Source of the DNA: Nitratiruptor sp. YY09-18
GTDB taxonomy: Bacteria; Campylobacterota; Campylobacteria; Campylobacterales; Nitratiruptoraceae
NCBI RefSeq assembly: GCF_016593235.1
Contig: NZ_AP023065.1
Span: 744,001-808,000, forward strand
Direction of reading: 5' to 3'
DNA: 64,000 nt
Shown here: positions 1 through 64,000 of the stretch, piece by piece
Numbering within the stretch: position 1 is the stretch's first letter
Layout of the letters: the number at the start of each line of letters is the position of its first letter
The notes under the pieces: model-generated
The model's database searches: none
Seen by the model: only the letters and a program-made list of their open reading frames with translations
Told to the model about the DNA's origin: nothing
Program-made: the position numbers and the translations under genes

Positions 1-2
1 GA

Positions 3-386
3 TCATTTTATGGATATAAACGATTTATCCAAGCACGACAAAATTCTCAAAAAACTGATATTATAGACACAATCGAAGATAGATTTGATCTTTACAGTGA
101 AGAAACACATGAAGAAAGAAGCGCAAAAGAGCTCTTTGAAGAGGAGAGAGCAAAAAGTAAAGCAAAAGGAGCTGGGCTCAAACACTTCCTCTCAACTGCT
201 CCAGGATTTTTCTCTCCCTATCGCCTCTTTGGCTATCTCTTCTTGGTAGTAGCCGTATTGGTGCTGATTCGTAAAAATCTCTTTGAGCCGTGGAGTTTTT
301 TAGCTGGACTTTCAGTAGTGCCTGTGAGTGTTATACTATTTGCGCTCTTTGCGAGCAGGAGCTCGCAAGATCAATCTTCGATATAG
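3..386 (+). CDS. C-terminal part of a membrane protein of unknown function
   Basis: An open frame runs in from the left edge without a start and ends at the TAG at 384-386. About 127 residues are visible: a charged, Glu/Lys/Arg-rich segment of some 60 residues, then two hydrophobic stretches that look like membrane helices (from [15 protein letters not shown], and from [18 protein letters not shown]), then a short polar tail. I do not recognise the family. The last 16 bases overlap the convergent 3' end of rpoD. Codon use resembles the neighbouring core genes, so I take it as real although the start lies outside the window. Confidence 0.65.
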
Positions 387-2191
387 TTTTTTATTTTACG
401 ACCAACTTTTGGATGCTTGAGCTTCTTGATAGCGCTGCTCTCTATTTGACGTACACGCTCACGTGTGACGTTAAGCTCCTTGCCAATCTCTTCTAATGTT
501 CTGTCACTCTCATCTGGTAAGAGTCCGAAGCGCATACGCACAACTGCTTTTTCTCTCTCATTGAGGTTTTCCAAAATCTCATCAATTTTGCTCTTCATAT
601 CCTCTTTCATGATCACTTCGAGTGGATTTGGAGCATTTTTATCTTCGATAAAGTCTCCAAACTTACCATCCTCTTCGCTTCCAATTGGTGCTTCGAGGCT
701 TACCGGCTCTTTTGTAATTTTGATTACGTTTTTTACTTTATCAACCGGAAGTCCCACCTCTTTTGCAATGGTCTCTACATCTGGCTCTTTCCCTGTCTCT
801 TGGAGGTGTTTACGCACAATCTTGTTGATACGATTAATCGTCTCAATCATATGGATAGGAATACGTATGGTGCGTGCTTGATCAGCAATAGCACGGCTGA
901 TTGCCTGGCGTATCCACCATGTGGCATAGGTGGAGAATTTGTATCCCTTTTTGTACTCAAACTTATCAACAGCCTTCATGAGGCCGATATTTCCCTCTTG
1001 GATGAGATCAAGAAATGGTAAACCTCTATTGGTATAGCGTTTTGCAATTGAGACTACTAAACGTAGGTTGCTTTTTGCCATACGTGTCTTTGCTTCTTCG
1101 CTGATTTTTTTACCTCGTTTAATCTGCTCTAAGATTTCTGCTAACTTTTCGGGCTCAAGATTAAAACCCTTCTTGCTTGCCTCTTTAGCTTGAAAAAGCT
1201 TCTTTATATCCATATATGTGCTTACCATAGTTGCCTCAGGTACACGGGCAGCTATCTCTTCTTTGCTTAGTTCAGTGATTTCTTCAAGGAGTTTTCTATG
1301 ATTTTCTCGTAGTTGCTCATTAAAAAGTGGTAGACGGTACTCAAGTTTTTTGAGCTCTTTTTCAAATCCCTCATCACTCTTGAGTGCTGTCTCCATAGAT
1401 TTGACAAGCTCATTGATAAGTTTGCTTGTAGGTCCAAGTTCGAGGAGCTTTTCTTTCATCTGTTTTTTCTTAAACGCCACTACAAGCTCATGATGAAATT
1501 TCTCTTCTTCACTTGCATCTTCAGGGAGTTCTTTATCTCTAACTTTAAGCCACTCTTTTTTTGCTTTTTCCAAAGCTTTAAACAATTCGATAATGCGCTT
1601 TTCTCTTTTAGAGTATTTTGCTTTCTTGCGCTCCTCTTTATCGAGGCTCTCTTCTTCATCTCCCTCTTCTTCAAAGCTTTTAAAGAGCTCTTTTACTCTT
1701 CTCTCACGATTAATAAGGGGCTCTTTATAGTCAAGAATGAAGTCTATAAGATAGGGAACAGAGCAGATTGCATCAAGAATGATATTCTCACCCAGCTCTA
1801 TTTTTTTGGAAAGTTCTATCTCTTCCTCTTTTGTAAGAAGAGGAATTTGCCCCATCTCTCTTAAGTACATTCTCACAGGGCTATCGCTTCTGCTCCACTC
1901 AAGTAGCTCTTTATCTTTTGTGAGGTCGAACTCCTCAGCAAGCTCCTCTTCAGTGAGCTTCTTGCGCTCTTCTTCTTTTTTTGCTTTCTCTTCGATGTTG
2001 AGCTGTTTTGCCGCCTCTCCGCTGGTAATGATATCTACGTTATACTTTTTTTGCAGAGCCAAAATTTTTTTTGCTTGAGCGAGTGTTGGTTGTCTCTCAA
2101 ACAGATCTACAATCTGCTCATAAGTTACAAATCCATTTTTATGTTCGGCGAAAAACTCTTCAAGTTTTTTGTTGAGATCTTTTGTAGCCAT
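371..2191 (-). CDS. rpoD: RNA polymerase primary sigma factor (sigma-70, RpoD)
   Basis: The 606-residue product is the housekeeping sigma factor that directs RNA polymerase to most promoters. An N-terminal region 1.1-like domain is followed by region 1.2 ([13 protein letters not shown], near residue 103), a long Lys/Glu-rich non-conserved insert, region 2 ([19 protein letters not shown], then [15 protein letters not shown]), region 3 and region 4.2 ([19 protein letters not shown]). The start is supported by an AAGGAG ribosome site just upstream and by a -10 box about 55 bases upstream. It is transcribed divergently from leuD. Length and domain order are normal for a group 1 sigma factor. Confidence 0.97.
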
Positions 2192-2242
2192 TCGCAGTAG
2201 CTCCTTGGTGCAGAATTAGGGGGTCTTATTAAATTGGAGGAT

Positions 2243-2248
2243 ATTATA
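2243..2248 (-). promoter_or_regulatory. Putative rpoD promoter (-10 box)
   Basis: Read on the minus strand the site is TATAAT preceded by TGG, an extended -10. It lies about 52 bases upstream of the rpoD start. No convincing -35 box is visible, which is common in Campylobacterota. Confidence 0.55.
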
Positions 2249-2291
2249 CCATAATTCTTTGTATGATACTTTTTACTAACTGCTGCTTTTT

Positions 2292-2300
2292 TGCTATAAT
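2292..2300 (+). promoter_or_regulatory. Putative leuD operon promoter (extended -10 TGCTATAAT)
   Basis: TGC followed by TATAAT at 2295-2300, in a T-rich context. The expected transcript start near 2307 leaves a short leader before the GCAGGAG ribosome site at 2314-2320 and the leuD ATG at 2326. It probably drives the long plus-strand gene run that follows. Confidence 0.6.
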
Positions 2301-2325
2301 CACCAAAAATTATGCAGGAGCATGT

Positions 2326-2829
2326 ATGAACGTAATTACGGGTAAAGTATGGAAATTTGGTGATAATATCGATACCGATCTTATCATTGCTGCCCGCTAT
2401 CTCAATACTTCAGATCCTCATGAATTAGCAAAGCATGTGATGGAAGATGCTGACCCTGAGTTTGTCAAAAAACTTCAGCCAGGTGATATTATAGTTGCGG
2501 GAGAGAATTTTGGATGTGGAAGTAGCCGTGAACACGCACCTATAGCACTTAAAGCAGCTGGCGTTGCAGCAGTAGTGGCAAAGAGCTTTGCAAGGATCTT
2601 TTATCGTAATGCTTTTAATATGGGATTACCAATATTTGAGCTTCCAGAAGCTGACAAGATAAATGAAGGTGATCTTATTTCAATAGATATGGAGAGCGGA
2701 GTAATTAAAGATCTTAACAAGCACAATGAGTATAAATTCACACCGATTCCTCCATTTATGCAAGAGCTTCTTGCATGTGGTGGTCTTATAAATTATGCAA
2801 AAGCAAAAATCTTGGAGGAGAATGCATGA
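2326..2829 (+). CDS. leuD: 3-isopropylmalate dehydratase small subunit
   Basis: The small (swivel-domain) subunit of isopropylmalate isomerase pairs with LeuC to convert 2-isopropylmalate to 3-isopropylmalate in leucine synthesis. The 167-residue protein has the family motif [11 protein letters not shown] and the N-terminal GDNIDTDLI signature. I chose the ATG at 2326 because it follows GCAGGAG and gives a normal N-terminus; the frame is open to an earlier ATG at 2263, but that lies upstream of the promoter. leuC is not in this window. The stop overlaps the leuB start in an ATGA arrangement. Confidence 0.93.
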
Positions 2830-3896
2830 GGAGATATACAGTAGCCCTCATCAAAGGTGATGGTATAGGACCTGAAATTATTGATGAGGCTGTAAAAGTC
2901 CTCGATGCAGTAAGTGTCAAAGAGGGCTTTGAGATAACATATAAAGAGGCTTTGCTTGGAGGAGCTTCTATTGAAGTGACAGGTGAACCAATAACTGAAG
3001 AGACAATAGAGATAGCTAAGAGTGCAGATGCAGTGCTTTTTGGTGCTATTGGAGGGCCACAATGGGATGACCTTCCACGAGATAAGCGACCAGAGACTGG
3101 TCTTTTGAAGCTTCGTAAAGCTCTTGAAGTCTTTGCAAATTTACGTCCAACAACTGTCTATGATGAACTCATCAATGCTTCTACCCTCAAGCCAGAAGTG
3201 ATTAAGGGAACTGACCTTATGGTAGTGCGCGAGCTCATTGGGGGTATCTATTTTGGACAACCACGTGGCTATGAGGGAGATAAAGCCTACAATACCATGG
3301 TGTATACCAAAGAGGAAGTGAGACGTATTGCAAAAGTTGCATTTAAAATTGCTATGAAGCGCGACAAAAAAATTACTTCTGTTGATAAAGCAAATGTTCT
3401 TGAAGTGAGCCAACTGTGGCGTGATACGGTCAATGAAGTAGCTAAAGAGTATCCTGAAGTCACACTCGATCATCTCTATGTAGACAATGCAGCAATGCAG
3501 CTTGTACGTGATCCAAAGCAGTTTGATGTGATTCTTACAGGCAACATATTTGGAGATATTCTCAGCGATGAAGCAAGTATGCTTAGTGGCTCAATAGGAC
3601 TGCTGCCTAGTGCAAGCATCGGACTCAAGCATGGCTTGTATGAGCCAATCCACGGAAGTGCCCCAGACATTGCAGGACAAGGCATCGCCAATCCGATCGC
3701 TACCATCGCAAGTGCAGCTATGATGCTTAAATATCAGTTTGGCGAAGAGAGTGCTGCGAAAAGAATAGAAGATGCTATCAAGCGTGTTCTCAAAGAGGGC
3801 TATAGAACCAAAGATATAGCTTCTTTTGATGCCAAAGAGGTTGTAACCACAAGTGAAATGGGTAGTTTGATCGCCCAGTATGCAAGCGAAATTTAA
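2826..3896 (+). CDS. leuB: 3-isopropylmalate dehydrogenase
   Basis: NAD-dependent decarboxylating dehydrogenase of leucine synthesis. The 356-residue protein begins [15 protein letters not shown] and carries the isocitrate/isopropylmalate dehydrogenase signature ([15 protein letters not shown], then [13 protein letters not shown]) and the C-terminal [14 protein letters not shown]. The start at 2826 overlaps the leuD stop by four bases and follows a GGAGGAG-like ribosome site. The frame is open further upstream inside leuD, but starting there would add a non-homologous extension. Confidence 0.96.
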
Positions 3897-5055
3897 ACAT
3901 GGGGGATACTACCCCCAGCTCTTTTCACTTCTCCCTCCAAAACTTCACAAAGACCTCCAAATTTTGCGCAAATTTTTTGCTTCCTATACCAAGCGGGTCT
4001 ATATCGTCGGGGGCAGTGTGCGAGATATGCTGCGCCACTTCATCCATGGTGACAGAGTTACAATAGTAGACCTTGATATTGAAGTGTATGATATTGCTCC
4101 AAAAGAGTTTGATACTCTCATGCAGCGCCTTGATGCCAAAGGGGTAGGCAAGAGCTTTTTTGTCTACAAATATAAAGAGAATATCGATATTTCACTGCCT
4201 CGAGTTGAGAGCAAAATTGGACGAGGGCACAAAGCTTTTGCGGTTGATCTTGCAAAAGATGAGCAAGAAGCAAGTATGCGCCGCGATTTTACTATGAATG
4301 CTTTGATGCTTAACATATATGATGGCAAGCTTTTAGATTTTTGGAAAGGGGTAGATGCAATTGCAAAAAAGCGAATAGTTATAGTGAATCCTATTAAATT
4401 TCAAGAAGATAGCCTACGTGTCTTAAGAGGGATGCAGTTTGCTGCGCGCTTTGGGTATAAGATTGAACAAAAAAGCTGCGAGATTATGCAAAAGATGGAT
4501 CTCGATGATTTGAGTAGCGAGAGGATATTTTGGGAGTTTGAGAAGATGTTTCAAGCCTTTTATCTCCATTTTGGGCTCTACTATCTCATAGCATTGAGAG
4601 TTGATCGCAAAATATTTGGCAAAGAGTTTGCACCCATTTTTTTCAAAACTGCAAAAGAGTTACAAAAAAATCGCTCCAATTTTGAAGCAGATCTTTATAA
4701 ATTCTACTTTCTCTATATTCTGGCAAAAAATGCTCATATGCGCTTCACCTCACTTCTTGATACTCTTAAAACCCCCAACGAGTACTACAAAGCCTTTCGC
4801 AAGCAAAAGAGTCTTCCAAAAAATCGCAGCGATAGATTCCTAGCAGCTATGGCTTTACGTATGCCGCTTAAAGAGTATCTTGGAAACTATGCGAAAGATG
4901 TTAAAATTAGGGCACAAAAATTTGGATTTTGGGATGCAAAGTTTGAACCCGTAAAAGCCTCCGAGCTCATAGCACTTGGTTTTAGTGGCAAAGAGCTGGG
5001 AGAGGAGCTAAGGCGCAGGTCATTAAAAATTATTAAAGAGAGGTTTGCTAAGTGA
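3880..5055 (+). CDS. cca: CCA tRNA nucleotidyltransferase / poly(A) polymerase family protein
   Basis: Class II nucleotidyltransferase predicted to add or repair the 3' CCA of tRNAs. The nucleotidyltransferase core is clear: [13 protein letters not shown], the metal-binding [21 protein letters not shown] and [18 protein letters not shown]. The C-terminal half is helical and less conserved. The 391-residue length suits the family. The gene overlaps the end of leuB by 17 bases. The tRNA-Met-like gene at 45.2 kb does not encode its CCA, so the genome needs this activity. Sequence alone does not separate CCA-adding from A-adding enzymes with certainty. Confidence 0.85.
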
Positions 5056-5888
5056 AAACATACAGAGTCCTCATAGATTGTCATGATGAAAAGGGTCTTG
5101 TATATAAAATATCAAAACTTTTTTATGAAAACGATCTCAATATCGAAAAAAACGATGAGTTTGTTGATTCGCAAAAGAATCGCTTCTTCATGCGCAGTGT
5201 TGTCAAAGGCTCGATAGAGCAGGCAAAACTTTATGAGCAGCTTCAAGCAATCTTACCAGCCGATGCACATATCAGGGTAGTAATTCCAAGAAAGAAAAAA
5301 ATAGTCCTCATGGCTACAAAAGAGAGTCATGTCCTAGGAGACATCCTCATACGCCACTATGATGGAGAACTAGCTGCAGATATTGTAGCAGTAATTTCAA
5401 ATTATGATATTTTGCGACCTCTTGTAGAAAAGTTTGGAATAGATTACTTTCATGTCCCACACGCTGATCTTGAGCGCGAAGCTCATGAAGAGAAGATACT
5501 GGCATTATTAGAGATGTTTGAACATATTGATTATATAGTCCTAGCCAAGTATATGCGTATTTTGACACCAAATTTTGTTGGAAAATACGAAAACAGGATT
5601 ATAAATATACATCATTCCTTTTTACCGGCATTTATTGGTGCGAATCCCTATAAGCAGGCATATGAGAGAGGCGTAAAAATTATAGGTGCTACAGCCCACT
5701 TTGTTAACAATAATCTTGACGAGGGTCCAATTATTGCTCAAGATGTTATCCATGTAGACCATACTTATACGTGGCAGGCTATGCGAGCTGCAGGGAGAGA
5801 TGTGGAGAAGGTGGTATTAGCAAGGGCTTTGAAGCTAGCAATTGAAGATAGAATTTTTGTTCACGAAAATAAAACAATTGTGTTTTGA
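5052..5888 (+). CDS. purU: Formyltetrahydrofolate deformylase
   Basis: Predicted to hydrolyse 10-formyl-THF to formate and THF, balancing one-carbon pools and supplying formate for purine synthesis. Residues about 1-80 form an ACT-like regulatory domain (YRVLIDCHDEKGLVYKISK). The rest is a formyltransferase-fold domain with NIHHSFLPAF and GATAHFVNNNLDEGPII, holding the conserved His and Asp. The 278-residue length is typical. The start is a GTG sharing GTGA with the cca stop; its end overlaps the next ATG by one base. Confidence 0.9.
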   Translation: MKTYRVLIDCHDEKGLVYKISKLFYENDLNIEKNDEFVDSQKNRFFMRSVVKGSIEQAKLYEQLQAILPADAHIRVVIPRKKKIVLMATKESHVLGDILIRHYDGELAADIVAVISNYDILRPLVEKFGIDYFHVPHADLEREAHEEKILALLEMFEHIDYIVLAKYMRILTPNFVGKYENRIINIHHSFLPAFIGANPYKQAYERGVKIIGATAHFVNNNLDEGPIIAQDVIHVDHTYTWQAMRAAGRDVEKVVLARALKLAIEDRIFVHENKTIVF

Positions 5889-6346
5889 TGTTTAATATTG
5901 TTTTAGTCAATCCGCAAATACCACCAAATACTGGTAATATTGGCCGTATCTGTGTCAATACTGGTGCGACACTGCACCTCATCAAGCCTCTTGGTTTTAG
6001 CATAGATGATAAGGCGATAAAGAGAGCAGGTCTTGATTATTGGCATAAACTAAATCTTAAAGTGTGGGAGAGTTTGGATGAGTTTTTGGCTGTGACTCCA
6101 CATGAGTGTTACCATCTTGCAACTACAAAAGTGGAAAAGCCCTATTTTCAAGCTCAGTTTAAGCCAGGAGACTATCTGCTCTTTGGCAGCGAAACGCAAG
6201 GATTGCCACTTTGGCTTATAGACCGTTTCAAAAGTCAAGCTGTTACAATTCCGATGACAAAGGAAGGAAGAAGTCTCAATCTGGCTGTGAGTGTTGGAAT
6301 AATTTTATATGAAGGGATAAGACAAAATTTTGGAGATTTTGGATGA
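5888..6346 (+). CDS. trmL: tRNA (cytidine(34)-2'-O)-methyltransferase, SPOUT family
   Basis: This 152-residue SPOUT methyltransferase is predicted to 2'-O-methylate the wobble nucleotide of tRNA-Leu. The N-terminus FNIVLVNPQIPPNTGNIGR and the C-terminal knot segments LLFGSETQGLP and IPMTKEGRSLNLAVSVGI are characteristic. The ATG at 5888 forms a TGATG junction with purU; a TTG one codon earlier is possible but unnecessary. The stop overlaps the next small gene by four bases. Confidence 0.9.
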   Translation: MFNIVLVNPQIPPNTGNIGRICVNTGATLHLIKPLGFSIDDKAIKRAGLDYWHKLNLKVWESLDEFLAVTPHECYHLATTKVEKPYFQAQFKPGDYLLFGSETQGLPLWLIDRFKSQAVTIPMTKEGRSLNLAVSVGIILYEGIRQNFGDFG

Positions 6347-6453
6347 AAGAGATTGTAGATTTTATTATGACTATACTCTTTGTACTTTTTATGATTTGGC
6401 TCATAGTTGGATACCATCGACAAAAAGGTCATCATGAACGTGGCGAAGAGTAA
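6343..6453 (+). CDS. Small single-pass membrane protein (36 aa), function unknown
   Basis: A short gene between trmL and glyS. The ATG at 6343 overlaps the trmL stop as ATGA, and GGAG at 6332-6335 sits at suitable distance. The product begins MKEIVDFIMTILFVLFMIW, one hydrophobic helix of about 20 residues, and ends in a charged His/Lys/Glu tail (RQKGHHERGEE). Overlap spacing like the rest of the operon, an own ribosome site and a clean membrane-protein composition argue that it is translated. I do not recognise a family. Confidence 0.6.
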   Translation: MKEIVDFIMTILFVLFMIWLIVGYHRQKGHHERGEE

Positions 6454-6496
6454 TTTAATCAACTTTGAAGTAAAATCAAAATAAAAAAGGAAAGCA

Positions 6497-8539
6497 ATGA
6501 CAGAACCCCTTTTGGTTGAAATTGGTGTAGAAGAGCTTCCTGCAATACCTTTTCTCAAAGAGCTTCCAAATATAGAAAAAAAATGGGAGAAAATTTTAGA
6601 AGAGAGTACCCTTTTATGTGAGTTTAGTTTTGAATATACCCCTAGACGCCTTGTACTATGGCATCCAGAATTCCCGCTCAAGCAGCCCGATAGTTTTGAA
6701 GAACTCTATGGTGCACCTATAGATATCGCCTTTAAAGATGGTAAACCAACTCCTGCAGCTTTAGGGTTTGCCAAAAAGTGTGGTGTGAGTCTTGAAGAGA
6801 TAAGCAGAGCAAAAAGAGGCAATAAAGAGGTGCTCTATTACAAGCGTGAAATAAAAGGTAAAAGAAGCCATGAGCTTTTACCAAAAATGATTGTGGCATG
6901 GCTTAAAAGTCTCAATTTTGGTAAGGCAATGCGTTGGGGTAATCTACATGAAGAGTTTATACGACCAATCCGTTGGGCAATTATTAATCTAGGACCAGAG
7001 TTTATAAAAAGCGAATTTTATGGTATAGAAAGTGCAGATTTTACCTATGTTCATCGTGCAGTTTCTATGGACCCAATGAAAATCAATGGAGCAAAGGAGT
7101 ATTTTGATCTCCTCAAAACCAATGGGGTAATTCTCTATGCGGATGCACGATATGAGAAAATAGAAAATGAATTTGCCAATATTGAAAAAGAGGGTGTGCG
7201 GATTGATAAAGACCCTGACCTTTTGGCAGAAGTTGTAGCAATTACAGAATTTCCTACTGCTTTGAAAGGATCATTTGAAGAGCGGTTTTTAGCACTTCCT
7301 CCTGAAGTAATAATAACAAGTATGAAAGAGCATCAACGCTACTTTCCAGTTTTTAGAAATAAATCTTTGCAAAATAGTTTTGTTGTTGTAACCAATGCTT
7401 ATACAGATGATTTTTCTCAAATTATCAAAGGAAATGAGCGGGTTCTTCGCGCGAGACTTGCAGATGCACTCTTTTTTTGGGAAAAAGATTTGCAAAAAGG
7501 GCTCGATTATGAGGGGCTTAAAGATGTAATCTTTATGGATGGTCTTGGTTCGCTCTTTGATAAAGAGCTGCGTGAACTCAAGATTGCTACGAAACTTATG
7601 CAAGATTATAAAGAGAGACTCATAAAAGATACCCACAAAAATGAAGGCGAACTCAAAGCCCTCATAGAGCGTGCGGTTATGCTCTCAAAAGCTGATCTTT
7701 TGACAGAGATGGTTTATGAGTTTACAGAATTGCAAGGTATCATGGGATACTACTATGCCCTCATGCAAGGTGAAGATACTCTTGTAGCACTTGCTATTAA
7801 AGAGCAGTATTTGCCAAATGGCGAAGAGAGCGAACTACCAAGTAATATTTTTACTTCTCTTATTGCTATAGCTACAAAACTCGATACTCTCCTGGCTCTA
7901 TTTAGTATAGGAAAAATTCCAACAGGTTCTCGCGATCCATTTGGCCTCAGACGTGCTGCAAATGGGATCATTCGCATAGTTATAGACAAGGAGCTCCAAT
8001 TTAATATCGCTGAACTTGGTCGTTTCATGGACGAATATCAAGAGTTTGATATAAAAAGGCTTGAAGAGTTTTTCATTGAGCGTCTCTATCAGTTTTTTGA
8101 TGTCAACCCTTCAATAATCAAAGCGGTTGTTGAGAGTGGAGAGAGAGATATTATTTTGATGAAGAAAAAGATTGAGGCACTTGCAGCAATTGTAGAGAGT
8201 AGTGATTTTAAAAATATTTTTACCACATTTAAGCGTGTAGCGAACATTACAAAAGATGTAGATACTTCGCAAGAACTTTTTGTCGATGAGAGCCTTTTTG
8301 AAAAAGATGAAGAGTATAAACTTTGGCAGAAATTTAATGAAGTAAAAAAAATGCCATTTAGTAACTACGAAGAGCGTCTCGATCAGCTTTTTGGCTTAAA
8401 ACATACCATAGATATGTTTTTTGACAATGTTTTAGTCAATGCAGAAGAGGAGAAGGTGCGTCAAAACAGGAAAAATCTCATAGCCTCAATCTACCAAGAG
8501 TTCAAAAAAATTGCAGATATTAAAGAGATCTCAGTGTGA
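6497..8539 (+). CDS. glyS: Glycyl-tRNA synthetase beta subunit
   Basis: Beta subunit of the bacterial alpha2beta2 glycyl-tRNA synthetase, which contributes tRNA binding and is needed for charging. The 680-residue protein starts TEPLLVEIGVEELPA and contains DPFGLRRAANGI, both typical of GlyS; the length is normal. It follows AAGGAAAG. The catalytic alpha subunit glyQ is not in the window. A TAAAAT at about 6472-6477 could be an internal promoter, weakly supported. The end overlaps the next gene (GTGA). Confidence 0.95.
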   Translation: MTEPLLVEIGVEELPAIPFLKELPNIEKKWEKILEESTLLCEFSFEYTPRRLVLWHPEFPLKQPDSFEELYGAPIDIAFKDGKPTPAALGFAKKCGVSLEEISRAKRGNKEVLYYKREIKGKRSHELLPKMIVAWLKSLNFGKAMRWGNLHEEFIRPIRWAIINLGPEFIKSEFYGIESADFTYVHRAVSMDPMKINGAKEYFDLLKTNGVILYADARYEKIENEFANIEKEGVRIDKDPDLLAEVVAITEFPTALKGSFEERFLALPPEVIITSMKEHQRYFPVFRNKSLQNSFVVVTNAYTDDFSQIIKGNERVLRARLADALFFWEKDLQKGLDYEGLKDVIFMDGLGSLFDKELRELKIATKLMQDYKERLIKDTHKNEGELKALIERAVMLSKADLLTEMVYEFTELQGIMGYYYALMQGEDTLVALAIKEQYLPNGEESELPSNIFTSLIAIATKLDTLLALFSIGKIPTGSRDPFGLRRAANGIIRIVIDKELQFNIAELGRFMDEYQEFDIKRLEEFFIERLYQFFDVNPSIIKAVVESGERDIILMKKKIEALAAIVESSDFKNIFTTFKRVANITKDVDTSQELFVDESLFEKDEEYKLWQKFNEVKKMPFSNYEERLDQLFGLKHTIDMFFDNVLVNAEEEKVRQNRKNLIASIYQEFKKIADIKEISV

Positions 8540-9561
8540 TATATGATTTTATAGTTATCGGAGGTGGGAGTGCAGGAGTACATACCGCCCACTTCCTACA
8601 ACAAGGTGGAGCAAAAGTAGCTCTAGTTGAGCGATCAGCCATTGGTGCTGGGGGAAGTGGCGCTGCTGGAGCTTTTATTTCACCGCGTGTGGGCAAAGGA
8701 AGTTATTTACAATATATAACTAATGCAGCTTTTTTATACGCTATCTCTTTTTATAAACATTCTCCATACTTTTACCAATCAGGACTACTACGCTTGCCAA
8801 AAGAGGGACAAGATTTTCGCGGTCTTGGCAAATATCTTGATATAGATTTTGAAGAAAAGCTAGGAGGGTTTTTCTTCCCACAAGCTGGTATCCTCAAAGC
8901 AAAAGAGCATCTGGCATTTTTGGCAAATAGCCTTGAAGTTGTAATAGATGATGCAAAAATAGAGAGAAACAGTGACTATTTCAAAATTGGCAAGCTCAAA
9001 ACAAAGAAGATCATCCTAGCAACCGGCGCAGATGATGATCTTATAGATGAGCCTTATATAAAAATAGGTAAGCTTGGTGGAGTACGTTTTGATGTAAAAA
9101 CAGCTCTTGTTTTGCCATACTGTATCCACAAAAGAGTCTCTATGTCAGTCAATATTGATGGTATTGTAAGTATCGGTGCTACCCACAATCGTGAGGGGAG
9201 AGCCCCACAGCCACCATCGATGCTCTTTGAAGAAGCACGCAAAATGGTGGGAGAGTTTGGATTTGAAATAGAGCAGATGTATTGCGGTGTACGTAGTAGT
9301 GTGAGCGATCATTTGCCAATTCTTGGCGAACTCATTGATAGCGGTAAATCGCCGCGTATTACAAATTTTAAGAAATTAAATTGTGACGATTTGCCACGCA
9401 AAGGCATCTACATTATCAACGGTTTTGGGGGAAGAGGATTTGTCTTTGGTCCATATATGGCCAATATGTTAGCAGACCATCTATTAAAGAAAAAAGAGAT
9501 TCCTCCAATGCTTCATATTGATCGCTATTATATGCGCTATTTAAAAAAGGGGAGAGTATGA
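8536..9561 (+). CDS. FAD-dependent oxidoreductase, DAO family, resembling the MnmC oxidase domain
   Basis: A 341-residue flavoprotein with an N-terminal dinucleotide-binding motif (DFIVIGGGSAGVHTAHFL), GAGGSGAAGAFISPR and a C-terminal flavin-contact segment (INGFGGRGFVFGP). The arrangement resembles glycine/D-amino-acid oxidases and especially the FAD domain of MnmC, which trims cmnm5s2U at tRNA wobble positions. No methyltransferase domain is attached. Co-transcription with trmL and glyS fits a tRNA role but does not prove it. The start is a GTG overlapping the glyS stop. A D-amino-acid or sarcosine oxidase remains possible. Confidence 0.7.
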   Translation: MIYDFIVIGGGSAGVHTAHFLQQGGAKVALVERSAIGAGGSGAAGAFISPRVGKGSYLQYITNAAFLYAISFYKHSPYFYQSGLLRLPKEGQDFRGLGKYLDIDFEEKLGGFFFPQAGILKAKEHLAFLANSLEVVIDDAKIERNSDYFKIGKLKTKKIILATGADDDLIDEPYIKIGKLGGVRFDVKTALVLPYCIHKRVSMSVNIDGIVSIGATHNREGRAPQPPSMLFEEARKMVGEFGFEIEQMYCGVRSSVSDHLPILGELIDSGKSPRITNFKKLNCDDLPRKGIYIINGFGGRGFVFGPYMANMLADHLLKKKEIPPMLHIDRYYMRYLKKGRV

Positions 9562-10487
9562 AAGGTATTGTACTACTCAATATGGGTGGACCAAACAATC
9601 TTGAAGAGGTTGAACTCTTCTTACGCAATATGTTTAATGACCCAAATATTTTGACAATCAGAAATACTCTTTTAAGAAAATTTGTTGCATACCTTATAAC
9701 GCAAAGCAGAAAAAAGGAAGCTAGAAGTAATTACAAAAAACTTGGTGGAGCAAGTCCACTCAACTTCTATACCGATAAGCTCATTACAAAACTTTCCAAC
9801 ACTCTTCCTGATGTATATATAACAAAAGCAATGCGTTATACGCCACCATTTGCAAAAGATGCTATCAAAGAGCTTGTTGCACATAATATAGCAGAGGTTT
9901 ATCTTATCCCCCTCTATCCACATTATTCTACTACTACAACGAAATCAAGCCTGGAAGATTTTTATAATACTGCTAAAGGGCTCGGATACCATGCAAGATT
10001 TCATGATATTGCAAATTTTTATGATAACAGACTTTATAATCAAGCGATCATTGAGCAAATTGATGAGGCGTTAGATGGGGAGAAAAGCGATGAATATGAG
10101 CTTATTTTTAGTGCACACTCACTGCCTCAAAGTATTATCAAAAAGGGTGATCCTTATTTGTATGAAGTGACTGAACATACCAAAATTCTTAAAAATATGC
10201 TAGGGCATCGATTTGCGGGCTACCATCTTGCGTTTCAATCAAAACTTGGACCAGTGAAGTGGCTAGAGCCAAGCCTTGAAGAAAAACTCAATGAGCTTAA
10301 AGGCAAGAAGGTACTTATTTTTCCTATCTCTTTCATTCTGGATAATAGTGAAACTGAGTTTGAATTGCATATTGAATATAAAGAAATAGCAAAATCGCTT
10401 GGTATCAAAGAGTATAGAGTAGCAAGATGTGTCAATGACAGTGATACCTTTGTTAAAGCTCTTGTAGATATCTACCAAAGGATGTAG
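9558..10487 (+). CDS. hemH: Ferrochelatase
   Basis: Inserts Fe2+ into protoporphyrin (or coproporphyrin) as the last or near-last step of heme synthesis. The 309-residue protein has the family start KGIVLLNMGGPNNLEEV, the active-site region SAHSLPQSIIKKGDPY with its invariant His, and FQSKLGPVKWLEPS. It overlaps the preceding gene by ATGA. The pentaheme cytochrome two genes downstream would be a consumer of its product. Length is normal. Confidence 0.95.
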   Translation: MKGIVLLNMGGPNNLEEVELFLRNMFNDPNILTIRNTLLRKFVAYLITQSRKKEARSNYKKLGGASPLNFYTDKLITKLSNTLPDVYITKAMRYTPPFAKDAIKELVAHNIAEVYLIPLYPHYSTTTTKSSLEDFYNTAKGLGYHARFHDIANFYDNRLYNQAIIEQIDEALDGEKSDEYELIFSAHSLPQSIIKKGDPYLYEVTEHTKILKNMLGHRFAGYHLAFQSKLGPVKWLEPSLEEKLNELKGKKVLIFPISFILDNSETEFELHIEYKEIAKSLGIKEYRVARCVNDSDTFVKALVDIYQRM

Positions 10488-10488
10488 G

Positions 10489-11397
10489 ATGGTGGGATAT
10501 ATATACGATCCGATATTTACTGAGCATGGCAGTCAGGAGCATATTGAGCGTCCAGCAAGGGTCGAGGTAATCGATGCAGTGGCGCGCACTTTTCCTCTCC
10601 AGCATTATCTTGTGAGAAAAGCTACCAAAGAGGAGCTCAAAAAGATTCACGAGGCTCACTATGTTGATTGGGTAGAGAGAGCATATGAGGAGGGGTATCG
10701 TTTCATTCTCAACGAAGATACACTTCTTACACCAAAAAGCTTTGAGGTTGCAAGCTATGCAGCAGGTTCTGCTATACCAATCGTTGATGCTTTTGCAAAG
10801 GGTGAGATAAAAAGAGCTTTTCTCAATCTGCGTCCTCCAGGCCATCATGCAGAACGAAAAACCGGCCAGGGATTTTGTATCTTCAATAATATAGCATTGA
10901 TGGCACGATATGCACAAAGCAAAGGCTTTGGAAAAGTGATGATAATAGACTTTGATGTACATCATGGAAATGGCACGCAAGATATCTTTTATAGTGATGA
11001 TACAGTGTGTTATTTTAGCACGCATGAGCGCAATAATTACCCCTATTTTACCGGAAGCGAAGAGGAAAGAGGAGAGGGAAGAGGCGAGGGTTTTAATATC
11101 AATAAGCCTTATGGGGATTACTGCAAAGATGAAGAGCTTTTGCAGCTCTATGAGGATTTACCTTCATGGTTTGATTTTGATATAGTGCTTATAAGTGCTG
11201 GATATGATTTGATGAAAGATGAAACAATATCAAGTGCACAGATTACTTTTGAAGGTTTGCGTGCATTAGTGCAAAAGATTTTACAATTTGCTGGTAATAA
11301 ACCTGTAGCATTTTTGCTTGAAGGTGGCTACAATCTTGACTCATTAGCTACAAGCGTAACTATTACACTAGAAGAACTTACAAAGGATGAGCTATGA
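10489..11397 (+). CDS. Histone deacetylase-like amidohydrolase
   Basis: A 302-residue member of the arginase/deacetylase fold (HDAC, AcuC, acetylpolyamine amidohydrolase). Motifs are complete: LRPPGHHAE (catalytic His pair), FCIFNNIA, IIDFDVHHGNGTQDIF (zinc-binding Asp and His), ISAGYD (third zinc ligand) and FLLEGGYN. It is expected to be an active zinc hydrolase of acetylated lysine, polyamine or a related amide; the substrate cannot be told from sequence. It starts two bases after hemH and overlaps the cytochrome gene by four bases, so it is translated from the same message. Confidence 0.88.
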   Translation: MVGYIYDPIFTEHGSQEHIERPARVEVIDAVARTFPLQHYLVRKATKEELKKIHEAHYVDWVERAYEEGYRFILNEDTLLTPKSFEVASYAAGSAIPIVDAFAKGEIKRAFLNLRPPGHHAERKTGQGFCIFNNIALMARYAQSKGFGKVMIIDFDVHHGNGTQDIFYSDDTVCYFSTHERNNYPYFTGSEEERGEGRGEGFNINKPYGDYCKDEELLQLYEDLPSWFDFDIVLISAGYDLMKDETISSAQITFEGLRALVQKILQFAGNKPVAFLLEGGYNLDSLATSVTITLEELTKDEL

Positions 11398-12488
11398 GAA
11401 GTTTAATGCTTTTGGGTTTTGCAGTTTGGGCTTATGCTAATATCTTTGCAGGGAGTGCTACAAAGCATTCTATGGATATCAAAGGTGACTATGCCAAAAC
11501 GCATCAGTGTATTCGCTGCCATCTTGATATATATGATGAGTACAAAACATCTCCTCATTACAACTCTACCATTTATCGTGATCCAGTCCATAAAAAGATT
11601 TTTGAGTTACACGCAAAAGCGAGTAAAGCCGAAGAGTATGTGTGTGCCAAATGCCATACTCCGACTCTTAAAGATAAAAAAATTGCTTCTATGGATCCAA
11701 AAAAATTTGGCTATGAGCAGGCAATTTCTTGTGCCTATTGTCATAGAATCAAATCTATTGAAAAGCATGCCAAAGCAAATAAAAATGTGATTTTGCCTAA
11801 AAAAGGGGTCTATTATGGAACGCGCCATCCAGAAATGAGGAGCGAGTACCATAAAATAATCAATACTAACCCCATCCACAAAAATGGCCAAACTTGCATG
11901 GGCTGTCATTCTCATAAACAAAATGAGCTTGGGTTTGTGGTATGTCAAACTGAGAGTAACAATTCGCTCAAGCAAAACTGCATCACCTGCCATATGCCAC
12001 AAGTTGAAGGGAGTCTCAGCGATAGAGTAGAGACGCCAACACACGCCTTTCATGGATTTGCAGGAGTGAGTGTAAAGCCAGAGCTTTTAGCAAAATATCT
12101 TCATATAGATGTAATTAAAAAAGATCCTCTTCAAATTCGCCTCATCAACGACGCACCACACGCATTTTTGCTCCATCCTCTGCGTGTAGCAAAGCTCATT
12201 GTAAAACATAAGCGAGGAGGTAAACTTATAAAAGAGCAAGAAGTTACATTTGTACGAATTATTGGAAAAGATGGCAAACCAACTCCTCCCTGGATAGCTA
12301 CGCAGGTGGTAAAAGATACGATGCTCAAAGCTGGTGAGAAAAGAGTAGTGAGTTTTGATATGCATCCACAAAAAGGAGACACTATAGAAGTGATTTTTGG
12401 TTTTTATAAGGTAAATCCAAACATGGCAAAAAAGTTTGGATTGCCAACAAAATTTATAGTCTTTAAGAAAAAAGAGTTACATGTATAG
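11394..12488 (+). CDS. Periplasmic pentaheme cytochrome c
   Basis: The 364-residue protein has an N-terminal hydrophobic signal sequence (RSLMLLGFAVWAYANIFA) and five CxxCH heme sites: C39-H43 (CIRCH), C84-H88 (CAKCH), C113-H117 (CAYCH), C168-H172 (CMGCH) and C196-H200 (CITCH). The last 140 residues contain no heme site and look like a beta-rich domain. It recalls cytochrome c554-like multiheme proteins, so electron transfer in the periplasm is likely; a partner is not evident. The start overlaps the deacetylase-like gene as ATGA and its end overlaps the ABC transporter gene by eight bases. Confidence 0.88.
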   Translation: MRSLMLLGFAVWAYANIFAGSATKHSMDIKGDYAKTHQCIRCHLDIYDEYKTSPHYNSTIYRDPVHKKIFELHAKASKAEEYVCAKCHTPTLKDKKIASMDPKKFGYEQAISCAYCHRIKSIEKHAKANKNVILPKKGVYYGTRHPEMRSEYHKIINTNPIHKNGQTCMGCHSHKQNELGFVVCQTESNNSLKQNCITCHMPQVEGSLSDRVETPTHAFHGFAGVSVKPELLAKYLHIDVIKKDPLQIRLINDAPHAFLLHPLRVAKLIVKHKRGGKLIKEQEVTFVRIIGKDGKPTPPWIATQVVKDTMLKAGEKRVVSFDMHPQKGDTIEVIFGFYKVNPNMAKKFGLPTKFIVFKKKELHV

Positions 12489-14217
12489 TTGGCAAAAGAT
12501 CTATAAAAGTGTTGTAGCACATAAAAAGCTTTTTATTACAGCACAGATTCTAGCACTTTTAGCGGTACTTGCTAGTGTGCCTTCGCCACTTTTAATGCCA
12601 CTCCTAGTCGATGAGGTATTGCTTCACAAACCTGGCAAGTTGCTTGCCTTTATCGATATGACTCTTGGAAGCGGGTCAGCTCTTTATTATACTCTCGTAG
12701 TACTTGTCATGACGCTTTTATTACGTGGTACTTTTGTCTTTTTGCAGATTTTGCAAAGCAAAATCTTTCATACACTTTCTAAAAATATCACATTTACTAT
12801 CCGCAAGCATGTACTAGAGCATCTAAAAAATGTGCAAATGAGTGAATTTGAGCTTCTAGGAAGTGGCAAAGTCGCCTCAAGACTTGTGACGGATATAGAG
12901 ACAATTGATGCGTTTTTGAGTAGTAGTATTAGCAAGCTTTTTATTTCAATTTTGACTCTTATTGGTATAAGCATCGTGCTTCTGGTTATTCATTGGCAGT
13001 TGGCTCTTTTCATTCTCCTCCTCAATCCATTGGTAGTAGTCTTTTCATCCAAACTTGCACGTAACGTCGCAAAACTCAAAAAAGAAGAAAATAGAGCTAT
13101 AGAGATTTTTCAAAATGCGCTAGTAGAGACACTAGAACTTTTTGAGCAAATTCGTGTGACAAATCAAGAAGAAAACTTTTTCAAAAAGCTATTTATTCTT
13201 ATCAATGACCTCAAAGAGCGTTCAATTGCCTTCAGTTTCAAGAGTGATGCTGGCACGAGGCTAAGCTTTTTGCTCTTCGTGGCTGGATTTGAGATGTTTA
13301 GAGCAGCTGGAATCATAGCAGTAGCATATAGCGACCTTTCCATCGGACTTATGCTGGCAGTCTTTGGCTATCTATGGTTTATGATGACTCCGATCCAAGA
13401 TATTATATCGATCCAGTATGCCAAACGCAATGCAGATGTAGCCTTACAGCGTATCAATGATCTTCTTACTCTCAATCCTGAGCCAAAATTTCCTCACAAA
13501 CTCAATCCATTTGCGCAAGAGAGTGTGACAATCAGACTCGAAGATGTTCACTTCAGCTATGATGGCAAAAATGAGGTAATACGAGGAATCGATCTAGAAA
13601 TTCCAGCTAGAAAAATTAGTGCGCTTGTTGGAGCAAGCGGTAGTGGCAAGACAACACTGAGCCGCTTGCTTGTAGGGCTCTATATTCCTACAAAAGGAGA
13701 TATTCTTTACAACGGAGTCTCATATAAAAATATTGGCCTTGATACCATTCGACAAAATGTAGCACTTGTACTGCAAACTCCTGTACTCTTTAATGATACG
13801 ATTCTTTTCAATCTCACACTTGGACATAAATATCCTCAAGAAAAGATTCAAAAAGCTCTCGAGATGGCGCAGATTGCATCACTGATAGCATCACTACCGC
13901 ACGGTTTGGATACGGTAGTTGGCAAAGGAGGTGTACGTCTAAGTGGCGGTGAAAGACAACGCATAGCAATTGCTAGGATGATTTTGCAAGATCCAAAAGT
14001 AGTCATTCTTGATGAGTCTACATCAGCAATCGATATGGAGACAGAGCATCTACTCTTTTGCAAACTCCAAGATTTTTTTGCATCAAAGACAGTGATACTC
14101 ATAGCCCATAGGCCTAGTACTATAGAAAAGGCTGACCATCTTTTTATTTTAGAACACGGAAAAATAAAAAAAGAGATGAATTTTGAAGATTATCGTAAAA
14201 ATTTTTGTATACTATAA
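12481..14217 (+). CDS. ABC exporter, fused permease and ATPase (MsbA-like)
   Basis: A 578-residue half-transporter: an N-terminal six-helix permease region (about 1-330) and a C-terminal ATPase with Walker A GASGSGKTTLSR, Q-loop LVLQTPVLFND, signature LSGGERQR, Walker B VVILDEST and the switch His in LIAHRP. Such dimers export lipids, glycolipids, peptides or drugs. No peptidase or accessory domain is present. It overlaps the cytochrome gene, suggesting coordinated expression, but the substrate is unknown; a lipid flippase role like MsbA is only one possibility. Confidence 0.88.
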   Translation: MYSWQKIYKSVVAHKKLFITAQILALLAVLASVPSPLLMPLLVDEVLLHKPGKLLAFIDMTLGSGSALYYTLVVLVMTLLLRGTFVFLQILQSKIFHTLSKNITFTIRKHVLEHLKNVQMSEFELLGSGKVASRLVTDIETIDAFLSSSISKLFISILTLIGISIVLLVIHWQLALFILLLNPLVVVFSSKLARNVAKLKKEENRAIEIFQNALVETLELFEQIRVTNQEENFFKKLFILINDLKERSIAFSFKSDAGTRLSFLLFVAGFEMFRAAGIIAVAYSDLSIGLMLAVFGYLWFMMTPIQDIISIQYAKRNADVALQRINDLLTLNPEPKFPHKLNPFAQESVTIRLEDVHFSYDGKNEVIRGIDLEIPARKISALVGASGSGKTTLSRLLVGLYIPTKGDILYNGVSYKNIGLDTIRQNVALVLQTPVLFNDTILFNLTLGHKYPQEKIQKALEMAQIASLIASLPHGLDTVVGKGGVRLSGGERQRIAIARMILQDPKVVILDESTSAIDMETEHLLFCKLQDFFASKTVILIAHRPSTIEKADHLFILEHGKIKKEMNFEDYRKNFCIL

Positions 14218-14238
14218 AAAACAAAGAAGGAGTCCAAA

Positions 14239-14649
14239 ATGGATTTGCCAAAAAATGTAGAAGAGCTCAAAGAGTATGTAGCTGAGAATTTTGCTAAGTT
14301 GAGCGCAAAAGCCCAGCTTGAAATTCTTAAGACATTACATAAATTTATACATAATGAAGAGATAGTCAAAAAGGAGCTAGAACTAGAGCAAAAAGTGCTT
14401 GATGAAGAGAAAGCTACACAAATTTGTGCTATCGACGATGAAGAGGCCGCATTGCAAGAAGAGATCTTAGAAGAGATTAGAAAACACAATCATGTAGATG
14501 TGCATGCTTTCAAGGATGCAAGCAAAGACCCTCGCGATGAAGATGCGAAATATGTAGATAAGACAATGGATAAAATTCCGAATGATCCAAACGACCCTTT
14601 GGCAGATTATCTTGATGAGCTTGAAGATCAGGAAAAATCAGAAAGCTGA
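14239..14649 (+). CDS. Acidic, helical hypothetical protein (136 aa)
   Basis: Starts at an ATG preceded by AGAAGGAG. The protein is strongly acidic, with a Lys/Glu-rich helical N-terminal half likely to form a coiled coil (LKEYVAENFAKLSAKAQLEI onward) and an Asp/Glu/Pro-rich C-terminus. No signal peptide or membrane helix is seen. I do not recognise the family. A TATACT at 14208-14213, inside the end of the ABC gene, may be its own -10. It ends four bases before the convergent tRNA-Glu. Confidence 0.75.
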   Translation: MDLPKNVEELKEYVAENFAKLSAKAQLEILKTLHKFIHNEEIVKKELELEQKVLDEEKATQICAIDDEEAALQEEILEEIRKHNHVDVHAFKDASKDPRDEDAKYVDKTMDKIPNDPNDPLADYLDELEDQEKSES

Positions 14650-14652
14650 AAG

Positions 14653-14727
14653 TGGCGACCCCAGGGGGACTCGAACCCCCGTCACCGCCGTGAAAGGGCG
14701 GTGTCCTAACCGCTAGACGATGGGGCC
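14653..14727 (-). tRNA. tRNA-Glu (anticodon TTC), CCA encoded
   Basis: On the minus strand the sequence begins GGCCCCATCGTCTAGCGG and folds as a cloverleaf: a seven-pair acceptor stem (one G-U), D arm, anticodon stem CCGCC/GGCGG with loop CTTTCAC giving anticodon TTC, and a T arm with GTTCGAGTC. The discriminator G is followed by an encoded CCA at 14655-14653. Confidence 0.96.
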
Positions 14728-14751
14728 ATCGTTGTAGCAAATTTTCATGAA

Positions 14752-14757
14752 ATTATA
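14752..14757 (-). promoter_or_regulatory. Putative tRNA-Glu promoter (-10 TATAAT)
   Basis: TATAAT on the minus strand, 25 bases upstream of the mature tRNA 5' end, giving a leader of roughly 18 bases. It overlaps the leader of the divergent L,D-transpeptidase gene. Confidence 0.5.
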
Positions 14758-14786
14758 TAGAAATTTTCTTAAAAAAGGATAAATAA

Positions 14787-16361
14787 ATGAGATATATTTT
14801 GGGGCTACTATTACTTATCTCAATGACTCTCTTTGCCCAGACAAATACTCCTGCTCCTTTTCCTTCGTTTGAAACTAATGAATCAAATACCACCCAAGTA
14901 GAGAATAACGTATCTTTAATAGATGAGCAAAAAAACACTCCACTTGTAGAAGAGGAGAAAAAATATAACTGGTTTGCAGGTGATGAAGTTTCACCAAAGA
15001 TCTATGATTTTATAGATACTATAGAACATGATGCATCACTCATATGCCAGGAGCGTCTACGAACAGATAAACTGCGCAAACTTATTGATAGATACAACGC
15101 CTCGCACGACCCGATGCTCAAAGAGGAGCTAGAGTATGAAGGGAATAAATTAGCCGTTCAGTATAACAAAATCAAATCACAGGGCTGCTTTGATCCATCG
15201 AAATTTCTCAAAGATAACTACATAAGACCATCAAAAAAAGGTATCGAAGATATTGACAATCCTGTACTCCTTCACCTTTATAGTGCTTTAGCAAAGTATA
15301 AAGAGATTGAGCAAAATGGGGGCTGGGAAAAGATAGAGGTCAAAGATATTCCATTTTTGCGCTATGGGAAGCGCTATGATGTGATTCCACAGATTAAAAA
15401 GCGTCTCAAAGCAGAAGGTTTCTATCCATATGATGATAATGGTACAAAATTTGATGATAGATTTTTGCTGGCGGTTAAGAAATTTCAAGCACATAACGGT
15501 ATCAAGGTAGATGGTGTTGTAGGTCCAGCAACGATCGATAAAATGAATATTCCTGTAGAAAACAAGATTGATAAAATCCTCATCAACATTGAGCGAGCGC
15601 GCTGGTTTTTGCGTAATGATGACTATTTTGTTTTTGTAGATATTCCTGGATTTTTTATGCATGTCTATGATCATGGCAAGAAGATTTTTGAATCCAAAGT
15701 AATAGTTGGAAGACGCAAGCGCCCCACGCCACAGATGCGCAATGTCATAAGCTATGCAGTGCTCAATCCCTACTGGAGAGCGCCAAAAACTATCATCAAA
15801 GAGGATATTTTACCTCGACTTCAGAGTGGAGATTTTCAACATCTCATAGATGAAGGCATTGTTGCAGCAACAGATTATAATGGGAAAAATGTAGTCGATT
15901 TTAACGATATCAACTGGAGTCAATACAGTGAAAATAATCTTCCGGTCATCTTTTTGCAAAAGCCAGGTCCTCGTAATTTCTTAGGATATGTGAAGTTTAT
16001 GTTTCCTAACAGATTTGATGTCTATTTACATGACACCAACTCCAAAAGACTCTTCCGCTACGATTTTAGAGCCCTTAGTTCTGGCTGTGTGAGAGTACAA
16101 AAACCTATAGAGCTTTTCCACCTTTTGCGCAATCATACTTCATCTAAAGAGGTGACATATCGCGATATTCTCGATAAACTCTGGGATGGCAAAACTAAAA
16201 GAGTCAGATTCAAACCGATAATACCTGTATATCTGCTCTATTTGACAGTTTACGAAGATAACAATGGCGATGTATACTTTTTTAAAGATATTTACAATCT
16301 TGATAAAGCGATGCTTGTAAAACTTCGTTTACACAAAAATGGTAGAATTGCATCTAACTAA
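14787..16361 (+). CDS. L,D-transpeptidase with peptidoglycan-binding domain (YcbB/LdtD-like)
   Basis: A 524-residue exported enzyme. The N-terminus RYILGLLLLISMTLFAQ is a signal peptide. A low-complexity linker is followed by a helical region, a PG-binding-1 domain (about residues 190-250, KRLKAEGFYPYDD to DGVVGPATIDKMN) and a YkuD catalytic domain with the histidine in VYLHDTNSK and the active-site cysteine in SSGCVRVQKP. Such enzymes make 3-3 peptidoglycan cross-links or tether proteins. Size and domain order match the large YcbB type. It leads a three-gene envelope cluster. Confidence 0.9.
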   Translation: MRYILGLLLLISMTLFAQTNTPAPFPSFETNESNTTQVENNVSLIDEQKNTPLVEEEKKYNWFAGDEVSPKIYDFIDTIEHDASLICQERLRTDKLRKLIDRYNASHDPMLKEELEYEGNKLAVQYNKIKSQGCFDPSKFLKDNYIRPSKKGIEDIDNPVLLHLYSALAKYKEIEQNGGWEKIEVKDIPFLRYGKRYDVIPQIKKRLKAEGFYPYDDNGTKFDDRFLLAVKKFQAHNGIKVDGVVGPATIDKMNIPVENKIDKILINIERARWFLRNDDYFVFVDIPGFFMHVYDHGKKIFESKVIVGRRKRPTPQMRNVISYAVLNPYWRAPKTIIKEDILPRLQSGDFQHLIDEGIVAATDYNGKNVVDFNDINWSQYSENNLPVIFLQKPGPRNFLGYVKFMFPNRFDVYLHDTNSKRLFRYDFRALSSGCVRVQKPIELFHLLRNHTSSKEVTYRDILDKLWDGKTKRVRFKPIIPVYLLYLTVYEDNNGDVYFFKDIYNLDKAMLVKLRLHKNGRIASN

Positions 16362-16376
16362 CCCTGAGGAGTAAAG

Positions 16377-16916
16377 ATGGATAGAAGGGACTTTCTCAAA
16401 ACGAGTGCACTATTTGGGGCGGCGATAATCATTCCTTCTCGGTCACATGCTAGGAACTATGAGAAACGATTGCATCTCTATCATATCCATACAGGTGAAA
16501 AGCTCTCTTCTACCTATTGGGTAGATGGTGAATATCTATACGATGAAATTGAGCAGCTTGAATATTTCTTGCGCGATTACAAGACTGATGAAATCCACAA
16601 GATTGACATAAAACTTATAGATTACCTCCATGATGTGTATAAGCTAGTGGGTGGAAAGAAAGAGATCTATGTGATATCTGGCTATCGCTCACCATATACA
16701 AACTATCTTCTTAGAAGACATAGCCGTGGTGTAGCAAAAAAGAGCTTCCATATGTTAGGTAAAGCGATAGATATCCGCATACCTCATGTACATCTTTCTA
16801 CAGTGCGCTATGCTGCTCTTTCATTAAAACGTGGTGGGGTAGGCTACTATCCTCGCTCGAACTTCGTTCATATCGATACAGGAGATCCAAGGTACTGGAG
16901 ATATCCTCGCTCATGA
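16377..16916 (+). CDS. Tat-exported YcbK-like protein (DUF882, peptidase M15-like)
   Basis: 179 residues. The N-terminus DRRDFLKTSALFGAAIII is a twin-arginine signal, so the protein is exported folded. The mature part has the DUF882/YcbK signature: VISGYRSPYTNYLL, KKSFHMLGKAIDIRI with the zinc-type His and Asp, and FVHIDTGDPRYW near the end. This fold is related to D,D-carboxypeptidases of family M15. Placement straight after an L,D-transpeptidase matches the ycbB-ycbK neighbourhood in enterobacteria and suggests peptidoglycan processing. It overlaps the next gene by four bases. Confidence 0.87.
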   Translation: MDRRDFLKTSALFGAAIIIPSRSHARNYEKRLHLYHIHTGEKLSSTYWVDGEYLYDEIEQLEYFLRDYKTDEIHKIDIKLIDYLHDVYKLVGGKKEIYVISGYRSPYTNYLLRRHSRGVAKKSFHMLGKAIDIRIPHVHLSTVRYAALSLKRGGVGYYPRSNFVHIDTGDPRYWRYPRS

Positions 16917-17359
16917 TGGATGTAATTCTTTATATCCATCTTCTCGCTGCTACTGTATGGATTGGAGGAAGCGTCTTCCTTTTTGCTCTTGGCATATTTT
17001 TGCGCGATAAAGATGCCCAGAAGAGAGTCTATTTTTATGTAGGGCCGATTTATGGCTATGTTGAGAGCGTATGGCTGACAATATTGATCATTACTGGATT
17101 ATGGATGTTTTTTCATATGGGATTGCAAAATGTTTTTGAGAGTGATGTTGAGAGGCTCCCTTTTCTTCTTAAATACAAACTTATTCTCGTTGCACTCATA
17201 ACTATTGCAACAATAGTTCATATGTATATAGCTTTTAAAACAAATGGCAAAGAGCGTACGAAGCTACAGCTTCTCCTCTCACGCGCTAGTAGCATGGCAA
17301 TATTCTTGCTCAATCTTATAATTCTATGGTTTGCAATGCAAATTCGCACACTGCTTTAG
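16913..17359 (+). CDS. Four-helix inner-membrane protein, CopD-like
   Basis: 148 residues with four hydrophobic helices: an N-terminal [20 protein letters not shown] helix, two central helices and a C-terminal one. The helix-1 His and WIGG resemble the CopD/YckC-type family of small membrane proteins that may bind heme or copper, but the match is loose. The ATG at 16913 overlaps the preceding stop. Its role beside the two peptidoglycan enzymes is unknown. Confidence 0.65.
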
Positions 17360-17369
17360 AAAGGTTGAT

Positions 17370-18740
17370 ATGAAACTTTCTGTTATAGGTACAGGCTATG
17401 TGGGGCTTGTAACAGGTGCGTGTATGGCACAGATGGGTAACAATGTCATCTGTGTCGATATCGATGAAAAAAAAATAGAAAAACTCAAAAAAGGTATCAT
17501 CCCCATATACGAGCCGGGTCTCGAAGAAATAGTCAAAGAGAACTTCAAAATAGGCACCCTCCATTTCACTACTGATATCAAGGAGGCATTGCAAAAAAGC
17601 GATATTGTATTTATCGCAGTAGGTACCCCGCAGGGTGAAGATGGCAGTGCAGATTTGCAGTATGTTTTGGCTGTTGCCAAAGATATCGGCCGCTATATGA
17701 CCCATCCAGTGATTGTCGTAGACAAATCTACTGTCCCAGTGGGCACAGCTGACAAGGTGCGTCAAACTATCCAAAATGAACTCAAAAGACGTCTAGAGAA
17801 TGGCGAAATAACCGATGGTGAATATCAAGATCTCATGCAGTTTGATGTAGTGAGCAATCCAGAGTTTTTGAAAGAGGGTGATGCAGTCAATGACTTTTTA
17901 AAACCTGATAGAGTTGTAATAGGCGCAGACAATGAAAAGAGCATGCAAGTACTCAAAGAGCTCTATGCTCCATTTACGAGAAATCATGAGCGCTTTATTG
18001 CTATGGATATCCGCAGTGCTGAGCTGACAAAATATGCAGCAAATGCGATGCTGGCTACAAAGATAAGCTTCATGAACGAGATGGCAAAAATTGCTGAGGC
18101 AGTGGGAGCTGATATCAATAAGGTTCGCGTAGGGATAGGAAGCGATAGTCGTATAGGGTATAGCTTCATCTATCCAGGTGTAGGCTATGGCGGCAGCTGC
18201 TTTCCCAAAGACGTAAAAGCTTTGGAAAAGATTGCCCTTGATGCTGGAGTAGAACCTAAAATCATCAAAGCAGTCGAAGCTGTCAATAAAGAGCAAAGAG
18301 AATATTTTCTGAGTAAAGTCATCAAACGATTTGGTGAAAATCTGCATGGTAGGACTTTTGCTATATGGGGTTTGAGTTTCAAACCAGAGACTGACGATAT
18401 GCGTGAAGCTCCATCAATTACCATAATCCAAGAGCTTATAAAGCGTGGTGCCAATATCCAAGCCTATGATCCCAAAGCTATGGAAGAGGCCAAAAACTTC
18501 TGGCTCAAAGATATTGAAAATATCGAATATTGTGATAATAAATATGATGCACTCAATGGTGCAGATGCTTTGATTTTGGTGACCGAATGGAAAGAGTTTC
18601 GTAGCCCTGACTTTGTAGAAATGCAAAAACGCCTCAAAAATCCTATCATTTTCGATGGACGCAATCAATACAGCAAAGAGAAGCTCAAAGAGTATGGATT
18701 TGAGTATCACCAGGTAGGGGTACGTGAAGAAAAGAGATGA
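17370..18740 (+). CDS. ugd: UDP-glucose 6-dehydrogenase
   Basis: A 456-residue NAD-dependent enzyme that oxidises UDP-glucose to UDP-glucuronate for surface polysaccharide. The N-terminal Rossmann motif is [20 protein letters not shown]; the catalytic cysteine sits in [16 protein letters not shown] (about residue 275); the C-terminal domain has [16 protein letters not shown] use the ATG at 17370 after AAAGG; the frame is open 13 codons further upstream but that segment is not family-like. A perfect seven-pair palindrome surrounds the stop at 18731-18747. It is the first gene of the polysaccharide locus. Confidence 0.93.
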
Positions 18741-18752
18741 TCTCTTTAAAAA

Positions 18753-19931
18753 CTATTCCCTCTCTTTATAAGCTTTATATAGTATTTTGAGTCCTAGTAA
18801 TGCAGTCATACTTTCAGCAGCAACTGTTGCTAGTACTGCACCTTTTAGCTGCATTGTAGGTATGAGAAGGTAGTTGAGAGATATATTGAGAAGAAAAGAG
18901 CAAAAAACTATCCAAAACCACTCTTTGTTTTTTTCAAATAGAGCCAATGGAGAGGTAGCGATATAGCTCAAACCTAGAGCTGCAATACTCAAGGCAAAAT
19001 AGTTCATAAGCTCTACCGTTGGGATAAAACTTGTCCCATAGAGTTTGATGATGAGAAACTCTTTTTTTATATAAAATATTGCAGCTATAAAAAGGGCTGT
19101 CGAGACAATCAGCACAGCAAATTTTGTAAAATATATTTTCTCTTTTGCGACTTTTGGTGCAAAGACTGTCCATATGATACTAAAAATCACCGGGACAAAT
19201 GCGTAAAGCTTGTATCCTGCTTCATAGTAACCATTATAAGTAACTCCCAGCATATGGGCTATCATGATTTTATCAGTATTGGTATAGATCTGATTGAGAA
19301 AAAGAGCACCTCCGAGATAGAGAGAGACTTTGAGAATCTTATGCCAGTGGTGAGGCTCTATAGAGGAAAAATCAATCCTTTTAAAAATAGCTCTCCCATA
19401 AATAAGCATGCTTACAAGATATGCACCTAAGTATGCGACTGCTAGCATAATGATACTCTTTTGCCACCATAGCAAAAGAATAGCCAACAAAAAATAGCTT
19501 ATTGCTTGAGTAATTTTGATAGTTGCGATAGTTTTGAAATCCTCTGCAACTTGGTAGTACCATACAGGTGTTATAGACGAGAGCAGATCTGCAACTAAAA
19601 GTGTTGTAATAAGCAGCAAGACTTTTATTTCTATGAGGTTGTATAAACTCCACAGCAGTCCCAAAGCTACAAATGTAAGCAACATTTTAATAGTTATTGT
19701 ATTTATATAGAGTTTCTCTCTTTTGGCAATATCTTTAGTGGCTTCTACCATGGCATACACATCGAGCCCAAGATTTGTAGCAATGATCAAAAAGGCATTG
19801 ATTGCGAGTGCATAAGACCAGTAGCCAAGCTCTGTAGCACCAAGTACTCTTGATACATAAATAATAATGAAAAAGCTAAGTGCTCTTGAGAGAGCTTCAG
19901 CCAAAAAGAGAGAAGAGAGAGCTCTTTTCAT
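18753..19931 (-). CDS. Polysaccharide flippase, Wzx/RfbX family
   Basis: A 392-residue polytopic protein with about 12 hydrophobic helices; the N-terminus (SLFLAEALSRALSFFIIIYV, then SRVLGATELGYWSYALAIN) is typical of Wzx/MATE-like oligosaccharide flippases, which move undecaprenyl-linked repeat units across the inner membrane. It overlaps the upstream glycosyltransferase start region by four bases on the minus strand, so the two form an operon. A second flippase of different sequence lies at 27.4 kb. Confidence 0.83.
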   Translation of the reverse strand: MKRALSSLFLAEALSRALSFFIIIYVSRVLGATELGYWSYALAINAFLIIATNLGLDVYAMVEATKDIAKREKLYINTITIKMLLTFVALGLLWSLYNLIEIKVLLLITTLLVADLLSSITPVWYYQVAEDFKTIATIKITQAISYFLLAILLLWWQKSIIMLAVAYLGAYLVSMLIYGRAIFKRIDFSSIEPHHWHKILKVSLYLGGALFLNQIYTNTDKIMIAHMLGVTYNGYYEAGYKLYAFVPVIFSIIWTVFAPKVAKEKIYFTKFAVLIVSTALFIAAIFYIKKEFLIIKLYGTSFIPTVELMNYFALSIAALGLSYIATSPLALFEKNKEWFWIVFCSFLLNISLNYLLIPTMQLKGAVLATVAAESMTALLGLKILYKAYKERE

Positions 19932-21070
19932 ATGCTTTTTTCTATGAGTTTTGCTAGATTTTGCGCTGCATTTTTCCAGCTAAAATTCTTAGCCTGTTTT
20001 AGCCCTCTTGATGCGAGCTCTTGACGCAAAGCTGCATCTTCATCTATACGTAGCAAAGCTTTGCTTATTTGCATCACGTCATAAGGATCGATCAAAAGTC
20101 CAGCATCGCCTACTACTTCCGGTATAGAGGAGGTGTTCGAAGCTATGACAGGTGTTGCGCACGCCATTGCTTCTAACGGAGGTAAACCAAACCCTTCATA
20201 AAAGGATGGAAATACAAAAGCTTTCGCTCCACCATAGAGAGCTATGAGATCTTTTTCGCTAACATATCCCAGTCTTTTGACATGGCCGCTTCCTAGAGCT
20301 TTTTGCAGTAATTCATCAAAATGCTCACTTCTCCATCCTACTCCACCTGCTAAGACTAGAGGTGTGGGATTTTTTGTTTTTTGTAGATAATTCAAATAAG
20401 CCGCAAGAAGATTTTTGAGATTCTTGCGCGGTTCTAAAGTTCCAACGAAGAGGAAGTAGTTTTGATAGTGCAAATCATATTTTTGTGTGATGGGCGTAAA
20501 TGCTGCTTGCGCAGTGGGGCAAAACTTGGGATCTACTCCATTGTAGATGACTTCAATATTTTTTTCATCACAAAGCCCAAGATCTATAAGTTCACGTTTC
20601 GTAAACTCTGATATGGTGACAATTTTGGTGCTTTTTTCTATGCTTTTTGGTAGATATTTTTCAAAATACTCCACCCGCTCTTTAGGGTGATACTCCTGGT
20701 ATCGGATATGAGAGAGATCATGAATGAAAGTGATTGTTGGAACATCAAAAAAGCTAGGAAAAGAGATATAGTTAGGTTGGATGAAAACATCTGGCTTTTC
20801 TTTGAGTAGTGTATAGTTGAAAATGGCTGTTTTCGCACTGTGGGTAAGAATATAGGGACGCGGCAGATATTTTTTAGCTAGACCCACTGCCTTTTCATAA
20901 TTACCCAGTGGTCGTTGACGAAGATTTTTACTATAAAACCATGCATAATAGTAGAGAGTACTTGGATAAATCTTTTGCAACTCTTTGGCGTATTGGTATG
21001 TGACATAGCCAATACCGCTGAGATCTTTGAGTAACGGTGTCGTATCTATTAGGATTTTAGGATTTTTCAT
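19928..21070 (-). CDS. Glycosyltransferase family 4 (group 1)
   Basis: 380 residues with two Rossmann-like halves of the GT-B fold. The C-terminal nucleotide-sugar binding half is clear: [20 protein letters not shown] and the conserved [19 protein letters not shown] (E-x7-E motif). The N-terminus starts [20 protein letters not shown]. Donor and acceptor cannot be inferred. It is co-transcribed with the flippase at 18.8 kb and divergent from the MNT gene. Confidence 0.87.
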
Positions 21071-21099
21071 AGGATATTTCTTTATATCTCATTTGTAAA

Positions 21100-21105
21100 A
21101 TTGTA
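21100..21105 (-). promoter_or_regulatory. Putative promoter of the GT4-flippase operon (-10 TACAAT)
   Basis: TACAAT on the minus strand about 30 bases upstream of the glycosyltransferase start; no -35 box is evident. Confidence 0.4.
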
Positions 21106-21129
21106 TCATAGAGGCCTGATTCTTTGCTT

Positions 21130-21164
21130 CTGTTATCCTGAAGCCTTAGCCGAAGGATCTATCC
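21130..21164. repeat. Dispersed hairpin repeat, single half-unit (left border of the MNT/HEPN cassette)
   Basis: The reverse complement of this stretch begins TAGATCCTTCGGCTAAGGC and matches one half of the repeat seen at 40.6, 41.3, 42.2 and 43.7 kb (consensus TAGATCCTTCGGCT, then CTCAGGATGAC). Confidence 0.75.
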
Positions 21165-21169
21165 AATAT

Positions 21170-21177
21170 GCTACAAT
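21170..21177 (+). promoter_or_regulatory. Putative MNT gene promoter (-10 TACAAT with upstream G-C)
   Basis: TGC at 21169-21171 followed by TACAAT at 21172-21177, 25 bases upstream of the MNT gene start, immediately after the repeat. Confidence 0.4.
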
Positions 21178-21202
21178 TAAAAAAAACCACTAAAGCTGAA
21201 AA

Positions 21203-21496
21203 ATGAGCAAAATAGATATAGAAAAACTCAAAAGCGAGATCGTTGAACGGCTCAAACCACTTGATCCGGATAAGATTATCCTCTTTGGCTCCTATGCTTA
21301 TGGTGAACCAAACGAAGAGAGCGATATCGATCTGTTTATCATTAAAGATACATTAGAAAAAGAGAAGCTAAGAGATGAAATGTTACAAGCTCAAATACTA
21401 TTGTGGGATATCGTAGAAAAATATAGGATTGGATTTGATGTACTTGTCGATAGTAAAAGTAGGATTAAACATAGAGTGGAAAATATAAAAGATTAA
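21203..21496 (+). CDS. Minimal nucleotidyltransferase (MNT domain)
   Basis: A 97-residue protein of the pol-beta superfamily. The core motif is complete: FGSYAYGEPNEESDIDLF, with Gly-Ser at 29-30 and the metal-binding aspartates at 41 and 43 (GS-x10-DxD). Minimal nucleotidyltransferases of this type are the antitoxin-like partners of HEPN proteins and can transfer AMP to them. The partner HEPN gene, 20 bases downstream, is broken, so this protein may be an orphan. Both sides of the pair are bordered by the dispersed repeat. Confidence 0.88.
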   Translation: MSKIDIEKLKSEIVERLKPLDPDKIILFGSYAYGEPNEESDIDLFIIKDTLEKEKLRDEMLQAQILLWDIVEKYRIGFDVLVDSKSRIKHRVENIKD

Positions 21497-21515
21497 TTTT
21501 ACAAGAAAATTATAG

Positions 21516-21939
21516 ATGAGGGTAAAGTCATTTATGCCAAATAAACCATATGCAAAAGAGTGGCTCATTTTTGCTTATAAAAATTTTCTAACTGCCAAAA
21601 AACTTTATGAGCTAAATCATTTTACTGATATTATTGGAGTAGAACTGCAGCAAAGTTTAGAGAAGATATTGAAAGCATTGATTGCTTATGATAATAAAAC
21701 AATTCCAAGAACACATAAGCTTATAGAACTTGCAGTAGCGATAGATAAAATTGCATTTACCAAAGAAAAAAAATTTTACTTGAAATTGCTACAAGTTGCT
21801 ATAAAGTAGATAGATATCCGAACCCAAACTATTTTTTGCCTCGAAGAGAAGAAATTGAAGAAGTAATGCGATTACAGAGGATCTTTTGCAAAGGATTTGC
21901 CAAATTTTAGATATTGATGTAAGTGAATTGATAAAATAA
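21516..21939 (+). pseudogene. HEPN-domain protein gene, disrupted by two frameshifts
   Basis: The first 97 codons give a normal HEPN (PF05168-type) N-terminus: PNKPYAKEWLIFAYKNF, FTDIIGVELQQSLEKILKAL and RTHKLIELA. The frame closes at 21807-21809, but family-like sequence continues in another frame from about 21803 (KVDRYPNPNYFLPRREEIEE). It then shifts again near 21868 to a third frame (AITEDLLQRICQILDIDVSE) ending at 21937-21939. Reading across both shifts gives a protein of ordinary HEPN length. The likely original start is the ATG at 21534. I see no RX4-6H ribonuclease motif in the readable part. Confidence 0.82.
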
Positions 21940-21963
21940 CAATTTCTTGCTTCTTGTAATCAT

Positions 21964-22043
21964 GTCATCCTGAGGCCTTAGCCGAAGTATCTAACATATC
22001 TACCATTTAACATAGATATTTCACTTTACTCAAAATGACGTCA
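21964..22043. repeat. Dispersed hairpin repeat, degenerate full unit (right border of the MNT/HEPN cassette)
   Basis: 21964-21996 contains GTCATCCTGAGGCCTTAGCC, the reverse complement of the first half-unit. About 20 bases on, 22014-22043 (AGATATTTCACTTTACTCAA then AATGACG) is a decayed version of the second half. The two halves face each other and could form a hairpin. Confidence 0.65.
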
Positions 22044-22083
22044 CTATCCTCACAAATAACCAAAATTTAATATTTTTTTCGAT

Positions 22084-22089
22084 ACAATT
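22084..22089 (+). promoter_or_regulatory. Putative manC promoter (-10 TACAAT)
   Basis: TACAAT 28 bases upstream of the manC start, preceded by a run of seven T. No -35 box is recognised. Confidence 0.4.
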
Positions 22090-22116
22090 AAACAAAAAAA
22101 TTAAGAGCCAAAATAT

Positions 22117-23478
22117 ATGATAAATATAATCCTCAGTGGTGGAAGCGGTACGAGACTCTGGCCTTTGAGTCGTAAACTCATGCCAAAGCAGTTTTTACAG
22201 CTTTTCGATAATAAATCGCTTTTCCAAAAGACACTCCAAAGAAATGCACTTTTGAGTGATAAAATTCTTATCATCTCCAACGAGGAGCAGTATTTTTTGG
22301 CTAATGATCAAGTCGATGAAATAGGCATAGATCCAGATGGGTATATCCTCGAGCCATTTGGCAGAAATACCGCAGCGGCTATCGCTTTTGGTGCGATGAG
22401 TGTGGATGAGGATGAGCTACTTTTTATCACTCCAAGCGATCATTTAATCGAAGATGAAGAAAAATATCACGAAGCGGTCCAAAGAGCAAAAGATTTGGCC
22501 CAAAATGGTGGGCTTGTGACATTTGGTATCAAGCCCACCGAACCACATAGTGGCTATGGATATATAGAAGCTAATGGCGAGGATGTGGTAAAGTTTCACG
22601 AAAAGCCAGACAAGCAAAAAGCCAAAGAGTATCTTTCCAAAGGTAACTACTATTGGAATAGTGGGATGTTTTTATTCAAAGCGGGCATTTATCTCGAAGA
22701 GCTGCAAAAGTATGCACCAGAACTTTATGAAAGTGCAAAGATGGCCTATGAAAACAGTAAAGTTGATGGGAAAATTCGCCGCATAACTCCAGAGTTTATG
22801 GAAAAGATTCCAGATATCAGCATAGACTATGCCGTGATGGAAAAAAGCGATAAGATCAAAATGGTACCAAGTAATTTTCAATGGAGTGATGTGGGAAGTT
22901 TTGATAGCCTTACTGATCATATCGATAATAAAACTGATAATATTGAGATAGAGAGTAAAAATACCTTTTATTATAGTGACAATGACAAAAAACTCATAGC
23001 TACCATTGGCATAGAAGATCTCATTATCATCGATACCAATGACGCTCTGCTCATCGCCAAAAAAGGAGAGACACAAAAAGTCAAAGAGCTTATAGGTAAA
23101 TTGCAAACTTCTCATCCAGAGCTTCTCAACGCCCATACCAAAGTCCATCGCCCATGGGGAACATATGAAGTACTCGTAGAAGACAGTGGCTACAAGATCA
23201 AGCGCATAGAGGTAAAACCTGGCAAGAGACTCTCACTCCAAAAGCACTTTCACCGTAATGAGCACTGGATAGTGGTAAGCGGTACAGCAGAGGTACAAGT
23301 AGGGGATGAACGCTATCTCGTGCGAGCGAACGAATCGACCTATATCAAAATGGGAGAGATCCATCGCCTCTCAAATCCTGGTAAAATCCCAGTTATACTT
23401 ATCGAAGCACAAGTAGGGGAATATACAGGAGAAGATGATATCGTGAGAATTGAAGATGATTATGTAAGGAAATATTAA
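22117..23478 (+). CDS. manC: Mannose-1-phosphate guanylyltransferase / mannose-6-phosphate isomerase
   Basis: A 453-residue bifunctional type II enzyme. The N-terminal guanylyltransferase domain has the pyrophosphorylase signature LSGGSGTRLWPLSRKLMPKQ and FITPSDHLI; the C-terminal cupin phosphomannose isomerase domain (about 340-453) has RPWGTYEVL and GKRLSLQKHFHRNEHW with the metal-binding histidines. It makes GDP-mannose for the locus; no GDP-mannose-modifying enzyme is visible here, so mannose itself, or enzymes encoded elsewhere, would use it. It abuts the next gene directly. Confidence 0.94.
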   Translation: MINIILSGGSGTRLWPLSRKLMPKQFLQLFDNKSLFQKTLQRNALLSDKILIISNEEQYFLANDQVDEIGIDPDGYILEPFGRNTAAAIAFGAMSVDEDELLFITPSDHLIEDEEKYHEAVQRAKDLAQNGGLVTFGIKPTEPHSGYGYIEANGEDVVKFHEKPDKQKAKEYLSKGNYYWNSGMFLFKAGIYLEELQKYAPELYESAKMAYENSKVDGKIRRITPEFMEKIPDISIDYAVMEKSDKIKMVPSNFQWSDVGSFDSLTDHIDNKTDNIEIESKNTFYYSDNDKKLIATIGIEDLIIIDTNDALLIAKKGETQKVKELIGKLQTSHPELLNAHTKVHRPWGTYEVLVEDSGYKIKRIEVKPGKRLSLQKHFHRNEHWIVVSGTAEVQVGDERYLVRANESTYIKMGEIHRLSNPGKIPVILIEAQVGEYTGEDDIVRIEDDYVRKY

Positions 23479-26261
<2,783 letters not shown>

Positions 26262-26265
<4 letters not shown>

Positions 26266-27353
26266 AAATAGATTTTGCAAACCTAACCTATCAATACCGG
26301 CTCTATAAAGATGAGATAGATGAAGCGATACTAAAAGTCTTGAATCATGGCAAATATATCATGGGACCGGAAGTCGGAGAGCTTGAAGAGAAGTTATGCG
26401 AGTTTACCAACTCAAAAAATGCAATAACCTGCTCCTCTGGTACCGACGCCCTTTTACTTGCAATGATGGCTCTTGGTATCAAACCAGGTGATGAAGTTAT
26501 TACTACTCCATTTACTTTTATTGCAACAGCAGAGACAATCGCTTTGCTTGGAGCAAAACCGGTGTTTGTGGATATTGAAGAGAAGAGTTATAATATTGAT
26601 TCTACAAAGATAGAAGAGAAGATAACCCCTAAAACAAAAGCGATTGTTTCAGTGAGCCTTTATGGTCAGCCAAGTGATTTGGACGAGATAAATGAAGTGG
26701 TAAAAAGATATAATCTTTTTCATATCATTGATGGGGCGCAAAGTTTTGGAGCCACATATAAAGGAAAAGCCGAGGCTCACTATTGTGATATTTATACCAC
26801 CTCTTTTTTCCCAGCCAAACCACTTGGCTGTTATGGAGATGGGGGAGCGGTTTTGACAAACAGTGATGAATTGGCCAAGAAAACAAAAATGCTTCGAGTC
26901 CATGGACAAAACAAGAGATATCATCACAAATATATAGGACTTGGGGCAAGACTCGATACCATGCAAGCTGCCGTTTTATTGGTAAAGCTAAAGCACTATA
27001 AAAAAGATTTGGCATTAAGACAAGAAGTTGCAAAAAAGTATAGTGAGCAATTAAAAAATGTTAAAAATATAATTTTACCTTTTGTAAAAAACAACAGAAC
27101 AAGTGCCTGGGCGCAATATAGTATCAGGGTCCCCAATAGGGACGAACTTCAACAAAAATTAAAAGAATCAAACATTCCAACGGCAGTGCACTATCCGATG
27201 CCACTTCATATGCAAGAGTGTTTTCAATATCTTGGATATAAAAAGGGAGATTTTCCAGTAGCTGAAAAAGTAAGTGAAGAGATTATGAGTTTGCCGATGA
27301 ATCCATATTTGAGGGGTGAAGAGATTCATTATATAGTGGATAAGGTTTGCTAG
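26262..27353 (+). CDS. wbpE: PLP-dependent UDP-3-keto-GlcNAcA aminotransferase, WbpE-like
   Basis: 363 residues of the DegT/DnrJ/EryC1 family. It begins [19 protein letters not shown] and shows [18 protein letters not shown], the PLP-phosphate and Asp region [15 protein letters not shown], and the Schiff-base lysine in [17 protein letters not shown]. WbpE transaminates the 3-keto group made by WbpB. It ends one base before the flippase start. No WbpI-type 2-epimerase is seen in the window, so the gluco product may be the one used. Confidence 0.87.
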
Positions 27354-27354
27354 G

Positions 27355-28596
27355 TTGTTAAATAAATTAAGGGTTAAAAGTGATTTTTCAAGATATGTAA
27401 TGATTTTAGCTGGTGGGACGGCAATCGCTCAAGCTATACCTATTCTTATTTCTCCCATTCTTACAAGGCTGTACACTCCAGAAGATTTTGGGGCACTTGC
27501 TATATTCGTCTCGATTACATCCATTATTGGTGTCATAGTTAATGGCAGATATGAGTTAGCTATCATGCTTCCTGAAAGAGATGAAGATGCCATAAATGTC
27601 GCTGCAGTTGCTTTTCTGTTTAATATATTTATAAGTATTATTTTTTTTCTTTTTATATTGTTTTTTGGAGACTGGCTATTAGAGGTTTTAAATGCATATA
27701 ACTTGGACAAATTATTATACTTTTCACCTTTAGCTGTATTTCTTTTAGGAGTCTTTAAAATTTTAAATTATACAAATAATAGATTTAAGCGTTATAAAGA
27801 TATTTCTAAAGCAAATATTTATAAATCATTAATGGGAGCTATAGTTCAAGTATTAATGGGTATTTTTAAAGCAGGAGCTGAAGGGCTGATAACAGGGTAT
27901 GTTGTATCACTAATAACATCTAATACGAAATTATTTATTAATATCAAATACCTTTTAAAACACATAAAAATTGAGAAAATTAGAAAAATGAGTATAAAAT
28001 TTATAAATTTTCCAAAATATTCTTTGTTAGCTGGATTGTTAAATACAATAGGTTATCAAATAGTTAATATATTAATTGGAATATTTTACGGACAAACCAC
28101 TCTTGGATATTATTATCTTGCAATAAGAGTGATGGGATTGCCTACATCCTTTATAGGTAACGCTATATCTCAAGTCTTTTACAAGCAAGCAGTGGATGAA
28201 AAGAACAACAAAGCTAGTATTAACAATTCCTTTGATAGTACTTTAAAAAAACTAATAATAATATCAGTTCCAATTTTCACAATAATATTTTTTGTAATTA
28301 AACCGGCATTTAGAATAGTTTTTGGTGAGAATTGGGAAACAGCAGGACTATATGCAATGATATTAACTCCAATGTTTGCTGTTAACTTTATAGTAAAAAC
28401 ATTTACATTAATACCATTTATTTTTAATAAGAATGTTATTGATTTAATATTCCAGTTTGGAGTTTTAATTATTAGTATTTCAGTCTTTCTATTTGGTGCA
28501 AAAGATATTTCAAGTTTATTAATTGTTTATTCCTTATTAATGACATCTTATTATTTCATTTATTTGTTTTTCCTTAAAATTAAAGTAGGAAAATAA
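27355..28596 (+). CDS. O-antigen/lipopolysaccharide repeat-unit flippase (Wzx family)
   Basis: 413 residues, about 12-14 hydrophobic helices, starting LNKLRVKSDFSRYVMILAGG and containing LTRLYTPEDFGALAIF, as in the O-antigen flippase family. I chose the TTG at 27355 (AAGG nine bases upstream) because it keeps the conserved SDFSR segment; the first ATG lies later, within helix 1. From about here base composition turns much more AT-rich than in the wbp genes, marking the start of the probable transferred segment. Confidence 0.85.
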   Translation: MLNKLRVKSDFSRYVMILAGGTAIAQAIPILISPILTRLYTPEDFGALAIFVSITSIIGVIVNGRYELAIMLPERDEDAINVAAVAFLFNIFISIIFFLFILFFGDWLLEVLNAYNLDKLLYFSPLAVFLLGVFKILNYTNNRFKRYKDISKANIYKSLMGAIVQVLMGIFKAGAEGLITGYVVSLITSNTKLFINIKYLLKHIKIEKIRKMSIKFINFPKYSLLAGLLNTIGYQIVNILIGIFYGQTTLGYYYLAIRVMGLPTSFIGNAISQVFYKQAVDEKNNKASINNSFDSTLKKLIIISVPIFTIIFFVIKPAFRIVFGENWETAGLYAMILTPMFAVNFIVKTFTLIPFIFNKNVIDLIFQFGVLIISISVFLFGAKDISSLLIVYSLLMTSYYFIYLFFLKIKVGK

Positions 28597-28597
28597 T

Positions 28598-29926
28598 ATG
28601 AGATATAGTAATATTCCAACTTTCGTTCCATGGCAAATTATTAAATATTTTTTTTATAATCTAACTATATTTACTATATTAGCAATTATTTATGTAAAAA
28701 TAATAATTCCTTTGTTTTCATATGAAGGTTTTTATCTTAATTTTTCAATAGAAAAAGTGTTGATATCTTTATTGTTTTTGTTAATGGTTTCGTTGCCAAT
28801 TAAAAAAAAAGAAATGGTCTCAACATCATTAATCAACGCTCTAATCGTTTTTTCATATATACCTATGTTAATCCTATTTTCTTTTGAAAATCTAAGTTTA
28901 GAATTTATGCTGTATGTAACTATTTCAGTGTATGCTATCATTCTCTTTACTCAATATTTTCCAATATTTGTTAAATTTAAAATATTTCCTTTTAGACTGA
29001 AATTTTTTATGCTTATATTAGTGCCTTTATTTTTAAGTATTTTGATATATATGTTTTACAAAAATTTCGCATATTTTAATTTAGATATAAGTAAGGTGTA
29101 TGAATATAGGGCTGTAATATCTGAAAACACACCTACTTTAATAGCTTATATATATAATATATTATTCAAAGGAATAATCCCCATCTTATTTTTATTCTAT
29201 TTATTTCATACTTCCAAAACATCCATAAAGATTATTATAACAATTATTTTAATTATTTTGTATATCATTATTTTTGGAATAACATCTCACAAATTTTATT
29301 TATTCATAATTCCTTTTATGGTGAGTATTTATTTAGTTTCGTCAATTTTTAAAAAAACAAATTTAGTATTTGCTAATATAATGATATTTTTATTAATTTC
29401 TATTTTTATTTTATCTTTATTTAAAAATAATTTATTTCTATGGATTACTTCGTTATTTATTAGACGTCTTTTATTTGTTCCAGCAGACTTAAATTTTGCA
29501 TATTTTGAATTTTTTAACGATCATACATTTGTTTATTTCTCGGATAGTAAGTTCCTTCCATTTTATTACATAATTGGTTATCCCTATGATTTAAACGTAC
29601 CTCATCTTGTTGGAAGAGAGATTTTTGGAAATCCAGCTATGGGTGCTAATACAGGTTGGATAGGTAGCGGTTATGCGCATATGGGGTTTATAGGAATGCT
29701 TTTTTACGCTTTTATTATTTCTATTATTTTAAAATACCTTGATTTTCTATCGAAATATTTAGATAAAAAATTTTTAGTTTTTTCTTTTATACCTTATATT
29801 ATAACTTTATTTTTATCTTCTGATTTAAAAACTACATTGCTAAATCATGGATTATTTTTTTACCTTATTTTATTATCCTTTTTAGCAAATTATAAAAAAA
29901 GGAGATACTCATTTTATGAAAAATAA
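28598..29926 (+). CDS. Probable repeat-unit polymerase (Wzy-like), polytopic membrane protein
   Basis: 442 residues, about 11-12 hydrophobic helices, extremely AT-rich gene. A long polar loop near the C-terminus carries PAMGANTGWIGSGYAHMGF, of the kind seen in oligosaccharide polymerases, where the large periplasmic loop is functional. Wzy proteins vary greatly, so the call rests on topology, this loop and its position between a flippase and glycosyltransferases. It overlaps the next gene by 11 bases. Confidence 0.7.
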   Translation: MRYSNIPTFVPWQIIKYFFYNLTIFTILAIIYVKIIIPLFSYEGFYLNFSIEKVLISLLFLLMVSLPIKKKEMVSTSLINALIVFSYIPMLILFSFENLSLEFMLYVTISVYAIILFTQYFPIFVKFKIFPFRLKFFMLILVPLFLSILIYMFYKNFAYFNLDISKVYEYRAVISENTPTLIAYIYNILFKGIIPILFLFYLFHTSKTSIKIIITIILIILYIIIFGITSHKFYLFIIPFMVSIYLVSSIFKKTNLVFANIMIFLLISIFILSLFKNNLFLWITSLFIRRLLFVPADLNFAYFEFFNDHTFVYFSDSKFLPFYYIIGYPYDLNVPHLVGREIFGNPAMGANTGWIGSGYAHMGFIGMLFYAFIISIILKYLDFLSKYLDKKFLVFSFIPYIITLFLSSDLKTTLLNHGLFFYLILLSFLANYKKRRYSFYEK

Positions 29927-31028
29927 AGTATGTCATATTACCACAGTCCATCAACCATTCGATATAAGAATATTTCATAAAGAATGTTTATCACTTACAA
30001 AAGCAGGTTATGATGTTAACTTAATTGCTCAGCATGATAGAGATGAAACTATAAATGGAGTAAAAATAGTATCATTACCAAAAATTTTTAATAGAAAAGA
30101 AAGAATTTTCAAGTTAAGAAAATTAGCATTCCAAAAAGCAGTTGAAATAGATGCCGATATATACCATTTTCATGATCCAGAGCTATTGCCGGTTGGATTA
30201 AAACTTAAAAAACTGGGAAGAATGGTAATATATGATGTTCACGAAGATGTTCCAAGACAGATACTTTCAAAACCCTATCTTAATAAATTTATCAAGCCTA
30301 TCATATCTAAAAGTTTTGAAATTTATGAGAACCGTGCAGCTAAAAAATTTGATGCTATAATAACTGCGACACCTCATATTAGAAATAGATTTTTAAAAAT
30401 AAATTCAAATACAGTTGATATAAATAACTACCCAAAATTAAATGAATTATATGAACCCGTTGAATGGATTAACAGGAAGAATGAAATTTGCTATATAGGT
30501 GGAATAACAAAAATTAGAGGTATTATTGAGTTAATAAAAGCTCTTGAGTATACAGATACTATTTTACATCTTGCAGGGAATTTTGAAAGTAAAGAGTTAG
30601 AAAAAGAAGTAAAATCCTTACCAGGGTGGAAAAAAGTTAAATATTATGGTTTTGTTGGAAGAGAAAAAGTAAATGAAATTCTAAAACTTGTAAAAATTGG
30701 GATAGTAACTTTACATCCTATTACAAATTATATATATTCGCAGCCTATTAAAATGTTTGAATATATGTCAGCAGGTATTCCTGTAATAGCTTCCAATTTT
30801 TCACTTTGGAAAGAAATAGTTGAAAAGGGCAATTGCGGTATATGTGTTGATCCTTTGAGTCCAAAGGAAATAGCAAATGCTATAAATAATGTTTTAGGTA
30901 ATGATAAAATAGCTAAAAATATGGGAGAAAATGGAAGAAAACTTGTTGAAAACAAGTATAATTGGAAAAGCGAAGAAAAAAAATTATTTGAATTATATAT
31001 TAAAATTATAGAAAAAAATGATATTTAA
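29916..31028 (+). CDS. Glycosyltransferase family 4
   Basis: 370 residues, GT-B fold. The N-terminus HITTVHQPFDIRIFHKECLS and VIYDVHEDVPRQIL are typical of one GT4 subgroup; the C-terminal half has ICYIGGITKIRGIIELIKAL and the donor-binding QPIKMFEYMSAGIPVIASNF. It overlaps the Wzy candidate upstream and the frameshifted gene downstream by 11 bases each. Donor sugar unknown. Confidence 0.86.
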   Translation: MKNKVCHITTVHQPFDIRIFHKECLSLTKAGYDVNLIAQHDRDETINGVKIVSLPKIFNRKERIFKLRKLAFQKAVEIDADIYHFHDPELLPVGLKLKKLGRMVIYDVHEDVPRQILSKPYLNKFIKPIISKSFEIYENRAAKKFDAIITATPHIRNRFLKINSNTVDINNYPKLNELYEPVEWINRKNEICYIGGITKIRGIIELIKALEYTDTILHLAGNFESKELEKEVKSLPGWKKVKYYGFVGREKVNEILKLVKIGIVTLHPITNYIYSQPIKMFEYMSAGIPVIASNFSLWKEIVEKGNCGICVDPLSPKEIANAINNVLGNDKIAKNMGENGRKLVENKYNWKSEEKKLFELYIKIIEKNDI

Positions 31029-32315
31029 AAAGTTTTTATTAAGTTTTTTACTATATCTTTTGATTATAATTTCGTTTTGTTCTGCAAAACCCTCTGAAGT
31101 TGTTAATCAACAAGAAAAAGAATATAATATTAATATAAATGCTTTAAAAGATTTCATATTAAAAAGCACTAAGAGATTAAATTCTAATGAATTAGATAAT
31201 TTATATCATTACCAAAATTTTTTTAATTTCGGATTTTATCTCATAAAAGATAGAATAAACTTTTTAAAAGAAATAGATGTTTTATTGGAAAAAAACTCAA
31301 TTATAATAATCTTTTTCAAAGTTATTATTATTCTAAAAATAGACTATCAATACTTCAATTTTCTTATTTGCTTGCAAGAATTGAAAAATACAAATTCTTG
31401 AAAGGTTCAGAATCAAATAAAAATAGATTAAATTTTTTAAACAAAGTAGTAATCAATTCATGGCTTAATATTCCAGCATGGCATTGGGTAAAAATGTTCC
31501 CAAATATGAAATTACGAACCTTAGCGAAATTAAATAAAGATCCATCTATTGCTGGTAAAAGTTATTACTACGCTATAATAGATGAAGATATATTTCTTTT
31601 TGGAATAACGGCTAACCTTGTACAAATTAATGCTTGTAAAAATAAAGAGTTATGTCAGGAAATATTAGAAATAGGATATAAAATATTTAAGAAAAAGATA
31701 CATAATGAATCTGAATTTTCTTATGCTAAGGGAGAATGGTATGAGCATCCAGATTATTTATATGCAGGATATGAAAAGAAAGAATTTCCTAAATACCCGT
31801 GTCCTAATCCGGACATGGAGCTTGATATTTCTCATTTCCATAGAATGCCTTGGATATTTTCTGACATGTATAATGTTTTTAAATATTTAAAAGAAATTAA
31901 TAAAGCAAATTATTTTGATAAATCCTTAAGAGAATTTTATAATAAATTCAATAAAAAATTAGTGGTATATAACCAAAATGGGTTACCTTTACTTAAAAAT
32001 TTTATAGATGGTTCGAATGGATGGTATAGAGTGAGATATCATAAGAACTATCCAAATTTTGGTTATGGACCATTTGAATTAAGTCTCGTTGCTGTTTTAG
32101 GTTCTTATTATTATAAAAATTTTGATAAAAAATTTATATGTTCTATGAATAGATTGTTATCAACTAACAATAACTTGAAAAAATATTATGATGAAAAATA
32201 TCCTACTTCTTTTACTAAAACATTAAAGAAATTTGGAATTTTTGAAAAAAGATTTAAATATTATGAATTATTAAATAGATTAATTTTATATCAAAGAGCT
32301 TTACAATGTAATTGA
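31018..32315 (+). pseudogene. Exported protein of unknown function, frameshifted at an A7 tract
   Basis: The first part has a signal-like N-terminus (FKKFLLSFLLYLLIIISFCS) and runs to residue ~92. At the A7 tract 31289-31295 the sensible reading moves to another frame: KLNYNNLFQSYYYSKNRLSI continues without a break into the 315-residue downstream frame that ends at 32315. One extra A would restore a protein of about 430 residues. The C-terminal part is helix-rich with aromatic, His and Trp clusters (ISHFHRMPWIFSDMYN; FIDGSNGWYRVRY), which could suggest a polysaccharide lyase or epimerase-type fold, but I do not recognise the family. Confidence 0.7.
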
Positions 32316-32320
32316 TTTAT

Positions 32321-32960
32321 TCTAAACTACTTTAGAATTTGGCTTAAGAATAGTTTAGTACAAAAAAAAGCTAAAATAGTTCGATATGAAGGGTAAAAAT
32401 AGATACATCAAAAAAGTTCATATAACAGAGAGAAAATTTAAGGAGATTTTACGATGTTTCTGTTTGGATTTGACAGCTAAACAAACATCTAAAGTCACAA
32501 AAGTTAATTGTAATACAATCAATAGATATTTCAATAAAACAAGAGAGCGAATTATGAAGCTTTGCCAAACAGATTCTCCATTCAAAGAAGAAATAGGAGT
32601 TGATAAGAGCTATTTTGGGGCAAAAAGAGACATTATAAGCTACTATTCGAGGAAAATTTCAATTGATATTATAATTTATTCAGATAAGTGGAGAGGATAT
32701 GATGAACTTGTTGATATTGGCTATGATAAAGATTTTAGAGTCAAATATGGAAATAACGAATTTGCAAAAAGTAAGAACCATATCAATGGAATAGAATCTT
32801 TTTGGAATTATGCTAAAATGTGGCTGTATAAATTTAGAGGTCTTTCAAAGAATAAATTTAATTTACACTTAAAAGAGTATAAGTTTAGGTTCAATACTCG
32901 TCATAATGAGTTTCAACACTTATAAAATAATTTGAAAACAAACCTCTAAATTAGTCTCGA
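32321..32960 (+). mobile_element. IS1595-family insertion sequence remnant with terminal inverted repeats
   Basis: An internally deleted transposase gene lies between imperfect inverted repeats. The left end TCTAAACTACTTTAGAATTT (32321 onward) matches the reverse complement of the right end at 32939-32960 (TCGAGACTAATTTAGAGGTT) at about 17 of 22 positions. I see no clear flanking target duplication. It lies in the AT-rich polysaccharide segment between the frameshifted gene and the next glycosyltransferase. Confidence 0.7.
32386..32925 (+). pseudogene. IS1595-family transposase with internal deletion
   Basis: 179 residues without a stop, yet shorter than the usual 220-240. The N-terminal zinc/HTH-like part (NRYIKKVHITERKFKEILR, TINRYFNKTRERI) and EIGVDKSYFGAKR are present, followed abruptly by IDIIIYSDKWRGYDELVDIG and the C-terminal NHINGIESFWNYAKMWLYKF. 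The stretch normally between the first catalytic Asp segment and the second (about 50-60 residues) is missing, in frame. It is unlikely to be an active transposase by itself. Confidence 0.82.
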
Positions 32961-32980
32961 CCCAATAATAAAATAAAATC

Positions 32981-33002
32981 ACTAAATATATACTAAATAT
33001 AT
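32981..33002. repeat. Tandem 11-bp repeat, two copies, upstream of a glycosyltransferase promoter
   Basis: ACTAAATATAT occurs twice in direct succession, ending 14 bases before a TATAAT box. It may be a small operator or a chance repeat in AT-rich DNA. Confidence 0.55.
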
Positions 33003-33016
33003 ATCTATATAAAGAC

Positions 33017-33022
33017 TATAAT
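33017..33022 (+). promoter_or_regulatory. Putative promoter (-10 TATAAT) for the glycosyltransferase at 33.1 kb
   Basis: TATAAT 34 bases upstream of the ATG at 33056. The IS remnant lies upstream, so genes from here on probably use this promoter rather than read-through. Confidence 0.45.
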
Positions 33023-33055
33023 GCCAAATAAACTTAAAAAGGTGTTAACAAAGCT

Positions 33056-34267
33056 ATGAAAAAAAATATTTGGATAATTAATGAATATGCAGGTTCACCA
33101 TATCATGGAATGGAATTTAGGCATTATTATTTAGGTAAAGAACTTATTAAACTTGGATACGATGTAACAATAATAACTGCCTCTTTTTCTCATCTTTTTA
33201 AAAATCTTCCCAAAGTAGAAAATAGATTCAAATTGGAAAATATTGATGGTATAAATTACTTATGGATAAAAGTTCCTCAATATTCAAAATCTTGGGATAA
33301 AAAAAGAGTTTTGAAATGGCTAAAATTTGCATATTATTTATTTAAATTACCATTCGATAAATTATCTAAACCAGACTATATTATTCTTTCGCCTATGAAT
33401 ACTTTACCTGTTATTCCTTCTTATAGATTAGCAAAGAAATTTTCTGCTAAATTTATTTTTGAAGTGAAGGATATATGGCCTCTTTCGATAATTGAACTTG
33501 GAAACTATTCTTTCAATAATCCATTTATTAAACTTCTAAAGTATTGTGAAAATTTTGCTATAAAAAAATCAGACTTATTAATTTCTGTCTTACCAAACTA
33601 TAGAGAATACCTCAAGGATAATGGATTCGATAAAGATTTTGTTTATATTCCCAATGGTATTTACTTAGAAGATAAGAAAACAATAGAACCTCTGTCTAAT
33701 GATATAAGAAATCAAATTCCAAAAGATAAATTTATAGTTGCCTATACTGGAACTATTGGAATTGCAAATGCTTTAGAGTATCTAATTGAAGCAGGAAAGC
33801 TATTAAAGGATAAAGATATATTAATTCTGATAGTCGGAGAAGGAGGAGAAAAAGAAAAATTAAAAAAATTAGTTAAAGGGTATGAAAATATAAAACTTTT
33901 ACCACCTATTCCTAAAGGACAGGTTCAAAATTTATTAAATTTAGTAGATATTTGCTATATAGGTTGGAGGAATAAAAAAATATATAAATATGGAATTTCA
34001 CCTAATAAGATTTTTGATTATATGTATGCTGGGAAACCAATAATTCATTCGATTAACACAAAGAACGATATTGTATCTATAGCAAAATGTGGAATATCAG
34101 TTGAAGCAGAAAATCCTAAAGCTATTGCAGATGCTATTTTAAAGTTATATAAAATGTCACCTGATGAAAGGAAAAAAATTGGTGAAAATGGGAAAAAGTA
34201 TGTTATTGAAAATCATAGTTACGAAAATATTGCTAAAAAATATATAAAATATTTAAAAGAGCTATAA
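33056..34267 (+). CDS. Glycosyltransferase family 4, WbuB-like
   Basis: 403 residues of GT-B fold. The N-terminus IWIINEYAGSPYHGMEFRHY and FIFEVKDIWPLSIIELG resemble the WbuB subgroup that transfers N-acetylated deoxy-amino sugars. The C-terminal half has VAYTGTIGIANALEYLIEAG and SPNKIFDYMYAGKPIIHSI. Donor identity is only suggested by the neighbouring dehydratase and aminotransferase genes. A 116-base gap with a 24-codon frame of no evident meaning follows. Confidence 0.85.
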   Translation: MKKNIWIINEYAGSPYHGMEFRHYYLGKELIKLGYDVTIITASFSHLFKNLPKVENRFKLENIDGINYLWIKVPQYSKSWDKKRVLKWLKFAYYLFKLPFDKLSKPDYIILSPMNTLPVIPSYRLAKKFSAKFIFEVKDIWPLSIIELGNYSFNNPFIKLLKYCENFAIKKSDLLISVLPNYREYLKDNGFDKDFVYIPNGIYLEDKKTIEPLSNDIRNQIPKDKFIVAYTGTIGIANALEYLIEAGKLLKDKDILILIVGEGGEKEKLKKLVKGYENIKLLPPIPKGQVQNLLNLVDICYIGWRNKKIYKYGISPNKIFDYMYAGKPIIHSINTKNDIVSIAKCGISVEAENPKAIADAILKLYKMSPDERKKIGENGKKYVIENHSYENIAKKYIKYLKEL

Positions 34268-34383
34268 CTTAACTAATTAAGGTATATCAATATGTACTTG
34301 ATAGAAATATTTTATAAAAAAGTATTAAAAAATCTCCACCATATTATGCAAAATATTCTTTATTAACGATAATTTGGAAGCCT

Positions 34384-34794
34384 ATGAGAAAATTTATCAA
34401 TGTAGTGATTATTCCAAACGTCCCTTTTTCAAAATTAAGGGTGATTTTATATAAGGCTATAGGCTATAAAATAGGAAAAAAAGTTTTTATAGGAATGAAA
34501 TGCTATTTAGATGATATGGATCCTTCTAAAATTATTATTGAAGATAATGTAACAATATCTTATGGAGTTTACTTTGCTTGTCATGGAATAAATCAAAAAC
34601 ATACCCACATTCTGATTAAAAAAGGAGCTTACATAGGGATGAGAGCAACTATTATTTCGGGTAAAAATGGAATAGTCATAGGTGAGAATTCTATAATTGG
34701 TGCAGGTAGTCTGGTGAATAAAAGTGTAGAAGATAATGTGTTAGTTGCTGGAGTTCCAATAAAAAAATTAAAAAGAGTGAAAAAATATGAATAA
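34384..34794 (+). CDS. Hexapeptide-repeat acyltransferase
   Basis: 136 residues, mostly left-handed beta-helix repeats (KIGKKVFIGMKCYL, then VTISYGVYFACHG, AYIGMRATIISGKNGIVIGE), ending GAGSLVNKSVEDNVLVAGVP. The acetyl-CoA binding C-terminus and the catalytic-type His in ACHG are in place. It probably N- or O-acetylates the sugar made by the two genes downstream. It overlaps the aminotransferase gene by eight bases. It is shorter than PglD-type enzymes and lacks their N-terminal Rossmann domain. Confidence 0.8.
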   Translation: MRKFINVVIIPNVPFSKLRVILYKAIGYKIGKKVFIGMKCYLDDMDPSKIIIEDNVTISYGVYFACHGINQKHTHILIKKGAYIGMRATIISGKNGIVIGENSIIGAGSLVNKSVEDNVLVAGVPIKKLKRVKKYE

Positions 34795-35950
34795 AATTAC
34801 AAAATATATAATTAAAAATGTTGCTCAACTAGGTAGAACTGTAAATTTCATACCTCTACATGCACCGATTTTTGAAGGGAATGAAATAGAGTATGTAACA
34901 GATTGCATAAAGTCAAATTTTGTTTCAAGTGTAGGAGAATATGTAAATAAGTTTGAAAAAGCTATTTGTAAATATACTGGAGCTAAATATGCAATATTAA
35001 CAGTAAATGGAACTGCCGCTTTACATGTTTCTCTTTTATTAGCAGGTGTGGGAGAAAATGATGAAGTTTTAATGCCTGCTCTTACATTTATAGCAACTGC
35101 AAATGCCGTTAGTTATATCAAAGCAATTCCTCATTTTATTGATGTAGAAGAAAAAAGTTTAGGAATAGATGCTGATAAATTAGATGAATATTTACATACT
35201 ATTACTTTGATAGAAAATGGAGTTTGTATAAACAAGAATACAAAAAGAAAAATTAAAGCAATTGTTCCAATGCATACATTTGGACATCCGGTAGATATGG
35301 ATAAATTAAAAAAGGTTGCAGAAAAATATAATTTAGAAATAGTAGAGGATGCTGCAGAAAGTTTAGGTAGTTTTTATAAAGGGGTTCATACTGGTAATAT
35401 TGGTAAATTAGCAGCAATTAGTTTTAATGGAAATAAAATAATTACAACAGGTGGTGGTGGATGTATTCTGACTAATGATGAGGAATTGGCAAAAAAAGCA
35501 AAACATATTACTACAACTGCTAAAGTTCCTCATCCTTGGGAATATGAACACGATATGATAGGGTACAATTATAGAATGCCGGCACTAAATGCCGCACTTG
35601 GATTAGCACAAATTGAAAAACTATCTGAATTTATTGAAAAGAAAAGAAGATTGGCAAAAAAATATAAAGAAATTTTTGATGATTTTAAAGAATTTACATT
35701 TTTTACAGAACCTGATTATGCAAAAAGTAATTATTGGCTAAATGCAATTGTTTTAAATAAAGGATACGAACATTTAAGGGATGAGATACTTAAAGAAACA
35801 AATGAGAATGGAATTATGACAAGACCTGTTTGGAAATTGATACATCACTTAAAAATGTTTAAAAATTGTCCGAGAATGGATCTTAGTGTTAGTGAAAGTT
35901 TGGAAAAAAGAGTTATCAATATTCCAAGTTCAGCATATTTAGGAGAATAA
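34787..35950 (+). CDS. PLP-dependent sugar aminotransferase, LegC-like
   Basis: 387 residues of the DegT/DnrJ/EryC1 family, in the LegC-like subgroup: FIPLHAPIFEGNEIEYVTDC at the N-terminus, LTVNGTAALHVSLLLAGVG, EIVEDAAESLGSFYKG with the PLP Asp, and the Schiff-base lysine in ISFNGNKIITTGGGGC. With the 4,6-dehydratase downstream it should place an amino group at C4 of a UDP-4-keto-6-deoxy-HexNAc. No LegG, LegI or LegF homologues are visible, so I infer a 4-amino-4,6-dideoxy sugar rather than full legionaminate synthesis here. Confidence 0.83.
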   Translation: MNKITKYIIKNVAQLGRTVNFIPLHAPIFEGNEIEYVTDCIKSNFVSSVGEYVNKFEKAICKYTGAKYAILTVNGTAALHVSLLLAGVGENDEVLMPALTFIATANAVSYIKAIPHFIDVEEKSLGIDADKLDEYLHTITLIENGVCINKNTKRKIKAIVPMHTFGHPVDMDKLKKVAEKYNLEIVEDAAESLGSFYKGVHTGNIGKLAAISFNGNKIITTGGGGCILTNDEELAKKAKHITTTAKVPHPWEYEHDMIGYNYRMPALNAALGLAQIEKLSEFIEKKRRLAKKYKEIFDDFKEFTFFTEPDYAKSNYWLNAIVLNKGYEHLRDEILKETNENGIMTRPVWKLIHHLKMFKNCPRMDLSVSESLEKRVINIPSSAYLGE

Positions 35951-37135
35951 ATGAATATTTTAAAATTAATAGGTAGAAGTAGTGAGCTTTTTGAAGATGA
36001 TATCAAAAAATATGGAAAAGAATTGGATAGGAATGTAATAAATTCTAAATTTTTAGTTGTTGGTGGTGCAGGGAGCATTGGAAGTGCTGTCGTAAAAGAG
36101 ATTTTTAAAAGAAATCCTAAAAAATTGCATGTTGTAGATATTAGTGAAAACAATTTAGTTGAATTAGTAAGAGATATCAGAAGTTCACTTGGATATATTG
36201 ATGGAGAATTTGCCACTTTTGCTTTAGATATAGGTAGTGAAATTTATGATAAATTTATAAAAGATGATGGGGATTATGATTATGTTTTAAATTTGAGCGC
36301 ATTGAAGCATGTAAGAAGTGAGAAAGATCCTTATACATTAATGAGAATGATTGATGTAAATATATTTAATACAGATAAAACTATATCGCAGAGTATTGAA
36401 AAGGGAAGTAAAAAATATTTTTGTGTTTCAACTGATAAAGCGGCAAATCCAGTTAATATGATGGGGGCAAGCAAAAGAATAATGGAAATGTTTTTAATGA
36501 GAAGAAGTTTAGAAATTCCTATTTCTACTGCAAGATTTGCTAATGTCGCTTTTAGCGATGGAAGTTTGCTTTATGGATTTAACAGAAGAATTGAGAAAAG
36601 ACAACCTATTTCTGCACCAAAAGATATTAGAAGATATTTTGTAACGCCTAAAGAAAGTGGGGAATTATGTTTAATGAGTACAATTTTTGGAGAAAATAGA
36701 GATATATTTTTTCCAAAATTGAGTGATAAATTACATTTAATTACTTTTGCTGATATTGCTGTTAAATATTTAAATGAATTAGGATATGAAGCTTATGAAT
36801 GTGAAAGTGAAGAGGAAGCAAGAGAATTAGTAAAAACTTTACCAGAAAAAGGAAAATGGCCTGTATATTTTTTTAATTCTGATACAACTGGAGAGAAAGA
36901 TTTTGAAGAGTTTTATACAGGAGAAGAAGAAATTGATTGGGATAAATTTGAAAATATAGGAGTAATTAAAAATGAACCTATTTTTGATGGAGAAAAGTTA
37001 GATTATTTTACTTGGAAAATAGAAAGATTCAAAGAAAAAGGATGGAACAAAAAAGAATTAGTTGATCTATTTAATTTTATGATTCCAAATTTTAATCATA
37101 AAGAGACTGGTAAATATCTGGACCAAAGGATGTAA
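35951..37135 (+). CDS. UDP-N-acetylglucosamine 4,6-dehydratase (CapD/PglF-like, soluble)
   Basis: 394 residues of the extended short-chain dehydrogenase family. The NAD motif is FLVVGGAGSIGSAVVKEIF; ALKHVRSEKDPYTLM and STDKAANPVNMMGASKRIME are the CapD/FlaA1 signatures, the catalytic Tyr being replaced by Met as in that subfamily (NMMGASK). No membrane helices are present, unlike PglF. It starts at the base after the aminotransferase stop. The product would be a UDP-4-keto-6-deoxy-HexNAc, substrate for the LegC-like enzyme. Confidence 0.83.
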   Translation: MNILKLIGRSSELFEDDIKKYGKELDRNVINSKFLVVGGAGSIGSAVVKEIFKRNPKKLHVVDISENNLVELVRDIRSSLGYIDGEFATFALDIGSEIYDKFIKDDGDYDYVLNLSALKHVRSEKDPYTLMRMIDVNIFNTDKTISQSIEKGSKKYFCVSTDKAANPVNMMGASKRIMEMFLMRRSLEIPISTARFANVAFSDGSLLYGFNRRIEKRQPISAPKDIRRYFVTPKESGELCLMSTIFGENRDIFFPKLSDKLHLITFADIAVKYLNELGYEAYECESEEEARELVKTLPEKGKWPVYFFNSDTTGEKDFEEFYTGEEEIDWDKFENIGVIKNEPIFDGEKLDYFTWKIERFKEKGWNKKELVDLFNFMIPNFNHKETGKYLDQRM

Positions 37136-37137
37136 GG

Positions 37138-37818
37138 ATGCAAGATAAATTTATAAGATTTTTTGATATATTTTTTTCTTCTTTAGCACTTCTTGTATTA
37201 TCTCCTCTTTTAGTACCTGTTATGATTATTTTAAAATTAACTGGGGAAGGAGAAGTATTTTATCTTCAAGAGAGAATAGGTAAAGATGGAAAACCTTTCA
37301 AACTTATTAAATTTGCTACTATGCTCAAAAATTCTCCAAATATAGGAACTGGTACAGTGACAGTAAAAGATGATCCAAGAGTATTGCCTTTTGGAAAATT
37401 TTTGCGAAAAACAAAAATTAATGAACTCCCCCAACTCATCAATATTCTTAAGGGTGAGATGAGTATTATTGGGCCTCGTCCACAAACCCCACGATGTTTT
37501 GCTGCATTTCCGCTAAAATCACAAGAAATCATCAAAAAAGTCAAACCTGGACTATCGGGAATTGGATCTATTGTATTTCGTGATGAAGAGAGTATACTTG
37601 ATGATCCTAAAATTGATAGATTGAAATTTTATGATGAAGTTATAGCACCATACAAAGGTAAACTTGAAGAGTGGTATGTAAAACATCAAAATTTATATAC
37701 ATACTTCATGCTTATTTTCTTAACTATTTGGGTTGTATTGTTTCCAAATAGTAAAATATATAAATTAATTTTCAAAGATTTACCACAGCCACCAAATGAT
37801 TTAAAAAAATGGCTATAA
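37138..37818 (+). CDS. Initiating sugar-phosphate transferase (PglC/WcaJ-type, bacterial sugar transferase)
   Basis: 226 residues of the monotopic phosphoglycosyl transferase family. One N-terminal hydrophobic segment (FIRFFDIFFSSLALLVLSPL), then EVFYLQERIGKDGKPFKLIKF, TKINELPQLINILKGEMSII and GPRPQT, all hallmark motifs. It would transfer a sugar-1-phosphate, plausibly the 4-amino-4,6-dideoxy sugar from the preceding genes, to undecaprenyl phosphate. It converges with the fusion gene, whose stop is only four bases away. Confidence 0.9.
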   Translation: MQDKFIRFFDIFFSSLALLVLSPLLVPVMIILKLTGEGEVFYLQERIGKDGKPFKLIKFATMLKNSPNIGTGTVTVKDDPRVLPFGKFLRKTKINELPQLINILKGEMSIIGPRPQTPRCFAAFPLKSQEIIKKVKPGLSGIGSIVFRDEESILDDPKIDRLKFYDEVIAPYKGKLEEWYVKHQNLYTYFMLIFLTIWVVLFPNSKIYKLIFKDLPQPPNDLKKWL

Positions 37819-37821
37819 ATT

Positions 37822-40533
37822 TCAAATGAGCTTTCTTTTGAGTTTGTCATATCTCCATACATACCAACTACAAAAAATTAAAAATACTATAATTTGCGCA
37901 AAATCACTCCAATAAAATATTGTCGCTATTAGCATAAAAATTGAAACTCTTTTGAGAATGTAGAGAGAAGTTTGTGGATTGTTTTTAGTTATATTTCTAA
38001 AAATAAGTTGATGGAGGTGATTATTGTCATGAAGGGTTGCTTCTCTTTTTTCTAAAAATTTTCTGCGATAAATGCTAAAGATTACTTCAAATACTGGATA
38101 GATGAGAACGCCAAGTGGATACCATTGTGAGACTTGATCTGGGTGCTGATGATGAAGCATGAGTGCAATAGTAGCGAGAGAAAAACCTAAAAAATATGCT
38201 CCACCATCTCCCAAAAAGATTTTGCCTTTTGGGAAGTTGAGGGCGAGAAATCCTATGAGAGCAGCGATATTGATGATGATGAGCTCAAGTAGTGCCATAT
38301 CATCCACTTTGAAAGCCACATATCCTAGTGATAAAAACGCAAGAAGAGAGAATCCTCCAGCCAAACCATTGAATCCATCGATGATGTTGATAGCGTTGAT
38401 TACACCGGTGATAGCTATGATGCTAAGTACTGCTCCAAGCCAATATGGGATCTGGATACCAAAACCGATACTATCTATTACAGCATCAAGCAAAAATACA
38501 GCTAAACTTGCTGATATGACTTGAAAGACAAGTCTCACCTTTGGAGAGATGGAGCTAAAATCATCCATGAGCCCGGCAAAAAATGCCGGAAAGCTTGCCA
38601 GCAAAAATTTCCAGCCTATAGGGTTGAATATAACCAGCAAGTTTGTCAGATAAATACCGATACCACCAGCCCTTGGGGTAGGGGCTTCGTGAAAAAGCTG
38701 AGGCTTGTTGGTAAGCTCATCTACAAGAAGTCCTTGACTTAAGCTTTGTCTAATGACATGCCTATGCATGAGAAAAGATATGAGCACTCCCAGAGCACTG
38801 AGCCAAATGGCTGTGGAAATGATAAGAGATGAGTGCTGTTGAAAAGCAGGGAAAACTTGCGTAAATTTTGCTATGACAAAATCTTTGATAAAGGAGATAT
38901 TTGCGATATGAAAAGGAAGGAGTAAAAGCATCAATAGAATAGTATAACGCAAGATTTGTGCAAATCTTATCCGAATAGCTGGAGTGTAGTTGTAGTTGTG
39001 TGTGAGTTCTGCTGCCATGAAGACCAGGAGCCAGAAGATGATGGCTACCGGTTGAGTATATGTAATGACCTGGACATTGCCATAGATAAAAGCTGCTAAT
39101 AGTGAAGCAAAGATTATAAGTCCTATGATAGAGACTTCAAGTTGCGGCTGGGTAAGCTCCTTTTTTATGAGTTTATAAAAAAGCGAGAAGAATAGGGCTA
39201 TGAGAAATATAAGCCCAAATATCCCTTTGCCCACTAATGTTTCAAGATAGATATTATGGGCTGTACCGAACTGTCCAAGTGATAGAGTATTTGTCTTATC
39301 ATCATGCCATTTGGCATCTTTTTGGTAATAGTAGACTTTGTACTGCCAGCCAAAGCTATCTCCTCCAGCTCCAAAGAGAGGATTTTCACCATAGAGCTTG
39401 AATGCTGGTGGCCAGTGCTTGAGCCTATCATTTGCTTGCGTGATACGCTTGGCTTTGCCTGTGGCTTCGATGACACTTTTGGCAAAGTTTTGCTGATTGA
39501 TATGTTTGATCCCATAGACGATGAGCACAGAGAGAGAGACTGTAAGAGGGATGGTGATAAAGACTTTGAGCCAATATTTGCGCAAAAATGTTTTAAGCTC
39601 TATGAAAGGATCTTTCGTCTTTGCAAAGATGTAGTAGACCATCACCCAGATGATAAAGAGAATAGGTGGATAGGTGATCCACGCCCCTCTCTCCATAGCG
39701 AGGATGAGCCCAACTTCTCCAATGATGAGCAAAAGGACAAGTACCGCAATCGCATACCAGGTTTTACGAACATAGAGCAGTATGATTGCCAGTAGTGGCA
39801 TCATGAGCGAGAGATACTGAGCTGTCCATGTGGAGTTTGGAAAAAATGAAACAAATCTTGTAGCAGTATCATCTGGCCTAAAATGAGAAAGGCTGAAAAT
39901 TCCAAAAAAGTCCAGATATCCAAAAATGATGACCAAAAACCATCCAGCTACAAGTGAGAGCAGGATATTTTTAAAGATCTCAAGCTGGTTGGAAGGTTTG
40001 GTGATGCCGTAGATATAGAGACCGATGAGCATTGCTTGAAATAAAAAGATCTGTGAAGAGATGGAGTAAAAGAGTGTCGTTTCACCTACTGGCAAGAGCT
40101 GTTTGATGACATAGAGGGGATCTTCAGTGATACTATGCTTGATGGCTCCAAGGATTGGAAGTCCTATGAGGCTAAGCAACGATACGACTGCAAAAAGAGC
40201 CACAAAAAGGGTAATCGCATTTGGCTCTATAATTTTAGCCCAAAATCTTTTGCAAAGTCTTTCGTTTTTATAGAGATTGCTGTAGAGCCCTATAATGATA
40301 GTGGCTGCCAAGAAATAGAGAAAATGCGCCTGCGTATCGGGAGGCCTCGAACCAAATATGGGCATAACCATGAGTAAAAAGTAAAGAACTTGCAAAGGAT
40401 AGAGATATGCCAAAAATCCTATATAAGAAGCTATTATGACCCACCAAAAGGGGAGGTTGAAAAGACCACTGAGAATAATCCAACCTTGCGTAAAAAGGAC
40501 GAAATAGAAAAAATATTTGATAAATTTTTGCAT
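37822..40533 (-). CDS. Fusion of an O-antigen ligase/polymerase-like domain with a WecA/MraY-like transferase
   Basis: A continuous 903-residue polytopic protein. Residues about 1-520 form a Wzy_C-type domain with ~11 helices and the periplasmic loop motifs YGENPLFGAGGDSFGW (~385) and FGTAHNIYLETLVGKGIFG (~428). Residues about 580-900 form a polyprenyl-phosphate N-acetylhexosamine-1-phosphate transferase: EAPTPRAGGIGIYL (~614), AGLMDDFSSISPK (~655), NAINIIDGFNGLAGG (~718), FLGDGGAYFLGF (~778) and DNNHLHQLIF (~838), the conserved Asp and His motifs of WecA/MraY. So one chain appears to combine the initiating and the terminal membrane step of glycan assembly. Base composition is like the core genome, unlike the adjoining AT-rich block. 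Confidence 0.85.
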   Translation of the reverse strand: MQKFIKYFFYFVLFTQGWIILSGLFNLPFWWVIIASYIGFLAYLYPLQVLYFLLMVMPIFGSRPPDTQAHFLYFLAATIIIGLYSNLYKNERLCKRFWAKIIEPNAITLFVALFAVVSLLSLIGLPILGAIKHSITEDPLYVIKQLLPVGETTLFYSISSQIFLFQAMLIGLYIYGITKPSNQLEIFKNILLSLVAGWFLVIIFGYLDFFGIFSLSHFRPDDTATRFVSFFPNSTWTAQYLSLMMPLLAIILLYVRKTWYAIAVLVLLLIIGEVGLILAMERGAWITYPPILFIIWVMVYYIFAKTKDPFIELKTFLRKYWLKVFITIPLTVSLSVLIVYGIKHINQQNFAKSVIEATGKAKRITQANDRLKHWPPAFKLYGENPLFGAGGDSFGWQYKVYYYQKDAKWHDDKTNTLSLGQFGTAHNIYLETLVGKGIFGLIFLIALFFSLFYKLIKKELTQPQLEVSIIGLIIFASLLAAFIYGNVQVITYTQPVAIIFWLLVFMAAELTHNYNYTPAIRIRFAQILRYTILLMLLLLPFHIANISFIKDFVIAKFTQVFPAFQQHSSLIISTAIWLSALGVLISFLMHRHVIRQSLSQGLLVDELTNKPQLFHEAPTPRAGGIGIYLTNLLVIFNPIGWKFLLASFPAFFAGLMDDFSSISPKVRLVFQVISASLAVFLLDAVIDSIGFGIQIPYWLGAVLSIIAITGVINAINIIDGFNGLAGGFSLLAFLSLGYVAFKVDDMALLELIIINIAALIGFLALNFPKGKIFLGDGGAYFLGFSLATIALMLHHQHPDQVSQWYPLGVLIYPVFEVIFSIYRRKFLEKREATLHDNNHLHQLIFRNITKNNPQTSLYILKRVSIFMLIATIFYWSDFAQIIVFLIFCSWYVWRYDKLKRKLI

Positions 40534-40557
40534 AGAAGCTCTTTAGATTTTTATGAA

Positions 40558-40563
40558 ATTATA
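40558..40563 (-). promoter_or_regulatory. Putative promoter of the fusion gene (-10 TATAAT)
   Basis: On the minus strand TATAAT is preceded by TGGC, about 25 bases upstream of the gene start; no -35 box is seen. Confidence 0.45.
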
Positions 40564-40617
40564 GCCAAAAGTGGATTTCTAAAGGCTTATGGATTTTGTT
40601 TTTCGGAATTTTGGTAG

Positions 40618-40685
40618 TAGATCCTTCGGCTGACGCCTCAGGATGACTGTGGTTCGTTATCTTGAGCGAAGCGAAAGATCTATGA
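40618..40685. repeat. Dispersed hairpin repeat, full unit (left border of mazEF)
   Basis: First half TAGATCCTTCGGCTGACGCC then TCAGGATGAC; second half GTTATCTTGAGCGAAGCG then AAAGATCTATGAT. The second half is an inverted relative of the first, so the unit can fold into a long imperfect hairpin. It is nearly identical to the copy at 42195-42263. Confidence 0.85.
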
Positions 40686-40711
40686 TATAATAAGTATATA
40701 CAAAGTATATA
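40686..40711 (+). promoter_or_regulatory. Putative mazEF promoter with two direct repeats (possible MazE operator)
   Basis: TATAAT at 40686-40691 is followed by AAGTATATA at 40692-40700 and again at 40703-40711, 11 bases apart, covering the expected transcript start. One-helical-turn spacing would suit binding by an AbrB-type dimer, in line with the usual autoregulation of mazEF. Confidence 0.45.
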
Positions 40712-40721
40712 AGGATAGAAA

Positions 40722-40952
40722 ATGACAGTCAAAATCAATAAATGGGGCAATAGCTATGGTATTAGACTTTCCAAACAGATATTGAAGAGTCTCGATCTTC
40801 AAGAAAATAGCGAAGTCGATATTGAAATTAGAGAGGGGAAAATAATTCTTATTCCCAAGAAATCTTTACAATCGCTCTTATCACAAATAACTCCACAAAA
40901 TATTCATCGTGAAATAGATTTTGGTGATATGCAAGGAAAAGAGCTGCTATGA
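40722..40952 (+). CDS. mazE: MazE-type antitoxin (AbrB/SpoVT swapped-hairpin domain)
   Basis: 76 residues. The N-terminal half is the classic DNA-binding fold: VKINKWGNSYGIRLSKQIL and DIEIREGKIILIPK. The C-terminal acidic tail ending FGDMQGKELL would occupy the MazF groove. Four-base overlap with the downstream toxin gene and an AAGGA ribosome site support translation as a pair. Confidence 0.92.
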   Translation: MTVKINKWGNSYGIRLSKQILKSLDLQENSEVDIEIREGKIILIPKKSLQSLLSQITPQNIHREIDFGDMQGKELL

Positions 40953-41284
40953 GTTATATTCCTGAGCGTGGTGATATCGTTTGGGTCGAGCTCAATCCTC
41001 AAAAGGGACATGAACAAGCAGGGCATAGGCCTGCATTGATTCTCTCACCATATGAATACAATAAGAAAGTTGGTCTATGTATCGCCTCTCCTATTACATC
41101 CAAAAGTAAAGGGTATCCTTTTGAGGTAGCTATAGCTGGAAAGATTCAAGGAGTTGTGCTCTCTGATCAAGTAAGGACTCTTGATTATCGTGCAAGGAAT
41201 GTCGCTTTTGTAGAAAAGGTCGATGAGGAAGTATTAGAAAAAGTACTTGAAAAATTGAAGTTGTTATTGTTTGATATGGGATAA
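40949..41284 (+). CDS. mazF: MazF-type endoribonuclease toxin
   Basis: 111 residues of the PemK/MazF family: PERGDIVWVELNPQKGHEQA, GHRPALILSPYEYNKKVG, IASPITSKSKGYPFEV, VVLSDQVRTLDYRARN. The conserved Arg, Thr/Ser and QVR residues associated with mRNA cleavage are present, so it is probably active. Cleavage specificity cannot be predicted. Confidence 0.93.
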   Translation: MSYIPERGDIVWVELNPQKGHEQAGHRPALILSPYEYNKKVGLCIASPITSKSKGYPFEVAIAGKIQGVVLSDQVRTLDYRARNVAFVEKVDEEVLEKVLEKLKLLLFDMG

Positions 41285-41289
41285 GGAAG

Positions 41290-41412
41290 TAGATCTTTCG
41301 CTTTTGGCTCAGGGTAATGAAAGTTTGTCATCTTGAGCGAAGCGAAAGATCTATGATTGATCGGTAGATAAAGTAGATCCTTCGGCTAAGCCTCAGGATG
41401 ACTGCTTTTTTT
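41290..41412. repeat. Cluster of three hairpin-repeat half-units between mazEF and mntA-hepT
   Basis: Half-units lie at 41290-41319 (TAGATCTTTCGCTTTTGGCT), 41327-41357 (GTCATCTTGAGCGAAGCGAA) and 41372-41403 (TAGATCCTTCGGCTAAGCCT). The last can fold (ATCCT with AGGAT, GGC with GCC) and is followed by seven T at 41406-41412, so it may also act as a terminator for mazEF. Confidence 0.75.
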
Positions 41413-41435
41413 ACTTAAAATCCATAATAGTTTGA

Positions 41436-41441
41436 TAAAAT
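41436..41441 (+). promoter_or_regulatory. Putative mntA-hepT promoter (TGA plus TAAAAT)
   Basis: TAAAAT preceded by TGA (extended -10), 28 bases upstream of the mntA start. Confidence 0.35.
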
Positions 41442-41469
41442 AAAAAGAGACAAGAGTAAGGAATATACG

Positions 41470-41754
41470 ATGCGGCTCAGCGAAAAAGAGATAAAGGTTT
41501 TAAAAGAAAAGCTTCATTCTATCTCTCCTGATGCGAAGATTTACCTCTTTGGAAGTAGGACAGATGATAGCAAAAGAGGAGGGGATATAGATCTTTTGAT
41601 AGTAGGAGAGAATATCACAAGAAAAGATTTAAGAGCTTTGCGGGTGGAGTTTTATAAACATTTTGGAGAGCAAAAAATCGATATTGTTCTTGATAATAAA
41701 AGAAGTAAAAATGCTTTTATCGAAATAATACGTAAGCAAGCAGTCGAGTTATGA
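41470..41754 (+). CDS. mntA: MntA-type minimal nucleotidyltransferase antitoxin
   Basis: 94 residues. The pol-beta core FGSRTDDSKRGGDIDLLIVG has Gly-Ser at 28-29 and metal-binding aspartates at 39 and 41 (GS-x9-DxD). MntA enzymes neutralise HepT by attaching AMP to a tyrosine near its active site. The stop overlaps the hepT start (ATGA), the usual arrangement of this toxin-antitoxin family. Confidence 0.9.
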   Translation: MRLSEKEIKVLKEKLHSISPDAKIYLFGSRTDDSKRGGDIDLLIVGENITRKDLRALRVEFYKHFGEQKIDIVLDNKRSKNAFIEIIRKQAVEL

Positions 41755-42191
41755 TGTATGAAAAGCTTTTAGAAGACAAAAGACTTCTTGAAAAACAGCT
41801 CTTTTGGATACGCTATTCTGTCAATGAATGCAAAAGTATTGGGATTAAAAATTGTTACACTCCAGAAGAATTTGGCAAATTTGAAACTTTGTGTGCCAGG
41901 TATAGTAGAGGAATCGATTTTCTTATCAGAAAGATATTTCGCTCCATAGAGATTTATGAATTTGAAAATCCAGGAACGCTCATCGATATTGTAAACAATG
42001 CTCATAAACGGGGGCTTTTTGAAGATATAGAAGAGCTAAGAATAATGAAAGATTTGCGTAATGATATAGTGCATGAGTATATTGAAGAAAATTTTATCGA
42101 GATATTCGATGAAGTTTTGATGTATAGTGAAAAATTGATCGAGATTATGGAAAATACATTGCGATATCTGCAAGAGTTAGAAAATAGATAA
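41751..42191 (+). CDS. hepT: HepT-type HEPN ribonuclease toxin
   Basis: 146 residues, all helical. RNDIVHEY gives Arg103, His108 and Tyr110, exactly the RX4HXY motif of HepT toxins: Arg and His are the ribonuclease residues and Tyr is the residue AMPylated by MntA. The downstream helix is LRYLQELENR. This pair is intact, in contrast with the broken MNT/HEPN pair at 21.2 kb. Two ATG codons in a row (41751, 41754) leave the exact start open by one codon. Confidence 0.9.
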   Translation: MMYEKLLEDKRLLEKQLFWIRYSVNECKSIGIKNCYTPEEFGKFETLCARYSRGIDFLIRKIFRSIEIYEFENPGTLIDIVNNAHKRGLFEDIEELRIMKDLRNDIVHEYIEENFIEIFDEVLMYSEKLIEIMENTLRYLQELENR

Positions 42192-42194
42192 TTA

Positions 42195-42263
42195 TAGATC
42201 CTTCGGCTGACGCCTCAGGATGACTGTGGTTCGTCATCTTGAGCGAAGCGAAAGATCTATGAT
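42195..42263. repeat. Dispersed hairpin repeat, full unit (right border of mntA-hepT)
   Basis: Matches 40618-40685 over its length with essentially one difference (GTCATC here, GTTATC there). Together the two copies form direct repeats about 1.6 kb apart that enclose both toxin-antitoxin pairs. Confidence 0.85.
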
Positions 42264-42315
42264 AAATATCTAAAAGAAACTTCCAAATATCTCTCATTAC
42301 AACGAGTAATTATAG

Positions 42316-42321
42316 TATAAT
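42316..42321 (+). promoter_or_regulatory. Putative promoter of the DUF4143 ATPase gene (-10 TATAAT)
   Basis: TATAAT 28 bases upstream of the ATG at 42350. Confidence 0.45.
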
Positions 42322-42349
42322 AATGCTCATCATAACGAAAGAATAAGAA

Positions 42350-43660
42350 ATGGAAAAAGAAAAAATCATAGAAATTCTCAATGAATGGAATTATTGGAAT
42401 AGACCATTGCCTTTTACCTATTCAAGAGAAAAGTATGAGAGTGAAATAGATAAGAAATATAAAACGGGAGAGATTATTTTTTTAAAAGGTGTGAGAAGAA
42501 GTGGTAAATCTACAATTTTGATAAATCACATAAAAAATCTTTTGAATGAAGGTGTCGCAAAAGAAAATATACTTTTCGTAAATCTTGAAGATCCTAGATT
42601 CGCTCCCTATTTAAATCTAGAACTGTTAGAAGAGATAAAAAATGCATATATTTACTATTTAAATCCACGAAGCAAACCTCATATTTTTTTGGATGAAATC
42701 CAAAATATCGATGAATTTGAAAAGTGGTTATTAAAAGAGTATGAACTAAAAAGCAGTTTTTTATATGCAACCGGCTCAAATTCAAAACTATTGAGCAAGG
42801 AAATAGGCTCTTCTCTAAGTGGCAGATATTTAGATATTTTGGTCTATCCTTTGAGTTTCAAAGAGTTTCTCTCTTTTAAAGGTAAAAGAGTTTCAAATGA
42901 ATTTGAATATATCACTAATAAACTTGAAATAGAGAGACTTTTTGAAGAGTTTATGAATTATGGTGGATTCCCAAAAATAGTTTTGACAGAAGATAGCGAA
43001 ACCAAAAAAGCGGAGCTTAAAAGCTATTTTGACTCTATTTTGTTGAGAGATATCGTTGCAAGATATAAGCTGGACAACTTTTTGAAATTGGAACAGTTAG
43101 CTATATTATTGCTCTCAAATATCTCAAATCTCGTATCGAACAATAAGTTAAAAAATATTTTACAAGTATCTTATGAAACGATAGAGAAATATTTTGAATA
43201 TTTACAAAATGCTTTTTTGATTTTTACTGTCAAAAAGTTTGACTGGTCTTTGAAAAAGCAGATGGCCAACGCCAAAAAAGTCTATTCCATAGATATAGGG
43301 CTATCGAAAAGAGTCTCATTTGAAGTCGGTAAAAAAAAGGGAGATCTGCTCGAAAATATCGTATTTTTAGAATTAAAAAGAAGATATGAGGAGATTTTTT
43401 ATTATAAGACAAAAGAAAATTATGAAGTAGATTTTCTTATTAAAGAAAATGAACTTTTGACTCATCTTATCCAAGTAAGCGTAACGTTGAATGACGAAAA
43501 AACTCTCAAAAGAGAGATAAGATCCTTGATAAAAGCAAAACAAGAGCTGCGTTGTGATGCAAAACTGATGATTTTGACCATGGATGAAAGTAGAAAAATG
43601 AATATTGAAAGCGAAGAAGTTGAGATTGTAAATATTATTCAATGGCTTTTGTTTTCGTAA
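42350..43660 (+). CDS. AAA-family ATPase with DUF4143 C-terminal domain
   Basis: 436 residues. The ATPase half (AAA_14) has Walker A LKGVRRSGKSTILINH and Walker B PHIFLDEIQNI, then sensor-like LYATGSNSKLLSKEIG. The C-terminal DUF4143 part resembles a PD-(D/E)xK nuclease fold (NYEVDFLI, then HLIQVSVTL), with Gln and Ser where active nucleases carry Glu and Lys, so it is probably catalytically dead. These proteins are common in accessory DNA; their role is not established. It is bordered by the same repeat on both sides. Confidence 0.87.
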   Translation: MEKEKIIEILNEWNYWNRPLPFTYSREKYESEIDKKYKTGEIIFLKGVRRSGKSTILINHIKNLLNEGVAKENILFVNLEDPRFAPYLNLELLEEIKNAYIYYLNPRSKPHIFLDEIQNIDEFEKWLLKEYELKSSFLYATGSNSKLLSKEIGSSLSGRYLDILVYPLSFKEFLSFKGKRVSNEFEYITNKLEIERLFEEFMNYGGFPKIVLTEDSETKKAELKSYFDSILLRDIVARYKLDNFLKLEQLAILLLSNISNLVSNNKLKNILQVSYETIEKYFEYLQNAFLIFTVKKFDWSLKKQMANAKKVYSIDIGLSKRVSFEVGKKKGDLLENIVFLELKRRYEEIFYYKTKENYEVDFLIKENELLTHLIQVSVTLNDEKTLKREIRSLIKAKQELRCDAKLMILTMDESRKMNIESEEVEIVNIIQWLLFS

Positions 43661-43689
43661 TCTATGCCGTCTGATATGCGATATAAGAT

Positions 43690-43769
43690 AGAGATCCTTC
43701 GGCTGATGCCTCAGGATGACGAAGGGTGTCATCCTGAACGCATGTGAAGGATCTCGTCATCTTGAGCTT
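43690..43769. repeat. Dispersed hairpin repeat, rearranged unit
   Basis: 43690 onward reads AGAGATCCTTCGGCTGATGC then CTCAGGATGAC (first half), then an inverted variant GTCATCCTGAACGCATGTGA ending in GGATCTC, then the start of a third half (GTCATCTTGAGC). It sits between the convergent DUF4143 and wzz genes. Confidence 0.75.
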
Positions 43770-43835
43770 GTATCTTTATTTGACTTCAGCGATTGAGGAT
43801 TTTATTGAGAAAATACTCTCTTATCATCGCTAAAT

Positions 43836-44981
43836 TCATTCATTTTCTTTTTTTGGTTCACTTTTTAAAAATTCAAGAAAAAAGACCAAAAATACTCCAA
43901 GAATCAGACCGGTAATAAGAGCGACAACCAAAATGAGCTTTTTCTTGGGTTTTGTAGGTTTATCAAATGTTTGAATATCCCCTACAAATCTACTTGGTGA
44001 GATATAGGCTTCAGTAAGTTTATAGCGTAAAGACTCGATATTATCTTGCAGTTTTGGAATCTCTATTTTGAGAATTTTCTCTTTTTGTCTTTGGAGATTT
44101 GGGATCGTTTCTTTGAGAATTTTCTCTTTTTGTCTTTGGAGATTTGGGATCGTTTCTTTGAGAATTTTCTCTTTTTGCAATGCAAGATCATTGATTTGGA
44201 GTTGTCTTGAGTAGATCATATTTTGATAGTTGGATATCTGGACAAGAGTAAGAGCTATGAAAGCTTTGTCCTGAGCATTTTGTATGCTATCTTGGAGGTT
44301 TTGAATGTTTTTTTCAAATTTCTCTATCTGTTTTTTAGCTATTTCGATCTTTTTTTCAATGTTTGGGACCATCTCTTTTTGGTAAAGAGCAATTTTGTCA
44401 TCTAATTGGGCTAGGTTTTGTTTTTTTATGAGTATGATTTGGTCATCTATCTTTTTGATATCGACAAGTTTGAGCTTATCGATATCTCTTTGGGTTTTGT
44501 CTATTTGGGCTTGGATATCTTTTTTGAAGTGTTCGATTTTGAGTTTTTCATCTTTACGGACATAGTTAAGCACTTCTTTAATCTTGTTGACTGCTTTTTC
44601 ATTAGAAACCCCATAAGCAGTAATATCTATGAGTTTGTCTACCTTTTTTACAGGATTGACACTATCGACGAACGCTTCTTTGTCAATTTTCTTTTGCAAA
44701 GGTGAGCCTACATAAAAGACTGTTTTGATTTTTTGTGCGACAATATTTGCCTTTTCGATAGGTTTATCTCCAATATAGCCTATTTGCATGAGAGTTTTTG
44801 CCTGATAGAGCGGTGTTTTGATAAATATATAAGCTAAAGCTATAAGGAAGACTATTATAGTTACTTTATAGATGGTTTTTCTATTTTTTTTGATTGTTTC
44901 CCATAACTGCCAAAGATCTATCTCATCCTCTTCAGTTGGACAATTTTGTACAATGAGCTGGACAGGTTGTTTCTCTTCCAT
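43836..44981 (-). CDS. wzz: Wzz-type polysaccharide chain-length determinant
   Basis: 381 residues: a cytoplasmic N-terminus, a first membrane helix (about 38-57, TIYKVTIIVFLIALAYIFIK), a large periplasmic part of coiled-coil helices (about 150-320) and a second helix near the C-terminus (LILVVALITGLILGVFLVFF). No tyrosine kinase domain is present. The periplasmic coil contains a perfect tandem duplication of the 15 residues KETIPNLQRQKEKIL. Proteins of this class set the length distribution of O-antigen or capsule chains with Wzy. It is transcribed towards the repeat at 43.7 kb. Confidence 0.85.
   Translation of the reverse strand: MEEKQPVQLIVQNCPTEEDEIDLWQLWETIKKNRKTIYKVTIIVFLIALAYIFIKTPLYQAKTLMQIGYIGDKPIEKANIVAQKIKTVFYVGSPLQKKIDKEAFVDSVNPVKKVDKLIDITAYGVSNEKAVNKIKEVLNYVRKDEKLKIEHFKKDIQAQIDKTQRDIDKLKLVDIKKIDDQIILIKKQNLAQLDDKIALYQKEMVPNIEKKIEIAKKQIEKFEKNIQNLQDSIQNAQDKAFIALTLVQISNYQNMIYSRQLQINDLALQKEKILKETIPNLQRQKEKILKETIPNLQRQKEKILKIEIPKLQDNIESLRYKLTEAYISPSRFVGDIQTFDKPTKPKKKLILVVALITGLILGVFLVFFLEFLKSEPKKENE
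44070..44177. repeat. 45-bp in-frame tandem repeat inside wzz
   Basis: Two identical 45-base units (44070-44114 and 44115-44159) starting GAGAATTTTCTCTTTTTGTC, followed by the first 18 bases of a third. Each adds 15 residues to the coiled coil; a more diverged unit adjoins on the C-terminal side. Confidence 0.9.
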
Positions 44982-45127
44982 ATAAATTCCCTTAATTTTT
45001 TTGTAGTAATGATATCTTAATGAAAATTAGAGAGAGATTAGATAAAAAAGATTGACGAAATAGGTGGAAAAGCAAAATGAAAAAGAAGCTTACGAAGTTG
45101 AGAATTTTTTGTAGTAAAATTGGTGTC

Positions 45128-45165
45128 TTGGCAAGACTGGGTCTAGCGATCAACCGGTTTATCCT
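45128..45165 (-). pseudogene. Degraded tRNA fragment (3' half of a tRNA-Met-like gene)
   Basis: TTGGCAAGACTGGGTCTAGC onward aligns with the antisense of the 3' half of the neighbouring tRNA (45183-45217) at roughly 25 of 33 positions, including CAACCGGTT. The T loop is altered and no 5' half follows, so it cannot fold as a tRNA. Confidence 0.65.
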
Positions 45166-45166
45166 C

Positions 45167-45263
45167 AGAATGCTCGGTGGGCTCGGCAGGACTCGAACCT
45201 GCGACCAACCGGTTATGAGCCGGTTGCTCTAACCAACTGAGCTACGAGCCCACCGAACATTCT
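45167..45263. repeat. 19-bp inverted repeat enclosing the tRNA
   Basis: AGAATGCTCGGTGGGCTCG at 45167-45185 is the inverse of 45245-45263 with one difference. In the minus-strand RNA the difference becomes a G-U pair, so the seven-pair acceptor stem would continue for 12 more pairs into the leader and trailer. Confidence 0.85.
45178..45251 (-). tRNA. tRNA with CAT anticodon, probably elongator tRNA-Met
   Basis: On the minus strand GGGCTCGTAGCTCAGTTGG begins a full cloverleaf: acceptor GGGCTCG/CGAGCCC, D arm, anticodon stem ACCGG/CCGGT with loop CTCATAA, T arm with GTTCGAGTC. The discriminator is A; the following CCG shows that CCA is not encoded. The D arm resembles elongator Met tRNAs; a lysidine-type tRNA-Ile (CAT) cannot be ruled out. 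Confidence 0.93.
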
Positions 45264-45291
45264 TGCGGAGTTGTCGTCTAAGGACTCGGAC

Positions 45292-45330
45292 GATCCGTTT
45301 GCTCTAATCAACTAAGCTATAAGCTCATGA
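45292..45330 (-). pseudogene. Degraded tRNA fragment (5' half of a tRNA-Met-like gene)
   Basis: GATCCGTTTGCTCTAATCAA onward aligns with the antisense of the anticodon stem, D arm and acceptor 5' strand of the intact tRNA at about 30 of 39 positions. AAGGACTCGGAC just to its left (45280-45291) recalls the T arm, with the piece between T arm and anticodon missing. No normal anticodon loop can form. Confidence 0.65.
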
Positions 45331-45358
45331 AACGGCAATACAAACAAGCCATATAGGC

Positions 45359-46462
45359 TTAATTATGGCTGGAATTATACAAAAATCTATAGCGAAATGC
45401 AAGAAGATGCTCTAAAATCCCAAAAAGTATCATAAAATTGATGAAGCTGCTACCGCCATAGCTAAAGAGCGGCAGAGGTACTCCTACAACAGGTGCAAGG
45501 CCTATGGTCATTGCAATATTGACACTCATATATGTAAATAGCATCAATGCAATAGATGCTGCGACAACTTGTGTGAAGAGGTCACGCTTGAACTTGAGGG
45601 ATATAGAAAAGATATGCAAAATCAAAAGTGCATAGAGCAGCACCAGACCAACTGCTCCAAAAAATCCAAACCTTTCTACAAAATATGCAAAAATAAAGTC
45701 ACTCGTAGCAATTGGAAGGAAGCGAAGCTTCGTCTGGGTTGCTTCCTCTTTTGGCTTACCACTTAGACCTCCAGAGCCTATAGCGATGATGGATTGCTGT
45801 ACATGGTAGCTAGGCTTTTTACTCAAAAAATCTTCAATGCGCTTCTTTTGATAATCATGGAGGAGATATTTATACGATATTGGGATCATAAGCACTGCAG
45901 CCAATACAAGTGTAGCCCAAATTTTCCAGTTGACTCCCACTAAAAAGAGCACGCCAAAGCCTATAATGAGCAAAACTGTCGCAGTTCCAAGGTCGGGTTC
46001 TTTTGCTATGAGAATAAATGGCAAGAGGATATAGAAGCTAATTTTGAAAAAATCTTTCCAACCATAGCCATTTTTTGGAGGAGGATTGTTGTGAATCACA
46101 TATGCTAGCATGAGAATAAAGGCTGGCTTGAAAATCTCAGAGGGCTGGATTGTAAAATGTGTGAAGGGAATCGCTAGCCACCGTTTAGCTCCAAGTTTGC
46201 TCACTCCAAAAAGATCTACGCTAATGAGCAACAAGATATTAAACCAATAGATAAGAGGAATGAGCCATTTATACTCACGTATTGGCATCAAAAATACAAA
46301 AACAAAAGCTCCAAAGCCGATGAGGTAGTAAATGAGCTGCTTTTTTGCAAGGATTGGATGGACATCTGCTATGAGATAATTAGAGATTACCAATAGTGGT
46401 AATATAAGCACCAAAAGGACAAAATCAAAATGTGTTAATATTCGTCTATCGATCCAGAACAT
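45359..46462 (-). CDS. rodA: Rod shape-determining protein RodA (SEDS glycosyltransferase)
   Basis: A polytopic peptidoglycan polymerase of the elongation machinery, working with PBP2. With the ATG at 46462 it has 367 residues and about ten helices. SEDS motifs are present: GAKRWLAIPFTHFTIQPSEI, AKEPDLGTATVLLIIGFG, and PVVGVPLPLFSYGGSSFI. The frame is open to 46531, but the -10 box at 46479-46484 lies inside that extension and MFWIDRR is the natural N-terminus. It is divergent from the rluD-like gene. It reads towards the tRNA, so the two may share a transcript. Confidence 0.92.
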   Translation of the reverse strand: MFWIDRRILTHFDFVLLVLILPLLVISNYLIADVHPILAKKQLIYYLIGFGAFVFVFLMPIREYKWLIPLIYWFNILLLISVDLFGVSKLGAKRWLAIPFTHFTIQPSEIFKPAFILMLAYVIHNNPPPKNGYGWKDFFKISFYILLPFILIAKEPDLGTATVLLIIGFGVLFLVGVNWKIWATLVLAAVLMIPISYKYLLHDYQKKRIEDFLSKKPSYHVQQSIIAIGSGGLSGKPKEEATQTKLRFLPIATSDFIFAYFVERFGFFGAVGLVLLYALLILHIFSISLKFKRDLFTQVVAASIALMLFTYMSVNIAMTIGLAPVVGVPLPLFSYGGSSFINFMILFGILEHLLAFRYRFLYNSSHN

Positions 46463-46478
46463 AGTCTCTTTTTGGAAA

Positions 46479-46484
46479 ATTATA
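46479..46484 (-). promoter_or_regulatory. Putative rodA promoter (-10 TATAAT)
   Basis: TATAAT on the minus strand, 16 bases upstream of the rodA ATG at 46462, giving a leader of about ten bases. Confidence 0.45.
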
Positions 46485-46502
46485 TCTTTTGAAGGATTAA
46501 TA

Positions 46503-47492
46503 TTGACTAAGGAGTTTGTGGCACAAAGCAAACAGCGCCTTGATAAGTACCTGAGTGAGGCTCTTGGTGAGAGTCGCAGTCAGATAGAGCAGCTCATCAA
46601 AAAGGGATATGTGAGTGTAAATGGGTTGGTTGTTACAAAGCCAGGATTTACTCTCAAACCTTCTATGCATATCCACATCACTCTCCCTAGGCCACAAGAG
46701 ACGCAGAATAAAGAAGTAGATTTTGAAGTTGCCAAAATTTATGAAGATAATGATATCCTCGTTATCAACAAACCTGCAGGCGTGGTTGTCCATCCAGCCC
46801 CGAGCGTCAAAGAGCCTACACTTGTTGATTGGCTCAAAAAGGAGGGAATTCGTCTCTCAACGATTAGTGGAGAAGAGCGTCATGGCATAGTGCATAGAAT
46901 CGATAAAGAGACAAGCGGTCTGCTTGTTATCGCAAAAAATAATGAAGCACATCTAAAGCTCAGTGAGCAGCTACAAGATAAGAGTATGGGGCGCTACTAT
47001 CTAGCAATCATTGAGCCACCACTCAAAAACAATATAATTGTAGATCGACCTCTGGGGCGCAATCCAAAAAATCGCCTCAAAATGTCGATAATAGAGGGTG
47101 GAAGAGAAGCAAAGAGCGCATTTGCCAAAATTTTTGAGTCTAAAAATAGCAAATATGAACTCATAGCCGCCAAACTCTTTACCGGGCGCACGCATCAGAT
47201 ACGCGCCCATTTGGCATCGTTGCATCGCCATATTTTGGGTGATCGTTTATACGGCTTTAAGAGCAAAAAAGATACAATACCAAGAGTATTTTTGCATGCG
47301 TACATTCTCTATCTACGCCATCCTAGAAGTGGCAAATATTTGGAATTTGTTGCTCCATTGGCGCAAGATATGATGCAGTTTTTACAAAATAATTTTGATC
47401 AGGAGAAATTAGATGAAAAAATTCATCCTCACAATGTCGTCTCTCTTTTTGATTTTTCTAGCGGGGTGTGGGTTACAGCCGACTCCACATAA
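46503..47492 (+). CDS. 23S rRNA pseudouridine synthase, RluD family
   Basis: 329 residues. An N-terminal S4 domain (KQRLDKYLSEALGESRSQIE) precedes the synthase core with VINKPAGVVVHPAP, the catalytic Asp motif HGIVHRIDKETSGLLVIAK and GRTHQIRAHLASLHRHILGD. I take the TTG at 46503 because GAAGGA lies six bases upstream; a GTG at 46518 is an alternative. The last 26 codons run into the flpA-like gene, an 80-base overlap that is long for this genome. Confidence 0.9.
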   Translation: MTKEFVAQSKQRLDKYLSEALGESRSQIEQLIKKGYVSVNGLVVTKPGFTLKPSMHIHITLPRPQETQNKEVDFEVAKIYEDNDILVINKPAGVVVHPAPSVKEPTLVDWLKKEGIRLSTISGEERHGIVHRIDKETSGLLVIAKNNEAHLKLSEQLQDKSMGRYYLAIIEPPLKNNIIVDRPLGRNPKNRLKMSIIEGGREAKSAFAKIFESKNSKYELIAAKLFTGRTHQIRAHLASLHRHILGDRLYGFKSKKDTIPRVFLHAYILYLRHPRSGKYLEFVAPLAQDMMQFLQNNFDQEKLDEKIHPHNVVSLFDFSSGVWVTADST

Positions 47493-48648
47493 CAAACCAA
47501 AAATAGATATGTCTCTGCCACAGGTACAAAAGGTGCGTACTCTTAGTGATATTACATCTATAGCTCTTGAATGGACTCCTCTTTATACTGAGCGAGTAAA
47601 AGGGTATTATATCTATCGTGGCAAAGAGGGCAAGAAGCTTACTCGCATCGCAAAAGTTGATGATAGATACAGCTCTCACTATCTAGATAAAAAACTTACT
47701 CCAAATACTAGCTACGTCTACATGGTCTCAGCATTTGGCAAAGATGGGAGAGAATCAAAACCAAGTGAAGTAGCCAAAGCCAAGACACTTCCACTCCCAG
47801 AGGCTGTGCCATTTGTGGATGCGATAGATCACCTCCCAAGAGAAGTGAAACTCATCTGGAGACCACATCCGTACCCAAAAATATCACAGTATATTATCTA
47901 TCGTTCTGAACCTGGTGAGAAGGATTGGAAAGAGATAGCCAAAGTCAATGGTCGTCTCAATGCTGAATATATCGATAAGAATCTCAAAGACAAACATGTC
48001 TATCTCTATAAAATAGTTGCAAGAACATGTGATGGCCTTGATACGCCGCCAAGCAAAATAGTGCAAGCATCTACAAAACCTCGACCTAGTATTGTAAGAG
48101 GCTTGCAAGCGAGCAAAAACCTACCTAAAAAGATCATCGTCAAGTGGCAACCAAATCCAGAGCCTGATATCACAATGTATAAAATATATAAGAGTGTCTT
48201 TGAGATTGGTCCATATATCGTAGTTGCTAAGACTAAAAATACCCAATATGTAGATCTCATCAACCAAGATGGAGTAAAACGCTACTATAAAGTCACAGCG
48301 GTGGACAAAGATGGACTTGAGAGTTTCAAGCAAGATGTACCTGCAGTTGGTACTACGCTTGCTAAACCACTTCCACCAGTGATTTTGAGCAAAAATATCA
48401 ACGGTAATACAATTTCATTTAGTTGGGAGTCACCTGATCATAGAGCAGTCAAATATGAAATTGTTAAAAAGGTCTATGAAGGTATCTTCGATGTGAAAAA
48501 GTATAAATTTACAAATATTACAAACACAACATTCTCTGATACTCTTGTCCCAGGAATCGAGTATGAGTATAAAATCTATGCAATCGATGCAAATGGGATC
48601 AAATCAAAAGCGAGCGAACCTATAAAAATAAAGCTACCAAAAGAGTAA
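47413..48648 (+). CDS. flpA: Fibronectin type III lipoprotein, FlpA-like
   Basis: 411 residues. KKFILTMSSLFLIFLAGCG is a lipoprotein signal with lipobox LAGC. The mature part is about four fibronectin type III-like repeats, each with a W-near-start and a Y-x-Y near the end (IALEWTPLYTERVKGYYIYR; VKLIWRPHPYPKISQYIIYR; IIVKWQPNPEPDITMYKIYK; ISFSWESPDHRAVKYEIVKK). In C. jejuni the homologue, in the same gene order as I recall, is a fibronectin adhesin; in a non-pathogen it is more likely an envelope scaffold. AGGAG at 47401-47405 supports the ATG. Confidence 0.87.
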   Translation: MKKFILTMSSLFLIFLAGCGLQPTPHNKPKIDMSLPQVQKVRTLSDITSIALEWTPLYTERVKGYYIYRGKEGKKLTRIAKVDDRYSSHYLDKKLTPNTSYVYMVSAFGKDGRESKPSEVAKAKTLPLPEAVPFVDAIDHLPREVKLIWRPHPYPKISQYIIYRSEPGEKDWKEIAKVNGRLNAEYIDKNLKDKHVYLYKIVARTCDGLDTPPSKIVQASTKPRPSIVRGLQASKNLPKKIIVKWQPNPEPDITMYKIYKSVFEIGPYIVVAKTKNTQYVDLINQDGVKRYYKVTAVDKDGLESFKQDVPAVGTTLAKPLPPVILSKNINGNTISFSWESPDHRAVKYEIVKKVYEGIFDVKKYKFTNITNTTFSDTLVPGIEYEYKIYAIDANGIKSKASEPIKIKLPKE

Positions 48649-48649
48649 A

Positions 48650-49822
48650 ATGCCTCATATTGTTGCAAAGAGTTTGAGAGAGCCTGAATTTCCCATAAAA
48701 CATGGCGATTTTACCTTCCAATGGATAGCTAAGCCCCTTTTGGGAGCTAAGAGCTCCCTTGTGGGAGTGAGTTACAAAGATAAAAAGTTCTTGCTAGAAA
48801 TCAAGCAAAAAGATGATAAATATATTATCAAAGTAGATAAAACGACCCGTCCATCACCTACAAATCTCATAAAAGAGGCTCTTTTGCACTTTTGCGCAAT
48901 GGCATCGTGTGAAAAGATTGCTGACAATCTCTCCAATTTGGGTGCAACGCATGCCAAAAGAGGCGAGCATGCTCTCAAAAATATCGACTACTTCTTGCAC
49001 AGTTTCCCCGACAAAGAGGTCTGGATAGAGATAGGATTTGGCAGCGGGAGGCATCTGCTCTATCAAGCCAAAACAAATCCTGATATCATTTTCATAGGTA
49101 TTGAAATTCACAAACCCTCTATCGAACAGGTACTCAAACAAATAGCCCTGCAACATCTATCAAATATTTATGTAGTGGACTATGATGCGAGGCTTTTTCT
49201 CGAACTCACCCCATCAAATAGCGTAGGTAAAATCTTTATCCATTTTCCCGTACCGTGGGACAAAAAGCCACATAGAAGAGTGATAAGCGAGGCATTTATC
49301 CAAGAAGCAAGCCGCGTGCTCAAACCTAGTGGAGTTTTGGAGCTTAGAACCGATAGCGATAACTATTTTCGCTATGCACTTGATCTTTTTTTGGCGCAGT
49401 TTGCAGTAGATTTGGAGGTGACAAAAAATATCGAGCCACCGATTGTGAGTAAATATGAGGCTAGATGGAGAAGACTTGGCAAAGATATCTACGATATTCG
49501 TATGAAATCGTTACAGGAGAGTCCTCCAATTACACTAAATTTCTCATTTGATTTTAAAGATTTATCATTTGATGGTAATATAATAGACAAAATTACGACT
49601 AAAGCTTTGGTTTTTGAAGACTATTTTGTCCATTTTGAAAAAGTTTACAAAATTGATGATGAGAAATTTCTCATAAAACTCTCATTCGGAAGCTTTGATC
49701 GGCCAGAGCATAAATATATATACTATACTAAAGAGGCCATAGAGTATTTTCCAAAGCCTCCGGTAATCTCACGCGCGAATAAAAATGCGCATAATAAAAT
49801 TAAAGAGTTGTTTCATGGCTAA
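48650..49822 (+). CDS. trmB: tRNA (guanine-N7-)-methyltransferase
   Basis: 390 residues, longer than the E. coli enzyme because of N-terminal and C-terminal extensions, as in other Campylobacterota. The SAM-binding core begins WIEIGFGSGRHLLYQAK; FIGIEIHKPSIEQVL, KIFIHFPVPWDKKPHRR and LELRTDSDNYF are TrmB motifs. It forms m7G46 in tRNA. It starts two bases after flpA and overlaps ftsE by eight bases. Confidence 0.92.
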   Translation: MPHIVAKSLREPEFPIKHGDFTFQWIAKPLLGAKSSLVGVSYKDKKFLLEIKQKDDKYIIKVDKTTRPSPTNLIKEALLHFCAMASCEKIADNLSNLGATHAKRGEHALKNIDYFLHSFPDKEVWIEIGFGSGRHLLYQAKTNPDIIFIGIEIHKPSIEQVLKQIALQHLSNIYVVDYDARLFLELTPSNSVGKIFIHFPVPWDKKPHRRVISEAFIQEASRVLKPSGVLELRTDSDNYFRYALDLFLAQFAVDLEVTKNIEPPIVSKYEARWRRLGKDIYDIRMKSLQESPPITLNFSFDFKDLSFDGNIIDKITTKALVFEDYFVHFEKVYKIDDEKFLIKLSFGSFDRPEHKYIYYTKEAIEYFPKPPVISRANKNAHNKIKELFHG

Positions 49823-50489
49823 AAATGTAATAGTTGCAAAAGACCTCTATCTTGAATACAAAAAAGATACTCCAATTATCAAAGACTCATCCTTTTCTAT
49901 AAAAAGCGGAAGTTTTGTCTTTATTACTGGTCCTAGTGGGAGTGGGAAGTCAACACTGCTCAAATCTTTCTATGGGGAGCTAAGACCAAAATCGGGTATT
50001 TTACAGATTGGTGGTGTTTCTCTCAGCGATATTAAACCATCAAAGCTTGCATTTTTGCGTAAATATCTTGGGATCATCTTCCAAGATTATAAACTCATCA
50101 AAGAGTGGACGGTCAAAAAAAACGTCATGCTTCCCCTCCTCATAGCAGGATATTCCAAAAGTGTTTGCGAAGCACAGAGTCAAAGACTACTCAAACACGT
50201 AAGACTCAATGGCAAAGAGGATTACTATCCGCTAGAACTTAGTGGTGGAGAGCAGCAGCGTGTTGCGATGGCTAGAGCACTCGCTCACAACCCCGTTATC
50301 ATCTTGGCTGATGAGCCGACAGGAAATCTCGATGAGTACTCATCACGTGTGATTTGGAATCTCTTAGAGGGCGCCAACGAGCAGCTTGGCACCACTGTGG
50401 TGGTTGTTACACACTCAATCCCTACAAATCTCAAGGTACCATTTAAACATTTTTACATAGAAGATGGGAAAGTTTATGAAATCTCTTAA
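49815..50489 (+). CDS. ftsE: Cell division ATP-binding protein FtsE
   Basis: 224 residues with Walker A ITGPSGSGKSTLLKSFYG, signature LSGGEQQRVAMARALAH and Walker B VIILADEPTGNLDEY. With FtsX it forms a transporter-like complex that drives septal peptidoglycan hydrolysis rather than transport. I start at the ATG at 49815 (AKNVIVAKDLYLEY); ten extra upstream codons are possible but not family-like. Confidence 0.94.
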   Translation: MAKNVIVAKDLYLEYKKDTPIIKDSSFSIKSGSFVFITGPSGSGKSTLLKSFYGELRPKSGILQIGGVSLSDIKPSKLAFLRKYLGIIFQDYKLIKEWTVKKNVMLPLLIAGYSKSVCEAQSQRLLKHVRLNGKEDYYPLELSGGEQQRVAMARALAHNPVIILADEPTGNLDEYSSRVIWNLLEGANEQLGTTVVVVTHSIPTNLKVPFKHFYIEDGKVYEIS

Positions 50490-51285
50490 AAATCATATAT
50501 CTTTAATTATTCCGCTCTTTGCGATTCTCTTTGCAGTGGAATTCTATTTCATTGTGGATAAAGCCATAAAATCGTATGAGAAAAACCTCAATAGAGACTA
50601 CTCAATCGTTGTAGTAGCTAAAAAGCCTCTCACCCTCGCTGAGCTCAAAGCGTATGAACCTTCCATCAAAGATATTAAACCGATTGATCCCTCGCTTGTG
50701 ATCAATAGACTCAAGCAAAGCGGTGTCAATGTAGATACGAAAGAGCTAAAAAACTTCTTGCCATTTTTTTACAAAGTCTATCTTACATCTTTTCCAGACC
50801 CTGACCAGATCAATAGTATCAAACAAAAACTTCTCAAATTCGAAGGAATAAGCCGCGTAGAAGTGTTTTTAAAAATACATGAAAAAATCTATCACTTTCT
50901 CATTTTCCTTCGAGGAGTATCGACTATTTTCTTGATGATCATATTCATAACAAGTATTATGCTCGTCTTCAAGCAGATTGAGTTGTGGCATCTTGAGCAT
51001 AAAGAGCGTATGTATATCATGGCTCTCTTTGGTGCGCCACTCTGGATGAGGACTGCTGTACTTGTCAAACTCTCAATTATTGATACAATTATTAGTGCAT
51101 TGCTAGTCTATGTGATCTATCTCTATTTCCTCTCAACCGGATATATTCAAAAGCTTTTGGGACTAGAGAGTATCGATATCAGTGCGAATGATATCTTCAT
51201 GGATCTTGTATGGCTCTTTGGACTTGGTGTTTTGATCTCTTTTATCAATATCTTAGTAGTTTCTCTAAGGCAGCCAAAAATATGA
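50476..51285 (+). CDS. ftsX: Cell division protein FtsX
   Basis: About 269 residues with four membrane helices: one at the N-terminus (SLIIPLFAILFAVEFYFIV), a periplasmic loop of roughly 110 residues, then three near the C-terminus. The loop would contact the EnvC-like protein encoded next. The ATG at 50476 follows GGGAAAG; an ATG four codons earlier (50464) is an alternative. Overlaps ftsE by 14 bases and the next gene by four. Confidence 0.9.
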   Translation: MKSLKNHISLIIPLFAILFAVEFYFIVDKAIKSYEKNLNRDYSIVVVAKKPLTLAELKAYEPSIKDIKPIDPSLVINRLKQSGVNVDTKELKNFLPFFYKVYLTSFPDPDQINSIKQKLLKFEGISRVEVFLKIHEKIYHFLIFLRGVSTIFLMIIFITSIMLVFKQIELWHLEHKERMYIMALFGAPLWMRTAVLVKLSIIDTIISALLVYVIYLYFLSTGYIQKLLGLESIDISANDIFMDLVWLFGLGVLISFINILVVSLRQPKI

Positions 51286-52460
51286 TGCGCTTTTTCTTCT
51301 TGGCTCTTTTTTTAGGCAGTTCTTTACTTGCTTCATCGATTGATACGAAGATCAAAGTTTCCAAAAAAGAGCTGCAAAGGACAAATAAAAGGCTCCAGGG
51401 AGTCAATCTGCAGCTTGCAAAATTGGCAGGAGATATAGAACGAACAAAAAAAGAGCTAGTACGTATCCAAACCAAACTCAAAACTCTTCAAACCCTTATC
51501 TCTGAAGCGCAAGCACAGTACAAAGTTCAGATCAAAGAGTATGAAGATCTTAAATCTGGAGTTGTCAATCTCACTAAAAAGCAGCAAAAACTCAAAGAAG
51601 AGCTTTTGCTCATGATTTCTCGCTCCTTCTCTAAGTCTTTACTCTTAGGTTCAATTAAAAATACTACGCAAGAGGATATCATCAAAGAGGAGATCCTCAA
51701 AGCTATCCAAAAAAGTGAAGATGAAAAGCTCAAAAAAGTATCACATGAGTACTTCTCTACAAAAGAACTTTTAGAGCAAAAGAAACAAAAACTCAAAAGC
51801 TTAGAGCAACAGATTGCTACATATATCAAAAACAAAAAGCAGCTGCAACTTTTGCGTAAAAAAAATCAAGCAGCTCTAACCAAACTCAAAAAGCTTCAAA
51901 GCCACTACGATAAAGAGAAAGAGCAGTTACTCAGGCAGCGTGAGACTCTTGCAAAAACACTCAAACAGCTCCAGATTCTCAAAGAGACAGCTCGCTCAAG
52001 CAGGGCCAGTGCGAAGATGAAAGTCAAAAACTATGGGCAAAAGAGCTATGGAAAACTCAAAACTGTACGCTATCGTGGGCCAAAGACAATCCCACCGCTT
52101 GAGAAGTTTGTGATTATTAAAAAGTATGGAATGTATCGCGATCCTATTTACAATATCGAGATACCAAATGAAAATATTGAGCTCAAACCTCTTGTGCCCA
52201 ATGCAAAAGTGCGCAATGTGCTCAATGGAAAGGTTATACTAGCCAAATGGACCCCACACCTGCGCAATGTCGTCGTAGTCAAACACTCTAACAATCTCTA
52301 TACCATTTATGCATATATCGACAAACTCTCACCCTATATCAAAAAAGGTAGACGTATTAAAAAGGGGTATGTGATAGGACGCGTCAATACCAAGCTCATC
52401 TTTGAAGTGACGAAAAATAGTGCACATATCAATCCTCTCGATCTTATTCGAGTAAGATAA
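51282..52460 (+). CDS. Murein hydrolase activator, EnvC-like (coiled coil plus LytM/M23 domain)
   Basis: 392 residues. RFFFLALFLGSSLLASS is a signal peptide; residues about 20-265 are long Lys/Glu/Gln-rich coiled coils; the last ~120 form a LytM (peptidase M23) domain (PLVPNAKVRNVLNGKVILA; VVVKHSNNLYTIYAYID). The usual zinc-binding H-x-G...D residues are not all in place, and HxH is replaced (VVKHSNNLYTIYAYI), consistent with a non-catalytic activator like EnvC. The ftsE-ftsX-envC order is a functional module, and its usual target, an amidase, is encoded at 57.9 kb. Confidence 0.87.
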   Translation: MMRFFFLALFLGSSLLASSIDTKIKVSKKELQRTNKRLQGVNLQLAKLAGDIERTKKELVRIQTKLKTLQTLISEAQAQYKVQIKEYEDLKSGVVNLTKKQQKLKEELLLMISRSFSKSLLLGSIKNTTQEDIIKEEILKAIQKSEDEKLKKVSHEYFSTKELLEQKKQKLKSLEQQIATYIKNKKQLQLLRKKNQAALTKLKKLQSHYDKEKEQLLRQRETLAKTLKQLQILKETARSSRASAKMKVKNYGQKSYGKLKTVRYRGPKTIPPLEKFVIIKKYGMYRDPIYNIEIPNENIELKPLVPNAKVRNVLNGKVILAKWTPHLRNVVVVKHSNNLYTIYAYIDKLSPYIKKGRRIKKGYVIGRVNTKLIFEVTKNSAHINPLDLIRVR

Positions 52461-52472
52461 GAAGATTCTTAA

Positions 52473-53449
<977 letters not shown>

Positions 53450-53452
53450 TGA

Positions 53453-55594
53453 ATGAAAGATTTTATCGATAAGATTCGAGAGGTTCACTCTCTTAAAGAG
53501 GCTATTCGCCTCCTTCACTCCTATGCTCCACAATCACCAAAAATCGATGAGGCCTTAGAGTTTGCCATCCGTGCCCATGAGGGACAAAAGCGTAAAAGTG
53601 GTGAGCCTTACGTTGTCCATCCGATACTTGTAGCTACAATTACAGCCTATATCACAAATGATGAGACGATGATTATTGCAGCACTGCTACACGATGTTGT
53701 AGAGGATACTCCCTATACTCTAGAAGATATTGAATCACGCTTTGGCGATGAAGTGGCTCATCTTGTCGAGGGTCTTACAAAAATTGTAGAGATTCGTAGC
53801 GAAGAGCTCATTCCATCAAACTCAAATGAAAAGCTTATTACTTCAGCACTCTCTTTTCGCAAAATGCTCATTGCTTCGATTAAAGATGTGAGAGTTTTGA
53901 TCGTCAAGCTTTGTGATAGGCTTCACAATATGCTCACACTCGATGCATTGCCTCCAGAGAAGCAAAAGCGCATTGCTGAAGAGACCCTTGTAGTTTATGC
54001 TCCCATAGCACACAGACTTGGTATCGCTTCCATCAAAAACTATCTTGAAGATCTAAGCTTTTACTATCTTTTTCCAAAAGAGTACAAAAAAATAGATGAT
54101 TTCATGCGCTCACACAAGGTAGAATTGCAGATGAAGCTCCATGAGTTTATGGAGACGATTCGCAAAAAGATGGTGCAAAATGGCTTTCGTCCTGATGAGT
54201 TTACGATCCTCTCACGCATCAAGCACTACTACTCCATATATCTCAAGATGCAGCGCAAAGGGATATCGATCGAAGAGGTGCTGGATCTATTAGCAATCCG
54301 AGTGCTTGTACAAGAGAAGCTGCAGTGCTACAAAGTATTAGGCATTTTGCATACTAACTTCAAGCCGCTTATCATGCGCTTTAAAGACTATATTGCTGTT
54401 CCCAAAGAGAATGGCTACCAGACTATCCACACTACTGTTTTTGACAATGCTTCTATCTTTGAGGCGCAAATTCGTACCTTCGAGATGCACCGCACTGCTG
54501 AATATGGTGTAGCAGCCCACTGGAAATACAAAATGGGTGATGTAGGTGTCAATCTCAAGTGGCTTGAAAATTTGGAGTTTCAAAACGAAAATATAGAAGA
54601 GTTTTATGAACTGGTCAAAAATGACCTCTATAGTGAAGATATTACGGTCTTTTCTCCAAAAGGTGATGTCTATAATCTTCCACGTGGCGCAGTGGCACTC
54701 GATTTTGCATATGCTGTGCATACAGATATTGGAAATCGTGCAAAATTTGCTTTTATTAATAAACAGAAGCAAACACTCCTCACTGAACTCAAAAACGGCG
54801 ATATCGTGCGCATCGAGCTAGCAAGTGAGCCGATCCTTCGTTGTAGCTGGATCGATGCGGTCAAAACATCTAAGGCCAAAGAGCAGATGCGCCAACTTTG
54901 CCGCCAAAAATTTAAAGAGATTAGTGCAAAATCTGCAATCAACATTCTCCAAAGCGAACTTGGTGTACCAAGAGAGCTTATAGAAGAGTGGTTGAAGAGC
55001 CACGATCTTGAGCGTCATCTTCACCGCATAGCAACTGAAGAGAATTTTTTCAAAGAAACAGTCAACAGATTTTTGCGCGATTACCGTAAAAGGAAAGGGC
55101 TTCTCTTCTTACTCTCTCCAAAGCTATGCAAACAGCACGAAAGAGAGATAGAAAATTTTGTGTTTATTACATGCCAGAACATCACAGCAGTAGAGTTTGA
55201 CTACTGCTGCCATCCAAAAAGAGGTGATGAAATTGTGGCATTTAGAGAGGGAAATAGGGCGATAGTCCATCATAAGATGTGTCATAGAGCCCAAAAGATG
55301 ATAGAAGAGGGCAAGCCTATGCTCTTTGTCAAATGGAAGCAATCTTTTGCACCGCGCTACCATCTCATCGCACTTCTGCCAGATCGCAAAGGCGCACTTG
55401 CAGATTTTCTCTTCTATCTTTCTAAACTTGATATTAATATAATATCGATTGAACTTGGTAAAAATATAGAGCAGACCAATATGTGTGAGATGGAGTTTGA
55501 GTCTAGCCACGAAAATATAGATGATTTAAGGAAGAAAATAGCTTCAAAAGTTAAAATAATAGAATTTATAAAGAGTGATGATGCATACAAATAA
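53453..55594 (+). CDS. spoT: Bifunctional (p)ppGpp synthetase/hydrolase (Rsh, SpoT/RelA)
   Basis: 713 residues. N-terminal HD hydrolase with ALLHDVVEDTPYTLEDIE and KLCDRLHNMLTLD; synthetase domain (about 240-350) with VPKENGYQTIHTTVF and EIQ-type HRTAEYGVAAHWKYK; TGS domain near 390-450 (VFSPKGDVYNLPRGAVALDF); a C-terminal ACT domain (YHLIALLPDRKGALADFLFY). Both catalytic domains look intact, so it should control the stringent response alone. Confidence 0.95.
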   Translation: MKDFIDKIREVHSLKEAIRLLHSYAPQSPKIDEALEFAIRAHEGQKRKSGEPYVVHPILVATITAYITNDETMIIAALLHDVVEDTPYTLEDIESRFGDEVAHLVEGLTKIVEIRSEELIPSNSNEKLITSALSFRKMLIASIKDVRVLIVKLCDRLHNMLTLDALPPEKQKRIAEETLVVYAPIAHRLGIASIKNYLEDLSFYYLFPKEYKKIDDFMRSHKVELQMKLHEFMETIRKKMVQNGFRPDEFTILSRIKHYYSIYLKMQRKGISIEEVLDLLAIRVLVQEKLQCYKVLGILHTNFKPLIMRFKDYIAVPKENGYQTIHTTVFDNASIFEAQIRTFEMHRTAEYGVAAHWKYKMGDVGVNLKWLENLEFQNENIEEFYELVKNDLYSEDITVFSPKGDVYNLPRGAVALDFAYAVHTDIGNRAKFAFINKQKQTLLTELKNGDIVRIELASEPILRCSWIDAVKTSKAKEQMRQLCRQKFKEISAKSAINILQSELGVPRELIEEWLKSHDLERHLHRIATEENFFKETVNRFLRDYRKRKGLLFLLSPKLCKQHEREIENFVFITCQNITAVEFDYCCHPKRGDEIVAFREGNRAIVHHKMCHRAQKMIEEGKPMLFVKWKQSFAPRYHLIALLPDRKGALADFLFYLSKLDINIISIELGKNIEQTNMCEMEFESSHENIDDLRKKIASKVKIIEFIKSDDAYK

Positions 55595-55603
55595 GGGGAG
55601 TAG

Positions 55604-56803
55604 ATGATAAATGAAGCATTAGCTGAAATCAAAAGAGGTACAGCTGAAATCATAGATGAACAGAAGATCACAGAGCTTTTAAAGAGCTATTTTGATGAGG
55701 GAAAAAACTACTACGTCAAAGCCGGTTTTGATCCAACTGCACCAGATCTGCATCTAGGTCATACAGTACTTTTGCAAAAACTTGCAACATTTCAAAAATA
55801 TGGCGCAATTGTGCAGTTTATCATAGGTGATTTTACTGCAATGATTGGTGATCCTACAGGAAAGAGCGAAACAAGGAAGAAATTAGATCGCCAGACTGTT
55901 CTCAAAAATGCTCAAAGCTACAAAGAGCAGGTCTTTAAAGTATTAGATCCTGCAAAAACAGAGGTGGTTTTCAACTCCAAATGGCTTGATGCATTAGGTG
56001 CTAGTGGATTGGTTGAACTTACAACTCTCTTTAGCGTTGCAAGAATGCTTGAGCGAGATGATTTTGAGAAGCGCTTCAAAGCCCAAAAACCAATCGCTAT
56101 AAGTGAGTTTATCTATCCCCTTTTACAAGGATATGACAGTGTGTATCTTAGAAGCGATATCGAAATAGGAGGGACTGATCAAAAATTCAATCTCTTGATG
56201 GGAAGACATCTACAGCGAAGCTATGGCATTGGCAAAGAGCAAGCAGTTATGATGATGCCAATCCTCGAAGGACTAGATGGTGTGCAAAAGATGAGCAAAT
56301 CGCTTGGCAACTACATAGCTTTGGCAGAGGATCCAAATACGATGTTTGCTAAAATAATGAGTATTTCAGATGAGTTGATGTGGCGCTACTATGAGCTCCT
56401 TAGCAGCAAGAGTCTGGCTGAAATAGAAGAGCTCAAAGAGGGAGTAGCCAGTGGCAAGGTACATCCAAAATTTGCAAAAGAGCTTTTGGCGTTAGAGATA
56501 GTGGAGCGCTATCACAATAGTGAGGCTGCACAAAGAGCAAAAGAGGAGTTTGATCGCATTCACAAGAAAAACGATATCCCAAGCGATATCAAAGAGATCA
56601 CTTTAAAAGGGCCGATCTGGATAGCAAAGGCCTTGGTCGAAGCTGGTCTTGAGCCATCAACCTCACAAGCAAGACGCGATATTCAAGCAGGAGCTGTGAG
56701 GATCGATAAAGAGAAAGTAAGTGATAAAGATTTGCAACTAGAAGCTGGAGAGTATATCGCGCAGGTTGGTAAGAGAAAATTTGCAAAATTAAAGGTGCAG
56801 TAA
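55604..56803 (+). CDS. tyrS: Tyrosyl-tRNA synthetase
   Basis: 399 residues, class I synthetase of the TyrZ-like type: [19 protein letters not shown] (HIGH), KMSKS within [15 protein letters not shown], and a C-terminal S4 domain ([19 protein letters not shown]). The stop TAA shares its last base with the ATG of the next gene. Confidence 0.96.
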
Positions 56804-57900
56804 TGAGTCTTCCATCTCTAAAAATTGGAAAATACACAATCAAATATCCCATTGTTCAAGGTGGTATGGGTGTTGGGATAAGCTGGGATAGGCTTGCAGG
56901 AAATGTGAGCAAAGAGGGTGGACTTGGAGTTATTAGTGCGGTAGGAACCGGTTACTATCAAAATATGGCATATGTTGAAAAAACTGTAGCAGGAAGACCT
57001 CTTGAGACTGCCAACTTCTACTCCAAGAAAGCTCTTTTCAAAATTTTTGAAAATGCTCGCAAAATCTGCGGTGATGCGCCACTAGCAGCAAATGTATTGT
57101 ATGCGATAAATGACTATGGAAGAGTTGTTAGGGATGCCTGTGAAGCAGGAGCCAATATCATCATCACTGGAGCTGGTCTTCCAACAAACATGCCTGAATT
57201 TACCAAAGATTTCCCTGATGTTGCACTCGTACCGATAGTCTCTAGTGCAAAAGCCCTCAAGATAATTTGCAAAAGATGGCAGACACGCTACGACAGACTT
57301 CCTGATGCGGTGGTTGTAGAGGGTCCATTGAGTGGCGGCCATCAAGGATTTACCTATGAGCAGTGCTTTATGGAGGAGTTCCAGCTAGAAAATATTGTCC
57401 CACAAGTAATAGAAGAGGCAAAAAAATGGGGAGATATTCCGGTTATTGCAGCTGGTGGAATATGGGACCATGAGGATATTGTGAAATATCTTAAAATGGG
57501 TGCAGCTGGTGTGCAGATGGGAACACGCTTTATCGGTACACATGAGTGTGATGCTAGCGATACATTCAAAAAAATCTTACTCAATGCCAAAAAAGAAGAC
57601 ATTATATTACTCAAATCTCCTGTAGGCTATCCTGCAAGAGGAGTGAGAACAAAGCTCATCGAAAAGGTTGAAAAGCGCGAAGGTCCAGCAATAAAGTGTA
57701 TCAGTAACTGCGTTGCTCCATGCCATAGAGGTGTTGAAGCAAAAGCGGTAGGATATTGTATAGCTGATAGGCTTAGTGATGCTTACAAAGGAGATGAAGA
57801 GCTTGGACTCTACTTCAGCGGTGCAAATGGCTACAAGCTTGATAAACTCCTCTCAGTCAAAGAGCTCATGCAACTGCTCGTTGAAGGAGAGTCATCATAA
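56803..57900 (+). CDS. FMN-dependent nitronate monooxygenase family protein
   Basis: 365 residues of the 2-nitropropane dioxygenase family, TIM barrel: PIVQGGMGVGISWDRLAGNV at the N-terminus, ANIIITGAGLP, VVVEGPLSGGHQG with the catalytic-type His, IPVIAAGGIWDHEDIVKYL and GAAGVQMGTRFIGTHEC for FMN phosphate binding. It probably detoxifies nitronates or acts as a general flavin oxidase. C. jejuni has the same gene at the same place, as I recall. Its stop overlaps the proposed amiA start. Confidence 0.87.
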   Translation: MSLPSLKIGKYTIKYPIVQGGMGVGISWDRLAGNVSKEGGLGVISAVGTGYYQNMAYVEKTVAGRPLETANFYSKKALFKIFENARKICGDAPLAANVLYAINDYGRVVRDACEAGANIIITGAGLPTNMPEFTKDFPDVALVPIVSSAKALKIICKRWQTRYDRLPDAVVVEGPLSGGHQGFTYEQCFMEEFQLENIVPQVIEEAKKWGDIPVIAAGGIWDHEDIVKYLKMGAAGVQMGTRFIGTHECDASDTFKKILLNAKKEDIILLKSPVGYPARGVRTKLIEKVEKREGPAIKCISNCVAPCHRGVEAKAVGYCIADRLSDAYKGDEELGLYFSGANGYKLDKLLSVKELMQLLVEGESS

Positions 57901-59288
57901 GAGCTCTTTTTCTTCTTTTATTTTTCTTTTTTTCTCTATCTGCTTCTGAGCCTTTGCAAGAAGCACAATACTACTGCTCGCAAAAGAGTAAAAACGCTAT
58001 ATACAAAGGGCTCAATAGCTACAAATCTGTCTATATTAAATCTTTGGTCGATGAAGATGAAAATTTACGGATCAAGGCGCTCCAAGGCCTCATACAGTGC
58101 TCTCAAAAGCTAGGTCTTGGTATTAATGCGTATAAAAAGGAGCTCTATGATCTGCTAAACAGGCACAAAAAAGCAAGCAAAAAAAGCAGCAGACTCAAAA
58201 ATATAAAGGTGACAAAGGGATCTTCACTACCATCACCCAACAGACTCAAAAAGGTAATTTTAGGCAAAGGGTATATAGAGTATTTCTTTGATAAGCCGCT
58301 TGATAAAAAATACAGTAAGAAAATTTCTCAAAATAAAAGCAGCTACAAAATTATCTATATAATTGAAGGAAAGGTTGCTACAAAATATCGTAACTATCGC
58401 CTCAAAACTGTCAAAAGCATGAGAATTGTACAAAAAGATAAGAACTATTTGCAGATTATATTTGAAGATCCAGAAAAGTTTTCTACCGATTCTTCAGTTG
58501 AAGGAGCAAAGCTCAAAATTTTTCTGTGGAAAAAGACACGTCCAAAAGCTCTTGCGAAGAGCTCTCCAAAACTCAGTATCATCCCACCTTCTATCATCTA
58601 TAGTAAAAAGATCATAGTTATCGATGCTGGGCATGGTGGCAAAGATAGTGGGGCAGTGGGGTATAAGGGAAAAAGAGAGAAAGATATCGTCTTGCAAATT
58701 GCCAAAAGAGTCTACAAGAAGCTCAAAGCAAAAGGGTTCAAAGTCTACCTCACTAGGCGCGGAGACTACTTTGTGACACTGCGCAACCGTACAAAGTTTG
58801 CTAACAGGGTCAAAGCAAATCTCTTCATCTCCATACACGCAAATGCTGCACCTACTAAGAGTAAATATCTCATGATGAAGGGGATTGAGACATTTTTCCT
58901 CTCTCCTGCTAGAAGTGAGAGAGCAAAACGTATAGCTGCACTTGAAAATAGAGTCGATATGAAAAATCTTAGCTACTACAGCAAAAATGTTTTCCTCAAT
59001 TTCATCAACAAAGAGACCACAATACTATCGAATAAACTTGCAATCGATATACAAAGGAATGTACTCTATACGCTGCGCAAAAAGTATCATGTGGTAGATG
59101 GAGGAGTAAGGCCAGGGCCATTTTGGGTGCTTGTGGGCGCACAGATGCCTGCAATCCTCATAGAAGTTGGCTATATCACCAATCCTACTGAAGCTATGCG
59201 TATCTCCAATCCCTACTACCAAAATCTTTTAGCTGAAGGAGTAGTCAAGGGAGTGGAGAGCTACTTTCAGCATAAACTCGAAAAGTAG
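57897..59288 (+). CDS. amiA: N-acetylmuramoyl-L-alanine amidase (AmiA/AmiC-type), apparent AUA start
   Basis: The C-terminal Amidase_3 domain has VIDAGHGGKDSGAVG, the metal-binding Glu in GKREKDIVLQIAKRV, LFISIHANAAP, and the catalytic Glu in AILIEVGYITNP. It cleaves the glycan-peptide bond in septal peptidoglycan. No ATG, GTG or TTG precedes the mature part: the first is a TTG at 57954. Yet the frame is open from 57885 and reads IRALFLLLFFFFSLSASEPL, an obvious signal peptide, with ATA at 57897 placed seven bases after AAGGAG. I therefore start at ATA. With the TTG start the enzyme would lack an export signal. Confidence 0.82.
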   Translation: MRALFLLLFFFFSLSASEPLQEAQYYCSQKSKNAIYKGLNSYKSVYIKSLVDEDENLRIKALQGLIQCSQKLGLGINAYKKELYDLLNRHKKASKKSSRLKNIKVTKGSSLPSPNRLKKVILGKGYIEYFFDKPLDKKYSKKISQNKSSYKIIYIIEGKVATKYRNYRLKTVKSMRIVQKDKNYLQIIFEDPEKFSTDSSVEGAKLKIFLWKKTRPKALAKSSPKLSIIPPSIIYSKKIIVIDAGHGGKDSGAVGYKGKREKDIVLQIAKRVYKKLKAKGFKVYLTRRGDYFVTLRNRTKFANRVKANLFISIHANAAPTKSKYLMMKGIETFFLSPARSERAKRIAALENRVDMKNLSYYSKNVFLNFINKETTILSNKLAIDIQRNVLYTLRKKYHVVDGGVRPGPFWVLVGAQMPAILIEVGYITNPTEAMRISNPYYQNLLAEGVVKGVESYFQHKLEK

Positions 59289-60404
59289 CTAGAAAAGATA
59301 ATCAACCCCAAAACTAACAGAAAACTGCTTGTTGCTAGCTGCAAGTGGGCCATAGTGCGCGACCTTTTTTGGTGCATAGACAAGTGCTGTATTAAATCTC
59401 CAGTTGCTTTGATAGTGGTAGCTTAGACCTAAACTCAAATGCGATTGTGAGATGGCTGGAAAGCCAATGAGATTGAAAAAGGCTTGTGTAGGATTTGAAA
59501 ATTTTGCAGGTTTTATCACTTTGCTAGCATAGCTTGCACCTGCAATGATGAGAAGCTTTTCATAAGCTACATCAACACTCATGCTATAAACATTTTGATC
59601 TTGCCACGCAAACTCTTTATAGCCACTCGCTCTAGACCACAGGATCTTGCCAAAGGCAATTTCTGTATGCCAATTGCTTTTTTTCAATCCTACTGCAAGA
59701 GAGTATTGAGCAGGTTGCGTAAGTTTAAAATGATCTTTTTTTCTATCATTATCAAAATCGTAAACACTCTTATAGCGCATTGCCACTTTGGATGTGTAGA
59801 TTGCAGCAATATTAATATTTTTATTGATAGCGTAATCTGCACCAATATGGTAGCCAACTCCTACATCGTGACAAAAGTTGGCGGGAAGTGGTGAGAAAGC
59901 TGTAGCAATCTTGAGTCTTCCATAAGCTCCATCAAGCCCAGCTCCAAGAGTGAGATTGTCAAACTGCTTCGCATAGACTAGTGAGAGTTTGGCATATGCG
60001 AGATTTGTCTTTACATTTGCAAGATTTGAAGAAGGTGGTGTATCACTATAGTCTACTCCCATACCACTGACACTAAAAAGTCCAATACCCCAGCTACTTG
60101 TCTCATCTATATTTTGTATGAGACCAAGATAGGGAATTGTCTCAAAATCCTCACTGCTTTTGTACCAAGCCGTTTGGTTTTTTCCATGAACATCTGGCAT
60201 AAAGAGTGTGATACCAAAAGAAGCTTCGTTGGATTGAGATCTAACGATTTGTGATGGATTGAGAAAGAGTGATTCTACTCCGTAGCTTTTGGTAAATGCT
60301 GCGCCAGCAGCTGCGCGTGATTTGACTCCAGCACCTATGAGATTATCACCCTGTGTGGCAAAGAGCGAAGCAAGAGTAAGTGCAAGTATAGAAATTTTTT
60401 TCAT
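59289..60404 (-). CDS. Outer-membrane protein, FadL/OmpP1/TodX-like
   Basis: 371 residues, signal peptide KKISILALTLASLFATQ, then the N-terminal hatch-like segment GAGVKSRAAAGAAFTKSYGV and LFLNPS typical of FadL-type channels for hydrophobic compounds, followed by alternating beta strands ending in an aromatic residue (FGVDYLF). The substrate is unknown; in an autotroph, fatty acids or aromatic compounds are possible. It is convergent with amiA with no gap. A TTGACA-N18-TAAAAT promoter lies upstream. Confidence 0.8.
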   Translation of the reverse strand: MKKISILALTLASLFATQGDNLIGAGVKSRAAAGAAFTKSYGVESLFLNPSQIVRSQSNEASFGITLFMPDVHGKNQTAWYKSSEDFETIPYLGLIQNIDETSSWGIGLFSVSGMGVDYSDTPPSSNLANVKTNLAYAKLSLVYAKQFDNLTLGAGLDGAYGRLKIATAFSPLPANFCHDVGVGYHIGADYAINKNINIAAIYTSKVAMRYKSVYDFDNDRKKDHFKLTQPAQYSLAVGLKKSNWHTEIAFGKILWSRASGYKEFAWQDQNVYSMSVDVAYEKLLIIAGASYASKVIKPAKFSNPTQAFFNLIGFPAISQSHLSLGLSYHYQSNWRFNTALVYAPKKVAHYGPLAASNKQFSVSFGVDYLF

Positions 60405-60421
60405 AACAACCCCTTCAGGCT

Positions 60422-60451
60422 ATTTTACTGAAGGAGGCTGTGTGGTGTCAA
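60422..60451 (-). promoter_or_regulatory. Putative promoter of the FadL-like gene (TTGACA, 18 bases, TAAAAT)
   Basis: On the minus strand TTGACA at 60451-60446 and TAAAAT at 60427-60422. It is the only promoter in the window with a clear -35 box. A seven-pair hairpin (CCTTCAG/CTGAAGG, 60412-60434) overlaps the -10 and start region and might be an operator or part of the ppa terminator. Confidence 0.5.
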
Positions 60452-60468
60452 GGGATTATAGATAAAAT

Positions 60469-60987
60469 TTACTTATAATTTTTGATAGCCTCTTCGAGGA
60501 TTTTTTGAGCCTCTTCTTTACCTTTGTACTCTTTGACTTTCACCCATTTATTTGGTTCAAGAATTTTATATGTTTCAAAGAAGTTTTTGATTTTATCAAG
60601 TGTGTGTTTTGGAAGATCTTCGATTGATTGAATATTATCATATGTGGGATCAACTTTGCTCACAGGAACTGCCAAGAGCTTCTCATCCATACCACTCTCA
60701 TCTTCCATGACTAGCACTCCAATGAGGCGGCACTTAATTACACTTCCTGGAATGAGAGGATACTCATTGAGTACCATTATATCTGCTGGATCTCCATCTG
60801 CAGCGAGTGTATTTGGTACAAATCCATAATTTGCCGGATAGTACATTGCACTATACATGACACGATCTACAAAAATTGCACCACTCTCTTTGTCTACTTC
60901 ATATTTGATATTTGATCCATAAGGGATTTCGATGAGGGCATGTACCTTATCTGGGTTTTCACCATGTCCGATTTTTGTTAGATCCAT
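60469..60987 (-). CDS. ppa: Inorganic pyrophosphatase, family I
   Basis: 172 residues: ALIEIPYGSNIKYEVDKESG, YPANYGFVPNTLAADGDPAD with the metal-binding Asp cluster, and KVDPTYDNIQSIEDLP. It hydrolyses PPi from biosynthesis. AAAGGAG precedes the ATG. Confidence 0.96.
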   Translation of the reverse strand: MDLTKIGHGENPDKVHALIEIPYGSNIKYEVDKESGAIFVDRVMYSAMYYPANYGFVPNTLAADGDPADIMVLNEYPLIPGSVIKCRLIGVLVMEDESGMDEKLLAVPVSKVDPTYDNIQSIEDLPKHTLDKIKNFFETYKILEPNKWVKVKEYKGKEEAQKILEEAIKNYK

Positions 60988-61009
60988 ATATACTCCTTTT
61001 TTGATTGTA

Positions 61010-61015
61010 ATTATA
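61010..61015 (-). promoter_or_regulatory. Putative ppa promoter (-10 TATAAT)
   Basis: TATAAT preceded by TG on the minus strand, overlapping the stop region of the AhpD-like gene, 22 bases upstream of the ppa start. Confidence 0.45.
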
Positions 61016-61547
61016 CACTTTTACCAAGTCCAAATACATTGGAGAGCGTATTGATATAGTTAAAATAGCCAGTTATCGCTACAGCTTCGAGGATCTCTTT
61101 GTCACTCCAGCCATACGCTTTGATGGCATCTATGTCATCTTTGGTCATTTTGTAGTTATCTTTTTTGCTAGCTCTGATGCAAAAATCGAGAAGCGTTTTT
61201 GTCTTCTCATCTGCTTCGATTGCATCAACTCCTTGGAGAATCTGCTCGATCTGTTGCTCATGGAGACCTAGCATCTTCGCTATATTTTTGTGCACATCAA
61301 CACACATCTTACAGCTATTCTCCTTCGAGATCAAAAGAGCAATAGCCTCTTTGATGAAGTAGGGCAGATGCGTCTGCTTGAGTAGATAGTTTTGCACCAT
61401 CATATCGGTTGCATTGTAGATATTTTCATCTAATGCTAAAAGCTTAAAAATCTCACCCAAGGTTCCTGTCTTTTCTAAAATAGGGCGTGCTTTTTCCTGG
61501 ATACGTGGTGACATCTGTTCAAATTCTGGTAGATCAATATAAGCCAT
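61011..61547 (-). CDS. Carboxymuconolactone decarboxylase/AhpD-like protein
   Basis: 178 residues, all alpha. The redox motif CKMCVDVHKNIAKMLG (CxxC-x3-H) places it in the AhpD-like peroxidase-related group rather than the decarboxylases. It may reduce peroxides or a thiol partner. It is in a minus-strand run with the DUF503 and CinA-like genes, nine bases from the former. Confidence 0.85.
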   Translation of the reverse strand: MAYIDLPEFEQMSPRIQEKARPILEKTGTLGEIFKLLALDENIYNATDMMVQNYLLKQTHLPYFIKEAIALLISKENSCKMCVDVHKNIAKMLGLHEQQIEQILQGVDAIEADEKTKTLLDFCIRASKKDNYKMTKDDIDAIKAYGWSDKEILEAVAITGYFNYINTLSNVFGLGKSV

Positions 61548-61556
61548 ATTTGCTCC

Positions 61557-61832
61557 TTAGACTATCTCATATTCAAGAGTATAGCGAATGTCTGGAAAAT
61601 TGTCATCAAGAAATTTATGCAGGTTTTGGATCTTGTTATTTGCATCATTTTGGCTACTTGCAAAGAAAACGAGCTCCAAGAGCCCCTCTTTTGCATATTC
61701 GCCACTGAGGTCTGCGACCGCTACATTTTTGTTTTTGAGCTTCTCTTTGATAGATTGGAGAATTTTTCTACGGCCTTTGAGCGAAGTGATATAGGGAAGA
61801 TCAAGAGTGATGAGAGCATGGATTATCAGCAT
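61557..61832 (-). CDS. DUF503 family protein
   Basis: 91 residues from the ATG at 61832, preceded by [28 protein letters not shown] onward, with VADLSGEYAKEGLLELVFFA, is the DUF503 pattern (small ferredoxin-like alpha/beta proteins of unknown role, often near ribosome-maturation genes). Starting four codons earlier would add a non-family N-terminus. Overlaps the CinA-like gene end by seven bases. Confidence 0.8.
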   Translation of the reverse strand: MLIIHALITLDLPYITSLKGRRKILQSIKEKLKNKNVAVADLSGEYAKEGLLELVFFASSQNDANNKIQNLHKFLDDNFPDIRYTLEYEIV

Positions 61833-62572
61833 TGCTCTCCCCAACTATAGCGAAAGCCTCTCTTTTCGATCTCTTTTGTTATATACTCCATCCATTTATC
61901 TACTTCCTGCTCATTCCCAGCCAATGAGAGCACATCATAGTATTTGCCATCTTTCATAGCAGGTAAGGATGAAAACTCTAATGTATTTGGAATCTTTTGC
62001 ATAAGATCCATAAGATCATTTTCACTTGCTTCTACACAAAGTGTTTTGCGCACTCTTCTTTCCAAAGACTCTGGATAGAACATTTCAAGAGCTTGTAATA
62101 CCATAGGATGGGCCATTTGTGGAAAGCCAGGGACGAAAAAGAAGCGATCTTGGAGGTAAAATCCTGGTACATTATTGATAGGATTATCAAGAAGCTTTGC
62201 TCCTTTTGGAAGCATAGCCATATTGATACGGTGTGGATATGCTGCTTCTGCGAACTGTTCAACAATACGCCTCTTTGCTTCTTCATGGAGTACTAGTTTA
62301 CCATCGCCAAAGACTTGCGCAGCCACTTTACGTGTATAGTCATCTGGAGTGGCTCCAATGCCACCAAAACTAAACATCACACTGTGAGGATCATCTTTTA
62401 TGAGGGTGAAAGTACGAACCATGAGCTCTGGATCATCTTCGATGATAAAAGAACCCTTGAGGCGAAAGCCTCGCTTAAGCAACTCGTCGCGCAAGAAAGC
62501 AAAGTGCTTATCTTCGCGACGACCACCGAGAATCTCTGAGCCTATAATGACAGCATAGAAGTTAGGAAGCAT
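61826..62572 (-). CDS. CinA-like / molybdopterin-binding domain protein
   Basis: 248 residues of the MoaB/Mog fold: [51 protein letters not shown] and [19 protein letters not shown]. This matches the N-terminal domain of CinA; the C-terminal nicotinamide-nucleotide amidohydrolase domain is absent. It may be an ADP-ribose/nicotinamide-nucleotide pyrophosphatase (COG1058) or a molybdopterin-binding protein. It overlaps adk by 11 bases. Confidence 0.8.
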
Positions 62573-63143
62573 TTGCTTTTTGCAATATATACTCTTCTAG
62601 TTCAGCAACGATCTCTTCGATAGTGCGCTCTCCGTCAATCTTTTTCAAAAGCCCTTTTTGCTCATAAAACTTTTCAATTTCTGGAAGTGGTTCGAGATAG
62701 ACTTTCATACGGTTGTTAAATACCTCTACATTGTCATCTGCACCGCGTGCTCTCCCAAGCACTCTCTCTCGTGCAGTCTCTTCACTCACAACAATCTCGA
62801 TAACGCTTTCAAGTTTGATATCTTGAGAGTTTTGCAGCATCTCATCGAGAGCCTTCATCTGCTCTACGCTGCGAGGAAAACCATCGATGATGATGATATC
62901 TTTGTCGCTATTTAAAATCGCATTCTTGATTGTATCCATGACGATCTCAAGTGGTACAAGTTTGCCATTGTCGATATAGCTTGCAATTGTGGCACCAAGT
63001 GGTGATCCACTTGCAACTTCGGCTCTTAAAAGTTCTCCAGTAGAGTAGTGGACAATCTTATCGCTATTACGTTTTGCTACAAGTTCCGCATCAGTAGTTT
63101 TCCCACTCCCTGGAGCTCCGATTATCAAAAACAGTTTTTTCAT
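62562..63143 (-). CDS. adk: Adenylate kinase
   Basis: 193 residues: P-loop [40 protein letters not shown] and [20 protein letters not shown]. The LID domain is the short form without a zinc site. It interconverts AMP, ADP and ATP. It overlaps feoA by four bases. Confidence 0.95.
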
Positions 63144-63376
63144 CTATTCTCCTTTACTTCTTTCACTTCGATTTTTTTTGTCTGACCTCTACAAAGCCCA
63201 ATTCTAGCACCATTAACTTCTACTTGAATCGGACCAAAGAAGCCTTTTTGGAGTACTTTGACGATATCACCTCGTCTAAGCCCCATAGCCTCTAGTTTAC
63301 ATTTGTATTCATCGCATTCGCCCTCAATTGCAATTATCTTATACTCTTTGCCAGGTTGCGCCTCAGAGAGTTTCAT
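63140..63376 (-). CDS. feoA: FeoA-type ferrous iron transport accessory protein
   Basis: 78 residues, SH3-like: [39 protein letters not shown] and [13 protein letters not shown]. FeoA supports the FeoB GTPase permease, which is not in this window. It overlaps aspS by 14 bases. A standalone FeoA beside aspS and adk is known in Campylobacterota as far as I recall. Confidence 0.87.
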
Positions 63377-64000
63377 GTTTTTTAGGCTCTCTTATCCTAA
63401 TATGGAGTTCTTTGAGCTGTTCTAGATCTACCGGACTTGGTGCATTTGTAAGCAGACACTGCGCCTTTTGCGTTTTTGGAAATGCTATAACATCACGAAT
63501 GTTGTCACGTTTTGTAAGAAGCATCACAAGTCTGTCAAACCCTATAGCAAAACCACCATGAGGTGGAGCTCCATACTGGAGTGCATCAAGCAAAAATCCA
63601 AACTTCTCGCGAGCCTCTTCATCACTGATGCCGAGGATTTCAAAGATCTTTTTCTGGATTTGTGGTTTATGGATCCTGATACTTCCTCCACCAAGCTCTA
63701 CACCATTGAGTACTATATCATACGCTTGGCTTGTCATCGCTTCGATATCTTCAGTATCTATATTTTTTGGCATGGTAAATGGGTGGTGGAGTGCTTTGAT
63801 TTTTACTTCTCCCTCTTCAATCTCAAACATTGGAAAATCAACTACCCAGACAAATTCAAACTTTTCAGGATCTATAAGACCTAGTTTTTTAGCTACTTTG
63901 TTGCGTAGTCTTCCCATATAGTCTAAAACTGTTTTCTTAGCCCCGGCACCAAAGAATATGAGATCGCCAGCTTTGACACCACATCTCTCAATAAGTGCGT
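63363..64000 (-). CDS. aspS: Aspartyl-tRNA synthetase, C-terminal part (truncated by window edge)
   Basis: About 212 residues of the C-terminus are present; the frame runs off the right edge. [20 protein letters not shown] belongs to the bacterial insertion domain, [20 protein letters not shown] and HHPFTMP begin motif 2/3 regions, and [20 protein letters not shown] is class II motif 3. In Campylobacterota lacking AsnRS/GlnRS this enzyme is usually non-discriminating, which cannot be judged here. Confidence 0.95.

Follow-up and report, generated by a model that had tools for sequence, protein, structure and literature searches.

How does a tRNA gene come to lie inside remnants of itself, and how could the transcript of such a gene still be matured? 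This question is raised by a locus in the genome of the deep-sea vent bacterium Nitratiruptor sp. YY09-18 (two contigs, the larger of 1,732,647 bp, 1,757,120 bp in total). Within the window, i.e., the whole stretch of 64,000 nucleotides that was analysed, a tRNA gene with a CAT anticodon is enclosed by an inverted repeat of 19 bp and flanked on both sides by degenerate tRNA pieces. Our results suggest that the locus combines the scar of a mobile-DNA insertion with a later DNA copying error in a tRNA gene of which the genome holds only one copy.

Identity and anatomy of the nested tRNA gene

The intact gene (45178..45251; this and all other features of the locus described below lie on the (-) strand) runs from G1 to the discriminator A73. 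It is labelled tRNA-Met by ARAGORN and had also been taken for a tRNA-Met(CAT) in the original prediction, which, however, does not hold. A check of the genome for further CAT tRNA genes, as had been proposed, revealed two others, bringing the number to three: an initiator (CGCGGGG...), an elongator tRNA-Met (GGCTGGG...), and the nested tRNA. We take the first two to be initiator and elongator on the basis of their initiator and elongator acceptor features. Since these are present separately, since TilS is encoded in the genome (TIGR02432, 166.5 bits over the cut-off) and since no tRNA-Ile(TAT) occurs among the tRNAs seen in the genome, the nested gene would, by elimination, be the sole tRNA-Ile2 (CAU), with a lysidine presumed at the level of the mature tRNA. 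The program label tRNA-Met is the usual mislabel of such a lysidine-type tRNA-Ile2. As a single-copy gene, it is presumably essential.

Read along the coding strand, the locus begins with a promoter-like element (TTGCAT-17-TATAAT; 45374..45402), recognised by inspection of the sequence and present in nearly all members of the family, within the 3' end of a rodA/ftsW-like gene (45359..46531), the conserved core neighbour upstream of the tRNA. It is followed by a decayed copy of the tRNA 5' half, from G1 to the region of C34 (45292..45326), the counterpart of which is 100% intact in G020, a relative from another genus, and by an upstream spacer, X (45264..45291), containing a hairpin (TCGTC/GACGA) and in G020 similar to an inverted copy of the 3' half. 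Then come the 5' arm of the rod, AGAATGTTCGGT, at positions -12 to -1 (45252..45263), the tRNA itself, and the 3' arm, ACCGAGCATTCT (45167..45178), which consists of the discriminator A73 and 11 further bases and has CCG in place of CCA. The remainder of the downstream spacer Y (GAGGAT; 45161..45166) separates this arm from a decayed copy of the tRNA 3' half, extending from the anticodon loop to CCA (45121..45160). The similarity of both copies to the tRNA is above chance, with 0 out of 2000 shuffles scoring as high for the 5' half and 1 out of 2000 for the 3' half. The two decayed pieces that had been noted earlier are, therefore, present, but they are not two separate remnants: they are a single outer tRNA split in two, and the intact tRNA is nested in the anticodon loop of this split, decayed copy of itself.

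The precursor rod and its processing

The arms AGAATGTTCGGT and ACCGAGCATTCT form 12 consecutive extra pairs, one of which is G-U, and together with the 7-pair acceptor stem they make up 19 pairs, confirming the extension that had been predicted. Among the 37 tRNAs examined in the genome this is exceptional: the stem continues for 12 pairs past the mature ends in tRNA-Ile2 vs. 0-2 pairs in the other 36, and tRNA-Ile2 is also the only one without an encoded CCA, its encoded 3' end being CCG (the initiator tRNA and the tRNA-Glu of the window, for instance, both encode CCA). Folding of the precursor, as had been suggested, gave z = -8.3 for the precursor piece, and none of 200 shuffles folded as well. 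With the whole leader and trailer included, the fold model predicts that position -1 pairs with A73 with a probability of 1.00 at 37°C and 0.999 at 55°C, in agreement with the pairing expected at the outset.

It is plausible, by analogy with characterised pre-tRNAs, that this rod interferes with RNase P. Pairing of the leader with the RCCA end inhibits the bacterial enzyme, two pairs being the reported threshold, and the slowest dinucleotide tested lowered kcat/Km 13-fold (PMC9433436). The precursor of YY09-18 resembles this RNase P-inhibiting class of pre-tRNAs (PMC9433436, PMC10731613) in that U(-1) faces A73 and G(-2) and G(-3) face two C's, but the substrates in these studies have about two extra pairs, whereas the rod has twelve and no encoded CCA. 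The rod precursor would constitute a natural test of how much acceptor-stem extension bacterial RNase P tolerates, in an essential single-copy tRNA, for which the laboratory comparison is about two extra pairs with the 13-fold loss of rate (PMC9433436).

The genome encodes an A-type RNase P RNA, RNase III, and a CCA-adding enzyme. A protein-only RNase P (HARP) is absent from it, which rules out this enzyme as an escape route for processing. The precursor would be transcribed from the promoter embedded in rodA and would fold as a 19-pair rod capped by the cloverleaf. RNase P could act once the helix has been locally unwound or its base has been cut by an end-nuclease or RNase III, and the CCA end would then be completed by the CCA-adding enzyme. 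Such a route, in which the base of the rod is trimmed or cut, RNase P unwinds the helix, and the CCA-adding enzyme completes the end, would be the most likely mode of maturation.

Distribution among relatives and probable traces of integration

We compared the locus in all 22 genomes of the family (G000 denoting the genome of the window). The full rod, with an extension of 12-13 pairs, occurs in 3 out of 22, i.e., G000, G016, and G020, which belong to two genera. The occurrence of the same flanks in all relatives, which had been named as the finding that would speak against an insertion, was thus not observed. Since the genomes bearing X number only three, two of which (G020 and G016) are near-twins, comparisons among them have little statistical power. 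A downstream scar without the upstream part (tRNA-CCA-AGCATTCTGAGGACA-3' half) is found in G001, G011, G009, G004, G008, and G012 and, in a more decayed form, in G003 and G002, and the remaining family genomes have a plain tRNA-Ile2 site or no recognisable scar. In G020, the outer 5' half is identical to the tRNA at 35 out of 35 positions and its 3' counterpart has remained almost intact, so that the window holds a decayed version of this same arrangement.

Outside the family, X and Y were absent across 399 genomes of the order. This result, together with the lack of an exact match in IMG/VR, led us to reject a mobile element that carries the spacers. A search of GTDB r220 with the spacers returned one match, consistent with G020 itself. 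We likewise rejected phages or plasmids as relatives of the locus in its entirety, since the matches listed covered tRNA-sized stretches only. The same applies to an intron (group I or other) or a ribozyme separating the halves, as 45090-45430 contains no credible Rfam match besides the tRNA, even at E = 10.

Several relatives have only 2.6-5.7 kb between tRNA-Ile2 and tRNA-Glu, but the interval reaches 30 kb in the window and some 41 kb in G016, which makes it an insertion hot spot. In G019, which has a plain tRNA-Ile2 site, a small cytochrome-like gene follows the tRNA directly. In G016, an isolated tRNA 3' half (C1:1177228) precedes this same cytochrome-like gene at a distance of 400 kb from the tRNA, and this displaced half probably marks an integration into the anticodon region of the tRNA that was followed by rearrangement. 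The interval and the displaced half both lend support to the integration and decay that had been put forward for this site. No integrase was found near the tRNA (at 789 kb) in the genome of the window, and the island itself is, therefore, gone from it.

In several respects the locus resembles Islander-class scars with an anticodon-type attachment site (PMC4383910): an intact tRNA is regenerated, a displaced 3' fragment in the same orientation, beginning within the anticodon loop, lies downstream, a core gene occupies one side and variable DNA the other, and relatives retain the plain site (G019 itself, and the displaced half beside the same gene in G016). Phages of the genus, moreover, integrate in tRNA genes, temperate Nitratiruptor phages using tRNA-Asn, tRNA-Arg, and tRNA-Ser (PMC9723563). 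Unlike in that class (PMC4383910), tRNA and fragment enclose neither an integrase nor an island: instead of an integrase-bearing interval of 2-200 kb, only 17 bases separate the two, the spacer amounting to 6 bases beyond the arm. The extra upstream 5' half and the inverted spacer also have no counterpart there and are unexplained by integration alone.

The 30 kb between tRNA-Glu and tRNA-Ile2 (14653..45251 of the window) form a variable island of polysaccharide genes between two tRNA genes. At 40949..42191 it encodes, as judged by eye, a MazF-like protein followed by a nucleotidyltransferase/HEPN-like pair, and close relatives of this pair lie downstream of tRNA-Ile2 in G003. A transposase-like sequence, IS3-like by eye, is located directly downstream of the tRNA in G016 and G020 (L069, L072), and in G016 tRNA-Ile2 also adjoins an IS256-type transposase gene (by eye).

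Origin of the rod and competing explanations

With confidence only a little better than even, we favour an origin in which a site-specific integration left a scar in the single-copy tRNA-Ile2 gene and a templated inverted duplication was later added to it. Integration at tRNA-Ile2 would have displaced a 3' half and so produced the arrangement tRNA - short spacer Y - 3' half. The genomes with only the downstream scar represent this intermediate state without the upstream part, and the displaced half in G016 would be a classic signature of tRNA integration. Integration alone cannot produce the complementary arm or the half that lies upstream, so a second step is needed. Replication would have entered the 5' half of the tRNA and proceeded to about GGCTC in the anticodon loop, where it would have switched, at this microhomology, onto the inverted downstream 3' half, the acceptor end of which reads GGCTCG. 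After copying the 3' half and Y backwards, it would have switched back at the acceptor sequence GGGCTCG and copied the whole tRNA anew. The product would be 5' half - inverted copy - tRNA - Y - 3' half, the outer halves of which decayed later, and because the inverted copy of Y precedes the tRNA, the acceptor stem would necessarily be extended. We infer this order of events, the template switch, and every processing step, whereas the observations comprise the anatomy of the locus, its distribution, the identity of the arms, and the half found displaced in a relative.

The template-switch model predicts that X is the reverse complement of Y plus the 3' half. For the G020 spacer beyond the arm, the colinear alignment with the reverse complement of its own Y and 3' half was bettered by 3 out of 3000 shuffles, and the inverted-copy alignment gave 33 out of 3000 shuffles with a consensus target and 14 out of 5000 with random stretches of the window. 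At the junction at C34, moreover, the outer 5' half of G020 (35 bases, 100%) ends in GGCTC and is followed by the reverse-complement acceptor base G. A template-switch inverted duplication is, on this sequence evidence, the likely source of the upstream part, although this is not proven. The similarity of G000 beyond the arms is not above chance (578 out of 2000 and 896 out of 3000 shuffles), and it counts against the proposed origin that the inverted-copy step would thus depend on G020 and its near-twin G016. Further points against it are that the displaced half of G016 lacks Y and lies 400 kb away, in a picture probably confused by IS-driven rearrangement since the tRNA adjoins IS3- and IS256-type transposase genes, and that genomes without X encode CCA and those with X encode CCG, so that extra changes would be needed.

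The proposed copying step resembles quasi-palindrome or template-switch mutations (PMC3820800, PMC8604942) in its opposite-strand copying between short homologies, here GGCTC and GGGCTCG. It differs in that a whole essential tRNA gene would have been enclosed, re-copied, and kept across two genera. Integration scars and template switching can build a nested gene that annotation takes for an ordinary tRNA, here a mislabelled one, and the locus looks like the scar of a mobile-DNA insertion plus a DNA copying error, persisting in distant relatives, where it would have been retained or spread in the form of a clamped precursor.

What kept the arms intact is a separate matter. They are identical in all three rod genomes (24 out of 24 positions between G000 and G020), and the 27 bases preceding the tRNA contain two differences between these two genomes. 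The outer 5' half, in contrast, is identical at 27 out of 35 positions (Fisher p = 0.016 vs. the arms), and the fourfold sites of rodA are at 36% identity, near saturation. Because the arms are identical between genera while the silent sites of rodA are saturated, either the arms would be under selection or the module would have been transferred after the species split.

Transfer of the whole module (5' half - X - tRNA - Y - 3' half) by ordinary homologous recombination is possible though doubtful. As the ends of the module match any plain tRNA-Ile2 gene, a short fragment can replace the gene of the host. The patchy occurrence in two genera would be explained, and the divergence of the module between G000 and G020 (about 23-33% in the halves) is like that of much closer species pairs, whereas rodA is saturated. 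The rodA of G000 is ordinary for its own genus, so the module alone would have moved. However, the downstream scar occurs widely within one genus clade, a pattern equally compatible with common descent and repeated loss, and gene conversion may homogenise the 77-base tRNA and the halves, making dating unreliable.

Selective maintenance of the rod, serving as a folding clamp, a processing signal, or part of a terminator, with a maturation that uses the helix (RNase III or assisted RNase P), seems to us rather unlikely. As a clamp, the 12 extra pairs would force the inner halves to pair mutually instead of with the flanking copies. Apart from the identity of the arms, in-silico shuffling of the 5' arm speaks for it: the predicted inner acceptor pairing falls from 0.99 to 0.24 in G020 and 0.27 in G016. 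In G016, furthermore, the arm runs directly into TTTTTGTTTTT, a terminator-like end, and everything beyond is lost. In G000, however, whose halves have decayed, the pairing is predicted to change little upon shuffling (0.80). This pattern fits a clamp against intact outer halves but is only suggestive, since the rod-less precursors of G017 (L023; 0.03) and G011 (L013; 0.10) are also predicted to misfold, with a disrupted acceptor stem, so the fold model is not decisive. Leader-RCCA pairing, moreover, slows RNase P in published kinetics (PMC9433436), and there are no compensatory changes, all three arm pairs being identical. The most far-reaching combination, a self-nested module with a selected clamp helix that spread between genera into plain tRNA copies and is matured in a non-standard way as RNase P is blocked, is in our opinion improbable.

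Independent, decayed tandem tRNA duplications, with arms arisen by chance or driven by hairpins, would account for the repeated tRNA pieces but are very improbable, as they would not be expected to place the 5' half exactly in front of the gene and the 3' half exactly behind it, Y is not repeated after the 3' half, and the 12 contiguous pairs are unmatched in the other tRNAs examined; the simple tandem duplication proposed earlier is not supported either, since the second 3' half leads into unrelated DNA and the arms require an inverted-copy step.

Outside the window, a 332-aa frame at C1:444000-445287 gives a weak integrase match. It lies some 0.8 kb from tRNA-Asn, which phage NrS-1 uses as its site in a sister strain, and may be what is left of a prophage in a strain described as having no inducible phage.
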